A stretch of DNA of 64,000 nucleotides, from positions 1 through 64,000 of the forward strand of contig CABIZF010000003.1 in the NCBI GenBank assembly GCA_902363135.1, given 5' to 3'. The notes below the pieces were generated by a model. That model had not been told where the DNA came from. It did no database searches and worked only from the letters and a program-made list of their open reading frames with translations. Source of the DNA: Lachnospiraceae bacterium. Its GTDB lineage: Bacteria; Bacillota; Clostridia; Lachnospirales; Lachnospiraceae. The translations under genes and the position numbers were made by a program. Below are positions 1 to 64,000 of this stretch, piece by piece (position 1 is the stretch's first letter; each line of letters opens with the position of its first letter).

Positions 1-110
1 GCCACACGTTATGACAAACTGGCTGCTACCTATCTGGGCTTCATATGCATCGCGTCTATTCTAATTTGGTTAAAATAAACAAAATCAAATGTTTTTCAAA
101 CACGCTCTAG
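1..110 (+). mobile_element. 3' end of an IS5-type insertion sequence
   Basis: Bases 1-78 are open from the window edge to a TAA and encode the C-terminal tail of a DDE transposase (reads ATRYDKLAATYLGFICIAS, then ILIWLK). The pattern RYDKLA..YLGF..IASI..WL is typical of IS5/IS1182-like transposases. The catalytic part lies outside the window. After the stop a short AT-rich spacer leads to TTTTTCAAACACGCTCTAG, ending near base 110, a plausible terminal inverted repeat with a CTAG/TA target. The other IS end cannot be seen, so family assignment is tentative. Confidence 0.6.
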
Positions 111-145
111 CACGAAAGTAAATATGAATAGTTTCTAATAGTTTT

Positions 146-1114
146 TTAATAATATCCCCTTGTTTCCCGCCAGCCTTTTACATACCACCTGATTCCAACA
201 TATACCAGTTGCACGAATAATAAGAAAAATAGCAGATTGATCGGCAATACTGTCTTTATCCAATCTCCAAAATAGATTGCTATTGCCATGCTTATAAGTG
301 TTACCAGTATTGTAATCATATCCCAGCAGTATTTCTTATATAGCCCGGCAATCTTTATCCCGGTGAATGCTAAAAGTATTTCTGCACCCACCAGACAGCC
401 ACCGCAAATCAATAATCTTATCAGCCAGTATATAATTCCGGTAATGACAGGATTGGATATTCCATTACTAATCTGTGCCACATTCTTTCCTGTCAGTATA
501 ATCCACCCTGCAATGCTCTGTATAAAAGTTGCGATTGTATCAAAGAATACCACGCAATCAGAAATAAAGATTTTTGACAGTATTATCTGAAAAAGAGTAG
601 TCGATACGGAATACCATATCAGCAAAAACATCAATGCTTCATACATGGCTGTTTTTGCTTTATATCTGCCTGCCAGTTTTTCTCTCTGCGTATCATACCT
701 TTCCTTCGCTCTCAGATAAGCTGTCTGGTTACAATTCCCACACTTTTGATAGAGTACCGGCTTTTCAACCGGTATCTCTACTTTTTTCTGATGGGAGAGT
801 GCATAGTCCCGTTCCTGTTCTGCCTGTCTTAGCTTATCGCGACATTCCTCTATCATGTCCTTTGCGGTGAGCGTTTTCTCTTTCTCGCTCTGCAATAATT
901 CTTTTGTTTTCCTCAAGTCGTTCTTTAAGGCTTGAATGTTCCCTGCTCTGTTCTCGCTGTTTAACCTCTCGTTCAAGGTCAGCGATTCGTCGAGCTGCAC
1001 TTTCAGTTTCCTGATAGTCCGGTCTTTCTGGTCGAGTTCTTCCTGCATCTGCTCCGTCAGCATTAGCAGTTCTTCCAGTTGATCGTCGTTCTTTGAGTTT
1101 CTTAATTCGTTCAT
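146..1114 (-). CDS. Coiled-coil membrane protein of mobilizable element A
   Basis: About 322 aa. Residues 1-110 are charged heptad-type coiled coil, followed by a CGNC motif and then four to five hydrophobic segments (about residues 155-310), so the protein is probably anchored in the membrane with a long cytoplasmic coil. The ATG at 1114 has a GGAAGG site upstream; a TTG lies three codons earlier at 1117. Its first 281 bases overlap the 3' end of the relaxase gene in another frame. It follows the small coiled-coil gene in the same frame after a 15-base gap. Function is unknown; the position suggests an accessory role in mobilization. Confidence 0.7.
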   Translation of the reverse strand: MNELRNSKNDDQLEELLMLTEQMQEELDQKDRTIRKLKVQLDESLTLNERLNSENRAGNIQALKNDLRKTKELLQSEKEKTLTAKDMIEECRDKLRQAEQERDYALSHQKKVEIPVEKPVLYQKCGNCNQTAYLRAKERYDTQREKLAGRYKAKTAMYEALMFLLIWYSVSTTLFQIILSKIFISDCVVFFDTIATFIQSIAGWIILTGKNVAQISNGISNPVITGIIYWLIRLLICGGCLVGAEILLAFTGIKIAGLYKKYCWDMITILVTLISMAIAIYFGDWIKTVLPINLLFFLLFVQLVYVGIRWYVKGWRETRGYY

Positions 1115-2555
1115 CAATCAACCTTCCTTTCTCTAATTGCTGTTCAAGTTCAGTAATTCGCTGTTCTGTTTCTGCAATAGCCGGTTCTCGCTGTTCAATT
1201 TCTGTGCCAATTCCTGCCATTGCTGATTTTCGTCTGTGAGTTTCTGTATCTGGTCTGTCTTTTCTTCCAGAAGCATCAACAGTTCTTCTGTATCCGGTAA
1301 GATTTGTAGCAGCTCTGACAATTCTTTCTCTAATTGCTGCAATCGTTCTTCCTGCTCCTGAAAGCACATCAGCTTCTCGTCCTTTTCCTGTATCTCCTGA
1401 AGCATCTCTGCCATGATATTCTGCTGTTCCTCTATCTGTGTAATCATTGCTTCCATCATGGGAATTACTTCTTTGCTTTCTTCTAATGTCATTCAACCAC
1501 TCCTTCCATATTGATAATGCACCGGATACCTTACCAAAGGTTGCGATTACCTTTTTCAGCAGTGCATTTTGTTTTTTAATCATCTGGTTTTCCTCGACCT
1601 TCCATGAACCTTTCCTTATCTGTCCGGTGAGATATTTTTTCTCAATCTTCCTTGCATCTGCACCCTCATGGATAGTAGGGACTTTTAATTTTCCCTGTCT
1701 TTCATAAGAGCGGTGGTCAATCTGATTGTCTATGGATAAATGTCGGTTACACATCTTTGCCCATTCGCTTCGCCATAACTCACAATTTTTTGGATTGTTC
1801 CAGCCGGTAGCATCGGTCAGAACTCGTTTCCATTGTTTTCTGTTTCTTGCCCCGACTTTCTGTACTCCGTTTTCATCAAGTACCGGAATACGGATTCCAT
1901 GCCGGTCAGGATTTTTCTTATCCTGCCACCAGTCAGGGTGGGATTCATCAACCACGATATTTCCGTCAGTATCTCTGACAAAATCCCAGTCCTTGACTTC
2001 TTTGTTGCCCCATGAGTGGTCTGGATTGAATGGTCGCATGGTTACAAGTAAATGCACATGTGGGTTCCCATCGTTCTTATCGTGTATGCTCCAATCGGCA
2101 CACATTCCCTTGTCCACGAAAGTTTTTTGAATATATTCGGTTGTATAATCAATCTGTTCCTGTCTGCTCCATTCTTTCGGTAAGGAAAATTCAAATGAGC
2201 GTCCAAGCTGTGCATCTGCATTTTTTTCTATCTTCAAGACCTCATTCCATAGCCACTGTTTCTGAAATGTGATTTTAAACTTTTCCAGTGCGGCTTCCTT
2301 ATCGTCCGCTCTTTTATAACGAATAGACTGTTGAAACCTTTTTATATTTTCTTCCGGTACCTGCAGCCATTCAGGAGGTGCATTTTCGCACATCATCAGA
2401 CTGGTGTAGACAACTTCCTTTTTGGAAGTATAGTAACTGATCCTGCCTGTTTCCTCATTCTTCATCACATCTCCATTAAGATATGCCGATGTGGATATGA
2501 CAGATTTTCCTTTACTGCGTCCGACAATCTTTACTGTAAAGTGAAATATCGCCAT
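834..2555 (-). CDS. mobA: MobA/MobL family relaxase (element A)
   Basis: 573 aa. It should nick the transferred strand at oriT and lead it into a recipient cell. The N-terminus (MAIFHFTVKIVGR, then SAYLNG) and the NPHVHLLVTMRPF motif near residue 170 are the MobA/MobL (MOB-Q like) signature, with the two His ligands of the HxH metal site. Residues after about 370 are Arg/Glu-rich and coiled, as in gut clostridial homologues. The start at 2555 is preferred over an upstream ATG (2588) because AGGGGG lies 7-9 bases before it. Its 3' third overlaps two other genes in a different frame. The oriT and DUF3847 gene lie directly upstream. No type IV secretion genes are seen, so transfer would need a helper. 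Confidence 0.88.
   Translation of the reverse strand: MAIFHFTVKIVGRSKGKSVISTSAYLNGDVMKNEETGRISYYTSKKEVVYTSLMMCENAPPEWLQVPEENIKRFQQSIRYKRADDKEAALEKFKITFQKQWLWNEVLKIEKNADAQLGRSFEFSLPKEWSRQEQIDYTTEYIQKTFVDKGMCADWSIHDKNDGNPHVHLLVTMRPFNPDHSWGNKEVKDWDFVRDTDGNIVVDESHPDWWQDKKNPDRHGIRIPVLDENGVQKVGARNRKQWKRVLTDATGWNNPKNCELWRSEWAKMCNRHLSIDNQIDHRSYERQGKLKVPTIHEGADARKIEKKYLTGQIRKGSWKVEENQMIKKQNALLKKVIATFGKVSGALSIWKEWLNDIRRKQRSNSHDGSNDYTDRGTAEYHGRDASGDTGKGREADVLSGAGRTIAAIRERIVRAATNLTGYRRTVDASGRKDRPDTETHRRKSAMAGIGTEIEQREPAIAETEQRITELEQQLEKGRLIDERIKKLKERRSTGRTANADGADAGRTRPERPDYQETESAARRIADLEREVKQREQSREHSSLKERLEENKRIIAERERENAHRKGHDRGMSR
1133..1492 (-). CDS. Small coiled-coil protein nested inside the relaxase gene
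   Basis: 119 aa, nearly all Glu/Gln/Leu coiled coil with no recognised domain. The whole frame lies inside the relaxase gene in an alternative frame. The ATG at 1492 has a strong AAGGAG site seven bases upstream, which supports independent translation. It lies just upstream of the coiled-coil membrane protein gene, in the same frame and separated by one stop. It could be a real overprinted gene or a by-product of a repetitive coiled-coil region; the ribosome site favours the former. Confidence 0.5.
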   Translation of the reverse strand: MTLEESKEVIPMMEAMITQIEEQQNIMAEMLQEIQEKDEKLMCFQEQEERLQQLEKELSELLQILPDTEELLMLLEEKTDQIQKLTDENQQWQELAQKLNSENRLLQKQNSELLNLNSN

Positions 2556-2733
2556 GATACGATTCCCCCTTTCTGCCGTATCCGGCATTAATTTCCGACA
2601 GCACCTTCTTCTGGTTTGGCAGGAGTGAAGCTGTCGGAACGCCCTCTGCGTAAGAGTGCCCCCTGCGGCATGAGCAGGTCTGCATGAAATGCCCGCCGAC
2701 GGAACGAGCCCGGCAAGCGTAAGCGCAGACCGG

Positions 2734-2810
2734 TTGCCACTTGTGGCAAACTTATAAGGACGACCTCTGGTTGTCCATAAGTGCGCCCTTCATTCAAAAG
2801 CAATGAAGGG
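2734..2810 (+). other. oriT: oriT of element A, RSF1010-type nick region
   Basis: Bases 2777-2790 read ATAAGTGCGCCCTT, which matches the TAAGTGCGCCCT core of RSF1010/pIP501-type (MOB-Q) nick regions. An imperfect inverted repeat (2751-2765 with 2769-2781) lies immediately 5' of it, as expected. A perfect 9-bp inverted repeat (2786-2794 with 2802-2810) and a 7-bp hairpin (2734-2740 with 2743-2749) flank the core. The site lies 200 bases upstream of the MobA/MobL relaxase gene. The nick position itself is inferred from the family. Confidence 0.75.
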
Positions 2811-2835
2811 AATGGAAAACCCACTCCCTCCGCCA

Positions 2836-3150
2836 TCACACTTCCTCCATGTCTGTAAATGGTTCTTTTTGCATCGCCTTTGAGAAAAACTTTCCGTTTG
2901 TTTCCTGCCTTTTTAAGAAGCCTATCAGCTTTGGTAAATCTTCCTCTTCAATCGGACAGCCAAGAACCGATTCCACCGCACCGCCAATCTGACAGAGCCT
3001 GTGGGTTCGTTTTTTACTTTCTTCCGCTTTCTTTCGTTTTTCCAGTTCCTTTCGCTGTGCAATGAGCTTTTTGGTAGCTTCGATGCTTTCCTGTTCCTTT
3101 TTCTCTAATGCACGTATTCTTTCTTCATAAGTCTTTGTTGATTTCGCCAT
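2836..3150 (-). CDS. DUF3847 family protein
   Basis: 104 aa from the ATG at 3150, which has a GAAAGGAT site upstream; the 32 extra N-terminal residues of the longer frame look non-coding. The N-terminal half is a Lys/Glu-rich helix and the C-terminal half contains an RTHRLCQIGGAVESVLG segment typical of DUF3847 proteins found beside MobA/MobL relaxases. A role as relaxosome accessory factor is likely from the context but not shown. Confidence 0.75.
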   Translation of the reverse strand: MAKSTKTYEERIRALEKKEQESIEATKKLIAQRKELEKRKKAEESKKRTHRLCQIGGAVESVLGCPIEEEDLPKLIGFLKRQETNGKFFSKAMQKEPFTDMEEV

Positions 3151-3294
3151 ATCATCTTCATCCTTTCTTTTTCCGATAAACAACAGTTCCCGGTTGCATA
3201 TCAGGAGAAGCACATGGTATAATCCTCTTGCGTGTAGGTATATCATGGCTTCGGTCTGATAGAACCTTTGGCGGTTTCGTAGGAAGCCGCCTTT

Positions 3295-3525
3295 TTAAGT
3301 TGCCACATTTCTTGTGACAGCTTTTACATTTCCTTTATCCCTCAGATCTCGCCCCTCGTTGGCTTCCATGAACTTTTCCAGAATGTCAGTTTTAATAAGA
3401 ACTTTTCTTCCGACCTTTAATACCGGAAGTTTCTTCCATTCAACCAGCTTTCTCAAAGTGTTTCTGCCAATTCCTGTATAGTCGGCTGCTTCCTCGATGG
3501 ATAATGCAATCTTTCTTTCCGTCAT
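3295..3525 (-). CDS. xis: Excisionase-type HTH protein
   Basis: 76 aa with a winged-helix/MerR-like DNA-binding motif (SIEEAADYTGIGRNTLRKLV) as in Tn916-type excisionases. It should bind near the element ends and direct the integrase towards excision. Start at 3525 is chosen because AGGAGGTGACAAG precedes it. It is driven leftwards from a consensus promoter at 3574-3602 and lies back to back with the regulator gene. Confidence 0.8.
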   Translation of the reverse strand: MTERKIALSIEEAADYTGIGRNTLRKLVEWKKLPVLKVGRKVLIKTDILEKFMEANEGRDLRDKGNVKAVTRNVAT

Positions 3526-3544
3526 CTTGTCACCTCCTAGCAAA

Positions 3545-3669
3545 TTGCATTATGCAACTTTTATCGTGCTGTTAGTATAACGGTTTTATATCGTGTTGTC
3601 AAGCATTATGAAATTTTAAAAATAATTATTATATTGCGTATTGCAATTATGTGAGGTACATGCTATAAT
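3545..3669. promoter_or_regulatory. Divergent promoters and twin operators of element A
   Basis: Leftward promoter: TTGACA (3602-3597) and TATACT (3579-3574), 17-bp spacer. Rightward promoter: TTGCAA (3641-3646) and TATAAT (3664-3669), 17-bp spacer. Two related palindromes sit on them: TTGCATTATGCAA at 3545-3557 and TTGCGTATTGCAA at 3634-3646, the latter overlapping the rightward -35. They are probable operators for the XRE regulator encoded at 3700. Confidence 0.72.
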
Positions 3670-3699
3670 TCATACATACCGAAAAAGGAGGCAATCAGC

Positions 3700-4329
3700 A
3701 TGAAAGATAAAGAACTACGCAAGCTGATAGGCAGCAGGGCAAAACAGCGTCGTCTGGAATTAAATCTGACACAGCCTTATGTTGCAGAGAAGATGGGAGT
3801 TACAGCTTCCACAATCCTGCGTTATGAGAATGGTTCGATTGACAATACCAAAAAGATGGTGCTGGAAGGTCTTTCGGAAGCACTTCATGTATCTATTGAA
3901 TGGCTCAAAGGGGAAACCGATGAATACGAAACCGATATTACGGATAAGAAAGAATTACAGATTCGTGATGCAATGGGTGATATTCTCAAACAGTTACCTC
4001 TCGACCTTAGTAAAAAGGAAGATGCTTTTTCCAAAGATTTACTGCTGTTAATGTTAAAGCAATATAACCTGTTTCTGGAATCATTCCAGTTTGCCTGCAA
4101 GAATTACAAGGGCAACACGAATGAAGCGGATATTGCAAAAGTAATGGGGTTTGAATCGAATGATGAATATAACGAGATTATGTTTCTCCGGGAGATCACC
4201 CATACCGTTAATGCCTTTAATGACATGGCAGATATTGTAAGGCTCTATTCCAAGAAACCGGAAATGGCAGAACAAAGGCTTGAAAATCTTTTATCAGAAG
4301 TTTTGTATGAAGATTCCGATTCGGTATAG
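3700..4329 (+). CDS. XRE-family transcriptional regulator (element A)
   Basis: 209 aa. A lambda-repressor-like HTH spans about residues 8-65 (LTQPYVAEKMGVTASTILRYENG). The C-terminal 140 residues are helical with no recognised domain. AAAAAGGAGG precedes the ATG. It is divergent from the excisionase gene with two palindromic operators between them, so it probably represses both promoters and keeps the element quiescent. The integrase gene follows 86 bases downstream. Confidence 0.82.
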   Translation: MKDKELRKLIGSRAKQRRLELNLTQPYVAEKMGVTASTILRYENGSIDNTKKMVLEGLSEALHVSIEWLKGETDEYETDITDKKELQIRDAMGDILKQLPLDLSKKEDAFSKDLLLLMLKQYNLFLESFQFACKNYKGNTNEADIAKVMGFESNDEYNEIMFLREITHTVNAFNDMADIVRLYSKKPEMAEQRLENLLSEVLYEDSDSV

Positions 4330-4415
4330 AACGACAACCGGAGTTATGATATACTTACACGCAAGAAGCATTTCATCAGTTCCGATTGTCTGATATCGAA
4401 AGGAGACACACGATT

Positions 4416-5711
4416 ATGGCAAAAGGATCTGTAAGAAAAAAAGGAAAGAAATGGTACTACCGCTTCTATGTAGAAGATGCAAGCGGCAATCTGGTTCAGA
4501 AAGAATACGCTGGAACAGAAAGCAAAAGTGAAACGGAAAAACTGCTCCGTCAGGCAATGGACGATTACGAAAGCAAAAAATTCATTGCAAAGTCGGAAAA
4601 TATTACAGTTGGAGAATTACTTGATATATGGGCAGAGGAAGAATTAAAGACCGGTACTCTCAGTAATGGGACAGTCCAGAATTACCTCGGTGCAATTACC
4701 AACATCAAGAAGCATCCAATTTCAGAGAGAAAGTTGAAAAATGTAACATCTGAGCATTTACAAGCCTTCTTCGATCTGCTTTCCTTTGGTGGCACTTATC
4801 CAGATGGTTCAGAAAGAAAAGGTTACAGCAAAGATTACATTCGTTCTTTCTCGGCAGTATTACAGCAGTCATTCCGGTTTGCAGTATCACCAAAGCAATA
4901 TATCACTTTCAATCCGATGCAGTATATTAAGCTGAAATACCAGACGGATGAGGTTGACCTGTTTTCTGATGATGACATGGATGGCGATATACAGCCAATT
5001 CCACGAGAGGATTATGAAAGACTGATTGAATTTCTACAGGATTACAATCCACCGGCAATACTTCCAATCCAGATAGCTTATTATGCAGGACTTCGTATCG
5101 GTGAAGCCTGTGGTCTGGCATGGCAGGATGTGAATCTTGAAGAACAGTGCCTTACAATCAGACGCAGTATCCGATATGATGGTTCAAGGCACAAGAATAT
5201 CATCGGACCAACCAAACGAAAAAAGGTAAGGATTGTTGATTTTGGAGATACACTGGCAGAGATTCTTCGCAATGCCCGAAAGGAACAACTTAAAAACCGA
5301 ATGCAGTACGGAGAACTTTACCACAAAAACTACTACAGAGAAGTAAAAGACAAAAACAGAGTTTACTATGAGTTCTATCATCTGGACGGAACAGAGAATG
5401 TTCCAGAAGATTATAAGGAAATATCCTTTGTCTGCTTAAGACCGGACGGAAGTTTGGAACTGCCAAGCACGTTAGGAATTGTTTGCAGGAAGATTGCACA
5501 GAAACTGGATGGATTTGAAGGATTTCACTTTCACCAGTTGCGCCACACCTACACAAGTAACCTTCTAGCAAACGGAGCAGCACCAAAGGATGTGCAGGAA
5601 CTGTTAGGGCACTCAGATGTCAGTACCACAATGAATGTCTATGCTCACTCCACAAGAAAAGCCAAGCGGGAATCAGCAAGGCTGCTTGATAAAGTGGCAG
5701 GCAATGACTAA
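4416..5711 (+). CDS. int: Tyrosine recombinase/integrase (element A)
   Basis: 431 aa. It catalyses site-specific integration and excision. The N-terminus has the AP2-like arm-binding pattern (KKGKKWYYRFYVEDASGN), followed by a SAM-like core-binding domain and a catalytic domain with YYAGLRIGEACGL (first Arg), HQLRHTYTSNLL (HxxR), LLGHSDVSTT (GH) and NVYAHST (Tyr nucleophile). Start at 4416 has AAAGGAG upstream; the longer frame from 4386 has none. It lies at the right end of element A, so an attachment site is expected just after it. Confidence 0.92.
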   Translation: MAKGSVRKKGKKWYYRFYVEDASGNLVQKEYAGTESKSETEKLLRQAMDDYESKKFIAKSENITVGELLDIWAEEELKTGTLSNGTVQNYLGAITNIKKHPISERKLKNVTSEHLQAFFDLLSFGGTYPDGSERKGYSKDYIRSFSAVLQQSFRFAVSPKQYITFNPMQYIKLKYQTDEVDLFSDDDMDGDIQPIPREDYERLIEFLQDYNPPAILPIQIAYYAGLRIGEACGLAWQDVNLEEQCLTIRRSIRYDGSRHKNIIGPTKRKKVRIVDFGDTLAEILRNARKEQLKNRMQYGELYHKNYYREVKDKNRVYYEFYHLDGTENVPEDYKEISFVCLRPDGSLELPSTLGIVCRKIAQKLDGFEGFHFHQLRHTYTSNLLANGAAPKDVQELLGHSDVSTTMNVYAHSTRKAKRESARLLDKVAGND

Positions 5712-5720
5712 AAAAAGAAA

Positions 5721-5768
5721 TTCCCTTATTTCCCTTACAATTATCTCATAAGGGCAAAAATAAGGGAA
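5721..5768. terminator. Inverted repeat after the integrase, terminator or att arm
   Basis: Two CCCTTA-type blocks (5721-5737) are mirrored by TAAGGG blocks (5749-5768). The imperfect hairpin could end integrase transcription, or be arm-type integrase binding sites at the element end. The left end is outside the window, so no att duplication can be checked. Confidence 0.45.
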
Positions 5769-5862
5769 AATACATATCATTTCACTAATGAACAGGCTGG
5801 AATGCCTGTAAAATTGGGAAAGTTAGAAATATATTTCGGCAAACTGGAATTTGGAGTGTGCT

Positions 5863-6387
5863 TTATAAATTTTTTCCGATTCCCTCAAGTTCGTTCATGG
5901 AATTCTTATTTTTTTCAAGTTCATCTCTGGCTGTTGCATAATATGATTTATTGAAAAGCATGTCCCATGAAAGATATTTTGCCATACAGTCAAACTGCTT
6001 ATCAATCAGCTCATACTGGATACTGTCTACGGGAGAACCACCTACAACAATCGTGCCCACTTTTTTATTTTTTAACTGCAATCCACGGCAGTAGCACTTA
6101 TCAATGACTAATTTCAATTGTGCTGACATTCCCCACCAATAAACTGGCGTAGCAAAAAGAATCATATCTGCGGCAGCAATTTTATCAATTGTAGGATTTG
6201 TATCATCCTTATCGACGCATCCCTTAGAGCATTGACAGACACCACATCCCCTGCATGGTGCAATGTTGAGTTTGTCGGGTTCAATGATTTCAATTTCATT
6301 CTTTTCTGACGCTCCTTTTATAAATGCATTGATTGCTGTCAGCGTGTTTCCTTTTCTGGCACTTCCATTAATGATTACAATTTTCAT
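5863..6387 (-). CDS. Flavodoxin-family NAD(P)H-dependent oxidoreductase
   Basis: 174 aa. FMN-binding Rossmann-like flavodoxin fold starting MKIVIINGSARKGNT, with a CRGCGVCQCSKGCVDKDD cysteine stretch near residue 45 as in iron-sulfur-flavoprotein-like members, and ATPVYWWGMSAQLK. It probably transfers electrons from NAD(P)H to small acceptors. Start at 6387 has GGAGG upstream; the longer frame adds 17 residues without a ribosome site. It is the last gene of a leftward run with a hydrolase gene upstream. Confidence 0.8.
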   Translation of the reverse strand: MKIVIINGSARKGNTLTAINAFIKGASEKNEIEIIEPDKLNIAPCRGCGVCQCSKGCVDKDDTNPTIDKIAAADMILFATPVYWWGMSAQLKLVIDKCYCRGLQLKNKKVGTIVVGGSPVDSIQYELIDKQFDCMAKYLSWDMLFNKSYYATARDELEKNKNSMNELEGIGKNL

Positions 6388-6434
6388 GCGTGTATCCTCC
6401 AACTTTTTCAATTCAAATAACTTTAGGTTGCCTA

Positions 6435-7274
6435 TCATAAAATATTCGAGAAGAACTCTTCTAGTAAACTATTGATCATCTCCGGTTTATCTGTATTAGA
6501 ATTATGACCGGCCCCTTCAATCCACTTTAAAGGAATTTTCGTTTTTCGATGCCATTCTCTGTTATACCTTATGCATGAACCGGCATGATCCTTTGTACCA
6601 CATATCAGCAGGGAAGGACATTTGATTTCATAAGGCAGATCCTTTTCCATTGCCTCTGCCAGAATACGAAATCCATGCCCGGCAATTTGTGCATAACGAT
6701 GCTGATCACCATCATAGACCAGCATCATTTCCTTCATCAGGTTTCTGCCATAATTAGAAGTTGCAACTCCCTTTGTTCCGGATTTCAAAAGCAACTTCCA
6801 TGGGTAATGTGCATATACTGGTTCCATTCTTTTCAGAAGCCAGATCTCCACTGCTGTCACATAGTTTCTCTGGAGCGGTGCTGAATCAATGGAAATAAAA
6901 CCTGCCAGCCGGTCAGGATACAATTGTGCATAAGCCTGGCCTACATATCCTCCCATTGATTGACCGATTATAATTGGTTTTATGATTTCTTCTTTTTCAA
7001 GAATCCCATTCAGCCATTTTGCCTTATCAAACAAGTCAAAATCAAACCGGAACGGCCAGGAAGAGGCATGAGCCGGTGCATCCCATACAATAATATTATA
7101 TTTTCCATCGAAGTACGCAACCTGTTTATCAAACAGTCTATGGTCAGCAGTCAGCCCCGGAAGAAATACAAGCGTCGTTGTATCCAAACTCAGAATACTT
7201 GACCAATAGTGAATTGTTCCGCAAGGAGTTTGATATGTACTTTCCTTCAACAAATCCACCTCCGCAATTTTCAT
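6435..7274 (-). CDS. Alpha/beta hydrolase
   Basis: 279 aa. Alpha/beta hydrolase fold with the nucleophile elbow GQSMGG near residue 105, oxyanion-side FLPGLTADHR, and a C-terminal GAGHNSN carrying the catalytic His. Substrate is unknown; carboxylesterase or lyase-like activity on a small acyl or ester substrate is possible. It is followed after 47 bases by the flavodoxin gene, probably in the same transcript. Confidence 0.82.
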   Translation of the reverse strand: MKIAEVDLLKESTYQTPCGTIHYWSSILSLDTTTLVFLPGLTADHRLFDKQVAYFDGKYNIIVWDAPAHASSWPFRFDFDLFDKAKWLNGILEKEEIIKPIIIGQSMGGYVGQAYAQLYPDRLAGFISIDSAPLQRNYVTAVEIWLLKRMEPVYAHYPWKLLLKSGTKGVATSNYGRNLMKEMMLVYDGDQHRYAQIAGHGFRILAEAMEKDLPYEIKCPSLLICGTKDHAGSCIRYNREWHRKTKIPLKWIEGAGHNSNTDKPEMINSLLEEFFSNIL

Positions 7275-7344
7275 TTTTCTCAGTTACACAAACTGAAAAA
7301 CTTTAACTATTTTCATATTGGTTTTTTGTATCAAATACATTCTG

Positions 7345-7950
7345 CTACATCTCATCCGGTTTTTGACCGTCGTGGGCTTTCCATTGACACTCCGTCAATT
7401 TCATATCTGTAAATACCGCTTTAAACGATGAATCTTCCGGACTGCATGCATAGATTCCAAATTTGATTTTTCCTGCACCAGCCCACATATGACAAATCCT
7501 CATTTGCTTAAACCGTATGCCATCCTCAGAACATTCAATGCAATAATCATCTTCACGTCTACTGAGACGATACCACATAGATTTAATCTCTGCATCAATT
7601 TCCGTAGTTGCCCAATCTGAATATCCATTGTTTGTCACAACACTTCCCAGGTGCTGAAAATTGTCATTCTCATATTCTATAGAACCTTTCAACCAATTCT
7701 CACTGTCAAGATACATAACCACACCGCACTGATCAAAGCGATGATGGCTTTCCTTAAAATCAGTTTTCACTATAAATGAAAAAAACTTTTCCTCTGTTTC
7801 TATCTGCAGAACCGGAGCATTATCATTGCGGAAATGATAGTAAGTTCTTTGCCACAAATCAGTTCCAGGCTGTGTAATAATCTCAATTTTGTCATCTGTC
7901 AGCGTGTAATCATCAGGTTCTCTCGTCCACTTAAAATCTTTTATATTCAT
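7345..7950 (-). CDS. DUF1349 domain protein (concanavalin A-like)
   Basis: 201 aa. The frame matches the DUF1349/YesU-like beta-sandwich pattern: DLWQRTYYHF, FSFIVKTDF, DQCGVVMYLD, WLKGSIEYE, WYRLSRREDDYCIECSEDG and KIKFGIYACSP. Members bind or process carbohydrates, but no catalytic residues can be assigned. Start at 7950 has GGAGGGAT upstream. Confidence 0.78.
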   Translation of the reverse strand: MNIKDFKWTREPDDYTLTDDKIEIITQPGTDLWQRTYYHFRNDNAPVLQIETEEKFFSFIVKTDFKESHHRFDQCGVVMYLDSENWLKGSIEYENDNFQHLGSVVTNNGYSDWATTEIDAEIKSMWYRLSRREDDYCIECSEDGIRFKQMRICHMWAGAGKIKFGIYACSPEDSSFKAVFTDMKLTECQWKAHDGQKPDEM

Positions 7951-8076
7951 TTCATTATCCCTCCAAATTCCGATTTCTATTTTCGTTTCCATAGCATAGT
8001 GTACTCTTTTTCACCAGTATCTTCATCCAAATCTTCACATTGAATAATGAACCCTTGCATTCCATTTTTCTAACCT

Positions 8077-8583
8077 CTATTTCTGTATCCATCTTTCAAG
8101 TACATCTTTCGCTTGATCTACGCTGCTTCCATGTATCGCAATGCCTTTCTCAATCACTGCACCTTTTGCACTTTTTTTAATATCACTCTCCGTATTTGAC
8201 AATCCGCTTCCTTCATGCGTACAGAATGGATGAATTTTCTTTTCTGTAAAATCATAACTTTCCAGAAAAGTATATACGGCCATTGGCATGGTTCCCCAGT
8301 AATTCGGGTATCCAAGATAAATCTCGTCATATTGATCTATGCCCTGTGGCAGATTTAGTATCTCTGGTCGTTTTCCTGTCTGTTTATCCTCTTTTGCCTG
8401 TGCAATGCAGGTATTATAATCAGCGGCATAGGGAATCTTTTGCTCGATTTTGAAAAGGTCTGCTCCTGTCATATCAGCTATCATTTTTGCAGCTTTCTCA
8501 GTATTGCCAATCTGAATATATTTCATGGAACCGCCAAAATAATTTTCATCTGCTCTTGAATAAAATGCTACCAGCTTTGCCAT
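8077..8583 (-). CDS. Flavodoxin
   Basis: 168 aa. Starts MAKLVAFYSRADENYFGG and has the LGYPNYWGTMPMAVYTFL region and a GSGLSNTESDIK C-terminal loop seen in clostridial flavodoxins (Flavodoxin_4 type). It should bind FMN and act as a small electron carrier or quinone/nitro reductase. It lies 5 bases after the MerR gene, so regulator and flavodoxin are probably co-transcribed. Start at 8583 has GGAGGAATAG upstream. Confidence 0.82.
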   Translation of the reverse strand: MAKLVAFYSRADENYFGGSMKYIQIGNTEKAAKMIADMTGADLFKIEQKIPYAADYNTCIAQAKEDKQTGKRPEILNLPQGIDQYDEIYLGYPNYWGTMPMAVYTFLESYDFTEKKIHPFCTHEGSGLSNTESDIKKSAKGAVIEKGIAIHGSSVDQAKDVLERWIQK

Positions 8584-8588
8584 TTGTA

Positions 8589-8972
8589 CTATTCCTCCTT
8601 TGTCCATACCAGTTTTCCTGTTTTCATTGCTTCTTCATACCGTGATATCTTATAAGAAAGCCTGTCCATAGTTTCCTCTATCTGCTCTTTTTGCTTCTGA
8701 AGAATATCCATCTGCTCATTCAACAACTCAAGTCTCGCAGGTATTGTAGAATCTCCCGCCCTAAATAGCCTTTGATATTCAATCAGACTTTCTATGGGAA
8801 GTCCTGCATTTCTCATACATACTGCAAGCTCAACCCATCTAAGATCTTCTTCCTGGTAATCCCGAATTCCTCCGGACGTTCTTGTAACTTTAGGAATCAC
8901 ATTAACCCTCTCATAATAACGGAGGGTATCCTGTGAAATACCATATTTTTCTGACACTTCTTTTATTGTCAT
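8589..8972 (-). CDS. MerR-family transcriptional regulator
   Basis: 127 aa. MerR winged HTH at residues 1-70 (MTIKEVSEKYGISQDTLRYYERVNVIP) followed by a dimerization helix (residues 80-115). No cysteine effector pattern is seen, so it is not a metal sensor of the classical kind. Start at 8972 has GGAGGAAG upstream. It lies between two flavodoxin genes and downstream of a MerR-type promoter at 9509-9539, consistent with control of its own operon. Confidence 0.85.
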   Translation of the reverse strand: MTIKEVSEKYGISQDTLRYYERVNVIPKVTRTSGGIRDYQEEDLRWVELAVCMRNAGLPIESLIEYQRLFRAGDSTIPARLELLNEQMDILQKQKEQIEETMDRLSYKISRYEEAMKTGKLVWTKEE

Positions 8973-8988
8973 ATTCTTCCTCCACAAT

Positions 8989-9486
8989 TTAAAGAAGATT
9001 TTTCACACTCTGTATCCATTCATTAATTTGTTCCTGATGTGTCTCCAGATTACTTCCACCTGTAGAATCAAACTGTATCTGCATATCGCAAACCACATTT
9101 GCGCCTTTGCAGGCTGCTTTCATATCCTTTATTACATGCCCTGGCCAGCCACCATTTGTCATAAAAGGTACTACTGTCTTTCCGGTAAAATCCTGTTGGT
9201 GCAGAAATGTTTTTACAGCCGGAGCCATTGTGTACCACCATGTAGGTGTCCCAACTGCGATGACATCATAATCTGCAATATTGATATCCAGCGGTTTAAT
9301 TTCAGGTTCGTATCCGCGCTGCACTTCATTCTGTCCCTGATTTACCACATCATCATAACTGCCAGAATATGGAACTACGGTATCTATTTTTAGAATATCG
9401 CTATCAGTCTCACTCTGCAGCATTTTTGCAATTCTTTCCGTGTTTCCATTTGACCATGAATAATATATAATCAGTAATTTCTTCAT
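8989..9486 (-). CDS. Flavodoxin
   Basis: 165 aa. Flavodoxin_4-like: MKKLLIIYYSWSNGNTERIA (phosphate-binding loop), AVGTPTWWYTMAPAVKTFL and a PFMTNGGWPGHVIKD segment. Predicted FMN electron carrier. Start at 9486 has GGAGGT seven bases upstream; the 25 extra residues of the longer frame cover the promoter and are not coding. First gene of the flavodoxin, merR, flavodoxin operon. Confidence 0.85.
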   Translation of the reverse strand: MKKLLIIYYSWSNGNTERIAKMLQSETDSDILKIDTVVPYSGSYDDVVNQGQNEVQRGYEPEIKPLDINIADYDVIAVGTPTWWYTMAPAVKTFLHQQDFTGKTVVPFMTNGGWPGHVIKDMKAACKGANVVCDMQIQFDSTGGSNLETHQEQINEWIQSVKNLL

Positions 9487-9508
9487 CTTTTTACCTCCTG
9501 TTTCGATT

Positions 9509-9539
9509 AGCATACTACTTGAAGTTAACTCCAAGTCAA
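9509..9539 (-). promoter_or_regulatory. MerR-type promoter with 19-bp spacer
   Basis: On the minus strand TTGACT (9539-9534) and TATGCT (9514-9509) are separated by 19 bp. The spacer holds the dyad CTTGGAGTTAACTTCAAG. The over-long spacer with a central dyad is the hallmark of promoters activated by MerR-family untwisting. It drives the flavodoxin, merR, flavodoxin operon. Confidence 0.8.
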
Positions 9540-9623
9540 GAGTTTTTGATTTTTTCTTCATAAACGCTGGTATGACGCAGACTGTGGAAGACCCAAGACT
9601 CGCTACTGGCGGTTGGTTAGACC

Positions 9624-9773
9624 TTACCAGACAGGCATTCCACCTGCTAGACTACTCGCCCTTATCTGGGCGCACAATCCCGATTTGACGGTAATTTCTG
9701 TTTCTCTACATCCTACAAGCCCAGATAAAACTAATATACACAGACTAAATAACAGTACTCTTTTCAAACTCAT
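9624..9773 (-). pseudogene. Truncated lipoprotein gene
   Basis: 49-aa frame whose ATG overlaps the TGA of the FMN reductase gene (ATGA), so translation is probably coupled. It starts MSLKRVLLFSLCILVLSGLV and continues GCRETEITVK, a lipoprotein signal with lipobox (SGLVGC). Only about 25 residues follow the lipid-attached Cys. The normal gene is probably much longer, so this looks like a 5' fragment cut off near 9624. Confidence 0.5.
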
Positions 9774-10312
9774 AATTTCTTTCCAAGTTCATATGCTTTT
9801 TTCATCACATCAACATGGCTTGCAGCTATATTTGCAGCATCAATTCCACCGCCACCGACCATGCCTTTCAAGGAAGCCTTTTCAAAACAGTCTACCCAGC
9901 CTTGCAGACCATTGTAGGCTTTTTCAAATGCGCTTTCATCATTCTCAGCGGCAGTTGCAATCATATAAATATCTCTGAATGAATAATCTGTCGAATATAA
10001 AGGATTCAATCTATCAAGAAGTGTTTTCATCTGGCCACACATCTCATAGTAATAAATTGGTGTTGCATAGACAATGACCTCCGCATCCTTTACTTTTGCC
10101 ATAATATCTGCAACATCATCCTTCAGTACACACATCCCATTCCTCTGACAGGATAGACAACCGATACAATATTTTATATCTTTTCCTTTCAAAGAAAGAA
10201 GTTCCACATCATGCCCGGCTTCTTTTGCTCCCTTTGCACACTCATTTGCAAGTATATCAGAATTGCTGCCTCCTCGAAGACTTGTCGATATGATCAATAC
10301 TTTTTTTGCCAT
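9770..10312 (-). CDS. NADPH-dependent FMN reductase / flavodoxin-family protein
   Basis: 180 aa. Starts MAKKVLIISTSLRGGSNSD (FMN phosphate loop) with a CIGCLSCQRNGMCVLKDD cysteine motif at about residues 48-65 and YATPIYYYEMCGQMKTLLDR. Probable NAD(P)H:FMN oxidoreductase using small organic acceptors. It follows the acetyltransferase gene by 2 bases in a four-gene leftward operon. Confidence 0.82.
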   Translation of the reverse strand: MAKKVLIISTSLRGGSNSDILANECAKGAKEAGHDVELLSLKGKDIKYCIGCLSCQRNGMCVLKDDVADIMAKVKDAEVIVYATPIYYYEMCGQMKTLLDRLNPLYSTDYSFRDIYMIATAAENDESAFEKAYNGLQGWVDCFEKASLKGMVGGGGIDAANIAASHVDVMKKAYELGKKL

Positions 10313-10314
10313 GA

Positions 10315-10905
10315 TTAAATTTCTCCTTTTTCAGTGTCTTTTTTAACCTTCCGTATAACTTTCGCAGGCACTCCTGCCGCAATCATATTGGCCGGAACAT
10401 CTTTTGTTACAACTGCACCGGCTGCAATGACCGAACCTTCACCAATCGTAACCCCCGGAAGAACCGTTACATTTGCTCCAAGCCACACTTTTTTTTCGAT
10501 GTGAATCGGCTGAAATATCATACCTGCTCTTTTCTCGGGATCTTCCATATGATTGATTGTTGCCAATACTGCATTATGTCCAATCAGGACTCCATCCTCT
10601 ATATAAATACCACCCTGATCCTGAAACTTACATCCTGCATTAATAAAAACATTTTTACCTATATGAATATTTCGTCCGCAGTCTGTATAAAACGGAGGAA
10701 ACATTCCAAAACTTTCATCTATTTTTTGTCCGGTAAGTTCCGACATAAGCTGTATAATTTCTTCTTTTGTATGATATTTGTTATTCAGCTCCATCGTTAT
10801 CTTTAATGCCCTTTGAGACAGCTCATGCATAACCAGATGTTCTTCACTTCCACCATCTACGATATATCCGGGCTTCATATTACTCAAATATTCTTCACAC
10901 GTCAT
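10315..10905 (-). CDS. Sugar O-acetyltransferase (maltose/galactoside type)
   Basis: 196 aa. N-terminal maltose acetyltransferase helix pair, then a left-handed beta-helix of hexapeptide repeats (IGKNVFINAGCKF, GVTIGEGSVIAAGAVVTKDV) ending AAGVPAKVIRKV. It should acetylate a sugar or small hydroxyl compound from acetyl-CoA as a trimer. The usual catalytic His is present in ATINHMEDP. It lies 2 bases after the hydrolase gene, same operon. Confidence 0.85.
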   Translation of the reverse strand: MTCEEYLSNMKPGYIVDGGSEEHLVMHELSQRALKITMELNNKYHTKEEIIQLMSELTGQKIDESFGMFPPFYTDCGRNIHIGKNVFINAGCKFQDQGGIYIEDGVLIGHNAVLATINHMEDPEKRAGMIFQPIHIEKKVWLGANVTVLPGVTIGEGSVIAAGAVVTKDVPANMIAAGVPAKVIRKVKKDTEKGEI

Positions 10906-10907
10906 AA

Positions 10908-11906
10908 TTAACCAACTCCGTTTTCTTTAAAAAATTTCTGAATTTTGTCAAATGGGATCACATCCGGATTATCGTATAGATCTGTATGAACAGCTCCCGG
11001 AATTGTCAGCAGTTCTTTATTGGATGTGTACTTGCTGTTCTTGATCATATTTTCATAAGCATCTTTTCCAAAATAATAGCTGTGTGCTTTTTCTCCATGA
11101 ACGATAAGGACTGCACTTCTGATTTCATTACTGTACTTTAATATTGGCTGATTCATAAATGACATACATCCAATACTGTTCCAGCCATCATTTGAATTCA
11201 GGCTCCTTTTATGATAACATCTGCCTTTATAATACTCACTGTAATCTTTTACGAAGAAAGGTGCATCTTCCGGAACCGGAAGGGGAACACAACCACCGCC
11301 TCTTGAATATTCGCCTTTACGGTATTCTTCTGTCCTGAGGGTATTCAGTGACTGTTTCTTTGCATAACGTGCTTCTTCACTGTCCTCAGAATCAAAGTAT
11401 CCATTCGCATTTACTCTTGTCATATCATACATGGTAGAAGCAACGGTTGCTTTTATTCTTGTATCCAACGCAGCTGCGTTAAGAGCCATTCCACCCCAGC
11501 CGCAGATTCCAATGATTCCTATTTTATCCGGATCCACATCTTCCCGAACAGAAAGGAAATCAACAGCAGCCATAAAATCTTCTGTATTAATATCTGGAGA
11601 AGCCATAAATCTTGGATAGCCTCCACTTTCCCCCGTAAAAGAAGGGTCAAATGCAATTGTTAAATATCCTCTTTCAGCCATTGTCTGTGCATATAATCCG
11701 GAACACTGTTCTTTGACTGCCCCAAATGGTCCGCTTACGGCAATCGCAGGATATTTCCCAGATGCATTTTTCGGTTTATACAAATCTGCGGCAAGTGTGA
11801 TTCCATAACGATTTACAAATGTCACTTTCTTATGGTCTACTTTTTCACTCTGTGGAAAAGTTTTATCCCATTCAGATACCAGCTTTAATTCTTCTGTTTT
11901 TAACAT
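10908..11906 (-). CDS. Alpha/beta hydrolase, dienelactone-hydrolase-like
   Basis: 332 aa. Core fold with RYGITLAADLYKP, an AFDPSFTGESGG loop and a GICGWGG elbow near residue 140. The nucleophile position is Cys rather than Ser, as in dienelactone hydrolases. A C-terminal PGAVHTDLYD gives the likely His. Start at 11906 has GGAGG nine bases upstream. It is the first gene of the operon driven by the MerR promoter at 11970-12000. Confidence 0.8.
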   Translation of the reverse strand: MLKTEELKLVSEWDKTFPQSEKVDHKKVTFVNRYGITLAADLYKPKNASGKYPAIAVSGPFGAVKEQCSGLYAQTMAERGYLTIAFDPSFTGESGGYPRFMASPDINTEDFMAAVDFLSVREDVDPDKIGIIGICGWGGMALNAAALDTRIKATVASTMYDMTRVNANGYFDSEDSEEARYAKKQSLNTLRTEEYRKGEYSRGGGCVPLPVPEDAPFFVKDYSEYYKGRCYHKRSLNSNDGWNSIGCMSFMNQPILKYSNEIRSAVLIVHGEKAHSYYFGKDAYENMIKNSKYTSNKELLTIPGAVHTDLYDNPDVIPFDKIQKFFKENGVG

Positions 11907-11969
11907 ATTTAACATCCTCCATATGCAAAATTTCTTGTAATTACACTAACAATAGTATATGATATAAAT

Positions 11970-12000
11970 ATCTTACAGCCTAAAGTTAACTTTAGGTCAA
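11970..12000 (-). promoter_or_regulatory. MerR-type promoter and 18-bp palindrome
   Basis: On the minus strand TTGACC (12000-11995) and TAAGAT (11975-11970) are 19 bp apart. A perfect 18-bp palindrome (CCTAAAGTTAACTTTAGG, 11979-11996) spans the -35 and spacer. It faces the hydrolase operon and lies 26 bases before the divergent merR gene, so the regulator probably controls both directions. Confidence 0.82.
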
Positions 12001-12025
12001 GCATAAATTTGAAAGAAGGTTTTTT

Positions 12026-12463
12026 ATGTATACAATCGGTCAGGTCTCTGCAATGTTTAATCTTCCTGTTTCTACATTAAGGTATTATGACAAGGAAGGC
12101 TTTTTCCCTAATCTGGAACGCAAGGGAAATATCCGTTATTTCAGCGATAATGAATTAGAAGCACTTCGTATCATTGAATGTCTGAAGAAATCCGGTCTTG
12201 AGATAAAAGATATAAAGCAATTTTTTATCTGGGTATCTGAAGGCAGCTCCAGCTATGAAAAAAGGAAAGAATTATTTGAAACCAGAAAATCAGCTGTTGA
12301 AACTGAAATTCAGGAACTTCAAAAAACTCTCTCCCTCTTAAAATTCAAGTGCTGGTATTACGAAACAGCAATGAAAGATGGTAACGAAGATGCTATAAAT
12401 GCCATGTTGCCTGACAAACTTCCAAAAAATATACAGAAACTATATGATAAAGGGCATGACTGA
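12026..12463 (+). CDS. MerR-family transcriptional regulator
   Basis: 145 aa. MerR HTH at residues 1-70 (MYTIGQVSAMFNLPVSTLRYYDKEG) and a coiled dimerization helix (residues 80-115). It is divergent from the hydrolase, acetyltransferase, FMN reductase operon and shares its palindromic operator. The dyad (AAGTTAACTT) resembles the one at 9515-9533, so the two MerR regulators may recognise related sites. Confidence 0.85.
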   Translation: MYTIGQVSAMFNLPVSTLRYYDKEGFFPNLERKGNIRYFSDNELEALRIIECLKKSGLEIKDIKQFFIWVSEGSSSYEKRKELFETRKSAVETEIQELQKTLSLLKFKCWYYETAMKDGNEDAINAMLPDKLPKNIQKLYDKGHD

Positions 12464-12490
12464 TTTTTGCTTTCTCCATCAAACTGGAAT

Positions 12491-13093
12491 TTATTTGGAA
12501 GATTTTATTATCCATTCATCAAGAAATTTCATTTGTTCATCCGTATGAAACCAATGCTCTCCATTTTTCATAATAGAAAGTGTTGAATTAGTCCTCTGTA
12601 CAAATTCAAATACCGTTCCATAAGCGGTAAGATTATCTTTTTCACCATACAAAATGTGCGTTGGGATTTCCCATATAATAGGATTTTCTCTTGCATAGCA
12701 AAGATAATCCCATGAAAGGGTCTCTCCAAAGGTTGTCTGAATTTCTTTTTTCTCTTTGAGTTCATCCTCTGTAACATTTGCCCAAATCATCATATCAGCA
12801 ATAAGCCTTTCCATATCTACAACGGGCGAAATAAAATATGCTTTCTCTATTTGCTGATTTGATAAGGCATTGATAGCAAAATACGCTCCAATGCTATTGG
12901 CAATTACTTCAACAGTCTTGTAGTTTCTATAAATTGAATTAAAAAGTAATGGAAATTCTTCTTTTGCTTCCCATGGAAACTGTGCAGTATAGTCGAGACC
13001 AATCACATCACAATTACTAAAGAGCGGTTTGTAATGAATAGCTTCTTCAGCATTACCACCTTTTCCATGTATATAAATAACTGCTTTATCCAC
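12491..13093 (-). CDS. Small alpha/beta hydrolase
   Basis: 200 aa from a GTG at 13093 with GGAGG upstream. Starts VDKAVIYIHGKGGNAEEA (oxyanion HGKGG), nucleophile region IANSIGAYFA, acid region ILYGEKDNLT and a C-terminal GEHWFHTDEQ with the likely catalytic His. Typical of uncharacterised clostridial hydrolases; substrate unknown. Confidence 0.78.
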   Translation of the reverse strand: MDKAVIYIHGKGGNAEEAIHYKPLFSNCDVIGLDYTAQFPWEAKEEFPLLFNSIYRNYKTVEVIANSIGAYFAINALSNQQIEKAYFISPVVDMERLIADMMIWANVTEDELKEKKEIQTTFGETLSWDYLCYARENPIIWEIPTHILYGEKDNLTAYGTVFEFVQRTNSTLSIMKNGEHWFHTDEQMKFLDEWIIKSSK

Positions 13094-13119
13094 AATAGTT
13101 ATCCTCCACAAATTCAAAT

Positions 13120-13290
13120 TTAATAGCGCAAAAGGAAATATATGACATACACCCAACTAAGTAATCCATGAAAAATCGCCCAGCCGACAGACTTCCACGT
13201 TGTATAACTAATAACCATAGCTAATGCACTTCCAAAAGTTATTCCTGATTTTACCGTTTTCTTGACAGTCATTGATTTATTATCTTCCAT
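13120..13290 (-). CDS. Small membrane protein
   Basis: 56 aa from the ATG at 13290 (GGAGGAAAC upstream). Two hydrophobic segments (ITFGSALAMVISYTTW and GWAIFHGLLSWVYVIYFLL). No family recognised with confidence. It lies between the DUF6440 and hydrolase genes in a run of small leftward genes. Confidence 0.6.
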   Translation of the reverse strand: MEDNKSMTVKKTVKSGITFGSALAMVISYTTWKSVGWAIFHGLLSWVYVIYFLLRY

Positions 13291-13316
13291 GTTTGTTTCC
13301 TCCACAAATTCCGATT

Positions 13317-13502
13317 TTACTTTGTAACTATGACTTTTCCTTCTGAATCCAGAAGAGGTGTAATAGCCGCTCCATATCCAGATTTCCAACAAAGATAGTT
13401 AACCCCAGTCTCCTTATCTACAAGGATTTGGCGAACTCCTTCATCCTTAAGCTGACTTCCGTCTCTAAATGTAACTTCAAATCTTTCTTCTTTCTTTGCC
13501 AT
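13317..13502 (-). CDS. DUF6440 family protein
   Basis: 61 aa. Contains FEVTFRDGSQ, ILVDKETGVNYLCWKSGYG and ITPLLDSEGKVIVTK, the DUF6440 pattern. Function unknown. Start at 13502 has GGAG upstream. Confidence 0.7.
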   Translation of the reverse strand: MAKKEERFEVTFRDGSQLKDEGVRQILVDKETGVNYLCWKSGYGAAITPLLDSEGKVIVTK

Positions 13503-13546
13503 GTTTATTTCTCCTTTTTTCAAGCGTTAAATTCTAATTGTTACAC

Positions 13547-14014
13547 TTAAAAAAGCGGAATTTCACCATCATAATTTTCTGCTTTTTCCAATAGCGGTCC
13601 TTTAGCTCCCATCGTAAACGCGATGTCGCTACTGCGGATAGAGAGCAGCTCCATTCCGGGTCTCACCTTCAAAAAATCCATCATTTTCTTCGTAAGAAGA
13701 ATTTGCCCCTCCTGTGAAATCTCTACCCAGCAGTAGGAACGCCCCTTGTATTTGATAAATTCGCCAGAACCTGCTGAGTAGTCAAGCAACGGTGGAGTAT
13801 TGTCCAAAATGTGACCAAGTTTTGACGGATGCAAAAGGCCTTTCCGGGTGACGCAGAAGCCACCGGTAATCTTACTTCCGGTAAAAAGATATACCTTTCC
13901 TTCATCTGCAATGTGATATTCTTCCATTGCCTGCGGTGGAATCCGCAATGTTCCATCCGTCCGAATGAGTGATTTCCCGAAAATAAATTTTCCTCCCTTA
14001 TTCATTTGTGGCAT
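13547..14014 (-). CDS. Uncharacterised protein, possibly AbrB-like
   Basis: 155 aa; AGGAGGT six bases before the ATG. No family recognised with confidence. Two segments resemble AbrB/SpoVT swapped-hairpin repeats: IRTDGTLRIPPQAMEEYHI in the N-terminal half and ISQEGQILLTKKMMDFLKV in the C-terminal half. A DNA-binding or toxin-antitoxin-like role is only a suggestion. Confidence 0.6.
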   Translation of the reverse strand: MPQMNKGGKFIFGKSLIRTDGTLRIPPQAMEEYHIADEGKVYLFTGSKITGGFCVTRKGLLHPSKLGHILDNTPPLLDYSAGSGEFIKYKGRSYCWVEISQEGQILLTKKMMDFLKVRPGMELLSIRSSDIAFTMGAKGPLLEKAENYDGEIPLF

Positions 14015-14083
14015 AAAAACACCTCCTGAAATTCCGATTTTAATGTCTCTATTATACCATAATGATACTATTATAAAAAAGGA

Positions 14084-14107
14084 AAAAGAGCTCCTTCGAG
14101 CTCTTTT
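14084..14107. terminator. Bidirectional terminator
   Basis: Perfect 10-bp stem AAAAGAGCTC (14084-14093), loop CTTC, GAGCTCTTTT (14098-14107). It has T-runs in both directions and sits between the KilA-N gene and the AbrB-like gene. Confidence 0.75.
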
Positions 14108-14141
14108 GATTCAGTTCTGTAAACTATAATTTTTCTACCAC

Positions 14142-15002
14142 TTAATTACTTTTTTCTGAATTTTTAATTAGATTTTGTTGCAATGCTACAATCGCTTCCT
14201 GATTCTTTTTAAGAATTTCAAGCTGTCGATATGCTTTTTCTCGTAATATCTTTAGTCGTTCAATTTTAGGCACTTCCTGTCTTATCAGGTCTGCGTTTGT
14301 ATCTTCCAGATTGATAAGCACAACCAATTCTTCTGCTGAAGCAAAATCTCTGATATTAGGAGTTTTGCCTTTTATTCTTTTTTCATTTCTCCATTGTGCT
14401 GCTGTTTTTCCAAACAAAGCCATATTTAAAATATCCGCTTCTGAAGCGTATGTATATGCCATTTCCTGCGGAGATAATGTGGGAGTTATCAAAAATTCTT
14501 TTACTGCATCTGTATGGATACGATAGTTTATTTTTGAAAGTTCTCTCTTTACATCCCATCCAATCGCTAACCGATCTGCTTCATCTTTCTTTAATCGCTG
14601 ATAATCTTTGATGATATAAAGCTTAAATTCCGGCGAAATCCATGAAGCAAACTCGAAAGCTATATCTGTATGAGCATAAGTACCGCCATATCGTCCCGAT
14701 TTTGATACGATGCCGATTGCATCCGTTGCTTTTATCCATTGTTGCGGTGTCAATGTAAAAGCATTATCTCCTGATTCCGCTTTAAACCTATCGAATTCGA
14801 TAGGTTTAAAATTAGGATTGTGAATTTGTTCCCACAAGCCCAAAAATGAAATCGTAGAATGATTACGCATCCAGTTTGCTACCACGATAAAAGCATTGTC
14901 TGGATTTTTATATTTTGCAATATCAGTGAGTGAAATGTAAGCATCCTCATTAACAACATCGCCCATCACTCTGATTTCTGTTCCATTGGCATCTATTTTC
15001 AT
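14142..15002 (-). CDS. KilA-N domain protein
   Basis: 286 aa. The N-terminal 130 residues are a KilA-N DNA-binding domain (DAYISLTDIAKYKNPDNAF, NWMRN, GTYAHTDIAFEFASWISPEF); the C-terminal part is helical (residues 180-285). KilA-N proteins are common in prophages and mobile elements. ATG at 15002 is chosen; a TTG at 15011 is also possible. Confidence 0.82.
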   Translation of the reverse strand: MKIDANGTEIRVMGDVVNEDAYISLTDIAKYKNPDNAFIVVANWMRNHSTISFLGLWEQIHNPNFKPIEFDRFKAESGDNAFTLTPQQWIKATDAIGIVSKSGRYGGTYAHTDIAFEFASWISPEFKLYIIKDYQRLKKDEADRLAIGWDVKRELSKINYRIHTDAVKEFLITPTLSPQEMAYTYASEADILNMALFGKTAAQWRNEKRIKGKTPNIRDFASAEELVVLINLEDTNADLIRQEVPKIERLKILREKAYRQLEILKKNQEAIVALQQNLIKNSEKSN

Positions 15003-15125
15003 GTTTTTCAATCCTGGTTTTCTCCCTTTCTACATTACGGATACCCTTTTTCAAAATAAATTTCTAATTTTTCTTTTCAATTTCTCGCCATATGTAATTG
15101 TCACATCAATTTTCGCAACTGAAAT

Positions 15126-15440
15126 TTAACGTTCTCTTTTATGCCTATCAATAAGCAACAAAACAAACATAATAAACCATATCCCCCATGCAATCAAACA
15201 ACCAATTCCTTGATATTGGATATCTATGATTATTCCAATAACAAAAGGAACTGACATAAACATCATTCTTTTTCCATATGCCTTACACATAGCATTCTCA
15301 TCGTATTTCTTTCGTTCATCCGCTGATTTCATATTATAACCCGACAAGAAATTAGCAGCTTTTCCTTCTGATTTATAAAACCACATTCCAAACAAAAACA
15401 TAATCACTGCCATCATAAAGTCAAAAACAATATAGAACAT
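15126..15440 (-). CDS. DUF3784 family membrane protein
   Basis: 104 aa with three hydrophobic helices (about residues 1-20, 62-75, 80-98) and the FLSGYNMKSADERKKYDE segment typical of DUF3784. Probable integral membrane protein of unknown function. The ATG at 15440 follows GGAG by 12 bases. Confidence 0.72.
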   Translation of the reverse strand: MFYIVFDFMMAVIMFLFGMWFYKSEGKAANFLSGYNMKSADERKKYDENAMCKAYGKRMMFMSVPFVIGIIIDIQYQGIGCLIAWGIWFIMFVLLLIDRHKRER

Positions 15441-15494
15441 ATAATACAATTTCTCCTTTCAACCAATCACTCTTATCTCTTTGAATTTTCTACA

Positions 15495-15884
15495 TTACTC
15501 CTCATCTTTGACCAAACATAGCAAATCAGTATATCCTGACTGCATAAGTAATTGTTTAAAACCAGAAAGCACTTCTTCTTTTGTATAATTGTTATTTTTC
15601 AAAAACTCACTATCCTTCTCACTAAGGTATTGGTAGAAAAGAGCTGCTGCCATTACCTCATTTCTGTCTGTATAATCAATGCTATCTAAAAGTATATTCT
15701 CTGCTTCGTTAATTTTCCCAGAATCAATCATATCAAGAAAATCTTTCAAATTTTTCCCTGATATTTCATATTTATTTTCAAGTTCAACAGAAACATACTT
15801 TTTTCCAAATATTAAAGAAAATAATACTCTTACCATTTCTTTTATCATTCGCATAATATAGTCTTTTTCGTCTGTGAAATACAT
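15495..15884 (-). CDS. DUF6483 family protein
   Basis: 129 aa; GGAGGTG precedes the ATG. The N-terminal YIMRMIKEMVRVLFSLIFGK helix and following helical repeats fit DUF6483. Predicted soluble or peripheral membrane protein, function unknown. Lies just right of the mobilizable-element remnant. Confidence 0.65.
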   Translation of the reverse strand: MYFTDEKDYIMRMIKEMVRVLFSLIFGKKYVSVELENKYEISGKNLKDFLDMIDSGKINEAENILLDSIDYTDRNEVMAAALFYQYLSEKDSEFLKNNNYTKEEVLSGFKQLLMQSGYTDLLCLVKDEE

Positions 15885-15994
15885 TTTTCACCTCCATAAC
15901 TTTCAACTTATCCTGTTGTTCTTAATTATACATCAAACAGTATTATTGTAAAGTAGGGAGCAAGCCATTTCCTGACTTGCCCTCCATTATGTTT

Positions 15995-16372
15995 TTACTG
16001 GTAAATTATCTCTTTGTCCACAATCTCTCTCGCACACGCCTGAATATTATTCATCCTGCCTACCCATTCCAATGCGTTATCTGCCTTTAACTGTTCGGTA
16101 ATTCCTTGAGCCTGTTTCATCTGCTCCACAATTCTTCCAAATCGTTCCTGTGCCTGTTCCTCTATATCTGCCAGGTAACTGTTCAGTCTGCCACTCATCA
16201 TCAGATCCAGATATACAGTCTTGCGGTATTCCTTCAAATACTGCAAATGCCTTTGTCCCCATACTCCAACAAATCTCGGTTCTTCTTCCTCCGGCAAAGT
16301 AAGATTGGGGATAAGGTAATCCCCACATCTAACATAAGTGCCGCCCAGTTCTTCAAAAATTGTTTTCTTCAT
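15995..16372 (-). CDS. TnpV-like transposon-encoded protein
   Basis: 125 aa starting MKKTIFEELGGTYVRCGDYL, followed by LPNLTLPEEEE-like residues, GVWGQRHLQYLKEYRKT and a helical C-terminus ending REIVDKEIIYQ. This is the TnpV family found in gut clostridial transposons; biochemical role unknown. The longer frame to 16540 overlaps the upstream gene and is not used. Confidence 0.8.
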   Translation of the reverse strand: MKKTIFEELGGTYVRCGDYLIPNLTLPEEEEPRFVGVWGQRHLQYLKEYRKTVYLDLMMSGRLNSYLADIEEQAQERFGRIVEQMKQAQGITEQLKADNALEWVGRMNNIQACAREIVDKEIIYQ

Positions 16373-16389
16373 TTTCTTTTCCACCTTTC

Positions 16390-16653
16390 TCATCGTTCTC
16401 TGTCCATAGATTTTTTCTTTGTAGTTTGTTTTGGCTGTTGCCTGCTTTCCTGCTGATAGCGGTGTAATTTTTCCCGTATGCTTGCCTTTTTCGGCGGTTC
16501 TGATTGCTTTTCTTCCTTCTGTTCTGTCTGATTTTCCCATGCACGCAATTCCTCATTGTATTCCCTGACCAGTTTTTCTGATTTCTGATATGTCTTTGCG
16601 AAGGATTGAACATCTGGATATCCTGCCTTTTTTACAGTCTGTTCCATATCCAT
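16390..16653 (-). CDS. Small charged protein of a mobilizable remnant
   Basis: 87 aa, Lys/Gln/Glu rich, no domain recognised. It follows the relaxase-associated gene and precedes tnpV, an order seen in many clostridial MobL elements. A possible relaxosome accessory. Confidence 0.55.
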   Translation of the reverse strand: MDMEQTVKKAGYPDVQSFAKTYQKSEKLVREYNEELRAWENQTEQKEEKQSEPPKKASIREKLHRYQQESRQQPKQTTKKKSMDRER

Positions 16654-16697
16654 GTGAATACGTTTTTCCTGTTTCTCTGCCTGTTCAATTTTGCTTT

Positions 16698-17066
16698 CTA
16701 AGGATTTCGTGCTTTTCCTTTGAAAAATCCCGTTGTCTCGGAAAGCTGTTTCTTTAATGAAGAAATCTCCTGCTGTGTGGATTTCATTGCCTGTGATTGT
16801 TTCTGAAGTTTCTCCATCAGCTTCCGCATATCATTCCATTCCTGTAAATCAATCTTCGGTACGGGCTTCGGCGGCAGTTTAAATTTGAAAATCATTTCCT
16901 GTAAGAAGTCTTTCGCACCCCGGATAATCTGCTGAAACATATCCGGCAGCCATCCATATGTCCGTATTGATTGCAGTGTTTTGTCTGTAATTTTCTCTCG
17001 CTTGACCGTTAAAATATCTTCTTCCGGAACACCCTCAACTAATGCCACATCAACCGTCGATTCCAT
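16698..17066 (-). CDS. Relaxase-associated protein
   Basis: 122 aa, helical with a coiled coil at residues 70-115. Its start overlaps the relaxase end by 28 bases in another frame, so translation is probably coupled. It could be a separated C-terminal part of the relaxase; no frameshift site was identified. Confidence 0.55.
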   Translation of the reverse strand: MESTVDVALVEGVPEEDILTVKREKITDKTLQSIRTYGWLPDMFQQIIRGAKDFLQEMIFKFKLPPKPVPKIDLQEWNDMRKLMEKLQKQSQAMKSTQQEISSLKKQLSETTGFFKGKARNP

Positions 17067-17818
17067 TCCTGCCTTGCCGCATTATCTGACTGTATCTCTG
17101 CCTCTTTCGGATTGTTCTTCCCGATTTTCTTCGTTGCCAGGTACACACCGCCCTGCTGAAATACGGACAGCTTTTCGGATTCTTCTTTTACATGACTGTT
17201 GATGATTTCCGTAAACATCTCTTTAACTTCTCTGGTAAAAGCATCGCTCTTAAACCACTCATCTTTCTTTGTAAAAATATGGCTCTCATAAACTTCCCCT
17301 TTAGGAATAATGCTGCATCCTGCCCGAAGATTTCCCTGCTCATCTAAAATCTCTTTCTTCGTGCGTCTGTGTTTGCCCTGTTCATCATAAAACATATTCC
17401 TGGTCGCAGTTTTCACTTCTGGATGTTCCAGCATTTTCCGCTCGCTGAATACGAGATGGATATGGTAATTAGTCATTTTTTTGTTATGGTGAAGTGCCGC
17501 ACTGCATTCCACATCGTACCTTTTATGAAAGCTGTCCGTGAAAAGCCTTACCACATCATCCGCCTTGTACTCAACAAAACTTTCTGGAAGTGCAATGATA
17601 AACTCCCGTCCTTCAATACATTTCCCTGTTGTTCCACTTACCTTAAAATCCAACTGATTCTCTCTCGCAAGATTCTTCCGGAACTCCGGTGTTACTCCAT
17701 CCGTCTGATAGGTCGCATAAAGATGTTCCTGTCTTTTCGGATTGGAAATATAATCAATTCTTCCTGCCACATCAGACAGCTTGTTTTGTCTGATAAATGA
17801 ATGTCTGCCTATAAGCAT
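17039..17818 (-). CDS. MobA/MobL-like relaxase of a decayed element
   Basis: 259 aa from the ATG at 17818, with AAAGGAG three bases upstream. Starts MLIGRHSFIRQNKLSDVAGR and carries the TNYHIHLVFSERK metal-binding motif near residue 120. Predicted oriT nickase. An in-frame upstream extension encodes the tail of an ATPase, but the internal ribosome site marks the true start. Short for a relaxase; the downstream gene may supply the rest. Confidence 0.75.
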   Translation of the reverse strand: MLIGRHSFIRQNKLSDVAGRIDYISNPKRQEHLYATYQTDGVTPEFRKNLARENQLDFKVSGTTGKCIEGREFIIALPESFVEYKADDVVRLFTDSFHKRYDVECSAALHHNKKMTNYHIHLVFSERKMLEHPEVKTATRNMFYDEQGKHRRTKKEILDEQGNLRAGCSIIPKGEVYESHIFTKKDEWFKSDAFTREVKEMFTEIINSHVKEESEKLSVFQQGGVYLATKKIGKNNPKEAEIQSDNAARQEWNRRLMWH

Positions 17819-18033
17819 TCTCCTTTCCCGGCTCTCGCCTGCTCTTAATGCCTCGTCTGCCGCCCCAAGCAATCCACTTGTTCCGGAAATCATATCAAAC
17901 TTATCATCCGCATTCTGTTTTCTTGTGTGGTGTACCAGCAACAGACAAAGTCCGTGAGCATCCGCAAAACTTTTCAGCCTTGCCATAATCTGATAATCAT
18001 TTGCGTAAACCGGCGATTTTCTGCTGGTAAATT
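17819..18033 (-). pseudogene. Fragment of a RepA-like (AAA_25) ATPase gene
   Basis: The frame upstream of the relaxase reads VEFTSRKSPVYANDYQIMAR, then LLLVHHTRK and FDMISGTSGLLGAAD. These are the Walker B/sensor parts of plasmid RepA-like helicases. Walker A is absent because the frame begins exactly where the 113-bp palindromic repeat ends. The gene is broken, and the remnant runs in frame into the relaxase start. Confidence 0.65.
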
Positions 18034-18146
18034 CTACGCATTTAGAGCGGCACTATGGCGGGGATAGGATAAAACACTCACATACCCCGCCGACTATGCG
18101 GGAAAAACCTTGAAATATAGGGCTTTTTAAGGCCCTAAATGCGTAG
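18034..18146. repeat. 113-bp palindromic element with 12-bp terminal inverted repeats
   Basis: CTACGCATTTAG (18034-18045) and CTAAATGCGTAG (18135-18146) are perfect inverted repeats. Inside are nested inverted repeats GGCGGGG/CCCCGCC (18057-18063 with 18085-18091) and TAGGGC/GCCCTA. It abuts the broken ATPase gene. It could be a MITE-like insertion, a transposon end or a structured RNA. Confidence 0.6.
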
Positions 18147-18208
18147 GTTGGTGCTTTGTTGCGATATGCCACGGTTACGGTGTATTGTTCATATTCTGTT
18201 TTCGGGAA

Positions 18209-18242
18209 TCTTTATGAAATCTTCAAAATTGCCCGGTATGCT
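18209..18242 (+). promoter_or_regulatory. Response-regulator box and promoter of the lantibiotic immunity operon
   Basis: Direct repeat TCTTTA (18209-18214), 5 bp, TCTTCA (18220-18225), one helical turn apart as for OmpR-type regulators. An 11-bp gap leads to a -10 TATGCT (18237-18242). The same arrangement recurs at 22946. Probable LanR site driving the immunity genes. Confidence 0.65.
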
Positions 18243-18273
18243 ATCCGTAAAATCAAAGAAAGGACTTGATTAT

Positions 18274-18978
18274 ATGGATATGATTTTGAAAACGACTGAC
18301 CTCTGCAAAAATTTCAAGGGGCAAATGGCGGTAAACAATGTGTCACTGAACATCCGGCGCAACTCGGTTTATGGTCTGCTGGGGCCGAATGGGGCTGGCA
18401 AATCCACGATCTTAAAAATGCTCACCGGCATTTTGCGCCCCACATCGGGAAGCATCGAGTTTGACGGCCACCCGTGGAAGCGGAATGATCTGGAGCATAT
18501 CGGTGCTTTGATTGAGATGCCCCCGCTTTACGAAAATCTGACTGCATACGAAAATCTCAAAGTCAGAACTACATTGCTCGGCCTGGACGATGCACGAATT
18601 AACGAGGTATTGCAAATTGTCCAGCTCACGAATACCGGCAAGAAACGGGCCGGGCAGTTTTCTCTTGGTATGAAGCAGCGGCTTGGTATTGCTATTGCAT
18701 TGCTGAACAGTCCCCAGCTTTTGATTCTGGATGAACCGACTAACGGCCTTGACCCTTTAGGGATTGAGGAACTTCGAGAGTTAATTCGCTCTTTTCCCTG
18801 CAAAGGGATTACAGTTATTTTGTCCAGCCATATTCTGTCAGAAGTCCAGCAGATTGCAGATCATGTGGGTATCATTGCTGGCGGCGTCCTTGGATATGAG
18901 GGAGAGCTTCGCGCCGGTGAAGATTTGGAACAACTCTTTATGGATGTTATTCGCAGAAATGGTAAGGAGGGATATTAA
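18274..18978 (+). CDS. lanF: Lantibiotic protection ABC transporter ATPase
   Basis: 234 aa from the ATG at 18274 (AAAGGA upstream). It powers export or expulsion of a lantibiotic from the membrane. Walker A GPNGAGKST (about residue 40), signature FSLGMKQRLGIAIAL, Walker B LLILDEPTNGLDP and H-loop SSHILSEVQ. Closest in character to the LanF/BcrA group. Followed directly by two permease genes with no gap, as in lanFEG operons. Confidence 0.88.
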   Translation: MDMILKTTDLCKNFKGQMAVNNVSLNIRRNSVYGLLGPNGAGKSTILKMLTGILRPTSGSIEFDGHPWKRNDLEHIGALIEMPPLYENLTAYENLKVRTTLLGLDDARINEVLQIVQLTNTGKKRAGQFSLGMKQRLGIAIALLNSPQLLILDEPTNGLDPLGIEELRELIRSFPCKGITVILSSHILSEVQQIADHVGIIAGGVLGYEGELRAGEDLEQLFMDVIRRNGKEGY

Positions 18979-19725
18979 ATGGAGATGGCATATATTCAGG
19001 CAGAGAACCTAAAGCATAAGAGAACTTTCACAAAAACGCTGATCGTTCTGGCCCCGTTTGTAACTGCACTTATGAACTTTTTTGCCCCTCTTTGGTTCCA
19101 GCTCAATTCTTATAATTGGTGGTATATCCTGCTTTATCCTGGATTCCTTACGCTCACCTGTGCCTTGATTGAACAGCGGGATAATGGCAAACTAAAATAT
19201 CGTGCCGTTGCTTCATTGCCTGTTTCGCAGAACAAAGTCTGGAAAGCAAAAATTGGAGTGGCCGGTATTTACTCCTGTGTGGGGAATTTCATTTTCCTGG
19301 CGCTAAATCTGTTGGGCGGTTTTGCAATATTAGTTATCAACGAAATTCCCCTGACAATCGGAATTTGGCAGGCTGCGGCCGGAACAGCTTGTATTGTCAT
19401 TGCAAGCCTATGGGAAGTTCCGCTGTGCTTATGGTTATCAAAAAAAGTTGGTATCTTTGTCACGGTTATTCTTAATGCCGGACTTGGAAGCGTTTTAGGG
19501 ATTTTCACGGCTACAACCTCTTTGTGGATGATCTGCCCGTATAGCTGGGTGCCGCATCTTATGATTTCCGTGTTAGGTATTTTGCCTAATGGTGAGCCGG
19601 TTGCAGATCAGAGTACGGCAATGGCATTTTGGATGATTATACTTGTATTGGTCATTTCGCTGGCCTGGTTTGCGGCGCTGTCATTTTTAACTGCAAGATG
19701 GTTTGAGAAAAAGGAGGTGGGGTAA
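18979..19725 (+). CDS. lanE: Lantibiotic immunity ABC permease, LanE-type
   Basis: 248 aa with six hydrophobic segments. Opens MEMAYIQAENLKHKRTFTKT, the MutE/EpiE pattern (short N-terminal helix then transmembrane core), with LIEQRDNGKLKYRAVASLPV between helices 2 and 3. It starts immediately after the ATPase stop and its stop lies two bases before the next permease. Forms the membrane channel with LanG and LanF. Confidence 0.85.
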   Translation: MEMAYIQAENLKHKRTFTKTLIVLAPFVTALMNFFAPLWFQLNSYNWWYILLYPGFLTLTCALIEQRDNGKLKYRAVASLPVSQNKVWKAKIGVAGIYSCVGNFIFLALNLLGGFAILVINEIPLTIGIWQAAAGTACIVIASLWEVPLCLWLSKKVGIFVTVILNAGLGSVLGIFTATTSLWMICPYSWVPHLMISVLGILPNGEPVADQSTAMAFWMIILVLVISLAWFAALSFLTARWFEKKEVG

Positions 19726-19727
19726 CT

Positions 19728-20471
19728 ATGGTATCTGTGGTTCGCTGCTGGAAAGCAGAATATCAGAAGTGTAAACATAGCATTTTGCTCTATATGCACA
19801 GCATGATTCCGATTATATGTGCGGCGATTTTTGCGGGTTACTATCATATATCCAGATGGGAACTGGCAACCAAAATCAGTGCCTATCTGGAAGTGCTGGC
19901 CGTTGCGTTCCCGTTTCTGATCGGCATTATTGTGGGCCTGGTTGTTCAGATCGAAAATCAGGCCGGGCATTATCAGCTTTTGTTGGGAACAATCCCATCT
20001 CGCATGGCAACGTATATTGGTAAACTTGGTTTTCTGATGATCTGTGCTTTTGGCGCAACATTTTTAGCGTTAGGAACATTCGCTGCACTATATAGGGATG
20101 CTCCGGCAAGCCTTTACCTGAAAGCAGGGATTCTATTGTTGATTACCATGCTTCCCATTTACCTGATTCATTTGTTTGTGGGAATGAGCTTCGGAAAAGG
20201 TGCATCTATGGGATTGGGAATTGCAGGGAGTTTAATAGCTGCCCTTATGATAACAGGGCTTGGTGACGCTACATGGAAATATATTCCCTGGGCCTGGGGC
20301 GTTCGTGCTATGGATTACACTGTGCTTGCATGGGATAGCCCCCAACTGTATGCACAGGTAAAAACCGATTTTTTCAGCGGTATGATTATTTCTGTATGCT
20401 GCACTGTTTGTCTGCTGATTGCCAGTTTGGTTTGGTTTCATGGTTGGGAGGGAGGTAAAAACAGTGAATAA
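19728..20471 (+). CDS. lanG: Lantibiotic immunity ABC permease, LanG-type
   Basis: 247 aa, six hydrophobic segments, starting MVSVVRCWKAEYQKCKHSIL with a VQIENQAGHYQLLLGTIPSR loop characteristic of MutG-like permeases. AAGGAGGTG precedes the ATG. It overlaps the lipoprotein gene by 8 bases, pointing to coupled expression of the immunity proteins. Confidence 0.85.
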   Translation: MVSVVRCWKAEYQKCKHSILLYMHSMIPIICAAIFAGYYHISRWELATKISAYLEVLAVAFPFLIGIIVGLVVQIENQAGHYQLLLGTIPSRMATYIGKLGFLMICAFGATFLALGTFAALYRDAPASLYLKAGILLLITMLPIYLIHLFVGMSFGKGASMGLGIAGSLIAALMITGLGDATWKYIPWAWGVRAMDYTVLAWDSPQLYAQVKTDFFSGMIISVCCTVCLLIASLVWFHGWEGGKNSE

Positions 20472-20841
20472 AAAGTGCCTGTTTGCCGTGGTAATTGTGC
20501 TTGTAAGTCTTATATGCTTATCGGCCTGCGGTGCGCTCCGCGATACCGCCGATAAAAATAAGGCGTTAAATGAATCTCTGCCGTATTATGAGCTGAACGC
20601 CGCAAACTATGATGAAATTTCATATAACGGCCTGACATATACCATAACGGATGAATGTCTTGAAATGTCAGAACTGCAAGAAGAAATCGGGCAGGTATCG
20701 AAACGCTTCAAAAATGTGGCGGGGGAAGATTTCAGTTTCGGCTACGTTTACAGTATTGTGGATGTGGATATAAGCAATGCCGTAGCTGTAAATATCAACA
20801 ATGAATATCGGAAAGCTGACATTAAAAATAATGATGAGTAA
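20464..20841 (+). CDS. lanI: NisI/SpaI-type lantibiotic immunity lipoprotein
   Basis: 125 aa from a GTG at 20464 with GGGAGGT upstream. Signal peptide with lipobox (SLICLSACG), so the mature protein is lipid-anchored outside the membrane. The YDEISYNGLTYTITDE segment is the SpaI/NisI repeat, which binds the lantibiotic. Lies between the LanFEG transporter and the LanRK genes. Confidence 0.8.
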   Translation: MNKKCLFAVVIVLVSLICLSACGALRDTADKNKALNESLPYYELNAANYDEISYNGLTYTITDECLEMSELQEEIGQVSKRFKNVAGEDFSFGYVYSIVDVDISNAVAVNINNEYRKADIKNNDE

Positions 20842-20879
20842 CCTCGACAATGTGGTATAATGGGGCGGGAGGTGATTTT

Positions 20880-21542
20880 TTGACCCACTTACTTGTAGTT
20901 GACGATGAAGTTTCTATCTTGGAATTGATTAAGAACAGTTTGGGGAAAGATGGATATTTGATAACAGTCTGTCAAAATGCGAATGATGTAGACATCAAAA
21001 AGCTGCATTTCTATGACCTCATTCTTTTGGATGTGATGATGCCTGGCACAGACGGGTTTGAGTTTTGCAAACAGATCAGGAATATGGTAGACTGCCCGAT
21101 TCTCTTTCTGACCGCAAAGACATTAGAGGAAGATATATTGTTTGGATTGGGCATCGGTGCGGATGATTATATTACGAAACCTTTTCGTATTCAGGAGCTT
21201 CGCGCCCGTGTCGCGGCACATTTACGCAGAGAAAAAAGGGAGCATCACAGCACACTTTCATTTGAGCCTGATATAAGATTTGACCTTTCCGCAAAGGTAC
21301 TGTATGTTTCAGAACAGCCGGTTCCCCTTACCAAAAGCGAGTATTCAATCTGTGAATACCTTGCGAAAAACCGGGGACAGGTTTTTACAAAAGAACAAAT
21401 CTATGAAGCCGTTTTCGGGTTTGATGGAATAGGCGATAACTCTACGATCTCAACGCATATAAAAAATATTCGTGCGAAATTGGAGCATTTCAAAATAAGT
21501 CCGATCAGCACCGTATGGGGGATAGGATATAAATGGGAGTGA
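20880..21542 (+). CDS. lanR: OmpR-family response regulator (LanR type)
   Basis: 220 aa from a TTG at 20880 with GGGAGGTG upstream. Receiver domain with acidic pocket (VVDDE), phospho-acceptor Asp in LILLDVMMPG, FLTAK and ITKPF, followed by a winged-helix DNA-binding domain (about residues 125-220, ending GIGYKWE). It should activate the immunity promoter through the TCTTTA-TCTTCA repeats at 18209 and 22946. Overlaps the kinase gene by 10 bases. Confidence 0.88.
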   Translation: MTHLLVVDDEVSILELIKNSLGKDGYLITVCQNANDVDIKKLHFYDLILLDVMMPGTDGFEFCKQIRNMVDCPILFLTAKTLEEDILFGLGIGADDYITKPFRIQELRARVAAHLRREKREHHSTLSFEPDIRFDLSAKVLYVSEQPVPLTKSEYSICEYLAKNRGQVFTKEQIYEAVFGFDGIGDNSTISTHIKNIRAKLEHFKISPISTVWGIGYKWE

Positions 21543-22897
21543 AAAAGAAACCTACATTGAAAATATTGTTTCGCCAGTTTGCTATCTCCCTCATTGTCAT
21601 GCTGGTAGCGGCAATTATTGTCCCTTTTGGTTTGGAGGTACTTGCTGTAAATGCTGGATTAGCTACAAGAGCAAATCTAAGTGAATTGCAGGTAAAAGAG
21701 ATCATTCCAACGCTGACGATTGCCCCGGATATTACAAAGGTTGTGATTCCACAGGGATGCGGCTACTTAATTCTGGACAAGAACTTTAATGAGCTTTACA
21801 GCAATATGGACGATGATGAAAAAGAAATTGCCCTGCTGTACGCAAAGGGAGAATATATTGAATATGCTACGGGGAGGCAGTTTGCACTTGTTGTCCGGGA
21901 AAACGAATTTTGCGTTTTAAGGTATTATATTGGTTCTCAATTTACAGTGTCATGGCTACCGGAATATTTTCCATCTCCTGACACGCTTGCGTTTATCCTG
22001 ATGGCTGTAAATTCGCTGCTGGTCATTATCATACTGACCGCCAGATTTGCTAAGAACCTGCGTACACAACTGACCCCGCTTTTTGAAGCAACTGCGGAGG
22101 TTTCAAAGCAAAACCTTGATTTTGAAGTAGGACACGCCAAAATCAAAGAGTTTGAAGATGTCCTTGCATCTTTTTCAGATATGAAAGATAATCTGAAAAT
22201 TTCGTTAGAACGGCAATGGAAAACCGAACAGACACAGAAAGAGCAAATCGCCGCGCTTGCCCATGATTTGAAAACGCCTCTGACGGTTATTCAAGGAAAT
22301 GCTGATTTACTCACAGAAACAAATCTTGATGATGAGCAACGATTATACGCTGGTTACGTCGTGGAAAGCTCCGGCCAGATGCAGTCATATATTCAAACCC
22401 TGATTGATATATCACGGGCGGCGGTTGGTTATCAGCTCCATATTGAAAGTATAGACTTGCCAGCGTTCATGCAGCACTTGTTCGGTTATATGGAATCACT
22501 ATGCCGGACAAAAGAAATCCGGCTGCAAATGAATACTGTTTCACTCCCTCAAATGCTGAAATTTGATAGGGTGCTGATAGAACGTGCTATTATGAATGTT
22601 ATCAGTAATGGGCTGGACTACTCCCCGCAAGGCGGAACGCTTTATGTGGATGTTCAGAGTAACAACGGTTTCGTGGAAATTTCAGTCACAGACGAGGGAA
22701 CAGGGTTTTCTAAAGAGGCATTATGCCACGCACAGGAACGGTTCTATATGGGCAATCAAAGCCGCAATTCAAAGTTACACTTTGGTATGGGTCTATATAT
22801 TACAAATTCGATTATGGAACAACATAATGGTCAGCTTATTTTAGAAAATTCAAAAGAAACCGGCGGCGCAAAGGTTACTATGAAACTTCCTTGCTGA
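21533..22897 (+). CDS. lanK: Sensor histidine kinase (LanK type)
   Basis: 454 aa. Two membrane segments (about residues 15-40 and 145-165) enclose an extracytoplasmic sensor; then HAMP-like linker, HisKA with ALAHDLKTPLTVIQGNAD (phospho-His) and HATPase_c with NVISNGLDYSP, DEGTGFS and FGMGLYIT boxes. It should sense a lantibiotic and phosphorylate the neighbouring regulator. Last gene of the operon, followed by a terminator. Confidence 0.88.
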   Translation: MGVKKKPTLKILFRQFAISLIVMLVAAIIVPFGLEVLAVNAGLATRANLSELQVKEIIPTLTIAPDITKVVIPQGCGYLILDKNFNELYSNMDDDEKEIALLYAKGEYIEYATGRQFALVVRENEFCVLRYYIGSQFTVSWLPEYFPSPDTLAFILMAVNSLLVIIILTARFAKNLRTQLTPLFEATAEVSKQNLDFEVGHAKIKEFEDVLASFSDMKDNLKISLERQWKTEQTQKEQIAALAHDLKTPLTVIQGNADLLTETNLDDEQRLYAGYVVESSGQMQSYIQTLIDISRAAVGYQLHIESIDLPAFMQHLFGYMESLCRTKEIRLQMNTVSLPQMLKFDRVLIERAIMNVISNGLDYSPQGGTLYVDVQSNNGFVEISVTDEGTGFSKEALCHAQERFYMGNQSRNSKLHFGMGLYITNSIMEQHNGQLILENSKETGGAKVTMKLPC

Positions 22898-22912
22898 TTT
22901 TCCGATAGTGTA

Positions 22913-22941
22913 ATGGACGTCTTTTATGTCCGTCCATTTTT
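22913..22941 (+). terminator. Terminator after the lantibiotic two-component genes
   Basis: ATGGACG (22913-22919) pairs with CGTCCAT (22931-22937), followed by a T-run. The stem lies 15 bases after the kinase stop. Confidence 0.7.
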
Positions 22942-22945
22942 CAAA

Positions 22946-22979
22946 TCTTTATGGAATCTTCAAAAATTCCTCTTATCAT
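22946..22979 (+). promoter_or_regulatory. Second copy of the LanR-type promoter
   Basis: TCTTTA (22946-22951), 5 bp, TCTTCA (22957-22962), then 11 bp to TATCAT (22974-22979). Spacing is identical to the promoter before the ABC genes. No complete gene lies downstream. Confidence 0.6.
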
Positions 22980-23457
22980 GTATCTAAAGAAAAAACATCT
23001 GCCCAGCGGCAGAAAAGAAAAAAACCGCTGCTGGGCAGACCCATTTTCACGCTTAATTTATATTCACTGGTGGCGGTTTTGAGAAATCAAGGCCGCTGCT
23101 TTCTTTCTGTCATTCCCAGCAGTTAAAGGCATGGCGGCCCACGGGAGGACGCCGCCATGCTGTTTTACTATCATTATAATCTAATCCACTTCTACCGCTT
23201 AAAAAAAGCCTTGCCCCGCCACGGGAATATTCCGGCTATGAGTATGAACTATACCATGTAAGAAAACAACAAAACGCTTCAAATCGTCGCCTGGTAGGTT
23301 TACGACCTGCCAGGCGATTTTTGTCGATTTTCGCGGATTGTCATTTCCGGCAAAAAATCAGATGGAAAAGGAGGCGGTCAGCAGACCAGGGCCAGCATAG
23401 GCCCCTGACAACGGACAGGATCATCCTGCTCACTCCCCACGGAAAGGGGGTGAGAAG
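22980..23457 (+). other. Gene-free stretch with three strong hairpins
   Basis: No credible frame. Contains an inverted repeat with a 3-base bulge (22998-23009 with 23025-23039), a perfect 10-bp one (23129-23138 with 23151-23160) and an 11-bp stem (23288-23298 with 23306-23316) followed by ATTTTTG, a good terminator. The stretch joins the lantibiotic cassette to the GC-rich ICE remnant. Confidence 0.6.
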
Positions 23458-23883
23458 ATGAAAGTTACCCCTGATGATTACGGGAGGCGCTGCCAGTTTG
23501 ACCATTTTTGCAAGCTGGTACTGTACCATGAAGCCGTTGACTACTTCCGGGAAAGGAAGCGTCAGCGTGGCTGGGAAACATCCTTTGAAACGCTGCCGCT
23601 TTCGGAACTGGACACGCTATGCACGATAGATCAGTACCCCAGCGACAGTTTTATATTTCCGGCCTATGGCTGTGAGCTTCAGATCAGCGACGGGCTGGTG
23701 GCCGCTGCCTTTGCCAGCTTGCCCCAGCCGGGACAAAGCATCTTGATACTGCATTGTGTCCTGGAACTGACGGACGGCGAGATCGGCGCGGTGGTGGGAA
23801 TGTCCCGCAGCGCCGTCCAGCGGCACAGGACTAAGACGCTGGAAACCATGAGAACAAGACTGACGGGAGGTATTGCAGAATGA
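23458..23883 (+). CDS. Sigma-70-like ICE regulatory protein
   Basis: 141 aa. C-terminal region-4-like HTH (LTDGEIGAVVGMSRSAVQRHRTK) with N-terminal YHEAVDYFRERKRQR, the pattern of the sigma factor-like ORF in Tn916-related ICEs. GGGGGTGAG precedes the ATG. Base composition is clearly more GC-rich than the flanks. Overlaps the next gene by 4 bases. Confidence 0.8.
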   Translation: MKVTPDDYGRRCQFDHFCKLVLYHEAVDYFRERKRQRGWETSFETLPLSELDTLCTIDQYPSDSFIFPAYGCELQISDGLVAAAFASLPQPGQSILILHCVLELTDGEIGAVVGMSRSAVQRHRTKTLETMRTRLTGGIAE

Positions 23884-24113
23884 AGCAGGCCAGATATAAG
23901 GAGCCTTTGCCCCTTGCAGTGATCGAGGCGGCCCGCGCCGGTGACGCCGGGGCCGTGGAACAGGTCTTGCAGTATTACAACGGTTACATAAACAAGCTCT
24001 GTACCCGGGCGCTCTATGACGATTGCGGCCAGCTCCATGTATGCGTAGACGAGTACATGAAGCACCGCCTTGAAAACAAACTCATTTATGCGATTGTCTG
24101 TAACAGCAGATAG
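23880..24113 (+). CDS. HTH domain protein of a conjugative element
   Basis: 77 aa, HTH_16 type (LAVIEAARAGDAGAVEQVLQ, then YYNGYINKLCTR and HRLENKLIYAI). It accompanies the sigma-like gene in Tn916-related ICEs, with overlapping ATGA. Integration genes expected next to it are missing here. Confidence 0.78.
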   Translation: MKQARYKEPLPLAVIEAARAGDAGAVEQVLQYYNGYINKLCTRALYDDCGQLHVCVDEYMKHRLENKLIYAIVCNSR

Positions 24114-24164
24114 CAAAGCGCCGGGCGCGGCGGCCATGTGGCCGCCTGTGTCCGGCGTCTTTTC

Positions 24165-24518
24165 TTATGCTTCGTGCTGCCAGTATCTTTTCCGCTGGCG
24201 CTCGGCCTCCTTACGGCGTCGCATCCGTTTGGCGCAGGCCGCGCAGTATTTGGCCCGGTTAGACTTCGGCTGGAACGTGGCCCCACACTCGCAGCAGCGT
24301 TTCACTTCATCCCGGTCTTTGATGATTTCGGCGTACAGGGCAGCGTCCAATTGGAGGACGGCTGCCTGAAACCACCGGCACAGCAGCGAATAGGAAATGC
24401 TTTGTACGCAAACACATTCCTCGCCATCGTCCAGTAACAGGCAATTACCGTTACAGTAATTACAGCACTCATGCGTCAGACGCCGGGCCTTCCTTTCCCT
24501 CTTCCTGTGGAATCTCAC
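24165..24518 (-). CDS. Cysteine-rich VLP domain protein
   Basis: Up to 117 aa; GTG at 24518 is the first in-frame start, but the real start may be nearer 24480. ECCNYCNGNCLLLDDGEEC and CCECGATFQPKSNRAKYCAAC make two likely zinc sites. Matches the Cys-rich-VLP proteins of clostridial mobile elements. Overlaps the HTH gene upstream by 50 bases. Confidence 0.72.
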   Translation of the reverse strand: MRFHRKRERKARRLTHECCNYCNGNCLLLDDGEECVCVQSISYSLLCRWFQAAVLQLDAALYAEIIKDRDEVKRCCECGATFQPKSNRAKYCAACAKRMRRRKEAERQRKRYWQHEA

Positions 24519-24702
24519 AAGTATCTTCTACTCCGTAGAAACGCTTCACAAAATACTTTGTCGGAACTTTTCCTCTAAGCGTCAAATATCCCTGTTCTTC
24601 CAGCTCCTTATTCAGATTGCCAATGATCTCATAAGCCGATGTCTGTTTTACCTCCAGAAGTTCACATATATCGGCTGCCTTTAAAAATAATTTGTTCTGC
24701 AT
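24469..24702 (-). CDS. Excisionase-like small HTH protein
   Basis: 77 aa with a winged HTH (KAADICELLEVKQTSAYEII) then NKELEEQGYLTLRGKVPTKYFVKRFYG. It is a clear relative of the small proteins at 30583 and 38658, which sit beside integrases in elements B and C. No integrase accompanies it, so it is probably an orphan of a third related element. Confidence 0.72.
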   Translation of the reverse strand: MQNKLFLKAADICELLEVKQTSAYEIIGNLNKELEEQGYLTLRGKVPTKYFVKRFYGVEDTCEIPQEEGKEGPASDA

Positions 24703-24978
24703 AATCAGTACCTCCTGTATTTTGAATATTTATCTCTTCATATACTCTGTACTGGCAGATACAAAATCGGACATCATTTTCCGAAATTTATCAAATTTTC
24801 TTGTTTTTTAATTCTCCATCAGTGTGATTACTGTATCATGGAGTTTAAGCTCATCGAAAATAAAGAACCTTTCTGTGGTATCTGTTTTCTAAATGCAGGC
24901 AACAAAAAAACAGTCTGCCTTGACGAAAATCACTTCAATCAAAACAAACTGTTCTTCATATTTACTCTAATTTTATTA

Positions 24979-25287
24979 TTATGAGAATATTTGTGTCAAC
25001 AGTGTTGTCACAAATTCATCATTGTAGTAAGTCTCATAAAATTTTTTCATTCTATATAGACCACGCCTATTGAATCCTTTTATACCTGGAAATGCTTCCT
25101 GAATTTCTTTAGCAACAGAATCTATATAAGCATCTCCAAACACCGCATTTTCAGCCTCTTTACTTAAATATTCACCCACATTCCAATACATTCGAATAAG
25201 TTCTTCATTTACTTTTTTCAATGCATTGTTTCTCGAATCCTCTATTATTTTGATGAGATTCCCTGCAGTACTAATTTCATTTTTCAT
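24979..25287 (-). pseudogene. Truncated YhcG/DUF1016 N-terminal domain gene
   Basis: About 102 aa. Matches the DUF1016 N-terminal domain (RMYWNVGEYLSKE, FPGIKGFNRRGLYRMKKFYETY) but stops at VTTLLTQIFS, just where full proteins continue towards the PDDEXK nuclease domain (full length about 330-350 aa). Lost function is likely. The end is marked by a repeat that recurs inverted at 25345. Confidence 0.65.
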
Positions 25288-25370
25288 CCAATATTTTCCT
25301 TTCATTTAACACACATGTTCAAGATAATAATGATTCTCATTTGTGTCAGCACTGTTGACACAAATTGTTT
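24991..25370. repeat. Pair of inverted imperfect palindromes around the yhcG fragment
   Basis: ATTTGTGTCAACAGTG at about 24991-25006 is matched in inverse orientation by a CACTGTTGACACAAAT copy at about 25350-25366; each is itself an imperfect palindrome. The right copy encodes SALLTQI on the plus strand, the same peptide region as the end of the fragment, so it may be debris of a second yhcG-like gene. Confidence 0.4.
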
Positions 25371-25500
25371 TGGATGTCCACCCTTTCTTAATATGCAATA
25401 AATTGAGAAAAATACTTTTTGTTTCCACCTTGTTTCTCAACACTCATTATATCCTTGATTATTTAGACTTTTCTGATTTTTCAATTCTACAACCTGAAAT

Positions 25501-25935
25501 TTATAAATATCCTCTGTTTTTTGCCTCTTCAATTAATTTTGGTTGAATTAGAGGATATGTCCAATTTTCTACTAAATTATCCGTAATTAATATTTTCTCT
25601 ATCTCACTATGTATTTCTTCAAAAGAAAATACATCTGCAAAGAAAAGCATACCAAATGTTTCATCGTCAATGCTTTCGCTTACTCTTGTTTTTCCCTTGA
25701 CAGAATATACACAAATCGGTTTGATAGTAAAGTCTGTCGCACCCGTTTCCTCCATCAATTCTCGCTTAGCAGTAGATAAAATATCTTCACCACTTTCCCT
25801 GTGCCCTCCTGGGACTTCATAAGTATCTCTTTCTCTATGTTTACAAAATATCCATTTACCATTTGTTTTGGAGATAATAACTGCAAATTTCAATAATTTA
25901 TCATCTATGCTATCATAAAACCTTACTTCTACCAT
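25501..25935 (-). CDS. NUDIX hydrolase
   Basis: 144 aa. Complete NUDIX box GGHRESGEDILSTAKRELME followed by ETGA at about residues 43-66, binding divalent metal for hydrolysis of a nucleoside diphosphate linked to another group. Common annotation for such short members is 8-oxo-dGTP-diphosphatase-like, but substrate cannot be read from the sequence. Confidence 0.85.
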   Translation of the reverse strand: MVEVRFYDSIDDKLLKFAVIISKTNGKWIFCKHRERDTYEVPGGHRESGEDILSTAKRELMEETGATDFTIKPICVYSVKGKTRVSESIDDETFGMLFFADVFSFEEIHSEIEKILITDNLVENWTYPLIQPKLIEEAKNRGYL

Positions 25936-26057
25936 TTATAAACACCTCTCCAAATTATTTCTCTTTTTCTCATTTTATCACACTCACATTCCAAACACCA
26001 TTCATATATTCGGAAAAAGGACAGCTTTCGATTCCTCTCCACGTATTTTTCATCTTC

Positions 26058-27452
26058 TCACAACTCCATTCCTCTGTGTTTCGTTTTATTGTTCTTCTGA
26101 TGCATATTGTACTCCTGGCTTCTTTCTCTGCTCCATTGTAGCCTGTCATTCAATTTTCTCGGCACCTGCTCTTTTCGTTTCTGTTCTTCTAATGCTTTTT
26201 CCCTCTGAATATCATGCCAGATTGCCGACTCTATAGTATCCTTGCCAAATATCCGCAGCGCTCTGTTATATTTATCTGATATTACTTCCAGCTTATCTAC
26301 ATCATCACACAACTGATTGCACAGATCCGCCACCTTATCAGCATCCTTTTCCAGATCATCATAATCTTTCTTCAACCGCTGATATTTATCTCTCCATTTT
26401 TCTGCTTCTCTTGAAAGTTCTATTACCTTCGCAGCTAACCCTGCAATATAATTCTTCATCTTAGCGAACAGAGGTTTAATCTTTTTATTGCGATATGTCG
26501 ATGCCAGTTCCAGTGCCCCGGCTTCAGGCAACACCAATTTAATTTGTCCGGAATTCTTTAATTCCTTATCAATACTATTTATGATTAGCTGCAACTGATT
26601 CCGTTGCTTCTCCATATGCTTGAGTTCTTTTTCCGCCTGTTCTTTGCTTTCTCTGACTTGATCCCTGACTTTTTCTGCATCAGCTTTTTCCTGCTTAAGC
26701 GCCTTTATATCTGATTCTGTCGCTTCTACATCTGATGCCAAATTTTCTATTTTCTGTTCCAGCTCCTTTACTTCTTTTGCACGTTCCTTCTTTTTAAAAT
26801 TATACACATCCAGATGTTCTTCATGAGTTCCTTTCTGCTCCCACTCGATTTCATACCGTTCCATAATCTCTGCCAGAACTTCTTTTTCATGATTGATCCA
26901 TTGATTCAATTCTGTGTCATGCTTGGCACCGCCTTGAAATCCAAGACTTTTCAATGCCTGTTTCAGTGAGACTCTTGTATCCATTCCTTTTCCCTTCCAT
27001 CCGGTTACATAAGGTACAAAATCAATATGTAGATGTGGGGTAGCTTCGTCCTGATGCAGATAACAGCAAAATACCCGGAGTGTTGGGTTTCGTCTCTGAA
27101 AATCCTGCATATATTCATCCAATACTTTCACCGCAAGATCTCCCTCTGGTGTCCCGGCAGCCATATCTTTATTATTTCCAATCTGGAAAATTACTTCATG
27201 GAACAGCTTCTCCTGCTTTCCATTCTGGATCTTATCATAATAATTCGTAATCTTCCGGTCATTTCTTTTCCCGACATTATATCGTTCTACCGATTCATCA
27301 AACAGTTCTTTGTAAACATCCTTTAGGTTTTCATCCTGGTAACAGATGTTCAGATATACTCTATTCTGATTAACATTTTCTGCAAAAAAATCCCGTCTGT
27401 TATGAGCAAGAGAACCTGTTCCTGTCATACCGCTGATCGTTCTTTTCATCAT
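26058..27452 (-). CDS. mob: Pre/Mob (MobV) relaxase of element B
   Basis: 464 aa from the double ATG at 27452/27449; the 85 extra residues of the longer frame cover the oriT region. Starts MKRTISGMTGTGSLAHNRRD and has HQDEATPHLHIDFVPY (metal-binding His cluster) near residue 130. Long coiled coil at residues 235-330, second helical region to the end. It nicks oriT and initiates transfer. Close in plan to the protein at 34181, so the two elements share ancestry. Confidence 0.88.
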   Translation of the reverse strand: MMKRTISGMTGTGSLAHNRRDFFAENVNQNRVYLNICYQDENLKDVYKELFDESVERYNVGKRNDRKITNYYDKIQNGKQEKLFHEVIFQIGNNKDMAAGTPEGDLAVKVLDEYMQDFQRRNPTLRVFCCYLHQDEATPHLHIDFVPYVTGWKGKGMDTRVSLKQALKSLGFQGGAKHDTELNQWINHEKEVLAEIMERYEIEWEQKGTHEEHLDVYNFKKKERAKEVKELEQKIENLASDVEATESDIKALKQEKADAEKVRDQVRESKEQAEKELKHMEKQRNQLQLIINSIDKELKNSGQIKLVLPEAGALELASTYRNKKIKPLFAKMKNYIAGLAAKVIELSREAEKWRDKYQRLKKDYDDLEKDADKVADLCNQLCDDVDKLEVISDKYNRALRIFGKDTIESAIWHDIQREKALEEQKRKEQVPRKLNDRLQWSRERSQEYNMHQKNNKTKHRGMEL

Positions 27453-27481
27453 CCTATTTTTCACCTCACATTCTCTAAACA

Positions 27482-27600
27482 GTGCCGGATACGGCACATA
27501 AAATGTATTCGTGCCCGTCAGGGTGGTTTTGTTACTTTTGTCAAAAGTAACGCAAAAGCACTTTCGACAGCCGTACCGTCCATCAAAAGTACCCTTGCGC
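27482..27600. other. oriT: Candidate oriT of element B
   Basis: Upstream of the relaxase: hairpin GTGCCG-GATA-CGGCAC (27482-27497); then a 9-bp inverted repeat GTTACTTTT-GTC-AAAAGTAAC (27531-27551), followed by GCAAAAGCACTTTCGACAG. The second motif and its downstream flank recur almost unchanged upstream of the relaxase in element C. No known nick consensus is matched. Confidence 0.55.
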
Positions 27601-27718
27601 CCTGCGGGGCTATTCTTTCCTGCGGTCGGTGTACTTCCGACCTCACATCTACACTTTCCTTGTCTGCCATTGATACAGGAGCGTGCCACGCCCCTGTCAT
27701 ATAGCATTCATAGAAGAA

Positions 27719-27952
27719 TTACCATCTAAAATCAGCCAGTATTCCCCGCCTGTCCAGATACTCTTGTCGGGCTTTTTCCCGTTCTTCCTCTGTTAGAGCG
27801 GTTTTTGATTTCGTATATAACTCACGTTCCACCATAATGTTCATTTTTTGTTCCAAGCCTTTTTTCACATCATCGGCACAACTATCATCATCAAGCAGAT
27901 GATATCGGAGCAGTTTCATAAATAATTCCTGTGGTATTTGTACGTTTTTCAT
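27719..27952 (-). CDS. Small conserved-looking protein of element B
   Basis: 77 aa, charged and helical: VQIPQELFMKLLRYHLLDDD then EEREKARQEYLDRRGILADF. A family sometimes labelled complexin-like; function unknown. It sits between the ATPase and relaxase genes. Element C has no intact counterpart at that place. Confidence 0.6.
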   Translation of the reverse strand: MKNVQIPQELFMKLLRYHLLDDDSCADDVKKGLEQKMNIMVERELYTKSKTALTEEEREKARQEYLDRRGILADFRW

Positions 27953-28022
27953 TCATAGCTCCTTTCAAGATAGCAAGATTCCCTGTTCTTAAAGAGATGG
28001 TAATCTTGCCATCTTCCCAATA

Positions 28023-29024
28023 TTATTCAGGTAACATCCAGAACCACTGGTTGCCAATCTTCACAGAATTAATTTCCAATTCCTTTTTCGCATTCCACAG
28101 TGTTTTCTTTTTAATTCCCCTGCTTTCCGCCTCTTCTGCCACCTTTGTCTGGGCTACAGAACCAGATGCCAGAACTTCTTGCAGAAATTCCTTTGCTGCA
28201 TGAATTTTCTTCCCTCGGTTGTCTCCGCTTAACAAATCATCTGCACTGATATCATATTCCCCGATCCATTCAAATCCAGTATCTTTGTCCAAACGAAATA
28301 CAATGGATTTTCCTTCCGGTGCAAGGGAGCTTTTTACATGACACAACACACGGATTTCCGGTTCATCCTTGATTCTTCCGACAATTAGTACGCTTCTGGC
28401 TGCTGCTTGAAAATCAATAGATCCAAGTCCACGATATGACGATTTCCCATTACTGTTTTTGTTCATGTGGCCGATTAAAATAATCGCACAATGATATTTC
28501 TCAGCAAGCACCGCCACACGCTTCATCAAGGGACGGATTTCATTCGCCCTATGCATATCTACATCAGTCCCCAGGAAACCCTGTATCGGGTCTAAAACTA
28601 CAAGGCGTGCTTTTGTCTGTATGATAGCTTCTTCTAATCTGGCATCCATCATAGTCAATGCCTGATCGTCATCATCAATTACCATTACTCTGGAGCAGTC
28701 TGCACCTGCTGAAAGAAGTCGTGGCTTAATGGTATCACCCAATCCGTCCTCTGCAGTCTGATAAATCACATTTACCGGTTCCAGAGCCATCGTTTTTTCC
28801 TCCAAGGCAGATTCATCACTGTCCGATGGTAATACAGCCTCTCCTTTTGTCAGCTTTGCAATAATCTGCAGTACCATTGTGGTCTTGCCCTCACCAGGAT
28901 CTCCCTACACAATGGTAACTTTCCCAAAGGGAATAAAAGGATAAAGCAGCCAGTCTATTTTTTCTATCTCCACCTGTTCCATATTTATTAGTTTTAAATT
29001 CGGTTCGTTTCTTCTGTTATCCAA
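28023..29024 (-). pseudogene. RepA-like ATPase gene with an in-frame TAG before Walker A
   Basis: The frame from a TTG at 29024 (GGAGG five bases upstream) reads through DWLLYPFIPFGKVTIV, meets TAG (28907-28905), and continues GDPGEGKTTMVLQ in the same frame to the normal end. The relative at 36102 has Gln at that place (TIVQGDPGDGKTT). A single C-to-T change would account for it. The rest is intact (Walker B-like RLVVLDPIQG, LIGHMNKNS). Restart at 28877 would give a 284-aa product without Walker A, which should be inactive as an ATPase. Confidence 0.82.
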
Positions 29025-29054
29025 AATTACCTCCATTTTCTGTTGAAAGAAAGT

Positions 29055-29139
29055 GGAGACTTTGGTAGAATAACCTTAGTATTTGATTTGGATTTCCTAC
29101 CAAGTCTCCGCCTTTAGGTGTTTGCCGACACTTAAAGGC
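29055..29139 (-). other. Two hairpins between MobC-like and ATPase genes (element B)
   Basis: Hairpin 1: 29110-29139 (GCCTTTAGGTGT with ACACTTAAAGGC). Hairpin 2: GGAGACTTTGGTAG (29055-29068) with CTACCAAGTCTCC (29097-29109). Element C has the same two-hairpin plan in the same gene junction with different sequence. Possible replication origin, attenuator or RNA structure. Confidence 0.5.
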
Positions 29140-29141
29140 TT

Positions 29142-29507
29142 TTATTTTTCATCTTCCAATACCTCTGTCTTAAAATCACTTGCTTTCCATGTTACGGAAC
29201 AATCATTACCAGTGATTTCAATTACCTGTTGTATTAATGCCCGGCAATCTGCCAGCACCTCATACAAATCCTCTGTTTCCAGATGTTCCAGACGTTCCCA
29301 CAATCTCCGTATTTCAAGGCTTAACCGATCACTTTGATATTTACCGACCGCAATCTTTACTTCCTGATGGAGTACCGACTGAATGAAATATTTTCCTTTC
29401 GCCAATCCACTCACTTTAATGCGGGCTTCTAATTCTCTGCGTTCCTCCGGTGTCATTCGAAAACAAACTGTCTGATTACGTTTTCTGTCTTTATCTAATC
29501 CACTCAT
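29142..29507 (-). CDS. MobC-like relaxosome protein (element B)
   Basis: 121 aa. Ribbon-helix-helix-like N-terminus QTVCFRMTPEERRELEARIK then SGLAKGKYFIQSVLHQ, as in MobC-type proteins that open oriT DNA for the relaxase. Its ATG overlaps the integrase stop (TAATG), so the two are translated together. Confidence 0.72.
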   Translation of the reverse strand: MSGLDKDRKRNQTVCFRMTPEERRELEARIKVSGLAKGKYFIQSVLHQEVKIAVGKYQSDRLSLEIRRLWERLEHLETEDLYEVLADCRALIQQVIEITGNDCSVTWKASDFKTEVLEDEK

Positions 29508-30571
29508 TACAAATCCCCCTTGTATTCACTGTCCAGCCGTTCAGCCAGTTTTGTCTGCTTGTTTGGATAAAGATGTGCGTAGGTATTCAGTGTAGTTTCC
29601 ACTTTTTCATGTCCGAGACGGTTTGCAATCTCCAGCGGTGAAAATCCCAGTTCAATCAGCATACTTGCATGAGAATGTCTCAAATCGTGTACTCTTATCC
29701 GCTTTACGCCACTTTCTTTAATTCCTCTCTGCATTTCATGCTCCAGATAATATTTTGTAATGGGAAACAGCCTGTCGTTCTCCTGTAAATCATATAAGCT
29801 GTCCATATAATCTTTGATATCTACAGCCAGAAACTCTGGAACGGTAATCACTCTCTTGCTCTTCGGTGTCTTTGGCGGAGTGATCACATCTTTCTTTCCA
29901 AGACGTTGGTATGATTTTGTGATAGAAATTGTTCTCTTTTCCAAATCTACATCTTTCGGATTCAGTGCCAAAAGCTCTCCCAAACGCATTCCCGTCCAGT
30001 ATAAAGTCATAAATGCCATATAAGAAAGCCTTTTGTTCATAACACTGTCGATAAACTTTCTAAATTCCTCTACTGTCCAGAAATCCATTTCTTCTGCCTT
30101 ACTCTTACCCATACTTCCAGCTTTTGCACAGGGATTACTTTTCAAATCGTAATATCGAATCGCATAATTAAAGATTGCGCTCAACTGGTTATTGATTGTT
30201 TTCAGATAAGTGGGTGAATACCCCATTTTAATCAATTCATTCTGCCATTGACGGATGTCAGCTGCAGTAATGTCATTTACCCGCTTATTCCCGAAATACG
30301 GGAGAATTTTCAGCTCCACGATATACTTTTTCGTTCTCATGGTATGCTCCCGCAGGCGTGTTTCCATATCTGCATAATACATCTTCCAAAAATCCTCGAA
30401 CTTCATATCAAAGTCTGCTTTTTGCGTAATAAGGAAATTTCTAAGCCATTCCTCCGCCTCTCTTTTGGTCGCAAAACCTCTTTTAGTGGATTTCCGGCGT
30501 TTCCCCTGCCAATCCGTATAACGATACTGAATCAACCATTTTCCTGTTTTCTTGTCTTTTTCCGCTTTCAT
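29507..30571 (-). CDS. int: Tyrosine integrase (element B)
   Basis: 354 aa. AP2-like arm-binding N-terminus (GKRRKSTKRGFATKREAEEW), core-binding domain, catalytic WTGMRLGELLAL (Arg), HDLRHSHASMLIELG (HxxR), NRLGHEKVETT (GH) and NTYAHLYP (Tyr). AGGAGGTGG precedes the ATG. Linked to a small HTH gene upstream and the MobC-like gene downstream. Confidence 0.92.
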   Translation of the reverse strand: MKAEKDKKTGKWLIQYRYTDWQGKRRKSTKRGFATKREAEEWLRNFLITQKADFDMKFEDFWKMYYADMETRLREHTMRTKKYIVELKILPYFGNKRVNDITAADIRQWQNELIKMGYSPTYLKTINNQLSAIFNYAIRYYDLKSNPCAKAGSMGKSKAEEMDFWTVEEFRKFIDSVMNKRLSYMAFMTLYWTGMRLGELLALNPKDVDLEKRTISITKSYQRLGKKDVITPPKTPKSKRVITVPEFLAVDIKDYMDSLYDLQENDRLFPITKYYLEHEMQRGIKESGVKRIRVHDLRHSHASMLIELGFSPLEIANRLGHEKVETTLNTYAHLYPNKQTKLAERLDSEYKGDL

Positions 30572-30582
30572 TCGACCACCTC

Positions 30583-30771
30583 CTATGCACTGAAACCATA
30601 CCAGCGTTTTTCAAAATAGCGTCTGGGAACTTTACCTGCAATCACCAGAAACCCTTCTTTTTCCAGTTCCTGATTAAGCTTACGGATTAGCTTGTAAGCA
30701 TGACCTACAGAAACACCCAGCATTTCTGCGAGTTCATTTGCAGTAATATAAATCTTGTTGTTTTCTGCCAT
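30583..30771 (-). CDS. Excisionase-like HTH protein (element B)
   Basis: 62 aa winged HTH (ANELAEMLGVSVGHAYKLIR, then FEKRWYGF). Located 11 bases upstream of the integrase and driven by the operator-bearing promoter at 30822-30850. Probably directs excision or represses the integrase. Confidence 0.78.
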   Translation of the reverse strand: MAENNKIYITANELAEMLGVSVGHAYKLIRKLNQELEKEGFLVIAGKVPRRYFEKRWYGFSA

Positions 30772-30793
30772 ATATACATCCTCCTTTTCATCA

Positions 30794-30896
30794 TAGCGTT
30801 ATCGCTACATTTTGTATCTTCATTATATGTAGCGACTTCGCTATTGTCAAGTATTTTGAAATGCTAGTAGAAAAATTTTTTCAAACATGGTATAAT
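30794..30896. promoter_or_regulatory. Divergent promoter region with twin TAGCG operators
   Basis: Leftward promoter TTGACA (30850-30845) and TATAAT (30827-30822), 17-bp spacer. Two palindromes TAGCG-N4-CGCTA: 30794-30807 and 30830-30843, the second filling the spacer. Rightward -10 TATAAT at 30891-30896 serves the XRE gene at 30929. Binding by that regulator would block excisionase/integrase expression. Confidence 0.78.
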
Positions 30897-30928
30897 GTAG
30901 CCATCTCGATACATGGAGGACGATAAGA

Positions 30929-31537
30929 ATGACCATAGGAGAAAAAATCAAATACTGCAGAAAGCAACTCGGAATCACGCAAGATAAACTGGCTGAGCTG
31001 ACCGGTATCCATCCGGTTTCTATCCGAAAATACGAAACCAATAAAATGCAGCCACAACCTCCTCAGTTAGAGAAAATTGCAGCTGCACTCGGTGTCAGTT
31101 ATAATGCTTTGAATGGCAGTGATACTGCCGGACTTCGTCTGGAAACAGTCGGTGATCTGATGGGCGTACTTATGGTCCTTTGCAATTCCGGCATCCTCCA
31201 GATCAGCGGAGAGCGTGGAGAAGACAAGTTGTTAAAAGATGATACTGTATCTATCCATCTGAATCCGGTTCTTTCTTCTTATCTCGAAATCGGATATACC
31301 AGCAGAGGGAAAGCACATACGCTGTCTTTGCAGGATGCTTTATTGAATATTAGAAGTTATAAAGTATTTAATGGCCTGTTGAAATGGGAAAAAATGAATT
31401 ACATCTACCAGAGCGCATTGAAATCCGCTGGGGATAATCCAAATGAAGCAACACAGGTAGCTATAGATGAAATAGTAGAAACAAAGGAAAAAGTTGAGTT
31501 GGAATTGCAAAGATCAAAAATATCAATTTTTTCATAG
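30929..31537 (+). CDS. XRE-family regulator (element B)
   Basis: 202 aa. HTH at residues 3-60 (IKYCRKQLGITQDKLAELTG), helical C-terminal domain of unknown ligand. GGAGG upstream. Divergent from the excisionase/integrase genes and next to TAGCG-N4-CGCTA operators, so the likely element repressor. Confidence 0.85.
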   Translation: MTIGEKIKYCRKQLGITQDKLAELTGIHPVSIRKYETNKMQPQPPQLEKIAAALGVSYNALNGSDTAGLRLETVGDLMGVLMVLCNSGILQISGERGEDKLLKDDTVSIHLNPVLSSYLEIGYTSRGKAHTLSLQDALLNIRSYKVFNGLLKWEKMNYIYQSALKSAGDNPNEATQVAIDEIVETKEKVELELQRSKISIFS

Positions 31538-31568
31538 TTATGTTTAAAAATATTATGGAGGATTTACA

Positions 31569-31850
31569 ATGAAAGTTGAACAGTCAAAACTAAATGAATA
31601 CCTTAAAAAAATTCACGGTTCAGTATGCCCTTTATGTGGAAATAATCACTGGAATATATCTGACCAAGTATTCCAAGCCGTAGAGTTTGACTATAAGGGA
31701 ATTTTGATAGGTGGAGCATCATTCCCTATGGTTCCTTTAACTTGCGATAACTGTGGAAATACTTACTTCATTAATGCACTAAAATCTGGACTTATAGATC
31801 CACCTGATCCAGAAAATCCATCAGTTACTAAATCTGAAAACGAAAAGTAG
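31569..31850 (+). CDS. Zinc-ribbon protein, element B cargo
   Basis: 93 aa. CPLCGNNHW (residues 20-28) and CDNCGNTYF (residues 59-67) form a probable zinc ribbon. No family recognised. It is AT-rich relative to the mobilization genes and is followed with no gap by a membrane protein gene, suggesting a two-gene cargo. Confidence 0.6.
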   Translation: MKVEQSKLNEYLKKIHGSVCPLCGNNHWNISDQVFQAVEFDYKGILIGGASFPMVPLTCDNCGNTYFINALKSGLIDPPDPENPSVTKSENEK

Positions 31851-31859
31851 GTGACTATA

Positions 31860-32297
31860 TTGGCAAATGATAATATAAGAATAGAAAATAGTAATATTCC
31901 AAATATAAGTAGTTCTTCAAGCATTGCACAGGTCAAAGAAAACGAGAATATAATTATTAGTCGTCCTGCTAATCATAATGAAATATCCATCATGGAAAAC
32001 GATTGGAAACTGATACGTAACAAAGTAAATAAAATTAAAATTCAACCCCACCTAAATTTACCAGATATTATTATTGGTGCTTTCATTCCATACTGCATAG
32101 ATATTATTGTTTCCTATGCAACCGGGAAAACTCCCAATTACTTTCCTGCATTTATTTGTATTGTGCTATACATACTAATAAAATGGCTTTCTAAAAAATT
32201 TTTATTTTTAACCTCTGATAATACAGATACCAATATAGTACATTTACAAGAGCTAAATGAACTACTCGACCAAGCTGATTCTTCAAAAACGAACTAA
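31860..32297 (+). CDS. Two-helix membrane protein, element B cargo
   Basis: About 145 aa. N-terminal 60 residues polar (Asn/Ser/Ile rich), then hydrophobic segments at about residues 75-95 and 100-120, then a short acidic tail. TTG at 31860 is favoured because AGGTGA lies five bases before it; a GTG at 31851 abuts the upstream stop. No family recognised; pairs with the zinc-ribbon gene. Confidence 0.55.
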   Translation: MANDNIRIENSNIPNISSSSSIAQVKENENIIISRPANHNEISIMENDWKLIRNKVNKIKIQPHLNLPDIIIGAFIPYCIDIIVSYATGKTPNYFPAFICIVLYILIKWLSKKFLFLTSDNTDTNIVHLQELNELLDQADSSKTN

Positions 32298-32299
32298 TT

Positions 32300-32370
32300 T
32301 GTACTCAATCTGAACTCAAACCATATAACAAGAGCCCGGAAACCAGCATAAACACTGGATTTCCGAGCTC
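32300..32370 (+). other. Probable right end of element B with hairpin
   Basis: Two related heptamers (GTACTCA and GAACTCA, 4 bp apart) lie just after the last cargo gene, then 11 bases, then a hairpin starting AAGAGCCCGGAAA and closing TTTCCGAGCTC with a T-run (about 32331-32375). The right end of element C has the same order and the same 11-base gap. The hairpin also works as a terminator. Confidence 0.45.
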
Positions 32371-32375
32371 CATTT

Positions 32376-32911
32376 TTGTCCTTTCGCACTCCCTTTTGGC
32401 ATTTTTTTGCGAATTTTCTTTTTCATTTTGTATTTTTCTATCCGCAGATATTTTACCAAAATCAGGGCGTTTCGCTGATTGCACACAACGGATTTTTTTG
32501 GGGGTCTTTTTTCTGTTCTCTTTTGCCGCCTTGGAAATTCCGTTTTCTTTTTCTCGCCTTTTTTGTTGATTTTATGGGCTTTTTTCTGGTTTCTTTCTGG
32601 TTTCTTTTCTTTTTTTCTAACAAAAAAACCTCGCCTCGGGTTTTATCCCTTGACAAGGTTTCTATTGCTTTTTGGGTGCCTTTTTTCTGTTTTTTTTCTG
32701 TTTTTCTTTGGACTTCCCCTCTTCCTTTTTATCCGCTTTTGCCAAAACTAATTCGCAAAATTATGCCAAAAGAAAGTGCCGAAAAACAATTTTTTTATTA
32801 CTCAAACTCCCTGCAAATATAACATAATTGTTAAATATTTAATTGCTTTTTGTGGATTTTTATATTCATAATATCCAAATTTCACGCCTTATACATAATT
32901 TCCGACCAAAC
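32376..32911. other. Gene-free, strand-asymmetric pyrimidine-rich stretch
   Basis: About 330 bases from 32390 are strongly T/C rich on the plus strand. The minus strand reads as broken Lys/Glu-rich frames with several stops, so either a decayed Lys-rich coding tail or simple-sequence drift. No gene is called. Confidence 0.5.
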
Positions 32912-32930
32912 AGGTATCATACGGGTATCA
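32912..32930 (+). other. attL: Candidate attL of element C
   Basis: AGGTATCATACGGGTATCA: two GGTATCA heptamers 4 bp apart. It matches 17 of 19 bases of the candidate attR at 42048-42066 in direct orientation, 9.1 kb away, enclosing all of element C. Confidence 0.5.
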
Positions 32931-32958
32931 TGAATATTTCTCCTTAATCGCCCTATCC

Positions 32959-32978
32959 ACATGGTGCTAGCACCATGT
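32959..32978. repeat. Perfect 20-bp palindrome near the left end of element C
   Basis: The two 10-base halves are ACATGGTGCT and AGCACCATGT. It lies 29 bases inside the candidate attL and 56 bases from the TIR gene stop. It may be an operator, a terminator without T-run or a recombinase arm site. Confidence 0.5.
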
Positions 32979-33033
32979 AATTATATCGACATAGAAGAAA
33001 TCAGCATTGCTCCCCGTCATGCAATTCACCAGT

Positions 33034-33723
33034 TTATAAGGTAACTAATTCAGCTATTTTAGCCGCAACCTCCTCCATTGAATCCTCAATCGTACTTAAT
33101 CCACTTCTCGATCCAAGCAGCGGACTAACTTCACGCAAATCTTCAAAAGTTGTATTATGTACAATGGGTACAAGCAAATCACGAGCTAGCAAAGCTGAAA
33201 GCTCTTTATCTGCTACCCCTTCTCCTTTAACACGTTTAAGAAATGAAGGCGTAACCAATACAATGCCAACACGAGATTTTACCAACCCCTTATCAATTTC
33301 ACGAAGTAATGATGAGCCCAAAAGAACATCCTTTTCACTAAACCAGACTGTTACACCTTTAGATTCAAGTATATCATGTAATTCCTTTGCTACACCTTTG
33401 CGGTCATCCCAAGCGTGACACAGAAAAACATCTCGCAAATCAGGTAATTCCGAACGCTTTTCAATATTTGCACGTACAGGAGTAAGTGTTCGAATTTCCG
33501 CAGGAGAATATAATATCGTGGAACTACTCGAAGACCAACGTGCTTTCGTCTTGGCTTGTCCACTGCTACTACCACTCCTCGAACTGCTTGCTGATGAAGA
33601 ATATGTTGAAGAATATGTGGGATAAGAATTCCAATTTCTATAACCTCCACCTCCACATACCGGGCAATTTGCCCTACCGCTTGCTGTGCGATGACCATTA
33701 ATTGGTGCTGTACATCTTGCCAT
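33034..33723 (-). CDS. TIR-domain protein, element C cargo
   Basis: 229 aa. Residues 1-30 carry a Cys pair (RANCPVCGGGG) then a Ser/Tyr-rich linker (residues 31-70). From about residue 97 a TIR domain is clear: DVFLCHAWDDRKGVAKELHD, VTVWFSEKDVLLGSSLLREI, SRVGIVLVTPSFLK and VADKELSALL, the last Glu fitting the catalytic Glu of NAD-cleaving TIR domains. Bacterial TIR proteins often act in anti-phage defence, so this is a plausible defence cargo. No partner sensor gene lies next to it. Confidence 0.8.
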   Translation of the reverse strand: MARCTAPINGHRTASGRANCPVCGGGGYRNWNSYPTYSSTYSSSASSSRSGSSSGQAKTKARWSSSSSTILYSPAEIRTLTPVRANIEKRSELPDLRDVFLCHAWDDRKGVAKELHDILESKGVTVWFSEKDVLLGSSLLREIDKGLVKSRVGIVLVTPSFLKRVKGEGVADKELSALLARDLLVPIVHNTTFEDLREVSPLLGSRSGLSTIEDSMEEVAAKIAELVTL

Positions 33724-33852
33724 AATTTTATTCCCCCTTTTTCTATGAAAAGCTTTTTCGCCTGTATTTTTTAAATTGTTTTTATTATATCACGTTATTA
33801 CACCCTTTGCTACAAAAATATAGGGCATAGCAACCGCCACACCCCATATTTT

Positions 33853-34167
33853 TTATTGTCCTAACGACTTTTCAATCTTCTGTTTTTGCCCTTTCAAATC
33901 GTTCTGCTTCTCATACAATCTGTCACGTTCTTTACAGAGTGACTTCATGCGTTCCAACTGCGTCCGCACTCCCTCCCGGCAATCCGGCTCTATCCGCTTA
34001 TATTCCCCGGTTAGACTTCGTATCTCGTTATTGTTTGATTTTATCTGCTCCGACACACATATCCAGTCAATTAGATTACGTACTTCTATATCTGTATCAT
34101 ACAAATCTGTTTCTGAAAGGATTTTCGCACACAGCCGAATCATAACTTTTTTCTCCATATCTGTCAT
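33853..34167 (-). CDS. Small helical protein (element C)
   Basis: 104 aa, coiled coil in the C-terminal half, no family recognised. It lies 13 bases after the relaxase stop, so probably co-transcribed and possibly a mobilization accessory. Confidence 0.55.
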   Translation of the reverse strand: MTDMEKKVMIRLCAKILSETDLYDTDIEVRNLIDWICVSEQIKSNNNEIRSLTGEYKRIEPDCREGVRTQLERMKSLCKERDRLYEKQNDLKGQKQKIEKSLGQ

Positions 34168-34180
34168 TCTATCAATCCTC

Positions 34181-35551
34181 CTATCTGCTCATATCAAACA
34201 CACGTTTCAGACGTTTATTTGCCTTTTCTGCCCATTCCAGAGCCTTAGACCGCTCAACTATCGACTGCACCTGTTCTCTGCCGAAATAGCGTTCCAAACG
34301 CCCCAAATCCGCCGCTTTCTCCTGCAATCGGTCAATAATGTCGCTCTGCTCCATGACCTTATCTGTCAAGCGACTGATCTGCTGCTCCTGCCGGGTAACT
34401 TTTTCTTTTAGTTTCTTCCCCTGTTCTGCAAGCTGGACGCATTTAATTGTCAGTGCTTTTATCGTTTCTTTCAATTTCTCCACAAGCGGAAAGGCTTTTT
34501 TATCCTTATAAGCCTTTGCAGACATCAACGCCGCCGGTTCCGGCAACTGCCACTTCTCGTCCTCGTCATAGGCGTGTATGTGCCGTTCCATGACCGCCTT
34601 AGACTGAACGATTTTCTCAATCTCCTGTTGTAATCTTTTCTGTTGCTTCTCTAATTTCTCATTGTCAGATAACAGCTTTTCCTTATCCTCTGCCAACGCT
34701 GCCGCCTGCTCTTTCAGCAAATCACTTGTTTCCGAAAGTTCCGATACTTCCTGCCGGATTGCTTCGCCCTCCTGCCGTATCTGCTCTGTTTCCTGCACTG
34801 CTTTCCTATGCTGAATCTGAATATCTGATAATCGCTCTTTTCCGTCAGAAATAGATTGCTTCAATTCTGCGACTTCCTTTGCCCGCTCCTTTTTCTCAAA
34901 GTCCAAAACAGATAAATGCTTTTCATTTGTGCCTTTCTTCTCCCACTCAATCCCATGTTCCAGCATGACGGCGGCAAGCTGTTCTTTCTCATAAGCCACC
35001 CACTGATTTAATTCCGTTTCCTGCCTTGTACCGCCTTTAAATCCGAGAGCAAATAACGCCTGTTTCAAGGAAACTCTTGTATCAAGCCCCCGTTTGCTTC
35101 CTGTCGTATACGGTACAAAATCTATATGCAAGTGGGGCGTTGCTTCGTCCATATGAAGATAGGCACTAAATACTCTTAACGTAGGATTTCGCCGCTGGAA
35201 ATCCCGCATATATTTATCCAGCACCTTTGCCGCAAGCCGTCCGTTCTCCGTCTTTGCCCCCATGTTGTCCTTATCCCCAATTTGCAGGATAATCTCATGG
35301 AATGGCTTCTCCTGTTTGCCGGAACGGATTTTCTCATAATAATCGTCAATCCGGCGGTCACATCTGGTCTGCTTCTCATTGTACCGGGTGAGCGCTTCAT
35401 CAAACAATTCGTGATATACGTCCTTAACATTTTCATTGCAATATTCCACGTTCAGACAGCTTCGCTTCGGGTCAGTATTCTTTGCATGGAATTTTCTGCT
35501 ATTATGGTTGACAGAGCCTTTTCCTGTCATAAAGCTGATAGTTCGCTTCAA
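34181..35551 (-). CDS. mob: Pre/Mob (MobV) relaxase of element C
   Basis: 456 aa starting at a TTG (35551) with GAAAGGA upstream. KRTISFMTGKGSVNHNSRKF, then HMDEATPHLHIDFVPY near residue 130, then a long coiled coil (residues 230-330). Same architecture and strong similarity through the catalytic half to the relaxase at 26058. It should nick the oriT just upstream. Confidence 0.88.
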   Translation of the reverse strand: MKRTISFMTGKGSVNHNSRKFHAKNTDPKRSCLNVEYCNENVKDVYHELFDEALTRYNEKQTRCDRRIDDYYEKIRSGKQEKPFHEIILQIGDKDNMGAKTENGRLAAKVLDKYMRDFQRRNPTLRVFSAYLHMDEATPHLHIDFVPYTTGSKRGLDTRVSLKQALFALGFKGGTRQETELNQWVAYEKEQLAAVMLEHGIEWEKKGTNEKHLSVLDFEKKERAKEVAELKQSISDGKERLSDIQIQHRKAVQETEQIRQEGEAIRQEVSELSETSDLLKEQAAALAEDKEKLLSDNEKLEKQQKRLQQEIEKIVQSKAVMERHIHAYDEDEKWQLPEPAALMSAKAYKDKKAFPLVEKLKETIKALTIKCVQLAEQGKKLKEKVTRQEQQISRLTDKVMEQSDIIDRLQEKAADLGRLERYFGREQVQSIVERSKALEWAEKANKRLKRVFDMSR

Positions 35552-35583
35552 TCAATATCCTTTCTCCCTGCCTGGGTAGTCAG

Positions 35584-35720
35584 CGCCGGATACGGCGTAT
35601 AATAGAGGAACCTCCCCAAACATTAGTAGTCCGGGAAGTATCGGGGCAAAGCCCCTCCTTTGTTACTTTCGCCGAAAGTAACGCAAAAGCACTTTTGACA
35701 GCCGTTCCGTCCATCAAAAG
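35584..35720. other. oriT: Candidate oriT of element C
   Basis: Hairpin CGCCG-GATA-CGGCG (35584-35597), then a near-perfect 10-bp inverted repeat beginning GTTACTTTCG (about 35661-35681), then GCAAAAGCACTTTTGACAG and a CCGTCCATCAAAAG block. The last three parts match element B almost base for base although the neighbouring DNA differs, marking a functionally constrained site. Confidence 0.55.
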
Positions 35721-35869
35721 CTGCCTTTGCGCCCTACCGGGGGCTTTTCCGTCCTACGGACGGGGCGGCTGTTCCCGCCGCTTTACTTCCGCCGCCATAG
35801 CTTTTCGGATAGCCGAAAGTACATTTTCTATCGTATATTCGTCCCATCCGGCAAGCCATATCAGGTCCG

Positions 35870-36101
35870 CATTTCTACCTCAGTCAATTCTATATCTCCG
35901 AATATTTCATTAAGTTCGGCAATCCTCCGGGCTTCAACTCTCGTAAAAATATTTGTTCACATTCCGGGTTCCCCATTCTGGCTGTCGTATCATATTCGCC
36001 CTTCTTTTCAAGACCGCAACAACGCAAGGTCTATATCTTTTGCAACCTTGCAGACACCAAGCCCGCAAATTCTATATACTCTGCATTGTTGCGCTGTTGC
36101 A
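35870..36101 (-). pseudogene. Frameshifted small gene remnant
   Basis: Minus-strand pieces in different frames read CGLGVCKVAKDIDLALLRS, then KKGEYDTTARMGNPECEQIF, then TRVEARRIAELNEIFGDIEL. Together they look like one 80-residue Cys-containing protein broken by two frameshifts. It lies where element B has an intact but unrelated 77-aa gene. Low certainty. Confidence 0.35.
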
Positions 36102-37082
36102 TTATTCCGGCTTGATTTTATCCAGTTCCCAATACCACGAATTGTTTATCCGCTTTGCTCTGATACTCAATTCCTTTTTCGCATTTTCAAGCGTCCGTCT
36201 GGATATACCCTGTTCCTCTGCAAGATTGAAAATCTCATTGCTCTGCATGGCATTGTTTGTTTCTGCCACTTCCCGGAGCAGACGCTTCGCCTGTTCCAGC
36301 TTATTCGCTTTCGGAGCGATACCGCCCAACACTTCATCGGCGGTAATCTCATAATCTCCGAGCCAGTGAAAACCGTCCTCCGACAACTCAAAGGCCTTCG
36401 GGTGCCCAAACGCCGCCAGATTGTTTTTTATCTGGACTACCGCCCTTATATTCGCTTCGCCCTCCACTCTGCCGACCAGCAGGACGCTCCTTGCCACCGC
36501 AAAGAAATCAATGGAACCCATGCCCCGATATGCTGCCTTATTTCCAGCCGCTTTGTTCATGTGCCCTACAAGTACAATGGCACATTGATATTTCTCCGCC
36601 AGAGTCGCCAGCTTCTTTGTCATATCCCTTGCTTCATTTGCCCGGTTCATATCCATACCGCCGCCGAGATACGCCTGTATCGGGTCTAAAATCAGTAGCT
36701 TCGCCTTTGTCCTTATGACTGCTTCTTCCAGACGTTCATCTATCATGGAAAGTGATTTTATGCTTTCGTCAATGACGGAAATATTTTCACAATTTGCTCC
36801 TGCCGCTTCCAAACGGGGCTTAACCGTATCTGCAAGCCCGTCCTCCGCACTCTGGTAAATCACATTCAGCGGCTCCGTCAGTTTCATTTTGCTGTCCAGA
36901 CCCTCGCCTTTTGACAGCTTCGCCGCTATGTTCAGCACAAGCGTTGTCTTACCGTCCCCCGGATCGCCTTGTACAATCGTCAGCTTTCCATAAGGGATAA
37001 ACGGAAACCACAGCCACGCCACCTCCTGCGACTGTATCTCCGACATTTTAATCATCTGTAATTCTGTTCTCGTTCCTGCCAT
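36102..37082 (-). CDS. RepA-like AAA ATPase (element C)
   Basis: 326 aa from the ATG at 37082 (GGAGG five bases upstream). Walker A GDPGDGKTT near residue 40, Walker B-like LLILDPIQAYLG, sensor region LVGHMNKAAGNKAAYRGMGS, and a C-terminal winged-helix-like segment. Belongs to the RepA/DnaB-like hexameric helicase group of RSF1010-type replicons; a role in element replication or transfer is likely. Its relative in element B is interrupted by a stop. Confidence 0.85.
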   Translation of the reverse strand: MAGTRTELQMIKMSEIQSQEVAWLWFPFIPYGKLTIVQGDPGDGKTTLVLNIAAKLSKGEGLDSKMKLTEPLNVIYQSAEDGLADTVKPRLEAAGANCENISVIDESIKSLSMIDERLEEAVIRTKAKLLILDPIQAYLGGGMDMNRANEARDMTKKLATLAEKYQCAIVLVGHMNKAAGNKAAYRGMGSIDFFAVARSVLLVGRVEGEANIRAVVQIKNNLAAFGHPKAFELSEDGFHWLGDYEITADEVLGGIAPKANKLEQAKRLLREVAETNNAMQSNEIFNLAEEQGISRRTLENAKKELSIRAKRINNSWYWELDKIKPE

Positions 37083-37122
37083 AATGTCCTCCGTTTTTGA
37101 AAAATTCGTTGTCACCGGAAGA

Positions 37123-37206
37123 AACCTCTGCTATACTTGAATTGTGATTGTTGATAACAGAGGTTTTCCAGTTATCACAGCCCTAACAGTTGCCGCTGTC
37201 AGGGCT
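37123..37206 (-). other. Two hairpins between MobC-like and ATPase genes (element C)
   Basis: AACCTCTG (37123-37130) pairs with CAGAGGTT (37158-37165) across a 27-base loop; AGCCCTAACAG (37179-37189) pairs with CTGTCAGGGCT (37196-37206), overlapping the end of the MobC-like gene. Same plan as 29055-29139 with different bases. Confidence 0.5.
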
Positions 37207-37560
37207 TTTTTCTTCGCCTTGCCACAGATACCTTGCACCGTCCAACATCCAAAGAATTGCTTTCAGCATATCTTCATAGGCTTCCCGCAAATCTCTGATT
37301 TCTTTGGAAGTAATCCCCGGATTTTTGCCATCAATTTGCTCCGCCAGTTCCACCAGCCGATTCTCCATTTCCTGCAACCGTTCCACAATCTGATAAACTG
37401 TTTCTTTCTTGCCTACCACGCACACCCGGTTATAAATGCAGGAACGGACAAAATAATCTTTTTTCTTCATGCCGCTTGTGAAAATCTTTGCTTCGATTTC
37501 TTCCCTCTCTCTGGGAGAGATACGGAAACTGATTGTCGGATATTTGTGTGTGCCGCTCAT
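37183..37560 (-). CDS. MobC-like relaxosome protein (element C)
   Basis: 125 aa; ISFRISPREREEIEAKIFTS then GMKKKDYFVRSCIYN is the same RHH-type N-terminus as at 29142. Overlaps the integrase gene by 4 bases (ATGA). Confidence 0.72.
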   Translation of the reverse strand: MSGTHKYPTISFRISPREREEIEAKIFTSGMKKKDYFVRSCIYNRVCVVGKKETVYQIVERLQEMENRLVELAEQIDGKNPGITSKEIRDLREAYEDMLKAILWMLDGARYLWQGEEKSPDSGNC

Positions 37561-38642
37561 TCCTCTGCGCCCTCCTTAAATTCTTCATTCAGCAATTTTG
37601 CCATTTGTGTCTGTTCCGTCGGGAACATATGAGCATAGCGATAAGTAATATCCACGCTTTCATGCCCCACCCTGTTTCCGATTGATACCGCCGAAAATCC
37701 CATGCTGATAAGCAGTGATACATGAGAATGTCGCAAATCGTGGATTCTAATGCGTTTCACTCCCGCTTTTTCCGCCCCTCTTGTCATTTCATGGTGCAGA
37801 AAGCTTTTTGTCAGATGAAAGATACGGTCAGTGGGAAGAATCCCGTATAATCTGCCGATATAATCTTTCAGTTCTTCACATAAGAAATCCGGCATACTTA
37901 CATTTCGTTTGCTTTTCGGAGTTTTCGGGTCTGTAATTACATCTTTACCCTCCAATCGCTGATAAGATTTTGTTATCCGAATGACTTTGTTATCAAAATC
38001 AATATCCTGCGACGTGAGAGCTAACAGTTCGCCCACTCGTAAACCGCACCAGTACAATATCTGAAACGCATGATAGGAATATGGTTTGTCCTTTACCGCT
38101 TCAATGAATTTCAGATATTCCTCTTTTGTCCAGAACAACATTTCCTCCGCTTTTCCCTTTCCCAACGGCCCCGCCTTTACAACAGGATTGCTTTTCAGTT
38201 CATAGAACCGTACCGCATGATTAAACAGTACACTCAATTCTGATTGCAGAGTTTTCAAATAAGTCGGAGCATAGGGCTTTCCTTTTTCATCACGATAGGA
38301 AATCTGTTCATTCTGCCACTGGATAATATCTTTCGGACGAATATCACGCATTTTCTTATCCTTGAAATAGGGCAGTAGCTTTGTCCTCAAGATATGCTCT
38401 TTCGTCAGCCAGGTATTGTGTTTCAGTTTCGGCTTCATATCTCTTGTGTATGCCTGAACAAATTCCTCAAAAGTCATATCCAAGTCAGCCGCTTCTTTCA
38501 TACGGAAATGCCGTTCCCACTCTGTTGCTTCTCGTTTGGTCTTAAATCCCCTCTTAACTTTCCGGCAATTCTTACCAGTCCAGTCATAATAGTGAAAGGA
38601 CACATACCATGTTCCCCGCTGTTCGTCTTTGTACGCCACCAT
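37557..38642 (-). CDS. int: Tyrosine integrase (element C)
   Basis: 361 aa. KNCRKVKRGFKTKREATEWE arm-binding region, catalytic WCGLRVGELLAL, IHDLRHSHVSLLISMG, NRVGHESVDITYRYAHMFP. Similar throughout to the element B integrase. AAAGGAGTG precedes the ATG. It lies in the middle of the element rather than at an end. Confidence 0.92.
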   Translation of the reverse strand: MVAYKDEQRGTWYVSFHYYDWTGKNCRKVKRGFKTKREATEWERHFRMKEAADLDMTFEEFVQAYTRDMKPKLKHNTWLTKEHILRTKLLPYFKDKKMRDIRPKDIIQWQNEQISYRDEKGKPYAPTYLKTLQSELSVLFNHAVRFYELKSNPVVKAGPLGKGKAEEMLFWTKEEYLKFIEAVKDKPYSYHAFQILYWCGLRVGELLALTSQDIDFDNKVIRITKSYQRLEGKDVITDPKTPKSKRNVSMPDFLCEELKDYIGRLYGILPTDRIFHLTKSFLHHEMTRGAEKAGVKRIRIHDLRHSHVSLLISMGFSAVSIGNRVGHESVDITYRYAHMFPTEQTQMAKLLNEEFKEGAEE

Positions 38643-38657
38643 AATCTCACTCCTTTC

Positions 38658-38852
38658 CTAATTCGCCTGTGCCATGCCATAAAATTTTTCTTCATAGTAT
38701 TTTCTGCTCACTCGTCCGGCGATTGTGATAAAACCTTTTGCATCCAGTTCTTCGTTCATCTGCCGCACCAGCTTATAAGCAAATGGTTTGGAAATGCCTA
38801 AGTCCTGCGCCACTTCTCCGGCTGTTACAAATAAATCATTTTTCAAATACAC
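38658..38852 (-). CDS. Excisionase-like HTH protein (element C)
   Basis: 64 aa winged HTH (TAGEVAQDLGISKPFAYKLV, then YYEEKFYGM). Counterpart of 30583 and 24469. Lies 15 bases upstream of the integrase. Confidence 0.78.
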   Translation of the reverse strand: MYLKNDLFVTAGEVAQDLGISKPFAYKLVRQMNEELDAKGFITIAGRVSRKYYEEKFYGMAQAN

Positions 38853-38897
38853 GTCCTCCTTTTGGATTTTAACTTTTTTGTTAAGTTCTGTATTTTT

Positions 38898-39013
38898 AGT
38901 ATACTTAACATTTCTGCTATTGTCAATAGCTTTTTTGTTAAGTTTATCTTTTTTATTAAATTTAGCATTTCTGATAAGTTTTTGTTGCCGTATTATTTTA
39001 GGTATGCTACAAT
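38898..39013. promoter_or_regulatory. Divergent promoters of element C with TTAAC repeats
   Basis: Leftward: TTGACA (38926-38921) and TATACT (38903-38898), 17-bp spacer containing CTTAACATT. Rightward: TTGCCG (38985-38990) and TACAAT (39008-39013), 17-bp spacer. Several CTTAACA/TGTTAAG repeats (one just left of the -10, others at 38871-38886 and 38932-38943) are probable operators of the XRE regulator. Confidence 0.68.
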
Positions 39014-39050
39014 GTAGGAAACGGGATAACTATTTTCACAGGAGGGCTTT

Positions 39051-39524
39051 ATGGAATACACGATACGAGAAATGACGGTAATGGAATATCCTCTATTGAA
39101 TGAATTTCTATACGAAGCTATTTTTATTCCAGACGGTATAAAGCCGCCACCGAAAAATATTATCGCTTCTCCCGAATTACAAATTTATGTTGACCGCTTC
39201 GGGGCATCAAAAGCTGATTTCGCATTAGTCGCAGAAGTTGAACAAAAAATCGTTGGTGCTGTCTGGGTACGCATTATACACGATTACGGACATATTGATG
39301 ATGAAACGCCCTCTCTTGCCATCTCTCTATACAAAGAATACCGGGGACAGGGGATAGGAACCGATATGATGAAAGAAATGCTATCTTTGTTGAAAACACA
39401 TGGTTATGAACGTGTTTCACTTTCTGTTCAAAAGGCTAATTATGCGGCTGAAATGTATCGAAAAATCGGTTTTGATATTGTACGGGAAAACGAAGAAGAA
39501 TGGATTATGGTGTGTAATTTGTAA
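39051..39524 (+). CDS. GNAT-family N-acetyltransferase
   Basis: 157 aa. GNAT core: EIEYTIREM-type first strand, VGAVWVRI strand, acetyl-CoA loop YRGQGIGTDMMKEML (Q/R-x-x-G-x-G/A), and C-terminal SVQKANYAAEMYRKIGFDIV. Substrate unknown. It lies between the divergent promoters and the XRE regulator, with no equivalent in element B, so it is cargo or a protein-modifying regulator. Confidence 0.82.
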   Translation: MEYTIREMTVMEYPLLNEFLYEAIFIPDGIKPPPKNIIASPELQIYVDRFGASKADFALVAEVEQKIVGAVWVRIIHDYGHIDDETPSLAISLYKEYRGQGIGTDMMKEMLSLLKTHGYERVSLSVQKANYAAEMYRKIGFDIVRENEEEWIMVCNL

Positions 39525-39548
39525 AGTTTAAGGAAAGGACACAAAATT

Positions 39549-40118
39549 ATGATACTGGGAGAGCGAATTAAGAGAATCCGCACATTTCGGGGATTAACAC
39601 AACGAGAACTAGGATTGAAGCTGGGATATGAGGAGCGCAACGCTGATGTTCGTGTGGCACAATATGAATCCGGCTATCGTGTTCCCAAAAAAGATACTCT
39701 CATGGAAATTGCCAGGATTTTGAATGTCAACTATATCAATTTTATTATAGAAGCCCCCGGTTGCGCTGAGGACATTATGCAGACTTTTTTCTGGCTTGAC
39801 GAGGACAACCGCAATACCTTTCATCTGTTTCAGCTTGTCCGCAATCCCGGCAAGTGCAACGTTTCTGATGATAAGTCTGTTCGCTATAATGATAGTGACG
39901 AATGGCCTGCTCATGCTCCTGTCGGTATGTGGATTGATTATGGTCTGGTAAATGAATTTCTGCGTGAATGGGGTTTGCGGAAAGAACAGCTAAAAAGCGG
40001 AGAGATTTCAGAGGACGAATATTTTGAATGGAAAATCAACTGGCCAGCTTCCAGCAGTAGCGTTGATGAAAAAGGAAATGACAAGAAAAATAATAGTTAT
40101 CAATGGAGAAAATCATGA
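39549..40118 (+). CDS. XRE-family regulator (element C)
   Basis: 189 aa. HTH at residues 3-62 (IKRIRTFRGLTQRELGLKLG), then a unique C-terminal half with acidic tail. Probably represses the leftward excisionase/integrase operon. Follows the acetyltransferase gene by 24 bases, same transcript. Confidence 0.82.
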   Translation: MILGERIKRIRTFRGLTQRELGLKLGYEERNADVRVAQYESGYRVPKKDTLMEIARILNVNYINFIIEAPGCAEDIMQTFFWLDEDNRNTFHLFQLVRNPGKCNVSDDKSVRYNDSDEWPAHAPVGMWIDYGLVNEFLREWGLRKEQLKSGEISEDEYFEWKINWPASSSSVDEKGNDKKNNSYQWRKS

Positions 40119-40206
40119 TTTCTCATTCAAAATCTTGCTTAAAGAGTTCAACCATGTTATCATTATATAGAACATATGTTTGTTTTTAAGGGAATGGAGG
40201 ATAAAA

Positions 40207-41106
40207 ATGCTTATAGAAAACTTAACGAATTATTGTGATATGAACTATCGACAAAAATGTCTAAATGAAAATTGTGGCTATTGTAATACATCATGTTCTC
40301 ATCCTACTGTTTGCCCCCAAGACTGTGAACAATGTCTAGAACAAATTCATTTTCCTTCTAGACACCCCAATGGAAGACTTGATTATACATGTAATAATGT
40401 CTTGAATTTTTATGTATGTAAATATTTCCATAAATATGCTTCTGAAATTGAATATGCTTTACATTCTATCAATAGTCTTCCATATAAAGATACATTCAAT
40501 ATATTATCTCTGGGATGTGGAGCATCTCCAGATTTAGCTGCTTTTGAAAACTATTTGTCAAAAAATAATTTTTGCATTCCCGTGAACTACTTAGGTATAG
40601 ATATAAACCCGCTTTGGAATGACAAGCATAATTTTATTAAAGATTATTTTAAATCAACCTCATATAATCCGGAGTATATTTGCACTGATGTTTTTGAAAT
40701 TTTTAAAGATCATTACACCGTTGATAAAAATCTTCTTATTTTACAATACCTCATCTCACATTTTTATAACACTGGTAAGTTGACTGCTGTAAATGAATTT
40801 TATAAAAATCTAATACAAAATGTTATTAAAAGAATGCAACCTAAATCAATAATAATTATCAATGATGTAAATAGTAATCGTCGTGGAAGAGATTTATTTT
40901 TACGATTTTCAGATACTCTATCAAAATACGGGATTCGGCACACATATTCCTGTCGATATTTTGAGTATAACATTCAAAACGAGTATCAACGTTATGGTAT
41001 CAAATATCCAAGTAAAGATATATTAACTTGGCCTACACCAAATTTGGCACGTTATAATCCGTGGACGGTATGTTCAAGTGCCCAATTAATAATAGAATTG
41101 GAGTGA
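40207..41106 (+). CDS. Cys-rich class I methyltransferase-like protein, element C cargo
   Basis: 299 aa from the ATG at 40207 (GGAGG upstream). Residues 10-50 contain about ten cysteines (NENCGYCNTSCSHPTVCPQ, then DCEQC), a probable metal-binding cluster. A Rossmann SAM-binding core follows: ILSLGCGASPDLAAF (motif I) and YLGIDINPLW (motif II), and a C-terminal region rich in aromatic residues. Target is unknown. AT-rich, and its stop lies four bases before the DUF1848 gene; the two probably act together. Confidence 0.68.
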   Translation: MLIENLTNYCDMNYRQKCLNENCGYCNTSCSHPTVCPQDCEQCLEQIHFPSRHPNGRLDYTCNNVLNFYVCKYFHKYASEIEYALHSINSLPYKDTFNILSLGCGASPDLAAFENYLSKNNFCIPVNYLGIDINPLWNDKHNFIKDYFKSTSYNPEYICTDVFEIFKDHYTVDKNLLILQYLISHFYNTGKLTAVNEFYKNLIQNVIKRMQPKSIIIINDVNSNRRGRDLFLRFSDTLSKYGIRHTYSCRYFEYNIQNEYQRYGIKYPSKDILTWPTPNLARYNPWTVCSSAQLIIELE

Positions 41107-41110
41107 TTTT

Positions 41111-42049
41111 ATGATAATAAGTGCAAGTCGAAGAACTGATATCCCTGCTTTCTTTTCCGAGTGGATTATAAACCGCTTAAAAGAACAATATGCCTATGTA
41201 CGAAATCCAATGAATATTCACCAAGTAAGTAAAATCAACTTATCTCCAGATGTTGTTGATTGTATTGTTTTTTGGAGCAAAAATCCTAAGCCAATAATTA
41301 ATAAACTTAACGCTTTGAAAGATTATATGTACTATTTTCAATTTACACTTAACGCATATGATAAAGATTTCGAAGAAAATCTTCCTACTTTGTCTACAAG
41401 AATTGATACTTTCCAGACATTATCCAATTATATTGGAAAAGAACGTGTCATATGGCGTTATGATCCCATTATCATTAACGAAAAATACTCTATTGATTGG
41501 CACATTGAAAGATTCAAATACCTTACAGAACAACTCTGTCTTTATACAGAAAAAGTAACCATAAGTTTTATTGATTTATATACAAAAATCTCCCATAATA
41601 TCAAAGGGAAAAATATTTATGAATTATCTTATGAGCAAAAAAACACCCTTGCGAGATACTTTGCAGAAATTGCTTATTCACATAACATAGAAATAGATAC
41701 CTGTGCAGAAGACATTGACTTATCTTCTTATGGCATAACTCATGCTAGATGCATCGATGACAGACTTATTTCAAAGTTACTACATTGTTCCATAGACATA
41801 GAAAAAGATAAAAACCAACGATTGGAATGTGGTTGTATTGCAAGCATTGATTTAGGTCTATATAATACTTGTCAAAATGGCTGTATATATTGTTATGCTA
41901 ATCATAGTTATGCTATTCGTAAGCAAAATTTTGAAACTTATGATCCATTTTCTCCTTTACTCTGTAGTAATATAACAGAATTTGACAAAATAACAGAGCG
42001 TAAAGTCAAAAGTCAAAAAAATATGCAACTAAGTCTATTTGACATATAG
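41111..42049 (+). CDS. DUF1848 protein (radical-SAM-like), element C cargo
   Basis: 312 aa. Starts MIISASRRTDIPAFFSEW, with VDCIVFWSKNPKP and ERVIWRYDPIIIN, the DUF1848 pattern. The C-terminal part has CGCIASIDLGLYNTCQNGC then IYCYANHSYA, a Cys cluster likely to hold an iron-sulfur centre as proposed for this radical-SAM-related family. Substrate unknown. Its stop codon touches the candidate attR, so it is the last gene of element C. Confidence 0.78.
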   Translation: MIISASRRTDIPAFFSEWIINRLKEQYAYVRNPMNIHQVSKINLSPDVVDCIVFWSKNPKPIINKLNALKDYMYYFQFTLNAYDKDFEENLPTLSTRIDTFQTLSNYIGKERVIWRYDPIIINEKYSIDWHIERFKYLTEQLCLYTEKVTISFIDLYTKISHNIKGKNIYELSYEQKNTLARYFAEIAYSHNIEIDTCAEDIDLSSYGITHARCIDDRLISKLLHCSIDIEKDKNQRLECGCIASIDLGLYNTCQNGCIYCYANHSYAIRKQNFETYDPFSPLLCSNITEFDKITERKVKSQKNMQLSLFDI

Positions 42050-42066
42050 GTATCAAACAGGTATCA
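42048..42066 (+). other. attR: Candidate attR of element C
   Basis: AGGTATCAAACAGGTATCA, 17/19 identical and co-directional with 32912-32930. It overlaps the DUF1848 stop by two bases. Confidence 0.5.
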
Positions 42067-42079
42067 CACCACACACTAA

Positions 42080-42117
42080 GAGCCGGAAAGTCCGCTGTTT
42101 ATGCGGCTTCCCGGCTC
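42080..42117 (+). terminator. Terminator/hairpin beyond element C
   Basis: GAGCCGG...CCGGCTC stem with an internal CCGC/GCGG stem, then CCTGTTT. It starts 11 bases after the second GGTATCA, the same spacing as the AAGAGCC hairpin at the end of element B. Confidence 0.6.
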
Positions 42118-42292
42118 CCTGTTTATTATTCGAATTCAATAACACTAGGCCGCTTTTTCGTGTTACCGTGTATTAAATAAAATAAAAGAGGCGGGCTTTT
42201 ATTAAATATACCACGTTGTATTATTATTTGCAATAGTTCCAAACATCACTCTAACATCACGGGAATAAATCGTATTATTTATTGCAGTGATG

Positions 42293-42493
42293 TTAATCAG
42301 GTATATACTCTATCACATCACTGATGCCGCAATTAAGAGCTTTACATATTCTATCTATCTGTTTCAGATTGACTGGCTCATTCTTTCCCATGGAAGCCAT
42401 AGTCCCATAACTTAATCCGGTTGCGTCTTTTAGATCTCCCTTATTCATACCTCTATCAAGAAGCGTGTGCCAAAGCGGATTGTACGATATCAT
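42293..42493 (-). CDS. Small XRE-type regulator
   Basis: 66 aa, Cro/C1-like HTH (LLDRGMNKGDLKDATGLSYG, then LKQIDRICKALNCGISDVIEY). Almost the entire protein is the DNA-binding domain. It lies left of another small gene and may belong to the prophage edge or a small regulatory unit. Confidence 0.75.
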   Translation of the reverse strand: MISYNPLWHTLLDRGMNKGDLKDATGLSYGTMASMGKNEPVNLKQIDRICKALNCGISDVIEYIPD

Positions 42494-42549
42494 AATACAC
42501 CAACTTTCTGTTGACTTATTTTTTTCTTCCTGCTATTATTTTCTTAGGT

Positions 42550-42586
42550 ACCGAGCGGAAGCAGGAAGTTTCGGAGTCCGCTCGGT
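42550..42586 (-). terminator. Hairpin between two small genes
   Basis: ACCGAGCGGA (42550-42559) and TCCGCTCGGT (42577-42586) form a perfect 10-bp stem. It lies just downstream of the 45-aa gene and could end its transcript. Confidence 0.55.
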
Positions 42587-42603
42587 GTCTATTCGCTTAG
42601 TTC

Positions 42604-42741
42604 TTAATTATTTTCTTTTAAAATGGAGAGGTTCTTGATTTTTTCAAGTGCCTCTTCTTTATTTTTACTGTTCTCAATGATCAACACGACCATTTCCATA
42701 ACGGTTTTAAATTCTAATGTAGTCATTATATCTTTTTCCAT
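42604..42741 (-). CDS. 45-aa acidic helical protein
   Basis: Small frame with AAAGGAG seven bases before the ATG: MEKDIMTTLEFKTVMEMVV then KEEALEKIKNLSILKENN. One amphipathic helix, no family recognised. A sigma-A type promoter (TTGACA 42810-42805, TAAACT 42787-42782, 17-bp spacer) lies upstream. Confidence 0.55.
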   Translation of the reverse strand: MEKDIMTTLEFKTVMEMVVLIIENSKNKEEALEKIKNLSILKENN

Positions 42742-42852
42742 TTCTCTAACTCCTTTCCTGCTATCTCCTTGCTACAATTATAGTTTATCACTATATCTTC
42801 ATTTTGTCAATATTTTTCTTCATTATTTTAGAGATTTTCTTCAATAAACTAT

Positions 42853-42880
42853 TGACATGTACGGTACATATGGTAATATA
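42853..42880 (+). promoter_or_regulatory. Promoter with palindromic operator before the amidoligase gene
   Basis: TTGACA (42853-42858) and TAATAT (42875-42880), 16-bp spacer; the palindrome TGTACGGTACA (42859-42869) fills the spacer and is a likely repressor site. Confidence 0.68.
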
Positions 42881-42951
42881 CAAGCATAAACAACAGAACA
42901 AACATTCGCATAGACGGTGCGAGGTTTGAGAGATAATAGGAGGAAAATGAT

Positions 42952-43878
42952 ATGTCAGAACTTTTAAAGAAACAGAACTACGGTGTTGAGGTTGAATTTA
43001 CAGGTATTTCAAGAAAAATGGCTGCGGATGCAGTTGCAGAAATTATCGGAACTGCAGCTTCCAGACCAGATCGCACTTGCTACCAGACAAGAACCATTCA
43101 GGATTCACAGGGAAGAAAATGGAAGGTAATGCGAGACAGCTCAATTCATCCAATTCGTAAAGTTGGAACCGAGAACATGGACGAATACAGAGTTGAATTC
43201 GTAACACCGGTTCTTAAATACGAAGATCTTGATACACTGCAGGCAATCATCCGTAAATTCAGAGAAATCGGTGGAGTTCCTCACAGTTCATGCGGAATCC
43301 ATATTCATGTAGACGGAGCGAACCATACCGCAACTTCTCTTCGCCGTCTGGTAAATTTCATGTATAGCAGACAGGAAATCATTTACGATGCGCTTGCAGT
43401 AGGTGACAGAAAATATCGTTGGTGTCAGCCAGTTTGCAAGAATTTACTTGATACCATGAAAAAAGACAAAAACATCACAACCGATTCCGTTGAGAAAATT
43501 TGGTACAGCCCAGCAAACGATGGCTACTGTGGTGGAATCGATCATCAGCATTATAACTCTACAAGATACCACGCATTGAATCTTCATAGCTTCTTCCAGA
43601 AAGGAACTGTCGAATTCAGACTTTTTAACAGCACTCTTCATGCAGGAAAGATCAAAGCATATGTACAGTTTTGTTTAGCACTCTCTGCATGGTCCATAGA
43701 ATCTGATGATAAAGTCGTATTCAGAACCATGAACGGATACACAGCAAAGAAAAAAGTCACTTTAATGTATAATATCCTCACAAACAGACTTGGACTTTAT
43801 GGTGATGAGTTCAAAACATGCAGACTTCACATGATGAAACAGCTTCGTGAGAATGCAAATGCAGAACATGTAGCTTAA
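42952..43878 (+). CDS. Amidoligase family protein (Amidoligase_2)
   Basis: 308 aa, AGGAGG upstream. Glutamine-synthetase-like COOH-NH2 ligase fold: NYGVEVEFTGISR at the start (acidic ligand residues), DEYRVEFVTPVLKYED, CGIHIHVDGANHTATSLRRL, HALNLHSFFQKGTVEFRLFN. These enzymes form amide or isopeptide bonds using ATP. The neighbour is a gamma-glutamylcyclotransferase, the partner that cleaves gamma-glutamyl amides; the pairing is known from comparative studies of amidoligases. Role here unknown: peptide or cell wall modification, or phage-related. Confidence 0.85.
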   Translation: MSELLKKQNYGVEVEFTGISRKMAADAVAEIIGTAASRPDRTCYQTRTIQDSQGRKWKVMRDSSIHPIRKVGTENMDEYRVEFVTPVLKYEDLDTLQAIIRKFREIGGVPHSSCGIHIHVDGANHTATSLRRLVNFMYSRQEIIYDALAVGDRKYRWCQPVCKNLLDTMKKDKNITTDSVEKIWYSPANDGYCGGIDHQHYNSTRYHALNLHSFFQKGTVEFRLFNSTLHAGKIKAYVQFCLALSAWSIESDDKVVFRTMNGYTAKKKVTLMYNILTNRLGLYGDEFKTCRLHMMKQLRENANAEHVA

Positions 43879-43925
43879 TCACAAATCGGCTGACCTAACG
43901 GCTTTACGGGGAGAAAGGAAATACC

Positions 43926-44369
43926 ATGAGTTTATATGTAGCATACGGAAGTAATCTTAACGTACAGCAAATGTCATACCGTTGTCCTGGAGCGACAGTC
44001 GCATTTACCGGATATCTGATAAATTGGAAATTGCTTTACAGAGGAAGCCACACAGGATCTTATGCAACCGTCAAAAGGCAAAAAGGAAGTAGGGTTCCTG
44101 TTGCTGTTTGGAATATCGATAGCAAAAATGAGAAGGCTCTTGATCTGTACGAGGGATATCCGAGATTTTATAAAAAAAGAAATGTATTTGTACAATTAAA
44201 AAACGGCACTAGGAAAAAGGCTATGATATATCTCCTGCCTGACTCAGCCACTGTGGGAAGGCCATCTAGCCGTTATGTTAAAACTGTATTGCAAGGTTAC
44301 AAAGATATGGGATTTGATACAGATTATTTGTACGATTCATTGGATTATAATTTAAAAGAAGTGAAATAA
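43926..44369 (+). CDS. Gamma-glutamylcyclotransferase (AIG2-like)
   Basis: 147 aa. YVAYGSNLNVQQM opening (substrate-binding YGSN), VAVWNIDSKNEKALDLYEGYP with the catalytic Glu, and YLLPDSA. It releases 5-oxoproline from gamma-glutamyl groups. Follows the amidoligase by 47 bases and is probably in the same transcript. Confidence 0.87.
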   Translation: MSLYVAYGSNLNVQQMSYRCPGATVAFTGYLINWKLLYRGSHTGSYATVKRQKGSRVPVAVWNIDSKNEKALDLYEGYPRFYKKRNVFVQLKNGTRKKAMIYLLPDSATVGRPSSRYVKTVLQGYKDMGFDTDYLYDSLDYNLKEVK

Positions 44370-44422
44370 AGAGGGGAAATCCCCTCTTTAATAAGAGGTA
44401 ACCGTTGCAGCGGTTACCTCTT
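44368..44422. terminator. Two tandem hairpins, bidirectional terminator
   Basis: AAAGAGGGGA/TCCCCTCTTT (44368-44377, 44380-44389) and AAGAGGTAACCG/CGGTTACCTCTT (44393-44404, 44411-44422). They separate the rightward amidoligase pair from the leftward HTH gene, whose end overlaps the second. Confidence 0.8.
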
Positions 44423-44674
44423 TCTGCCGGGTTTTTGAGTTCCCTGGCGAGTGTGGGTTATGGCTGATTCCTTGTTCGGTACCCTAACAATCAATTCATC
44501 CAGCTCACAATCCAGGGCTTCGCAAATCAAGTCGAGGTGTTCCAGATTCACCCTATCTGCAAGCTCGTGGTACAACTCGTTGATGGTGTTGGGTCTTATT
44601 CCGGTTGCCCTCGCCAAATCTGCCTGAGTAAGTCTCATCTCCCCAAGCTTTTTTGACAGTAAAATTTTAATCAT
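44414..44674 (-). CDS. XRE-family regulator
   Basis: 86 aa from the ATG at 44674 (GGAAGGAG upstream). HTH: MRLTQADLARATGIRPNTIN, then DLICEALDCELDELI. It lies between the amidoligase pair and the lysis genes and may control either. Confidence 0.78.
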   Translation of the reverse strand: MIKILLSKKLGEMRLTQADLARATGIRPNTINELYHELADRVNLEHLDLICEALDCELDELIVRVPNKESAITHTRQGTQKPGRKR

Positions 44675-44830
44675 GCCATTGCTCCTTCCGTTATAATTTA
44701 GCACCTCTTGATATATCGGAAGGACTTTTGTTAGATTATATCAAATACTGTTATAAACTGCGTGATATATTTTATACCCTGTAAGGCAAATTTTGAAGCA
44801 AACATATTTTAAAAAGCACCTGTTTTGTTA

Positions 44831-46279
44831 TTATTTGAATGTATTTGCATTCATGTGGTCAGCAATTTTCTTCCATGTATTCTGGCCACAGCAACCATCA
44901 TCATCGATGCCGACATTCTTCTGGAATGTTTTAAGTGCCGTCTTGGTATTCTTTCCAAAATCTCCATCAACGGCAACTCCGAGTATTGCCTGCAGGCAAC
45001 GTACTGCCGAACCTTCTGCTCCGGACTGCAGCACTGGAAGCTGAATATTTAATTTCTCGGTCAGGCTAACTTTTGTTTCGCTTGATGAAGTGTCTTTTTT
45101 CTGTTCTGGATATACGGCTTTTCCGTTCCAATCGAAGATTGTGTAACCTTCTTTCCAGTTTTTCTTTGCGTTTTCAAGATTTTTGTACGCTCCGATCTGG
45201 CTCTTACTGTCGCCCCAGGTTTTCCGGATTCTGTAATATTTATCTACAGTTGTAGCTGCCGTCTTTGCACCGATCAGCTGCTTGAAACGGTTCCAGTCAC
45301 CTTTTGCCCGGATTGCAGAAGGGCAATTCTTCGCACACACATCATAGTGGGATACCACATGATTTGCGTCAATTCCAAACTTCTTCATCAGCATCTTGCA
45401 GATCTCAACAGTGTTCTGGAACGCTTTTTCGTAATTATACCCTGCCTGCACACACATCTCAATGCCAATGGAATTGTGGTTGTTGCAAATTCCGAAAAGA
45501 CCACCTCCGTAGTTAACGCCGACATGCCAAGCGCCTCTGTCGAATGGAGTTGCCTGATAAGCCTCGGTATCATCAACGTATACATGAGCAGAGTAGCCGG
45601 AGAAATTTCCGTCATGCTGGGCCTTTGCATGTGCCTTTGCATTTGCTCCTTTGGCAAAGTTATCTGTATTATGGATAACGATGTATTTAGGTACCTGATT
45701 TGCATAGCTGTTGTTATTGCTGATTAAACTTGTGTTAAGATTCATTGTAACATCCTCCTTATTCGCTTCTGGCATCGCGATTATCTTCGCCAGAATTTCC
45801 AATATCTTTGATCCATAATTCTTCCCTGCGGCCCAGCCTCCGCCCTGTGGATTTTCCTGTATCCCAAGCCATTCAACATATGGGGCTATTCCTCTTTTCA
45901 CATAACAGAAACGAGGATCCACGCATACACCGTACAGTTTTTCGTTAGATGCATACGCTTTAAGATGCTGGATCTGTGCCCGGATGCCGATCCATGGATG
46001 AGAGAACGAATTCCCTTTCATACCATTTTTTGTAACGCCGATTCCGGCAAAATTGTTCTGGTCCAATGTTACGGCAGAACCATTAAATGTGAAGTTACCT
46101 GTTTCGAGGCAACTTTGTGCAAAGGCAATATCTCCCCTTACTCCTTCTGTTTTTCCTTCTGATATATAATATTCAACCATATCAATTACGGATTTAGGTA
46201 CTGCCGGATTAACTTTCTGTATATATGACTGCATCTGCTGGACCGTAGCAACTGCAGTTCCCATTATATTCGTTTTCAT
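44831..46279 (-). CDS. lys: Phage endolysin, glucosaminidase plus amidase
   Basis: 482 aa with three parts. Residues 20-165: glucosaminidase-like (GDIAFAQSCLETGNFTF, NNFAGIGVTK). Residues 195-345: N-acetylmuramoyl-L-alanine amidase type 2 (YIVIHNTDNF with Zn His, VVSHYDVCAKNCPS). Residues 415-478: peptidoglycan-binding repeat (LQAILGVAVDGDFGKNTKTA). Two catalytic activities in one chain give efficient lysis. Lies directly after the holin gene. Confidence 0.88.
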   Translation of the reverse strand: MKTNIMGTAVATVQQMQSYIQKVNPAVPKSVIDMVEYYISEGKTEGVRGDIAFAQSCLETGNFTFNGSAVTLDQNNFAGIGVTKNGMKGNSFSHPWIGIRAQIQHLKAYASNEKLYGVCVDPRFCYVKRGIAPYVEWLGIQENPQGGGWAAGKNYGSKILEILAKIIAMPEANKEDVTMNLNTSLISNNNSYANQVPKYIVIHNTDNFAKGANAKAHAKAQHDGNFSGYSAHVYVDDTEAYQATPFDRGAWHVGVNYGGGLFGICNNHNSIGIEMCVQAGYNYEKAFQNTVEICKMLMKKFGIDANHVVSHYDVCAKNCPSAIRAKGDWNRFKQLIGAKTAATTVDKYYRIRKTWGDSKSQIGAYKNLENAKKNWKEGYTIFDWNGKAVYPEQKKDTSSSETKVSLTEKLNIQLPVLQSGAEGSAVRCLQAILGVAVDGDFGKNTKTALKTFQKNVGIDDDGCCGQNTWKKIADHMNANTFK

Positions 46280-46305
46280 AATATCCCCCTAAAAAAGGAA
46301 AGGGC

Positions 46306-46665
46306 TTAAGCCCCTTCCTTCTGTGAACCATTAATTTTTCCATCGTCTAAAAGGTCTTTCACGCCGCAAAACCACACATCAATTATTTTAAGCAGCGCAT
46401 CTTCCGACATAATAACCTGCAGCCACTTTGGCAGTAATCCTCTCGCCTGCTGAACAACCCATTTCAATTTCTGCTGTCCCGTTCCTGATTCTTTATACAT
46501 ATGTTCCGCTTTCAGGATCAGCTGGTATACCTGTTCACGGATACCTTCCAATCCTTTATGCTTGGCATACTGAAACGCAATAACCAAAGTCACTACAAGC
46601 AAAATTAACACCGCAACCAGTAATACCGGGAACGGAATCTGTTTTAAAAAGTTAAGTAATTCCAT
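46306..46665 (-). CDS. Phage holin, LLH family
   Basis: 119 aa; one N-terminal transmembrane helix (LLVAVLILLVVTLVIAFQ) and an amphipathic C-terminal region (EGIREQVYQLILKAEHMYK, RGLLPKWLQ), as in the LL-H holin group. It times lysis by opening the membrane for the endolysin. Confidence 0.8.
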   Translation of the reverse strand: MELLNFLKQIPFPVLLVAVLILLVVTLVIAFQYAKHKGLEGIREQVYQLILKAEHMYKESGTGQQKLKWVVQQARGLLPKWLQVIMSEDALLKIIDVWFCGVKDLLDDGKINGSQKEGA

Positions 46666-46677
46666 AAGTAATTCCTC

Positions 46678-47001
46678 CTAATCAATGCTGTATTTGGCCA
46701 GAACTTCTCTGTCCATTTCTTTTTTGTGTGCTTCTGCGCGCTGAAGATTTTCAAATGCTTCTTCAAGCTCGCCATTATGCTCTCCTTTAACAATTGCATG
46801 ATGCAGCCAAAAGAGCACACGACCCGTAGCATGTGTAATTTCTTCATCCGCTTTTCTCTGTTCAATTTTATATTTGATGCGTTCCTGCTCTCGTGCCTCC
46901 ACTTCCATGAGCCTTCGCTCAATATAGTGACGAATCAGAGCAAAAAAAATGCCGGCAACACCTCCGCTGCCAAGCACAGATAGACAAAATGTTTCGAGCA
47001 T
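46678..47001 (-). CDS. Holin-module membrane protein
   Basis: 107 aa: N-terminal transmembrane segment (SVLGSGGVAGIFFALIRHYI) then a charged coiled coil. Such proteins often accompany holins. Its ATG overlaps the stop of a tiny upstream gene (TAATG). Confidence 0.65.
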   Translation of the reverse strand: MLETFCLSVLGSGGVAGIFFALIRHYIERRLMEVEAREQERIKYKIEQRKADEEITHATGRVLFWLHHAIVKGEHNGELEEAFENLQRAEAHKKEMDREVLAKYSID

Positions 47002-47075
47002 TACTCTTCCCCTCCGAGTGCTTTTAAGAGCCGATCCAGATTACCTCCGATTAACCAATCCACCAGTTTTCGCAT
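47001..47075 (-). CDS. 24-aa leader-type small protein
   Basis: MRKLVDWLIGGNLDRLLKAL, then GGEE, preceded by AAGGAGG. Its stop overlaps the next start, so it probably serves as a coupled small phage protein; amphipathic helix. Too short for family assignment. Confidence 0.5.
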   Translation of the reverse strand: MRKLVDWLIGGNLDRLLKALGGEE

Positions 47076-47160
47076 AAGAACCTCCTTTCGCCATTAATAG
47101 ATGCCAATGTGTTGCGCCTAAAAGGTCTATCTCTCGCATGCACCATACCTTACCTCCATG

Positions 47161-47186
47161 AAAAAAGGGAACCTCTACGGTTCCCT
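47161..47186 (-). terminator. Terminator between tail and lysis modules
   Basis: AGGGAACC/GGTTCCCT 8-bp stem (47166-47173, 47179-47186) with a T-run in the minus direction. The stop codon of the gene at 47175 lies inside the loop. It separates the tail/DGR operon from the lysis genes. Confidence 0.78.
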
Positions 47187-47396
47187 CATGCTTACATACT
47201 CTTCCTTTACTTCTTCAATAATCCCTGCGTCAAGTCTTTCATCTTCGCTCGCTTCTACATTCAGCATATTTCGCAAATGAGAAAGTTCGGTTGCCAGGCT
47301 CTTGATGAACCTGCTCTGCCTCACTATGATTTCATCCTGCTTTTCAATCATATCTTCATAGAATTCCACAAGTTCTAAAACCTGGTTTTCATCCAT
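47175..47396 (-). CDS. Small coiled-coil phage protein
   Basis: 73 aa from the ATG at 47396 (GGAGGT upstream). Acidic helical protein (MDENQVLELVEFYEDMIEKQ). Unknown function; last gene before the terminator. Confidence 0.6.
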   Translation of the reverse strand: MDENQVLELVEFYEDMIEKQDEIIVRQSRFIKSLATELSHLRNMLNVEASEDERLDAGIIEEVKEEYVSMREP

Positions 47397-47401
47397 CGTC
47401 G

Positions 47402-47827
47402 TTACCTCCACTTGTATCTTGGTTTTTCTTCACCAAATATCCAATACCTCAGATGATCATCCAATACAATAGCTAATAGAGATAGGATATACCATGCCAC
47501 AGTAAAAGGAAGACATATCTGTCCAATTATATTAAAAGGCATATTGCTGTAATCCCATATTCCAAGCCCCAATACAATATTCAAAATGTATCCGGAAAGG
47601 AACTCAATTGCAGTTATCCCGACAGCACAGATAAACATCTGTTTCCATATGAGCATATCCCATCTCAGAAATTCATTTATCGAACCGCAAAACAAGAAGC
47701 AAAGTCCGCCAACCAGTACCATAGGCAGTGAGCTGTACCCTCGCCATATCAGTTCGATCATGTAGTAAATCGTACCTCCTATAGCGAAAAGCACAGCGTT
47801 TCTGCCTATGGTCTTCAGAGTATTCAT
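47402..47827 (-). CDS. Putative ABC-transporter type IV (CmpB-like) membrane protein
   Basis: 141 aa, four hydrophobic segments (about residues 10-28, 33-50, 62-85, 100-125), GYILNIVLGLGIWDYSNMPF and GQICLPFTVAWYIL as in PF06541 proteins. Such genes occur in phage lysis regions. It overlaps the upstream gene by 4 bases. Confidence 0.7.
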   Translation of the reverse strand: MNTLKTIGRNAVLFAIGGTIYYMIELIWRGYSSLPMVLVGGLCFLFCGSINEFLRWDMLIWKQMFICAVGITAIEFLSGYILNIVLGLGIWDYSNMPFNIIGQICLPFTVAWYILSLLAIVLDDHLRYWIFGEEKPRYKWR

Positions 47828-48513
47828 TTAACCTCCTTGTCGGCTGCCATTTCGGCCAGATAGTCCTTTAAAACTTCGGACTGATATTCTTCCGGGATCG
47901 GTGCTCCGTATTCAATCTTGGCGATTTCCGAAGCTTTGGAGCAGCCTTTGATCCACATGTTCAGTGAATTCGCATAGGTTGTGTGATAGCTTTTGAATTC
48001 CATTGCACCATTAATAATCTTCTGCATATCCTCAGCAGAATAATACCGGCACGGATTGCCGTCTTCATGGTATTCCAGTTTTTTGATGCCAGCGGTCAGC
48101 TGAGCCTGTTTTCCAAAGAGATTTAGCTGATCTTCATCTTTAAGGCTAAAGTGTTCCTTTCCAGACGAAATATCAATGTCCGTTCCTGCAAAAACTGTGC
48201 TCTGGCAGATCTGAGAAATCTCCTTTTTCTTTTCTGCTCGGTATGTTTCAACAGAAAGATAATCAGCATTGCAGCCTTCTTCTTTGTCTTTCAACTGATC
48301 GAACCAAAAATCAAGATCTGCAACTATCTCTTCCTTAGGAACGACACCTGCAGATACTTTAAAATAGATTTCATCAGCTTCCATACCCTGTGGTCCTTCA
48401 TCTTTTTCCGGAAGCTGGACTTCGTTCTTACGAATCCATACATCAGCGGAACCATCTGGAAGAACAGCATATGTAATGTTTCCTTGTGATTCCGGGCTAT
48501 TCGTTTTATGCAT
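47824..48513 (-). CDS. Phage tail protein with DUF4376-like domain
   Basis: 229 aa. C-terminal part (KKEISQICQSTVFAGTDIDI, then GKEHFSLKDEDQLNLFGKQ) resembles DUF4376, found in tail-fibre-associated proteins. N-terminal 80 residues are acidic. It starts 8 bases inside the RT gene end, so it is expressed with the DGR genes. Confidence 0.65.
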   Translation of the reverse strand: MHKTNSPESQGNITYAVLPDGSADVWIRKNEVQLPEKDEGPQGMEADEIYFKVSAGVVPKEEIVADLDFWFDQLKDKEEGCNADYLSVETYRAEKKKEISQICQSTVFAGTDIDISSGKEHFSLKDEDQLNLFGKQAQLTAGIKKLEYHEDGNPCRYYSAEDMQKIINGAMEFKSYHTTYANSLNMWIKGCSKASEIAKIEYGAPIPEEYQSEVLKDYLAEMAADKEVK

Positions 48514-49861
48514 AATTCAATTTCCTCCACTTCTTATAATATTTTTCCATAGCATAGCTTTTCTGTTTCGCATAACGGCTGATTATATTTTTAGCCATCG
48601 AAATAAGTTGATCCCAACATTCTGCAACCCTCACAAGAAAGGAGTCTGTTGTTACAAACCAACCGTTATATGCTATGGTACTCATGGCGAATTTACTACC
48701 TATAATCTTTTTGTTCTTTATTTTTTTCGCAAATCTATGAATTTTCCTGCGAGCCTTTAGGAATATTGATGCTCTTATTCTTGTTGACACATTCCGTATT
48801 GTCACTGTTTTTCCGGAATAACATCTTTTGATTAAATTCTGTCCATGGAACACAAGCCCCATATAGTCTAAATCCCTTCCTTTTTGTTTTCCGTTTCTGT
48901 CAACATAACCTGTACGAAATAACGACCAGGAATCTTTGATCTTTAGACAGAGTGTAGATTTTACGAATTCAATAACAAGCAGCATTGCCTTATGAAGATC
49001 TTTCTTATTAGAGCCAAAAAGAATGATATCATCCATCTGAATCATGATATGATAAATCAATCTTTTTCTTGTTGTCTTCCCTCGTCTGGTCTTCATTTCA
49101 TAAAGTTCATTTGTGCAATAATGGTACAAATAAGATAGATAATAATTGCACAGATCTTTCGACACCGGAGAGCCTATAAAAATCCCATGTTTGCAATCTT
49201 TCTCTTTGTTCTGCACCTTTGCTTCAGAATACAATCCAATCAAAGTCTCAAACAAGTACAACAACATATCTGACTTTCCTAAATCTCTTCGAAGAAATTC
49301 TAATATTTTATCATGTGACATAGAAGGATAGCATTTTTTAATGTCTGACTGAACGCAATATTTAGTTCCTTCCGGATCACGCGACATCCATCGTTCGATG
49401 TATTTTTTACCGTAAGCTTGTCCTCTTCCAGGTATTGATGCAACTTGAAAAAGTCCGACTTTTGCCGTCCACAACTCATCTGCCGCTTCCTTGGCCAACA
49501 CCTCATATAGCTGCATGATCATCTTTTCAAGTCCTAGCGTTCTAATTTTTCCGCTCATTCCATCTACTATATCAACATTTTTCACAAGTTTCTCTTCCGG
49601 AACTACCATATAGATATGTTCCCTTACAGTTCTGGTCTTCAAATGCCACGACATTTCATATGCAATCTGATCGATCACAGATGCTACAAATTCCGGTGAA
49701 TTCTCCAACCGCCTTCTAGCCTCATTTTTACTTATGCTTCCATAGTAAGCAAAAATACTCGGCATATTACCATTTTCTAGCTTGTCATATATAAATGCAG
49801 TTATGTATTTCCTGATGAAATTTTCGTCAGAAATATCCATTCTTCGGCAATATGTCTTCAT
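48506..49861 (-). CDS. DGR reverse transcriptase
   Basis: 451 aa. It should copy the template-repeat RNA into mutagenized cDNA with errors at adenines. RT landmarks: VQSDIKKCYPSMSHDKI (motif with first catalytic Asp, residue 173), IGSPVSKDLCNYYLSYL (residues 229-245), MIQMDDIILFGS (catalytic DD, residues 277-278) and YMGLVFHGQN. The box is QMDD rather than the usual YxDD, and IGSPVSK replaces the usual IGxxxSQ. No maturase X or endonuclease domain is seen, so it is not a group II intron RT. The gene lies between the template repeat and the DUF4376 gene. Confidence 0.88.
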   Translation of the reverse strand: MKTYCRRMDISDENFIRKYITAFIYDKLENGNMPSIFAYYGSISKNEARRRLENSPEFVASVIDQIAYEMSWHLKTRTVREHIYMVVPEEKLVKNVDIVDGMSGKIRTLGLEKMIMQLYEVLAKEAADELWTAKVGLFQVASIPGRGQAYGKKYIERWMSRDPEGTKYCVQSDIKKCYPSMSHDKILEFLRRDLGKSDMLLYLFETLIGLYSEAKVQNKEKDCKHGIFIGSPVSKDLCNYYLSYLYHYCTNELYEMKTRRGKTTRKRLIYHIMIQMDDIILFGSNKKDLHKAMLLVIEFVKSTLCLKIKDSWSLFRTGYVDRNGKQKGRDLDYMGLVFHGQNLIKRCYSGKTVTIRNVSTRIRASIFLKARRKIHRFAKKIKNKKIIGSKFAMSTIAYNGWFVTTDSFLVRVAECWDQLISMAKNIISRYAKQKSYAMEKYYKKWRKLNYA

Positions 49862-50056
49862 TACCAGTCCTCTTTCTTTCTGTGTTCAAGAGCTTTCGGT
49901 TTTACTACTAACCCCCACCTGTGTCCACTTCCGCCACAGGGTCAGCAGTCAGTTTCCTGACCGCCGATGCTGGTGCTTGAATTTCGGGCATTCCGCCCCC
50001 GCCATTTTAGGGCCGTCTCAAAGGACAGCGAAACACGCTACACATCAAAATTCTCA

Positions 50057-50167
50057 CAGAAATTCGCGCGGCATAGTTCCACCAGCTGTTACCGAGCCCG
50101 TTGTTCAGGTTCGCATACCACCGGCCCGCGTTAGACCAGTTGTTCAGGTTGCCGCCGGAAAGCCACT
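50057..50167 (-). repeat. TR: DGR template repeat (TR)
   Basis: 111 bp, matching the variable repeat with an exact offset of 239 bases and no gaps. It differs at 20 positions, and all 20 are T on the plus strand (A in the sense orientation). Read in the VR frame it encodes nine AAC and two TAT codons at the changed sites (WLSGGNLNNWSNAGRWYANL, then NNGLGNSWWNYAARIS). It lies in the non-coding region between target gene and RT. 20 of the 24 template adenines have been changed. Confidence 0.95.
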
Positions 50168-50204
50168 GCCAAACGTAGCGTGAGTCCGTATGATTTTAAA
50201 ACGC

Positions 50205-50255
50205 CCCGGCTACGCCGGGAAATAAAAGGGGAGTTCCCCTCTTGCCATTCGGCAA
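50205..50255. repeat. Three tandem hairpins between VR gene and TR
   Basis: CCCGGC-TAC-GCCGGG (50205-50219), AGGGGA-GT-TCCCCT (50227-50240) and TTGCC-ATTC-GGCAA (50242-50255). Hairpins downstream of the VR help retrohoming in other DGRs (BPP-1); these sit just after the target stop codon. Confidence 0.75.
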
Positions 50256-50263
50256 TTCACCCC

Positions 50264-51940
50264 CTACGCTGCTGCTTTCGCACAGCGTCCAGAAGCAGAA
50301 AGACGCGCGGCAAAGCGCCACCAGCTGAGACCGAGCCCGAAGCCCAGGACCGCAAACCACCGGCCCGCGCCAGACCAGTCGGCCAGGGTGCCGCCGGAAA
50401 GCCACTCTCTTAACCCGTCAGAAGTCTGATCAAGCTTATTTGTATACTGTCCATCTGCATACCCTGTGCTGGAGGAAGCTGCTACTTTCGTTCCATGTCT
50501 TACAGAAGGATTTTCCGGATCATATCCAAGTTCACTGATATATTTCCAACTGTCCTGTGTATCTGCAATACTATATCCACACTCAACATAATCCGATGTC
50601 ACACTTGTTGCTAACTTTGTGCAGTCATAACAAATGCAAGCCGTCATTACATGATTAGATATCTTAAGAATTACATTGCTGATAACTTCGTAAAATCCCA
50701 GGAACATTTCTACACCGAACAGAATGTATGGGTCTTTTCCAGATGTATTACTGTTCGGAGAACCGCAAGAACCAAGGACATTATCGCATGCACCTGTGTG
50801 CCATGGCATTGTAACGATAGTGGTCTTTACTTCTGTAGAGCCTACCATTGTAGAACCGGTAGAAAATTTAGTTCCTCCATTATCTACATAAACTGCCGAA
50901 TTATTGCTGTCATAATCTTCAATTTTTGTAATGATGACACGATTTGCTTTTGCATGAAGTCCTGCATTTCCTCTATCATCCGTCGGATTGCTACCACTTA
51001 AAGCTGTGGCATTTCCAATGGATACCGTGCTTCCGACCACCAAATTGTTTGCATCACTTTTGCTGATAATGATACGTTCCACATTATTTTCAACAACAGT
51101 CGCATAGAACCTGTTGTAATATCCTGTGCAACCAGACATGATTGACTGTGAATCCCGTGTTGCGAAAGCGACCTCAAACAGGTTGTCCATATGGTTTTTA
51201 TCCTGTGCAGTTGTTCCACAATACTGTGTTCCTTTGGCTTTGAATCGTGTAATCATTCCATTGTGAGACTGATCATGCGCAGCGTTTACTCCGCTAATAG
51301 ATGCAGCCTTTCCATCAGAACCATTTCCAGCCATATATTTAGCCTGTGCAACGAACGGTCTGACAGTCTGATCTGTACGGATTGCTGCTCCTTCCGGAAA
51401 GAAGCCTGCGTGATGTTCATCTGAGATAACAAGGCTTTCTCCATTTGCATCAATGGTTATGTTAATCCACTGAGTCAGATACAACATCCATGTATCTCTT
51501 TCTGTCCTGGAGAACTCATTGTCGATTCCCTTAATATATTCCACAATGAATTCTCCGGCATCATCTACATGACCATTAACTTCCAATCCATAAAAAACAG
51601 ATTCGCCTTCAAAATCATTTCTTCCTCTTACTGTGTTCGTAGAAGGCTGTGCTACCATGCCTACAGCATCGAGAGTACGTGTGCCCGCCGACAATGGCGA
51701 TACATCAAATGCACTATGATGAACCCCATATTTTTTCCCAGTTCTCTTGAGATTAAGAATGAATTCAGCCTGTTTATTTTTTTCTCCCGCAAACATACTG
51801 GCGGCTTCCATAAGTGCCACGTCATTATTTATCAACTGTCGAAAGACAGCGTTAAACACATCTGCATGAGCAGGATCAGAAGTTTCTAATTCGCGGAGCT
51901 GATTGTTGAAAACAGCTCCAGAAATATCGAAATACGACAT
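50264..51940 (-). CDS. DGR-diversified phage tail-associated protein
   Basis: 558 aa; AAGGAGG precedes the ATG. Residues 1-150 start MSYFDISGAVFNNQLRELET and look like a phage structural/tail protein; the centre is beta-rich with many Ser/Thr/Asn. The C-terminus (SGLREWLSGG-type, WSGAGRW, SWWRFAARL) is a C-type-lectin-like VR domain with Trp/Gly scaffold and variable surface residues. Predicted receptor-binding tip whose specificity the DGR alters. The last 10 residues (SASGRCAKAA) lie beyond the repeat. Confidence 0.85.
   Translation of the reverse strand: MSYFDISGAVFNNQLRELETSDPAHADVFNAVFRQLINNDVALMEAASMFAGEKNKQAEFILNLKRTGKKYGVHHSAFDVSPLSAGTRTLDAVGMVAQPSTNTVRGRNDFEGESVFYGLEVNGHVDDAGEFIVEYIKGIDNEFSRTERDTWMLYLTQWINITIDANGESLVISDEHHAGFFPEGAAIRTDQTVRPFVAQAKYMAGNGSDGKAASISGVNAAHDQSHNGMITRFKAKGTQYCGTTAQDKNHMDNLFEVAFATRDSQSIMSGCTGYYNRFYATVVENNVERIIISKSDANNLVVGSTVSIGNATALSGSNPTDDRGNAGLHAKANRVIITKIEDYDSNNSAVYVDNGGTKFSTGSTMVGSTEVKTTIVTMPWHTGACDNVLGSCGSPNSNTSGKDPYILFGVEMFLGFYEVISNVILKISNHVMTACICYDCTKLATSVTSDYVECGYSIADTQDSWKYISELGYDPENPSVRHGTKVAASSSTGYADGQYTNKLDQTSDGLREWLSGGTLADWSGAGRWFAVLGFGLGLSWWRFAARLSASGRCAKAAA
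50296..50406 (-). repeat. VR: DGR variable repeat (VR)
   Basis: 3' end of the target gene, encoding residues 512-549. Thirteen codons differ from the TR: residues 518, 520, 521, 524, 529, 531, 533, 534, 538, 542, 543, 546 (silent) and 547. Identity resumes exactly elsewhere and ends abruptly after GAGTGG upstream and CTGCTT downstream. Confidence 0.95.
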
Positions 51941-52008
51941 TTTCTACCTCCTTATGATAACATTTATCTATCATTATCCGATTACTTGTTACAAAATATC
52001 GAAATACG

Positions 52009-52389
52009 TTAGAATGTATCATCGCACTCGAACACGCATTCCATGTCTGCATCTTTTCCTTTCTTCAGAAACGCTTTCATGGCCACCATATCCCCATCTG
52101 CATCATATAACCCAACTTCAGAAATATAAGTGTTTGCCAGCTCATTTTCTGCCAGTGTGCAGCGATATCTGATTTTTGTATCAGAAAGAACCTCATAACC
52201 ATCAACGTTCTTGCGAAGCAATTCATGATGTAAGGTGTTCTGATCGGCACTGTGTGGTTTTACTGTTCCGCCCGAATCTACACCTCCATCACCAAAAGCC
52301 ATGCCTACAATCTTTGGGAGCGATGAAATCCCCGCTCTTGCTTTTACCATTTTTTTCTTAGCCAGTGTTGTAACTGTAGTCCCTGCCAT
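52009..52389 (-). CDS. Phage tail-fibre/collar N-terminal protein
   Basis: 126 aa: ITLAKKKMVKARAG-like start (TTVTTLAKKKMVKARAGISS), KIVGMAFGDGGVD, ENELANTYISEVGLYDADGD. Pattern of phage tail-collar fibre proteins. It connects the baseplate to fibre proteins; next to the DGR target. Confidence 0.72.
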   Translation of the reverse strand: MAGTTVTTLAKKKMVKARAGISSLPKIVGMAFGDGGVDSGGTVKPHSADQNTLHHELLRKNVDGYEVLSDTKIRYRCTLAENELANTYISEVGLYDADGDMVAMKAFLKKGKDADMECVFECDDTF

Positions 52390-53598
52390 TTAAAGGACCT
52401 CCCTTCCTGAATTTAGTTTTACACTTCCATCTAGCCTACACGTTCCATCCAGTCTTGCGGCCCGTGAAGGAATAACCATTGTGACCTCTACTTCTTCTTC
52501 GTGTTTAACAGGCGCACGAATCCGAACTGTCTGCAGATATGGCGGCTCTCCTGCATCAAGCAATAAAGTCCCGTCTAGCAAACAGTTGCCGTCCAGGATC
52601 TTATTACCATCACGCCAGCCCATAATTACCCTCTGTGTGCCTCTAAAATCAGCTTTCTCAGCATTAATCATATCAGGCAATGAAATACACTGTTTCGTTT
52701 CAAAAGCCTCCTGATTGCCGATAAACAGTCTATGCCCGATAAAAGTTTCCATCGGATACCAAGAATTAAGCTTTCTCGTTCCGTCCAGTGAAAAGTTTCC
52801 ATCAAGAAAACCTTCCCACCATACAAAATCACTTCGTACGAAAAAGGAAGGCTTAAATATATTTTCATGATATACATCTGGAATCCGGTGAAAAATTCGA
52901 TCTGCTATAAAATTCTCAGTTAAGACTGTATCGAATGGATAGACTGGGCGAAATTCTGTCGGATACCAATGATTCAGATTGATACTGCCGTCAAGAGCGA
53001 AGGAACCATCAAGAGAATACTTCCACCATGAAAAATCTGAATGATACGTCACTCTCTGTTCAAAGCTCTCTGTGCATTCAATAAGCATGAGGATAACAGA
53101 AAGAAGATATACTGTGTGTGATTGCTTCAGCTTATCGACTTTACTCTTAACTTCTCCTAGTTCTACCTCTGTTTCACCTTCCAATTGAACGCTGAATATG
53201 TTAGGGTGAGAAAAATAATGTCCCGGCTCATTACAATCATGAACCTGGACATCATAATCCGTCACGCCTTTTAAAATCTGTTCCATTCGCCATGGGGTCA
53301 TTGGTGCTTTTGTGTTTTTCTTTTCACGGAGCAACCGTCGTCTTTCTTCATATGACAGGTCTTCTCTTACGGGCAGTCCATACTTGATCTCATGATATTT
53401 AAGTCCCCATGTAGCTGTATCGATAAACATCTGGTATGGAAGTTCTTCAATATGCACAGTGGCCAGATCAAGCTCTCTGCCCATAACTTCGTATATCCAT
53501 TTTCCGACATAGGATTTATCATACCAGCCTTTAGTTACATATGTCAGCATTCTGTTGGCCGAATCGCTCCACGGGAATCTTTCCAGATCTATACTCAT
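52390..53598 (-). CDS. YmfQ-like tail protein with LDG repeats
   Basis: 402 aa. The N-terminal 190 residues match YmfQ/DUF2313-type baseplate proteins (FPWSDSANRMLTYVTKGWYD, YEERRRLLREKK). The rest holds four units with the motif LDGxxxLDGxxxLN starting near residues 195, 264, 334 and 382, separated by Trp/Tyr/Phe-rich segments. This extension is not part of the usual family and may be a fibre-like or adhesive region. Confidence 0.72.
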   Translation of the reverse strand: MSIDLERFPWSDSANRMLTYVTKGWYDKSYVGKWIYEVMGRELDLATVHIEELPYQMFIDTATWGLKYHEIKYGLPVREDLSYEERRRLLREKKNTKAPMTPWRMEQILKGVTDYDVQVHDCNEPGHYFSHPNIFSVQLEGETEVELGEVKSKVDKLKQSHTVYLLSVILMLIECTESFEQRVTYHSDFSWWKYSLDGSFALDGSINLNHWYPTEFRPVYPFDTVLTENFIADRIFHRIPDVYHENIFKPSFFVRSDFVWWEGFLDGNFSLDGTRKLNSWYPMETFIGHRLFIGNQEAFETKQCISLPDMINAEKADFRGTQRVIMGWRDGNKILDGNCLLDGTLLLDAGEPPYLQTVRIRAPVKHEEEVEVTMVIPSRAARLDGTCRLDGSVKLNSGREVL

Positions 53599-54734
53599 GT
53601 CTCAGCCCCCTCTAATGTAAATGTCACATTACCGGTATCTGCATACTCGCTTGATGAAAGGTGAATGTTTTCTCTCTTTCCATCCATCGTAAAATCTATG
53701 AAATCGCTTACTCCGGTTATGGTTGACAGTACTGTTCGAGCCGAATTGTACCGGAGGATATTTGTTTCTTTCGCCGCGGAATAGACTGCCATCATTTCAG
53801 TTTTGAATGTCGAGATTACATCATCCAATCCAACGCCATCCAGAACAAGTCCTGTACAGGCAAAATCTACAGTTTTTACTGTAGCTGACTTGACGATCAG
53901 CTTAGACGATCCAGTAGGCAACAGTCTTTTGCTCCTGTCGTCCGGAGAAACGATATGGTTGTAAACTGCTGTGACCAGTGTACTTGATGCGGGCTGTCCG
54001 TTGCTATCAACTAAGATCAATCCCACTGTTCCTGGTCCTTCAACAGCTGGTTCTACAATACAATCTCCAATCCCGGGGACTTCTTTGGCCCACTTAATAT
54101 AGTCAGCATCATTCGCTACATAGAACTGCGAATCTTGGAATTCTGCATGGATTCGTTCATAATAATCTTCATCATTTTCTTCTTCAGCACCACCCGATGT
54201 TTTCTCGCTGTTGGTAATTGCTGTAACGCCATTGATCGGTGATGCCATAATTGTAATCGTATTTGCCGGAACATTCCCGGATACCCCCGGAGTGACCGCT
54301 TCAACCGCAAGGTCCATGGTTTCATTCTCTGTGAACGTAACAGTTCGTAAAGTCTGGAACTCAACAGCTTCCATCTGATCTGTTGCAGGAACTGCAAAGA
54401 CTGTGCCTGCTGCCAATACTGTGCCATAAGCCGCCGTAACAGACACTGTTCCAGTTGCTGCTACAGCTTCTTTCCTTGTCACTCCTGCTTCTGCGCCATG
54501 CAGATCCATCCAATCGCCCCAGGAATATTCCGGAAACGCAACCATCAGGCAGCGAACAAGATTGAACTGTACAAGCTGAGATATCTCGATGGCCGTAGGC
54601 ATGGTAAAATCATATGGGAAATCACCTTCCATATCCGATATATCCGCCGGAAGGTTTCCCATCATCCTCTCCTGTATCTGGTCAGAATCACTTTCTGACA
54701 CAAATTCCGGAACTTCAAATTCTGGTCTAGCCAT
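53595..54734 (-). CDS. Baseplate J-like protein
   Basis: 379 aa from the ATG at 54734 (AGGAGGTGG upstream). Baseplate_J pattern: YSWGDWMDLHGAEAGVTRKE, AVTPGVSGNVPANTITI, GGAEEENDEDYYERI. It forms the wedge of a contractile-tail baseplate. Overlaps the YmfQ gene by 4 bases. Confidence 0.85.
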   Translation of the reverse strand: MARPEFEVPEFVSESDSDQIQERMMGNLPADISDMEGDFPYDFTMPTAIEISQLVQFNLVRCLMVAFPEYSWGDWMDLHGAEAGVTRKEAVAATGTVSVTAAYGTVLAAGTVFAVPATDQMEAVEFQTLRTVTFTENETMDLAVEAVTPGVSGNVPANTITIMASPINGVTAITNSEKTSGGAEEENDEDYYERIHAEFQDSQFYVANDADYIKWAKEVPGIGDCIVEPAVEGPGTVGLILVDSNGQPASSTLVTAVYNHIVSPDDRSKRLLPTGSSKLIVKSATVKTVDFACTGLVLDGVGLDDVISTFKTEMMAVYSAAKETNILRYNSARTVLSTITGVSDFIDFTMDGKRENIHLSSSEYADTGNVTFTLEGAET

Positions 54735-54748
54735 ATTAACCACCTCCT

Positions 54749-55210
54749 CTAAACTTCTATGATTGAATCAACGGTAAAGGGTTCTCCATCAACCGAATAA
54801 ACTATGAATGATACTTTTACCCTCCCAGTACCCCATTCAAAAGAAAACTCTTCTACCGATGATGTCCGCGGATTGACCATCAGAGCTTCCTGGATTGTCC
54901 TTTCTAGAGAAAGTTCTACAGTGCTTTGGTCAGATTCTCTTGTTATATCTTCCGTTTCAGTTCCATGATCATCCGAATATCCCAGACAAGAATATCTTTC
55001 TGTAGATACCGTTTTTACACACCATATTTTATATGCTTCATATCCATCGTTCATTGGCACATTATTTGCGGCGGTGCGAACGAAATCTCCTTTTTCAAGA
55101 TCCCACATTGGCGATGGCTTATAGTCAACGTCATATTCTTCATCTTCCTCTTCATCCACAAAATCTGGAACATCTACAGTCGGCAGTAAATTTTTTGATT
55201 CTTCTTCCAT
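54749..55210 (-). CDS. xkdS: DUF2634 baseplate protein (XkdS-like)
   Basis: 153 aa; acidic N-terminus (DEEEDEEYDVDY), DLEKGDFVRT, then TIQEALMVNPRTSSVEEFSF. Matches DUF2634/gp25-like baseplate wedge proteins in PBSX-type phages. Confidence 0.75.
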   Translation of the reverse strand: MEEESKNLLPTVDVPDFVDEEEDEEYDVDYKPSPMWDLEKGDFVRTAANNVPMNDGYEAYKIWCVKTVSTERYSCLGYSDDHGTETEDITRESDQSTVELSLERTIQEALMVNPRTSSVEEFSFEWGTGRVKVSFIVYSVDGEPFTVDSIIEV

Positions 55211-55218
55211 ATTGCCTC

Positions 55219-55578
55219 CTATAATCCACTTGCCTTGACTACTACATCTATGACTACAGGTTCTCCCTCAACCCATACGATAAGCACACGATCTCCCGGT
55301 TTTAACTTAGGCATAACCACCTTATGGCTATGTGAGCCCGTTCCGCTGTTATGCCCTCCGTGTGTTCCTCCAGATACGTTTGTTGATAGATTAGCCAAAA
55401 GTCTGCAGACGGAATAATCCTTTTTAGGAATAGGCAAAGGAAAAGTATTGGAAACAAGGGAATAATCTTTCTTGATCACTCCAAAGTCGAACGAAAATCC
55501 TCCTCCTGAGTGTTCTACCATTCTCGAATCCAATACCTTTGCAAGCTTTTCCATTCCATTTTTTTCCATTTTTGACAT
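55219..55578 (-). CDS. xkdR: DUF2577 baseplate protein (XkdR-like)
   Basis: 119 aa from the ATG at 55578 (AGGAGGAACA upstream). LKPGDRVLIVWVEGEPVVID strand pattern at the C-terminus fits DUF2577. Contains a Gly/His-rich stretch (GGTHGGHNSGTGSHSH) in the middle. Confidence 0.72.
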   Translation of the reverse strand: MSKMEKNGMEKLAKVLDSRMVEHSGGGFSFDFGVIKKDYSLVSNTFPLPIPKKDYSVCRLLANLSTNVSGGTHGGHNSGTGSHSHKVVMPKLKPGDRVLIVWVEGEPVVIDVVVKASGL

Positions 55579-55591
55579 AATGTTCCTCCTG

Positions 55592-56848
55592 TCAGTCAAA
55601 TGATCCATCGTCAACCCAGCCCCAGACATGAGTCTGATTCCAGTTTTGTGTAACCAGATGCCATGGGTGTGCTTTTCCGGAACCACCTTTGATCGTGATT
55701 TTTGCTTTTCCGGCTCCTACACTGTATCCTCTGGCATCTGGATAACTGCTGACATAATGCTTACCGCCATGGAAATTAACAATGTCCCCAACATCATATG
55801 ATTTTGCTTTTGTTTTTTTATTCCCACTGCTCTTTTTTGCTGCCGGTGCTTTTTTCAATCCCAGTGTCATAAGCATTTTATCTACATCATGCGTAGCAGA
55901 TATTACGATATAATACCCAGCACTTATTGAAGCTGTTTTTAGATGAATCTTGTCACCCTTCCGAATGATAGGAATATCCGGGAGTTTTATCGTGATTTCT
56001 TCCTTTGGTTTGCCATCATCTGCAAGAATCTCTCTCGCTTCTTTTTTTGCCTCATCCAAAGTATCATTGGTTCCCCTGGAAACAATCTTCTGTCGGATTC
56101 CGTAGCTTGTCTTTCCATCAACTGTAGCCTCAACAGGTGAGCATCCATCATCATTTGCTTTTCCGATGATTTTTACCCTTGTAACCATCCCGGTAGTGCT
56201 GATCTTATGGTTTACTTCTGTAAGATGCTGTGTTTCTTCAAAATGATATACTGTTTTATTTGTTCCAAAACCAACTACGGTCACATTCATTTTCACAGCC
56301 CGCAGACATGCCTCAATGCCACCTTTCTTTTTGGCTTCCTTGAGGATTTTCACAACCACTGTTCCAAGCTTTTCAGACTTATAAGCCAGTTTCCCATGCT
56401 TCACATTTGGTCCGCTGTAAGATGTGACCTTTATGCCCCAGCGTTTCAGCACTTGGACTATGGCTGACTTTGTCTTTACGCCAGCTGAAAAATATACATG
56501 ATCTTGTGATTCCTGCAGATCATATAGAACATCGTATGCCTTTACCTTAAACTTCTCTCCGGATGTTCTCGCTGAAGGATTCCATTCAACTATTTTTCCT
56601 CTGGTTGCTTCGGCATTTTTGCCGCCATTATAGGAATACAAAAGTGCTGCATAACACCCAGGCTTGGCAAGAGAAGAAATTCTTCCCTTTGAAGTTTTGT
56701 CGTTCTTGGCTGAAAAACTAATTCTGGCCGCAAGCTGGTCCTCTCCCTCTTCCCAGGATACATCTTCGACAAATTGCGTGATGTCGTAAGCCTTTTTATC
56801 TGCAGTCATAATGGCCACGAGGTATTTATATTTCATTGGATTTATCAA
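55592..56848 (-). CDS. xkdQ: XkdQ-like tail hub protein
   Basis: 418 aa starting at a TTG (56848) with GGAGG eight bases upstream. XkdQ/gpD-type: ITQFVEDVSWEEGEDQLAAR, LPDIPIIRKGDKIHLKTASI. C-terminal residues 355-418 add an SH3-like domain (YDVGDIVNFHGGKHYVSS, WNQTHVWGWVDDGSFD). Forms the hub of the tail spike. Confidence 0.8.
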   Translation of the reverse strand: MINPMKYKYLVAIMTADKKAYDITQFVEDVSWEEGEDQLAARISFSAKNDKTSKGRISSLAKPGCYAALLYSYNGGKNAEATRGKIVEWNPSARTSGEKFKVKAYDVLYDLQESQDHVYFSAGVKTKSAIVQVLKRWGIKVTSYSGPNVKHGKLAYKSEKLGTVVVKILKEAKKKGGIEACLRAVKMNVTVVGFGTNKTVYHFEETQHLTEVNHKISTTGMVTRVKIIGKANDDGCSPVEATVDGKTSYGIRQKIVSRGTNDTLDEAKKEAREILADDGKPKEEITIKLPDIPIIRKGDKIHLKTASISAGYYIVISATHDVDKMLMTLGLKKAPAAKKSSGNKKTKAKSYDVGDIVNFHGGKHYVSSYPDARGYSVGAGKAKITIKGGSGKAHPWHLVTQNWNQTHVWGWVDDGSFD

Positions 56849-56861
56849 TACTCTCGCCTCC

Positions 56862-57560
56862 TTATGGTAAAGTCAGTACTGTTCCTGGATATATCCAATG
56901 TCCGTTGTCGCTATTGCGCCGGCCATGTTTCTTAGCAGCCGCTTCAATAACCTTCTTATTGGCATTGTAGATATTTCTCCACTTTGATTCAGTTTTATAT
57001 TTCTTACGAGATATTCCACAAAGCGTATCGCCTCGGACAATCCTGTAGGTCTTTTTCTTTTTAGTAGATTTCTTGGTACTTGGCCTAGTGGTTTTCTTTT
57101 TCTTTTTAGCTTTTTTCTTAGTCCCCAGTTCCTTTGTTGTATAAATCTTCATCTCGACATATGGAACAAAAGATATCTCGTACGAATAGTCCCCATGTCC
57201 GCCAAAAGGCTTATACTCAAAAGATTTGATAGTAACATCTTCATTGATACCAGCTTCAGAAACCACCAGATTTAAAGGTGTCTTTTTTGTCTGCCAGCTT
57301 TTCAGTTTGCTGGCGCAGGTTTTTGGCGCTATCCATTTCTGGTTTACGGAGGCAAGCTTTTTTCTGCCTGCCCCCCAGAAATATCCAGACCATTTTATAA
57401 TCTGAGTACCCATACCAGATGGGTAACTCATTTTTCCTTTTCCAAGAATGTTATATTCCTGATATGCTGTTTCTCTTTTTACATCAACATCATCTTTTGG
57501 CATCGAAGGGAACTGGAACTTCGATGCCGAATTATGCAATTCTTTTAATATCGCTCCCAT
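56862..57560 (-). CDS. xkdP: LysM tail protein (XkdP-like)
   Basis: 232 aa. N-terminal tail domain, then a Lys-rich linker (residues 148-172), then a LysM domain (YRIVRGDTLCGISRKKYKTE to YPGTVLTLP). LysM binds peptidoglycan; the protein links tape measure and hub. Confidence 0.8.
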   Translation of the reverse strand: MGAILKELHNSASKFQFPSMPKDDVDVKRETAYQEYNILGKGKMSYPSGMGTQIIKWSGYFWGAGRKKLASVNQKWIAPKTCASKLKSWQTKKTPLNLVVSEAGINEDVTIKSFEYKPFGGHGDYSYEISFVPYVEMKIYTTKELGTKKKAKKKKKTTRPSTKKSTKKKKTYRIVRGDTLCGISRKKYKTESKWRNIYNANKKVIEAAAKKHGRRNSDNGHWIYPGTVLTLP

Positions 57561-57569
57561 GTTCCCTCC

Positions 57570-60500
57570 TTATGTTGTAACAGGCGTATTCTCATAAGCT
57601 TCGCTGAGCATTGTTGCAATTTCGCTTCCAAGATCGTCAGCCAGCTCCTTGATATGCGCTTTGATGAGCCGAATAACATCACTGTCATTTGTATCTGATA
57701 TATTGAACTGCGGGGAGAGGTTAACCTGTACCACAACGCCAGATTTGTCTGACACTACATTCGTTGGCACAGTTTCTTTCTCTGTTTTTTCAGAATCTTG
57801 TGAACTGGAATCTGTGTCGAAATAAGGTGTCGTGTTTGATACTTCTTTGCCAACGATTCCTCCGCTCGCATGTGCTGATATCTCATCATCAGGACCAAGA
57901 ACTCCCAGTGTCCGTCCTGCGGATTTCCACAATTCAATACCTCTCTGTCGTCTGGCCGGTACCGTAGGAATGATATACTCCAACCCTTCCTCACCTACCC
58001 ACGACAGCTCAGCTCCATTCAGTCCGACTTCGCCTCCATTTGCATTACCTGCAATAGTAGCTGATACAGATGATCCGCTACTTGAGGTGGAAATACTAGC
58101 TGATGGATTCGTGATATGCCAGATCAGCGTAACTGCAACATTTGCAGAGGCTGTGAAGCCCTGTGCGAATGTGCTTTGTACCTGTCCGGCACATTCCGAA
58201 TAAATCGCTGCTGCATTGTTGGTCTGGTCGAGTGTGACATCAACATGTCCGTCTGCTGGAATTGTCTCCGAGAAAGCAGATACTACATCAGCTGTTGCGA
58301 GAGAATAAATCTCAGCCGCATTATTGGACTGATCCAACGTGATGCTCGCATGACCATTGGCCGGAACATCACTTACTGCGCTCTCAATATCTGCTGTTAC
58401 CTGCTCCACAACGCCAGAAGTGTCTGTTGTCGTGCCTGAGAAGGTAACATTTGCACTGCCTTCAACTGGTACATCTCCTACAGCACCTTTTGCGTCTTCT
58501 TCCGCCTGTGCCTGCATTCCGGAGGTATCGGTCGTTGTATTTGTGACATTTACATTTGCAGATGCTTCCTGCTCAATAGGCTCTGTTTCCGTTTCATCTG
58601 CTGCCTGTTCGGTTGCAGACTGCATGCCAGATGTATCCACCGTTACCAGTTCTGATGGGATAGTAACAGATGCACCTGCCTGCACTTCAATTCCATTTGC
58701 CGCAAGTGTCCCGGATTCCATGCCGAGAGCTGCCTCAATCTGAGCCGCCGCTGTATCGGAATCCACTTCTACATCTGCCAGATCAACTTTGACTCCTTCT
58801 GCTGTCACAGACATTTCTGCTCCTTCTGCATCCAGAGCCGACATAGCCTGCTCGATAGCAGCCTGAGCCTTGTCTCCGTCAACTTCTGCAGTCAACGTAT
58901 CCATGGAAATAGTCAGTTCCTGGTCTGGGTGAATAATATACGGGCTTTCGATACCGTTCTGTTCTGCAATGGTCTGCCAGTCAATTCCAAGAGCGTTGCC
59001 AATTTCCCACAGGCAATCGCCTTGATCAACCTTAATCTTTACATGATCAGCAGTAACCTCCTGTGTTTCACCCAAGTCACCAAGAGCCTCATTCAGCTTT
59101 GAAGTCCATGCATCTTTGTCAATATCAACGTCTCCATCAACAGAAGCTTTCAGTCCTTCAAGTGTCACATCATCAGTTGTAGTCTCTGCCGCCGCCCTGT
59201 CAATCGCTTCTGCAAGTTCAGGAGGCAACTGACTGCGGACCGTTTCATACATTGGATTGCTCGGATCCGTAAGTGATGCTTTTAATTCATCACTTCCATT
59301 CTTCCAGATCTGATTAGCATAGTTCTGCCATGTTGCAGACGTATCGCCAGCAGCTGCTCCAACCTCAATAGCATCATTAAATGAATCCATAAGGCTTTGT
59401 GGAACTGCTTTCCCCGCTTCCCGGTAATCGTCAATTAGGCCCTGCATCTGTGTTACATCAGGTTTCATGCTCTCATACATGGTACTCAAGGCATTCTGTG
59501 TAGCGTCAGTTGTAACTCCTAATGTTTTTCCATTACCAAGTTCGTTGAAACCATACATCAATGCGCTGGTCATAGCAGATGTGTCTCCGCTCTCTAATTG
59601 TTTCTGTGCTGAATCAATAGAAAACTGCGTATTTTCCGCAAGGCTCTGCCTGTTGCTCTGAATTTTCTCTGCATATGCAGAATTCAAAGTGTTTGAGCCA
59701 AGCTGCAAGCTCTTAGACAGTTCGTTTCCTTCCTGTCCTTTTACATACCAACCAGTCATTTCGTGATACTGCTTATTCTGAGCAGTTGTGATTCTTCCGG
59801 CTGATTCCATCGAATTAAGCTCTGAATACCACTGCTCAACATCTGCCTGTACGCTTTCCTTTGCCGATTGCCTCTGATCTCTCATTGCTCCCAGTAAGTC
59901 AGTGAATGAGCCACTTTCCAGATCAGCTGCATTCAAGCTCCCGTATTCTTGATTTATCCAGTCCCATTTTGCCTGTGCTTCCGATTCCTTCCACCGGGCA
60001 GTTATGCTGTTCATTTTTTCCTGCAAAGCACTGATGGCACCTTCTTCATCTGCATCTATGATTCCATCTTTCAGTGCCTCAGAGACCTTTTGTGATAACT
60101 GGCTAGATAATCCATCCAATTCAACATAATCCGCTGTAGCCCATTTCTCGATGTTCTGGGCTAATGTCTGTCCCTCTTCCGTGCCTCCGAGATACGTCTG
60201 AACGTGGATATGCGCTGCAAACGTCCGGCTTTCCAGTTCTTCAATCTTGCTCTTAACAAAAGTTTCGATATTACTTGTGTAATCTTCCTGTTCTTCTGTC
60301 GTAAGTTTAATACCAACTCTGCTCTTAAACTCCAGAACGTCATTGGATTCCAGTGCCTTCTGAGCATCTTCTCGAAGCTTATCAGCGTTCTTTACCTCAT
60401 TTAAGGCAACTTCCACATTGGCCAGGTACTTCTGATCAAGAATTCCAGAAGCAATGTCCTGCACTTCCTGAGCTGATAGTTTGATGTTTCCAAAATGTTC

Positions 60501-62822
60501 TTCCAGATTACTGCTCAAAGCTTTCTGGTTATAGTTGTCTACTGCAACACCAATTCCAACCACTGCCGCTGTTACTGCCGCTGCCGCAAGTCCGAATTTC
60601 GCCGCTGTCGGAACCATTGCTCCCAGATCACTTATGAACGCTCCAACACTTGGTGCTGTCTGTGCTGCAAGTCCAATGCTTTTAATAGCATTTCCGATAG
60701 GCTGTAAGGTGGTCGCGATATTCTTTGCATTTCCAAGAAGCCCAGTTGCTCCTTTAGCGATCAGCATAGAGCTGAGCACAGAAGAAAGGCCTGCTTTCTT
60801 TCCTCCCGGAAGGATAGCAGACGCACTGGAGAATAATGTTCCGAGTCCGGAAGAAATCAGATGTTTCCCATCTCCGCCAATCCAGTCGGCAAAAGGCTGA
60901 CCGATAAGAGTATCCCATGCAATATCCATCTTTCCGAACATATCCGCATTCTGCCACTCATCAGATGCCGTCATGGTCCCGATAACTGTCTTCATGTGTG
61001 CTGCTTTTTTGTCCACAGTGTCCATAAAATCATTCAGAGCAACCGTCACAGCCGGCATTGCATCTGTAATGGAATCAACGAATCCTCTGACATAGGGAGT
61101 AAGTCTCTGTCCAAAACTGTTCTGAACGCCCTCTACAGCCGACTGCATAAGAGTCATGGAGCCTGCCAGGTTGTCCAACATGGTGTCAGCCATATCCTGT
61201 GCTGCATCTTTTGAATTTCCGATTGCATTGGAAAGATCGTTATAATCCTGTTCTGAAGCATTGATGATAGCAAGCATACCGCTCATAGCTTCTTTTCCGA
61301 AAATGGTGGACGCCGCCGCTGTCTGTTCAGTTTCAGAAAGACCTCCTAAACTGCTTCGCAAATTATCCATGACACCTTTCAGTGTTTTCATGTTTCCCGA
61401 GCCGTCGGTCAGGCTAATACCATATTTGTCCATAGCCTCTGCCATGCTGTTAGTTGGTGCTGCCATGTTAGCCAGGGACGTCTTTAAAGCTGTACCGGCC
61501 ATGCTTCCTTTAATTGAACTATTAGCCATAAGCCCTAATGCCAAAGAAGTATCTTCGACGCTATATTTCATGGCTCCTGCTACCGGCGCAACATATTTGA
61601 ATGATTCACCTAGCATGCCTACGTTTGTATTCGAACTAGCAGACGCCTTTGCAAGGACATCCGAGAAATGTCCGGCATCTTTTGCTTTCAGTCCAAAAGC
61701 TGTCAAAGCATCTGTAACAATATCCGAGGTGCTTGCCAGATCTTCGCCGGAAGCTGCTGCCAGACTCATAATACCGGATATACCAGCAGTCATTTGCTCT
61801 GGTTTCCAGCCTGCCATAGCCATGTAATTAAATGCCTGAGCTGCTTCAGTAGCGGTAAACTTCGTAGTTGCACCCATTTCCTGTGCTTTTGCGGTCAGAT
61901 CATCAAATTCTTTTCCTGTAGCACCAGATATAGCCTGAACCTGTGACATCATACTCTCAAACCCTTTGTATGTATTCACAGTATCAGCCAGTCCTGCGCT
62001 CACTCCAAGGAATGTTGCGCCCTGTGCTATTGGATTCTTTGCAGCATTTAAAACCGCTCCCATTGGGGCAGTAGCGGCATCTACTATACTCATAGTTGCC
62101 GTAAATACGCTTCCGTCCCAGGCTGATGCTTTATCCATCACATCATCGATGATCGGACTTGCATTATCATCTGCCCCCAGTTCCGCTGTCCCGGAAGTTC
62201 CATCGAATGTGGCCACTGCATCTTCAGCGCTTCGGATTATCTGCGTGGCTGTATCGTCAGCTTCCACTGAGGCCACAGCCACTTCACCATTCAAGGCGGC
62301 TAAAGCATCCTCCACATCCATAATCTGCATCGTAGCATTATCGTCCGCAGTAAGCTCTACTACCGCTTCATTTCCGTTTAGAACAGACAGTGAATCTCCA
62401 ACACTATTTACCACCCCGGTGGCATTATCATCTGCCCCCAGTTCTACGTCAGCACTTGCTCCGTCAAGGGTTGCTGCTGCATCCTCGACACCAGATATTT
62501 CAGCGGTAGCATTGTCGTTTGCACCTATCTCAATATCTGCAGATATTCCTCCTACTCTTTCAGCCGCATCTTCGACTCTTGAAAGAACCGGAGTGGCATT
62601 GTCATCTGCTGAAACTTCAATAGAATGCTCACGTCCAAGCGTTCGATCTACTCGCTCTGCTGTTTGTTCAATCCCTCTGGTTTTGAATCCAGATGACAGG
62701 ATCCGATTTACCTTCTGGGCGGCAGTGGCTAGGGTGTTCATCTTATTCGTAATATTTGATAGGCCAGGGTCTGTATTATCATTCACAGATACAGGAATCT
62801 CAATTCTAATTGTTTCTCCCAT
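57570..62822 (-). CDS. Tail tape measure protein with DDNAT repeats and internal LysM
   Basis: 1750 aa. Residues 10-255 contain seven or eight degenerate units of about 32 aa around ADDNAT (ANDNATAEISGVEDAAATLD, GADDNATGVVNSVGD). A TP901-type tape-measure domain follows (residues 290-620, including AKAQEMGATTKFTATEAAQA). Hydrophobic stretch near residue 745-760. A LysM-like segment sits near residues 1262-1304 (GDCLWEIGNALGIDWQTIAE). C-terminal repeats of DTSG and NNAAEIYS units. Length sets the tail length. Confidence 0.88.
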   Translation of the reverse strand: MGETIRIEIPVSVNDNTDPGLSNITNKMNTLATAAQKVNRILSSGFKTRGIEQTAERVDRTLGREHSIEVSADDNATPVLSRVEDAAERVGGISADIEIGANDNATAEISGVEDAAATLDGASADVELGADDNATGVVNSVGDSLSVLNGNEAVVELTADDNATMQIMDVEDALAALNGEVAVASVEADDTATQIIRSAEDAVATFDGTSGTAELGADDNASPIIDDVMDKASAWDGSVFTATMSIVDAATAPMGAVLNAAKNPIAQGATFLGVSAGLADTVNTYKGFESMMSQVQAISGATGKEFDDLTAKAQEMGATTKFTATEAAQAFNYMAMAGWKPEQMTAGISGIMSLAAASGEDLASTSDIVTDALTAFGLKAKDAGHFSDVLAKASASSNTNVGMLGESFKYVAPVAGAMKYSVEDTSLALGLMANSSIKGSMAGTALKTSLANMAAPTNSMAEAMDKYGISLTDGSGNMKTLKGVMDNLRSSLGGLSETEQTAAASTIFGKEAMSGMLAIINASEQDYNDLSNAIGNSKDAAQDMADTMLDNLAGSMTLMQSAVEGVQNSFGQRLTPYVRGFVDSITDAMPAVTVALNDFMDTVDKKAAHMKTVIGTMTASDEWQNADMFGKMDIAWDTLIGQPFADWIGGDGKHLISSGLGTLFSSASAILPGGKKAGLSSVLSSMLIAKGATGLLGNAKNIATTLQPIGNAIKSIGLAAQTAPSVGAFISDLGAMVPTAAKFGLAAAAVTAAVVGIGVAVDNYNQKALSSNLEEHFGNIKLSAQEVQDIASGILDQKYLANVEVALNEVKNADKLREDAQKALESNDVLEFKSRVGIKLTTEEQEDYTSNIETFVKSKIEELESRTFAAHIHVQTYLGGTEEGQTLAQNIEKWATADYVELDGLSSQLSQKVSEALKDGIIDADEEGAISALQEKMNSITARWKESEAQAKWDWINQEYGSLNAADLESGSFTDLLGAMRDQRQSAKESVQADVEQWYSELNSMESAGRITTAQNKQYHEMTGWYVKGQEGNELSKSLQLGSNTLNSAYAEKIQSNRQSLAENTQFSIDSAQKQLESGDTSAMTSALMYGFNELGNGKTLGVTTDATQNALSTMYESMKPDVTQMQGLIDDYREAGKAVPQSLMDSFNDAIEVGAAAGDTSATWQNYANQIWKNGSDELKASLTDPSNPMYETVRSQLPPELAEAIDRAAAETTTDDVTLEGLKASVDGDVDIDKDAWTSKLNEALGDLGETQEVTADHVKIKVDQGDCLWEIGNALGIDWQTIAEQNGIESPYIIHPDQELTISMDTLTAEVDGDKAQAAIEQAMSALDAEGAEMSVTAEGVKVDLADVEVDSDTAAAQIEAALGMESGTLAANGIEVQAGASVTIPSELVTVDTSGMQSATEQAADETETEPIEQEASANVNVTNTTTDTSGMQAQAEEDAKGAVGDVPVEGSANVTFSGTTTDTSGVVEQVTADIESAVSDVPANGHASITLDQSNNAAEIYSLATADVVSAFSETIPADGHVDVTLDQTNNAAAIYSECAGQVQSTFAQGFTASANVAVTLIWHITNPSASISTSSSGSSVSATIAGNANGGEVGLNGAELSWVGEEGLEYIIPTVPARRQRGIELWKSAGRTLGVLGPDDEISAHASGGIVGKEVSNTTPYFDTDSSSQDSEKTEKETVPTNVVSDKSGVVVQVNLSPQFNISDTNDSDVIRLIKAHIKELADDLGSEIATMLSEAYENTPVTT

Positions 62823-62830
62823 TTACCATG

Positions 62831-62980
62831 TCACCCCTTTTTCGTATTCGCCTCGATCCATAGCCTGGTTGAAGCAAAAAGAAAAGCCCTCTCTCCAGAG
62901 GGCAGACTCATTACTTCACTTGGCAATAAACCTTGGCGTTGAAATATGTGGTGGAGTAATGTTGACTTCCCACCGGCCAT
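62831..62980 (-). CDS. Frameshift extension of the tail assembly chaperone (T part)
   Basis: 49 codons after an in-frame ATG (MAGGKSTLLHHIFQRQGLL, then SEVMSLPSGERAFLFAS). No ribosome binding site precedes it, and it is in the -1 frame relative to the chaperone gene with a slippery heptamer at the end of that gene. It should be made as a fusion to the chaperone, as in lambda G/GT. It precedes the tape measure gene, as expected. Confidence 0.72.
   Translation of the reverse strand: MAGGKSTLLHHIFQRQGLLPSEVMSLPSGERAFLFASTRLWIEANTKKG
62886..62903 (-). terminator. Terminator-like hairpin inside the T frame
   Basis: GCCCTCT-loop-AGAGGGC (62886-62892, 62897-62903) followed in the minus direction by TTTTCTTTTT. 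It lies within the frameshift extension about 80 bases after the slip site, just before the tape measure gene. Confidence 0.55.
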
Positions 62981-62982
62981 AA

Positions 62983-63498
62983 TCAGTTTTTTGCAGTTTC
63001 AGCCTTCAATTCTTCATTATTGAAGCCATTGACATCATCAATGATATCCATAATGCGGTCTTTTTCTCCCGGAAGAAGAACAGCATCGATTACATCAAGG
63101 GCATTGATAATGCAGATGCCTTTTGCTTCCAGGCCTTTTTTGACAGCAGGATTATCCCACAGTTTGGCCTGATCTTCTTCCGTAGTGGAGTTGTAAATCA
63201 GAGAAGCTCTGTACTTTGGCAGATCCAGCTCGTCTGCAACCCGGATGCCCTGGCGGCGATTCTTTGTATATTTTGTGTATTTTTTCCGGATATCTTTTAA
63301 CATTTCATCGGACAACGAATGAATTCTGAAGGAGAAATACTTTCGTTCATTACGGATGATATCGATCTTCTTAATATCATTTGCTGCATCATCAGCTGCT
63401 GCCAACAATCCTTCCAGATAATCCTCTTCATTTTTAATAATCATGTCTTCCTTCTCTTCCTCGGTTAATTCCGGATCCATAAAGTCTTTATTTGCCAT
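62983..63498 (-). CDS. xkdN: Tail assembly chaperone (XkdN-like, G product)
   Basis: 171 aa: NKDFMDPELTEEEKEDMIIK, KYFSFRIHSLSDEMLKDIRK, SLIYNSTTEEDQAKLWDNPA, LLPGEKDRIMDIIDDVNGFN. XkdN-type chaperone that binds the tape measure during tail assembly. A frameshift near the end adds about 50 residues to a minor product. Confidence 0.82.
   Translation of the reverse strand: MANKDFMDPELTEEEKEDMIIKNEEDYLEGLLAAADDAANDIKKIDIIRNERKYFSFRIHSLSDEMLKDIRKKYTKYTKNRRQGIRVADELDLPKYRASLIYNSTTEEDQAKLWDNPAVKKGLEAKGICIINALDVIDAVLLPGEKDRIMDIIDDVNGFNNEELKAETAKN
62986..62992 (-). promoter_or_regulatory. Programmed -1 frameshift site A AAA AAC
   Basis: In zero frame: GCA AAA AAC TGA, so the heptamer is in the phase needed for -1 slippage (X XXY YYZ). 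The shifted reading CTG ATT ATG GCC joins the downstream 49-codon frame exactly. The zero-frame stop directly follows. Confidence 0.75.
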
Positions 63499-63520
63499 TT
63501 CTTTTCCTCCTGTTAAAAAC

Positions 63521-63543
63521 GAGGGGCTGATGCCCAGCCCCTC
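63521..63543 (-). terminator. Hairpin between tail tube and chaperone genes
   Basis: GAGGGGCTG/CAGCCCCTC 9-bp stem (63521-63529, 63535-63543) with GTTTTT after it in the minus direction. Probably attenuates transcription so tail tube exceeds chaperone. Confidence 0.72.
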
Positions 63544-63553
63544 TTAATAGAAA

Positions 63554-64000
63554 TCAGATTGTCAGTTTGCTCTTATTCTCAACCTTGCCATTGCAGTGCA
63601 GGGCAAAAGATCTTTTCAGCACATCGCCTGTAGCTACGTTCTGGATATCGCTGTCTCCGGAAAGGATACACTCTCTGTAGGTCACACGTTCCTGTGATCC
63701 ATTTCTTCCTTCGATAACTCCTGTAAACATCAGAACAGGAGATTCTCCGTTTGCAATAGCATTGATAACCGCATTAAACAGCTCACCATCAAGAACTACG
63801 ATTTCGGAAATGTTTACGGTAACGCCCACAGTTCCGTTGACCTCAAGCTCTCTGTTCTGGCCAAGAGGTGCGTATTTGTAGTTGTTAAAGGAACCTTTTG
63901 TAGTAAAACTTTCAACCTGTGCAAATGGTTTTCCAGCAGAGTTATAAAGCATCGCATCTTTGCCAGATCTGCTGTGTCTGGCATCAGTAGCTGCACTCTT
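63554..64000 (-). CDS. xkdM: Phage tail tube protein (XkdM-like), 5' end beyond window
   Basis: At least 148 aa; the frame stays open to the window edge, with KSAATDARHSRSGKDAMLYN as the first residues visible and then GKPFAQVESFTTKGSFNNYK. XkdM tail tube proteins begin close to this point. The rest (VTVNISEIVVLDGELF, RSFALHCNGKVENKS) fits. The contractile sheath gene would be next, outside the window. Confidence 0.82.
   Translation of the reverse strand, partial: KSAATDARHSRSGKDAMLYNSAGKPFAQVESFTTKGSFNNYKYAPLGQNRELEVNGTVGVTVNISEIVVLDGELFNAVINAIANGESPVLMFTGVIEGRNGSQERVTYRECILSGDSDIQNVATGDVLKRSFALHCNGKVENKSKLTI

What the first reader, a model, noticed from the sequence alone, without database searches (positions are those of the whole stretch)
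49862..51940. Diversity-generating retroelement targeting a phage tail protein
A 111-bp TR (50057-50167) and VR (50296-50406) align without gaps at an offset of 239 bases. They differ at 20 sites. All 20 are adenines of the template in the sense orientation, and 20 of the 24 template adenines are changed. The changes fall in nine AAC and two TAT codons plus CGA and ATT, giving 12 amino acid substitutions in a Trp/Gly-rich C-type-lectin-like tail of a 558-aa protein. Adenine-only differences and AAC codons are the known DGR signature; an RT gene adjoins the TR. The target should be the receptor-binding protein of the contractile tail.
Basis: partly seen in the sequence, partly recalled or inferred. 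Interest (0 to 1): 0.92.

Follow-up and report, generated by a model that had tools for sequence, protein, structure and literature searches.

The report
Phage gene-diversifying retroelement, odd enzyme motif
A prophage, probably of a Clostridia bacterium, carries a diversity-generating retroelement that rewrites the tip of a tail protein at chosen positions; the system is a known kind, but its copying enzyme lacks a hallmark residue once proposed to explain the trick, and no usual helper protein was found.

Summary
What is unusual: (1) RT motif 4 reads GxxxSK, not the DGR hallmark GxxxSQ. The K form is one clade (28 of 121 rows, SH-aLRT 100) with undiminished adenine specificity: 220 of 354 template A's changed, 4 mismatches at 1193 other sites. 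(2) This lineage has QMDD where nearly all relatives have Y/F-x-DD. (3) No Avd-like gene was found in 14 of 15 K-clade records (the 15th: one doubtful 14-bit match) with a model that finds BPP-1 Avd; some records are fragments. (4) The TR-RT spacer is a covarying RNA without an Rfam match.
Verdict: new variant of a known kind. That the K form and the missing Avd matter mechanistically is inference.

The parts
50264..51940 (-). Target gene, 558 aa, DGR variable protein of the tail module (phrog_17147, function unknown; no Pfam family); residues 111-550 model like TaqVP
50296..50406 (-). Variable repeat (VR), 111 bp, at the 3' end of the target gene
   Evidence: cross-strain variation
50266..50288 (-). 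GC-rich hairpin just after VR: 9-pair stem with one bulge, GAAA loop, 7 bases after VR, running through the last codons into the stop codon; fits the published DGR target hairpin (loop GRNA, 4-34 bp from VR) but for the bulge
   Evidence: DNA fold of 50200-50296, z -3.8; criteria from PMC3240598 passages
50227..50263 (-). Conserved block after the stop codon: GGGGTGAAT, then two small hairpins; GGGGTGAAT kept in 17 of 18 aligned loci (not L101)
   Evidence: function unknown
50205..50219 (-). GC-rich stem-loop between target and TR, terminator-like by eye only (not flagged by the terminator scan)
50180..50187 (-). Conserved GGACTCAC just 5' of TR
   Evidence: GGACT or GGATT in 18 of 18 rows; role unknown
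50057..50167 (-). Template repeat (TR), 111 bp, 24 adenines
49865..50049 (-). Structured spacer RNA 3' of TR (covariance model R1), presumed RT-binding part of the template RNA
   Evidence: 188.7 bits; the window is one of the rows the model was built from
48506..49861 (-). DGR reverse transcriptase, 451 aa; motif 4 GIFIGSPVSK (SK at residues 234-235), QMDD at 275-278
47824..48513 (-). Gene overlapping the RT stop by 8 bases, 229 aa; a homologue follows the RT in 28 of 28 loci compared; residues 89-212 match a phage tail-fibre family (phrog_1348, E 1.9e-7)
   Evidence: role in the DGR not shown
52009..55210 (-). Tail module next to the target: tail-collar fibre N-terminal protein, Gp48-like, Baseplate_J, sheath initiator
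57570..62822 (-). Tape measure protein, 1750 aa, with LysM

Best explanation
A prophage-borne diversity-generating retroelement that has been active since two close relatives split. The RNA of TR plus its structured 3' spacer is copied by the adjacent RT, which misincorporates at template adenines; the cDNA replaces VR at the 3' end of the 558-aa tail protein, so residues on the predicted C-type-lectin face change while the scaffold stays. SHOWN here by sequence comparison: the TR/VR signature, TR-to-VR information transfer between relatives, the DGR type of the RT, a predicted DGR variable-protein fold of the target, a covarying spacer RNA, a potential target hairpin. INFERRED: that the spacer RNA recruits the RT, that the target binds the host receptor, that cDNA priming and homing run as in BPP-1. 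It departs from the BPP-1 model in having GxxxSK instead of GxxxSQ, QMDD instead of YMDD, and no Avd found.
Against: No homing event was observed; only standing variation. The 160 bp just upstream of VR also differ strongly between window and L096 (21 sites), so recombination may have touched this region and part of the VR difference could have come with it; but that does not explain confinement to template A's nor the matching TR/VR change. Of six near target relatives that end normally, three (P0122, P0125, P0135) show one VR change each outside template-A codons and the codon that varies in TR (by eye; their own TRs were not seen). RT motif 4 and the catalytic box depart from the DGR consensus. 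The 3' end of the TR/VR homology lacks the A-free 14-bp GC run known from BPP-1: its last two variable A's are 7 and 8 bases from the end. No solved relative of the target by sequence. Receptor binding is untested.
Confidence: 0.95

Rival explanations
1. A fossil DGR: TR/VR arose by past mutagenic homing but the RT (SK, QMDD) is now dead.
For: The RT has lost the SQ glutamine and the YxDD tyrosine; the authors of PMC4244168 (passages) called SQ variants probable inactivations or sequencing errors.
Against: The K form is kept across a whole clade (28 rows, SH-aLRT 100). QMDD is shared by window and L096, whose VRs differ at 12 template A's, so diversification most simply went on after the QMDD form existed. 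RT frame intact; 11 of 120 listed database relatives carry QMDD. Loss in the window's own lineage very recently is not excluded.
Confidence: 0.05
2. Ordinary group II intron or other RT next to a chance or conversion-derived repeat.
For: TIGR04416 group II RT is the best NCBIfam hit (48.7 bits).
Against: 48.7 bits is far below that model's cut-off of 300. BPP-1 DGR RT is the closest structure by profile and by Z. No Rfam hit to a group II intron in 44-56 kb. A-only mismatches.
Confidence: 0.01
3. Strain differences in VR are due to ordinary recombination among phages, not to mutagenic homing.
For: 21 differences in about 160 bp just upstream of VR between window and L096: a recombinant or fast-evolving tract.
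Against: Within VR the differences sit only on template A's or follow the TR change. Pairs such as L023/L099 (12 of 12) and L019/L020 (14 of 14) show the same with identical TRs.
Confidence: 0.03

Closest known systems
Bordetella phage BPP-1 DGR (mtd-avd-TR-brt; bases 1-8000 of NC_005357 read)
   Different: BPP-1 has avd between target and TR, and GSLTSQ / YMDD in its RT; here no Avd found, SK and QMDD, a 451-aa RT against 328 aa. RNA model R1 does not match bases 1-8000 of BPP-1.
GxxxSQ relatives of this RT (L026, L028, L031, L032, L037, L101 here)
   Same: Share spacer-RNA model hits, the GGGGTGAAT block after VR (not L101), GGACTT before TR, and the gene after the RT.
   Different: SQ in motif 4; targets more distant (L101 36%, L032 34% identity).
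Thermus aquaticus variable protein TaqVP (5vf4)
   Same: Best structural match of the target (Foldseek E 3.5e-5); a DGR variable protein, of C-type lectin fold (PMC6328139, abstract start in a listing).
   Different: 14% identity; the target's N-terminal ~110 residues are not covered, and residues 1-49 are poorly predicted.
SQ-motif exceptions of DiGReF (PMC3521204, passages)
   Same: Known DGRs with SP, SH, NQ, PA, AQ or VQ in 15 of 155 that still show A exchanges.
   Different: SK is not in that list; those were seen as possible sequencing errors or recent inactivations, here it is a conserved clade.
Unannotated human-faecal phage record MT836575
   Same: Holds both a target relative (42.7%) and an RT relative (30.0%) close together.
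   Different: Distant; its TR/VR was not examined.

Membership tests
Diversity-generating retroelement | TR/VR pair whose mismatches face template adenines | tested here: met
   20 of 20
Diversity-generating retroelement | RT of the DGR type near TR | tested here: met
   K rows lie among SQ-type RTs of DGR loci in the tree
Diversity-generating retroelement | VR at the 3' end of a target of C-type-lectin (or other DGR) scaffold | tested here: met
Diversity-generating retroelement | VR changes over time at template A positions (activity) | tested here: met
   L096 comparison and 16 further pairs; standing variation only
Diversity-generating retroelement | Hairpin/cruciform after VR with GRNA loop (BPP-1 type) | tested here: met
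   with one bulge; criteria
Diversity-generating retroelement | (I/V/L)GxxxSQ in RT motif 4: diagnostic, not defining (90% of DGRs in PMC3521204) | tested here: not met
   GIFIGSPVSK. The source itself counts elements without it as DGRs, so membership stands
Diversity-generating retroelement | Avd or other accessory gene: usual, not universal (PMC10053308 passages: majority of known systems) | tested here: not met
   phrog_3206: BPP-1 control rings at avd; 14 of 15 K-clade records no match, one (L024's record) 14.3 bits inside a 1393-aa frame. PF05635 rang nowhere, controls included, and says nothing. Of the window itself 20 proteins, most near the DGR, went against all PHROGs without a hit to phrog_3206; its whole assembly is not held
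Diversity-generating retroelement | IMH/IMH* with an A-free GC-rich 3' end, as in BPP-1 | tested here: inconclusive
   The homology ends in GCCGCGCG-AA-TTTCTG with both A's changed; no 14-bp GC-only run
Diversity-generating retroelement | RNA-primed mutagenic cDNA synthesis and homing | not testable with these tools
   needs biochemistry or culture
Group II intron | Group II RNA and maturase-type RT above the curated cut-off | tested here: not met
   No group II match in Rfam, 44-56 kb; TIGR04416 48.7 bits against cut-off 300

The most novel reading that the evidence does not exclude
The SK clade is an Avd-independent DGR lineage: RT plus a newly recognised structured spacer RNA are enough for mutagenic homing, and adenine-selective infidelity does not depend on the SQ glutamine (nor, in this lineage, on the YxDD tyrosine).
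Probability: 0.45. Interest if true: 0.65.

Novelty: new variant of a known kind. Interest (0 to 1): 0.47.

Why it matters
How a DGR RT is sloppy at A and faithful elsewhere is open. One published idea places the cause in the SQ motif (PMC3521204, passages). A whole clade with lysine there and the same A-only pattern is a natural test that counts against the glutamine being needed. If Avd is really absent, the group would be a simpler, two-part (RT plus RNA) model of mutagenic homing, with a covariation-supported RNA structure to work from. For these phages it marks which tail-protein residues vary.

Tried and rejected
Group II intron, fossil DGR and plain recombination were weighed and rejected (see rivals). 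A difference in the A>N spectrum between K and Q clades (chi-square p 0.015) was not used: selection and shared ancestry confound it. The single-strand fold of the window's spacer alone is not remarkable (z -1.15, 25 of 200 shuffles as good); the case rests on covariation. Because the structure was derived from the same alignment, the slid controls there lean in its favour, as the tool says; the hits outside the training set are the independent check. The gene after the RT (28 of 28 loci, single-linkage clustering) was considered as an accessory factor; part of it matches a phage tail family and only one of 50,697 phage records holds a like protein, so I did not decide. A long-range GGGU/ACUC pairing across the VR-TR region hardly varies and proves nothing. 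An RNA-first search of 397 family genomes found only the known relative (strict filters). PF05635 is uninformative. Searching viral contigs with a window-specific spacer pattern found nothing, and with a K-clade pattern only contigs already known. No DNA match to 48000-52400 in the phage records. One-sequence phmmer with BPP-1 Avd found only itself. Literature: the rows shown gave no SK or QMDD DGR RT that I noticed; only asked for these letters, and it listed 15 of 82 papers, none of the 15 with GxxxSK or IGSPVSK. Papers outside the library were not seen. All papers cited were seen as passages, or as listings where said. The bRT fidelity and template-RNA papers of Handa and colleagues, and the 14-bp GC run and IMH of BPP-1 beyond, are partly recalled (look-ups failed). 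Rows dropped: L001 and L002 from the locus scan (same DNA as L096); L010 from the motif counts (motif not recognised); L015 (SP) counted apart from K and Q; L017 (no TR found), L020 and L099 (near-copies) from A2; itself lost L018 and L022, which A2 has.

Full report
1. Observation. The repeat pair is exactly as described: minus strand, TR 50057-50167, VR 50296-50406, 111 bases, no gap, 20 mismatches, all at template adenines, 20 of 24 A's changed. Homology stops sharply at both ends. Chance is excluded (2e-18), and no second VR was found in the window.

2. Surroundings. The target (50264-51940) follows a contractile-tail module on the same strand: tape measure, sheath initiator, Baseplate_J, Gp48-like protein and a tail-collar fibre protein. 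The RT (48506-49861) follows TR after 195 bases. The next gene (47824-48513) overlaps the RT stop by 8 bases; further on are a holin-like gene and an amidase gene. The host is inferred to be of Clostridia type, because the nearest held genome (29% of the window's sampled words) carries the same DGR region at 98%, and that region is also in the record titled Eubacterium sp. UBA3279 (L096).

5. Activity. L096 is the same DGR in a relative, 98% identical over 4.4 kb (there as L001). Over 6.7 kb there are 74 differences. VR has 13; 12 are at template A's. The 13th is the only position where the two TRs differ (50138): VR carries each strain's own template base. That is template information found in VR in nature. 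A caution: 21 further differences lie in the 160 bp just upstream of VR, so recombination may also have acted there. Sixteen other pairs of near relatives gave 153 VR differences, 139 at shared template A's, 12 following a TR difference, 2 where only one TR has A; three of the 16 pairs had identical VRs. Two of the pairs are in the window's own K clade (12 of 12 and 14 of 14). Pairs share members, so these are not 153 independent events.

6. The SK clade. Motif 4 of the RT reads GIFIGSPVSK. Of 120 listed relatives (133 found) 78 have SK, 2 AK, 30 SQ, 1 AQ, and 9 a gap or other letters there. In a tree of 121 rows the 28 K rows are one side of one branch (SH-aLRT 100), among SQ rows (quick method, midpoint root, several long branches flagged). 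Among loci, 14 of 15 K loci have a TR/VR pair (L017, whose contig begins near the RT, has none): 220 of 354 template A's changed, 4 mismatches at 1193 other sites. Of 91 Q loci, 73 gave distinct pairs, 3 were duplicates and 15 had none: 1117 of 1773 and 41 of 6036. The two groups do not differ in these rates (p 0.76 and 0.23). The pair finder favours A mismatches in both groups alike, so rates of non-A changes are lower bounds. DiGReF proposed that SQ underlies A-specific mutagenesis, found it in 90% of 155 elements and listed SP, SH, NQ, PA, AQ, VQ as exceptions, perhaps errors (passages); PMC4244168 also read variants as inactivations or errors (passages). The K clade fits neither reading.

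7. QMDD. The window's RT and its near-copies (11 of 120 listed) have Q for the Y/F of YxDD; the 100 other listed rows with an xDD box have Y or F. Among the loci one distant relative, L015 (motif SP), has NMDD and still a TR/VR pair with 18 of 20 mismatches at A, so the position is not wholly fixed. DiGReF reports Y, with F in 14% (passages). Because window and L096 share QMDD and differ in VR, the enzyme most simply worked in this form.

8. No Avd found. In the 12 K loci measured there is no room for a gene of Avd size between VR and RT besides TR: the VR-TR gap is 117-179 bases and the spacer 170-207. The PHROG for Avd (number taken from PMC11318856, passages) finds avd in BPP-1 and Avd-like frames in three of the other genomes, but nothing in 14 of 15 K-clade records, among them the whole 2.9 Mb assembly holding L096; L024's record has one 14.3-bit match inside a 1393-aa frame, probably chance. 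Some records are short fragments. Avd is described as usual but not universal (passages); in reconstituted BPP-1 its inactivation cut activity to the level of an RT mutant (passages). A very diverged or trans-acting helper is not excluded.

9. The spacer RNA. Thirteen K-clade spacers (A2) fold into 7 helices: 36 pairs, 20 with changes on both sides, 94.4% of cells paired, 69 double-change cells against 20.5 after shuffling (0 of 500 as high) and 7-17 when slid. A model built from them was run over 56 sources: window, 14 K loci, BPP-1 (first 8 kb) and 40 other loci. It hits the window, all 14 K loci (2 not used in building) and 16 of the 40 others at E below 0.001, from L043 (86 bits) to L073 (20.8); 15 of these lie between TR and RT and one (L029, no TR found) just before the RT. 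It does not hit BPP-1, nor L042, L054, L065, L068, L081, L092; L004 and L005 are weak (E 0.035, 0.064). Rfam shows nothing there (one chance-level hit elsewhere). I take it as the RT-recruiting part of the template RNA, by analogy with BPP-1 (passages).

10. The target site. The DNA just after VR can form a 9-pair hairpin with a GAAA loop, within the published pattern of 7-10 bp GC-rich stems, GRNA loops and 4-34 bp distance (passages), here with one bulge. A further conserved block (GGGGTGAAT and two small hairpins) and GGACTCAC before TR are shared with relatives; their role is unknown.

11. Verdict. An ordinary DGR in what it does, unusual in how it is built. New variant of a known kind. 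What would raise interest is a biochemical showing that RT plus RNA suffice.

Noticed in passing
50438-50597: 21 differences from L096 in about 160 bp just upstream of VR, far above the rest of the region and not template-derived: a recombinant or fast-evolving tract next to the diversified end.
   Followed up: partly
47824-48513; P0108: A homologue of this gene directly follows the RT in 28 of 28 K and near-SQ loci compared, and in P0108 (487 aa) a similar sequence follows the RT in the same frame. Tail-type gene or DGR helper not decided.
   Followed up: partly
target relatives P0123, P0126, P0128, P0127, P0129-P0132: Database relatives of the target whose end runs into the TR flank (three) or looks frameshifted inside VR (five): VR-TR recombination and slippage, or assembly collapse of the repeats (by eye).
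   Followed up: no
50180-50187 and 50227-50263: Strongly conserved noncoding blocks between VR and TR (GGGGTGAAT with two hairpins; GGACTCAC before TR) in K and near-SQ loci, role unknown.
   Followed up: partly
L015: A distant relative with SP in motif 4 and NMDD in the catalytic box that still has a TR/VR pair with 18 of 20 mismatches at A.
   Followed up: no
26058-30771 and 34181-38852: Two similar neighbouring integrative elements, each with a Mob_Pre relaxase, a tyrosine integrase and, by eye, a small excisionase-like ORF; a MobA/MobL relaxase lies at 834-2588.
   Followed up: no
33034-33723: TIR protein that matches Thoeris ThsB strongly (PADLOC 352.7 bits); no ThsA partner was looked for.
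   Followed up: no
42952-44369: Amidoligase gene followed by a gamma-glutamyl cyclotransferase gene beside the prophage lysis end.
   Followed up: no
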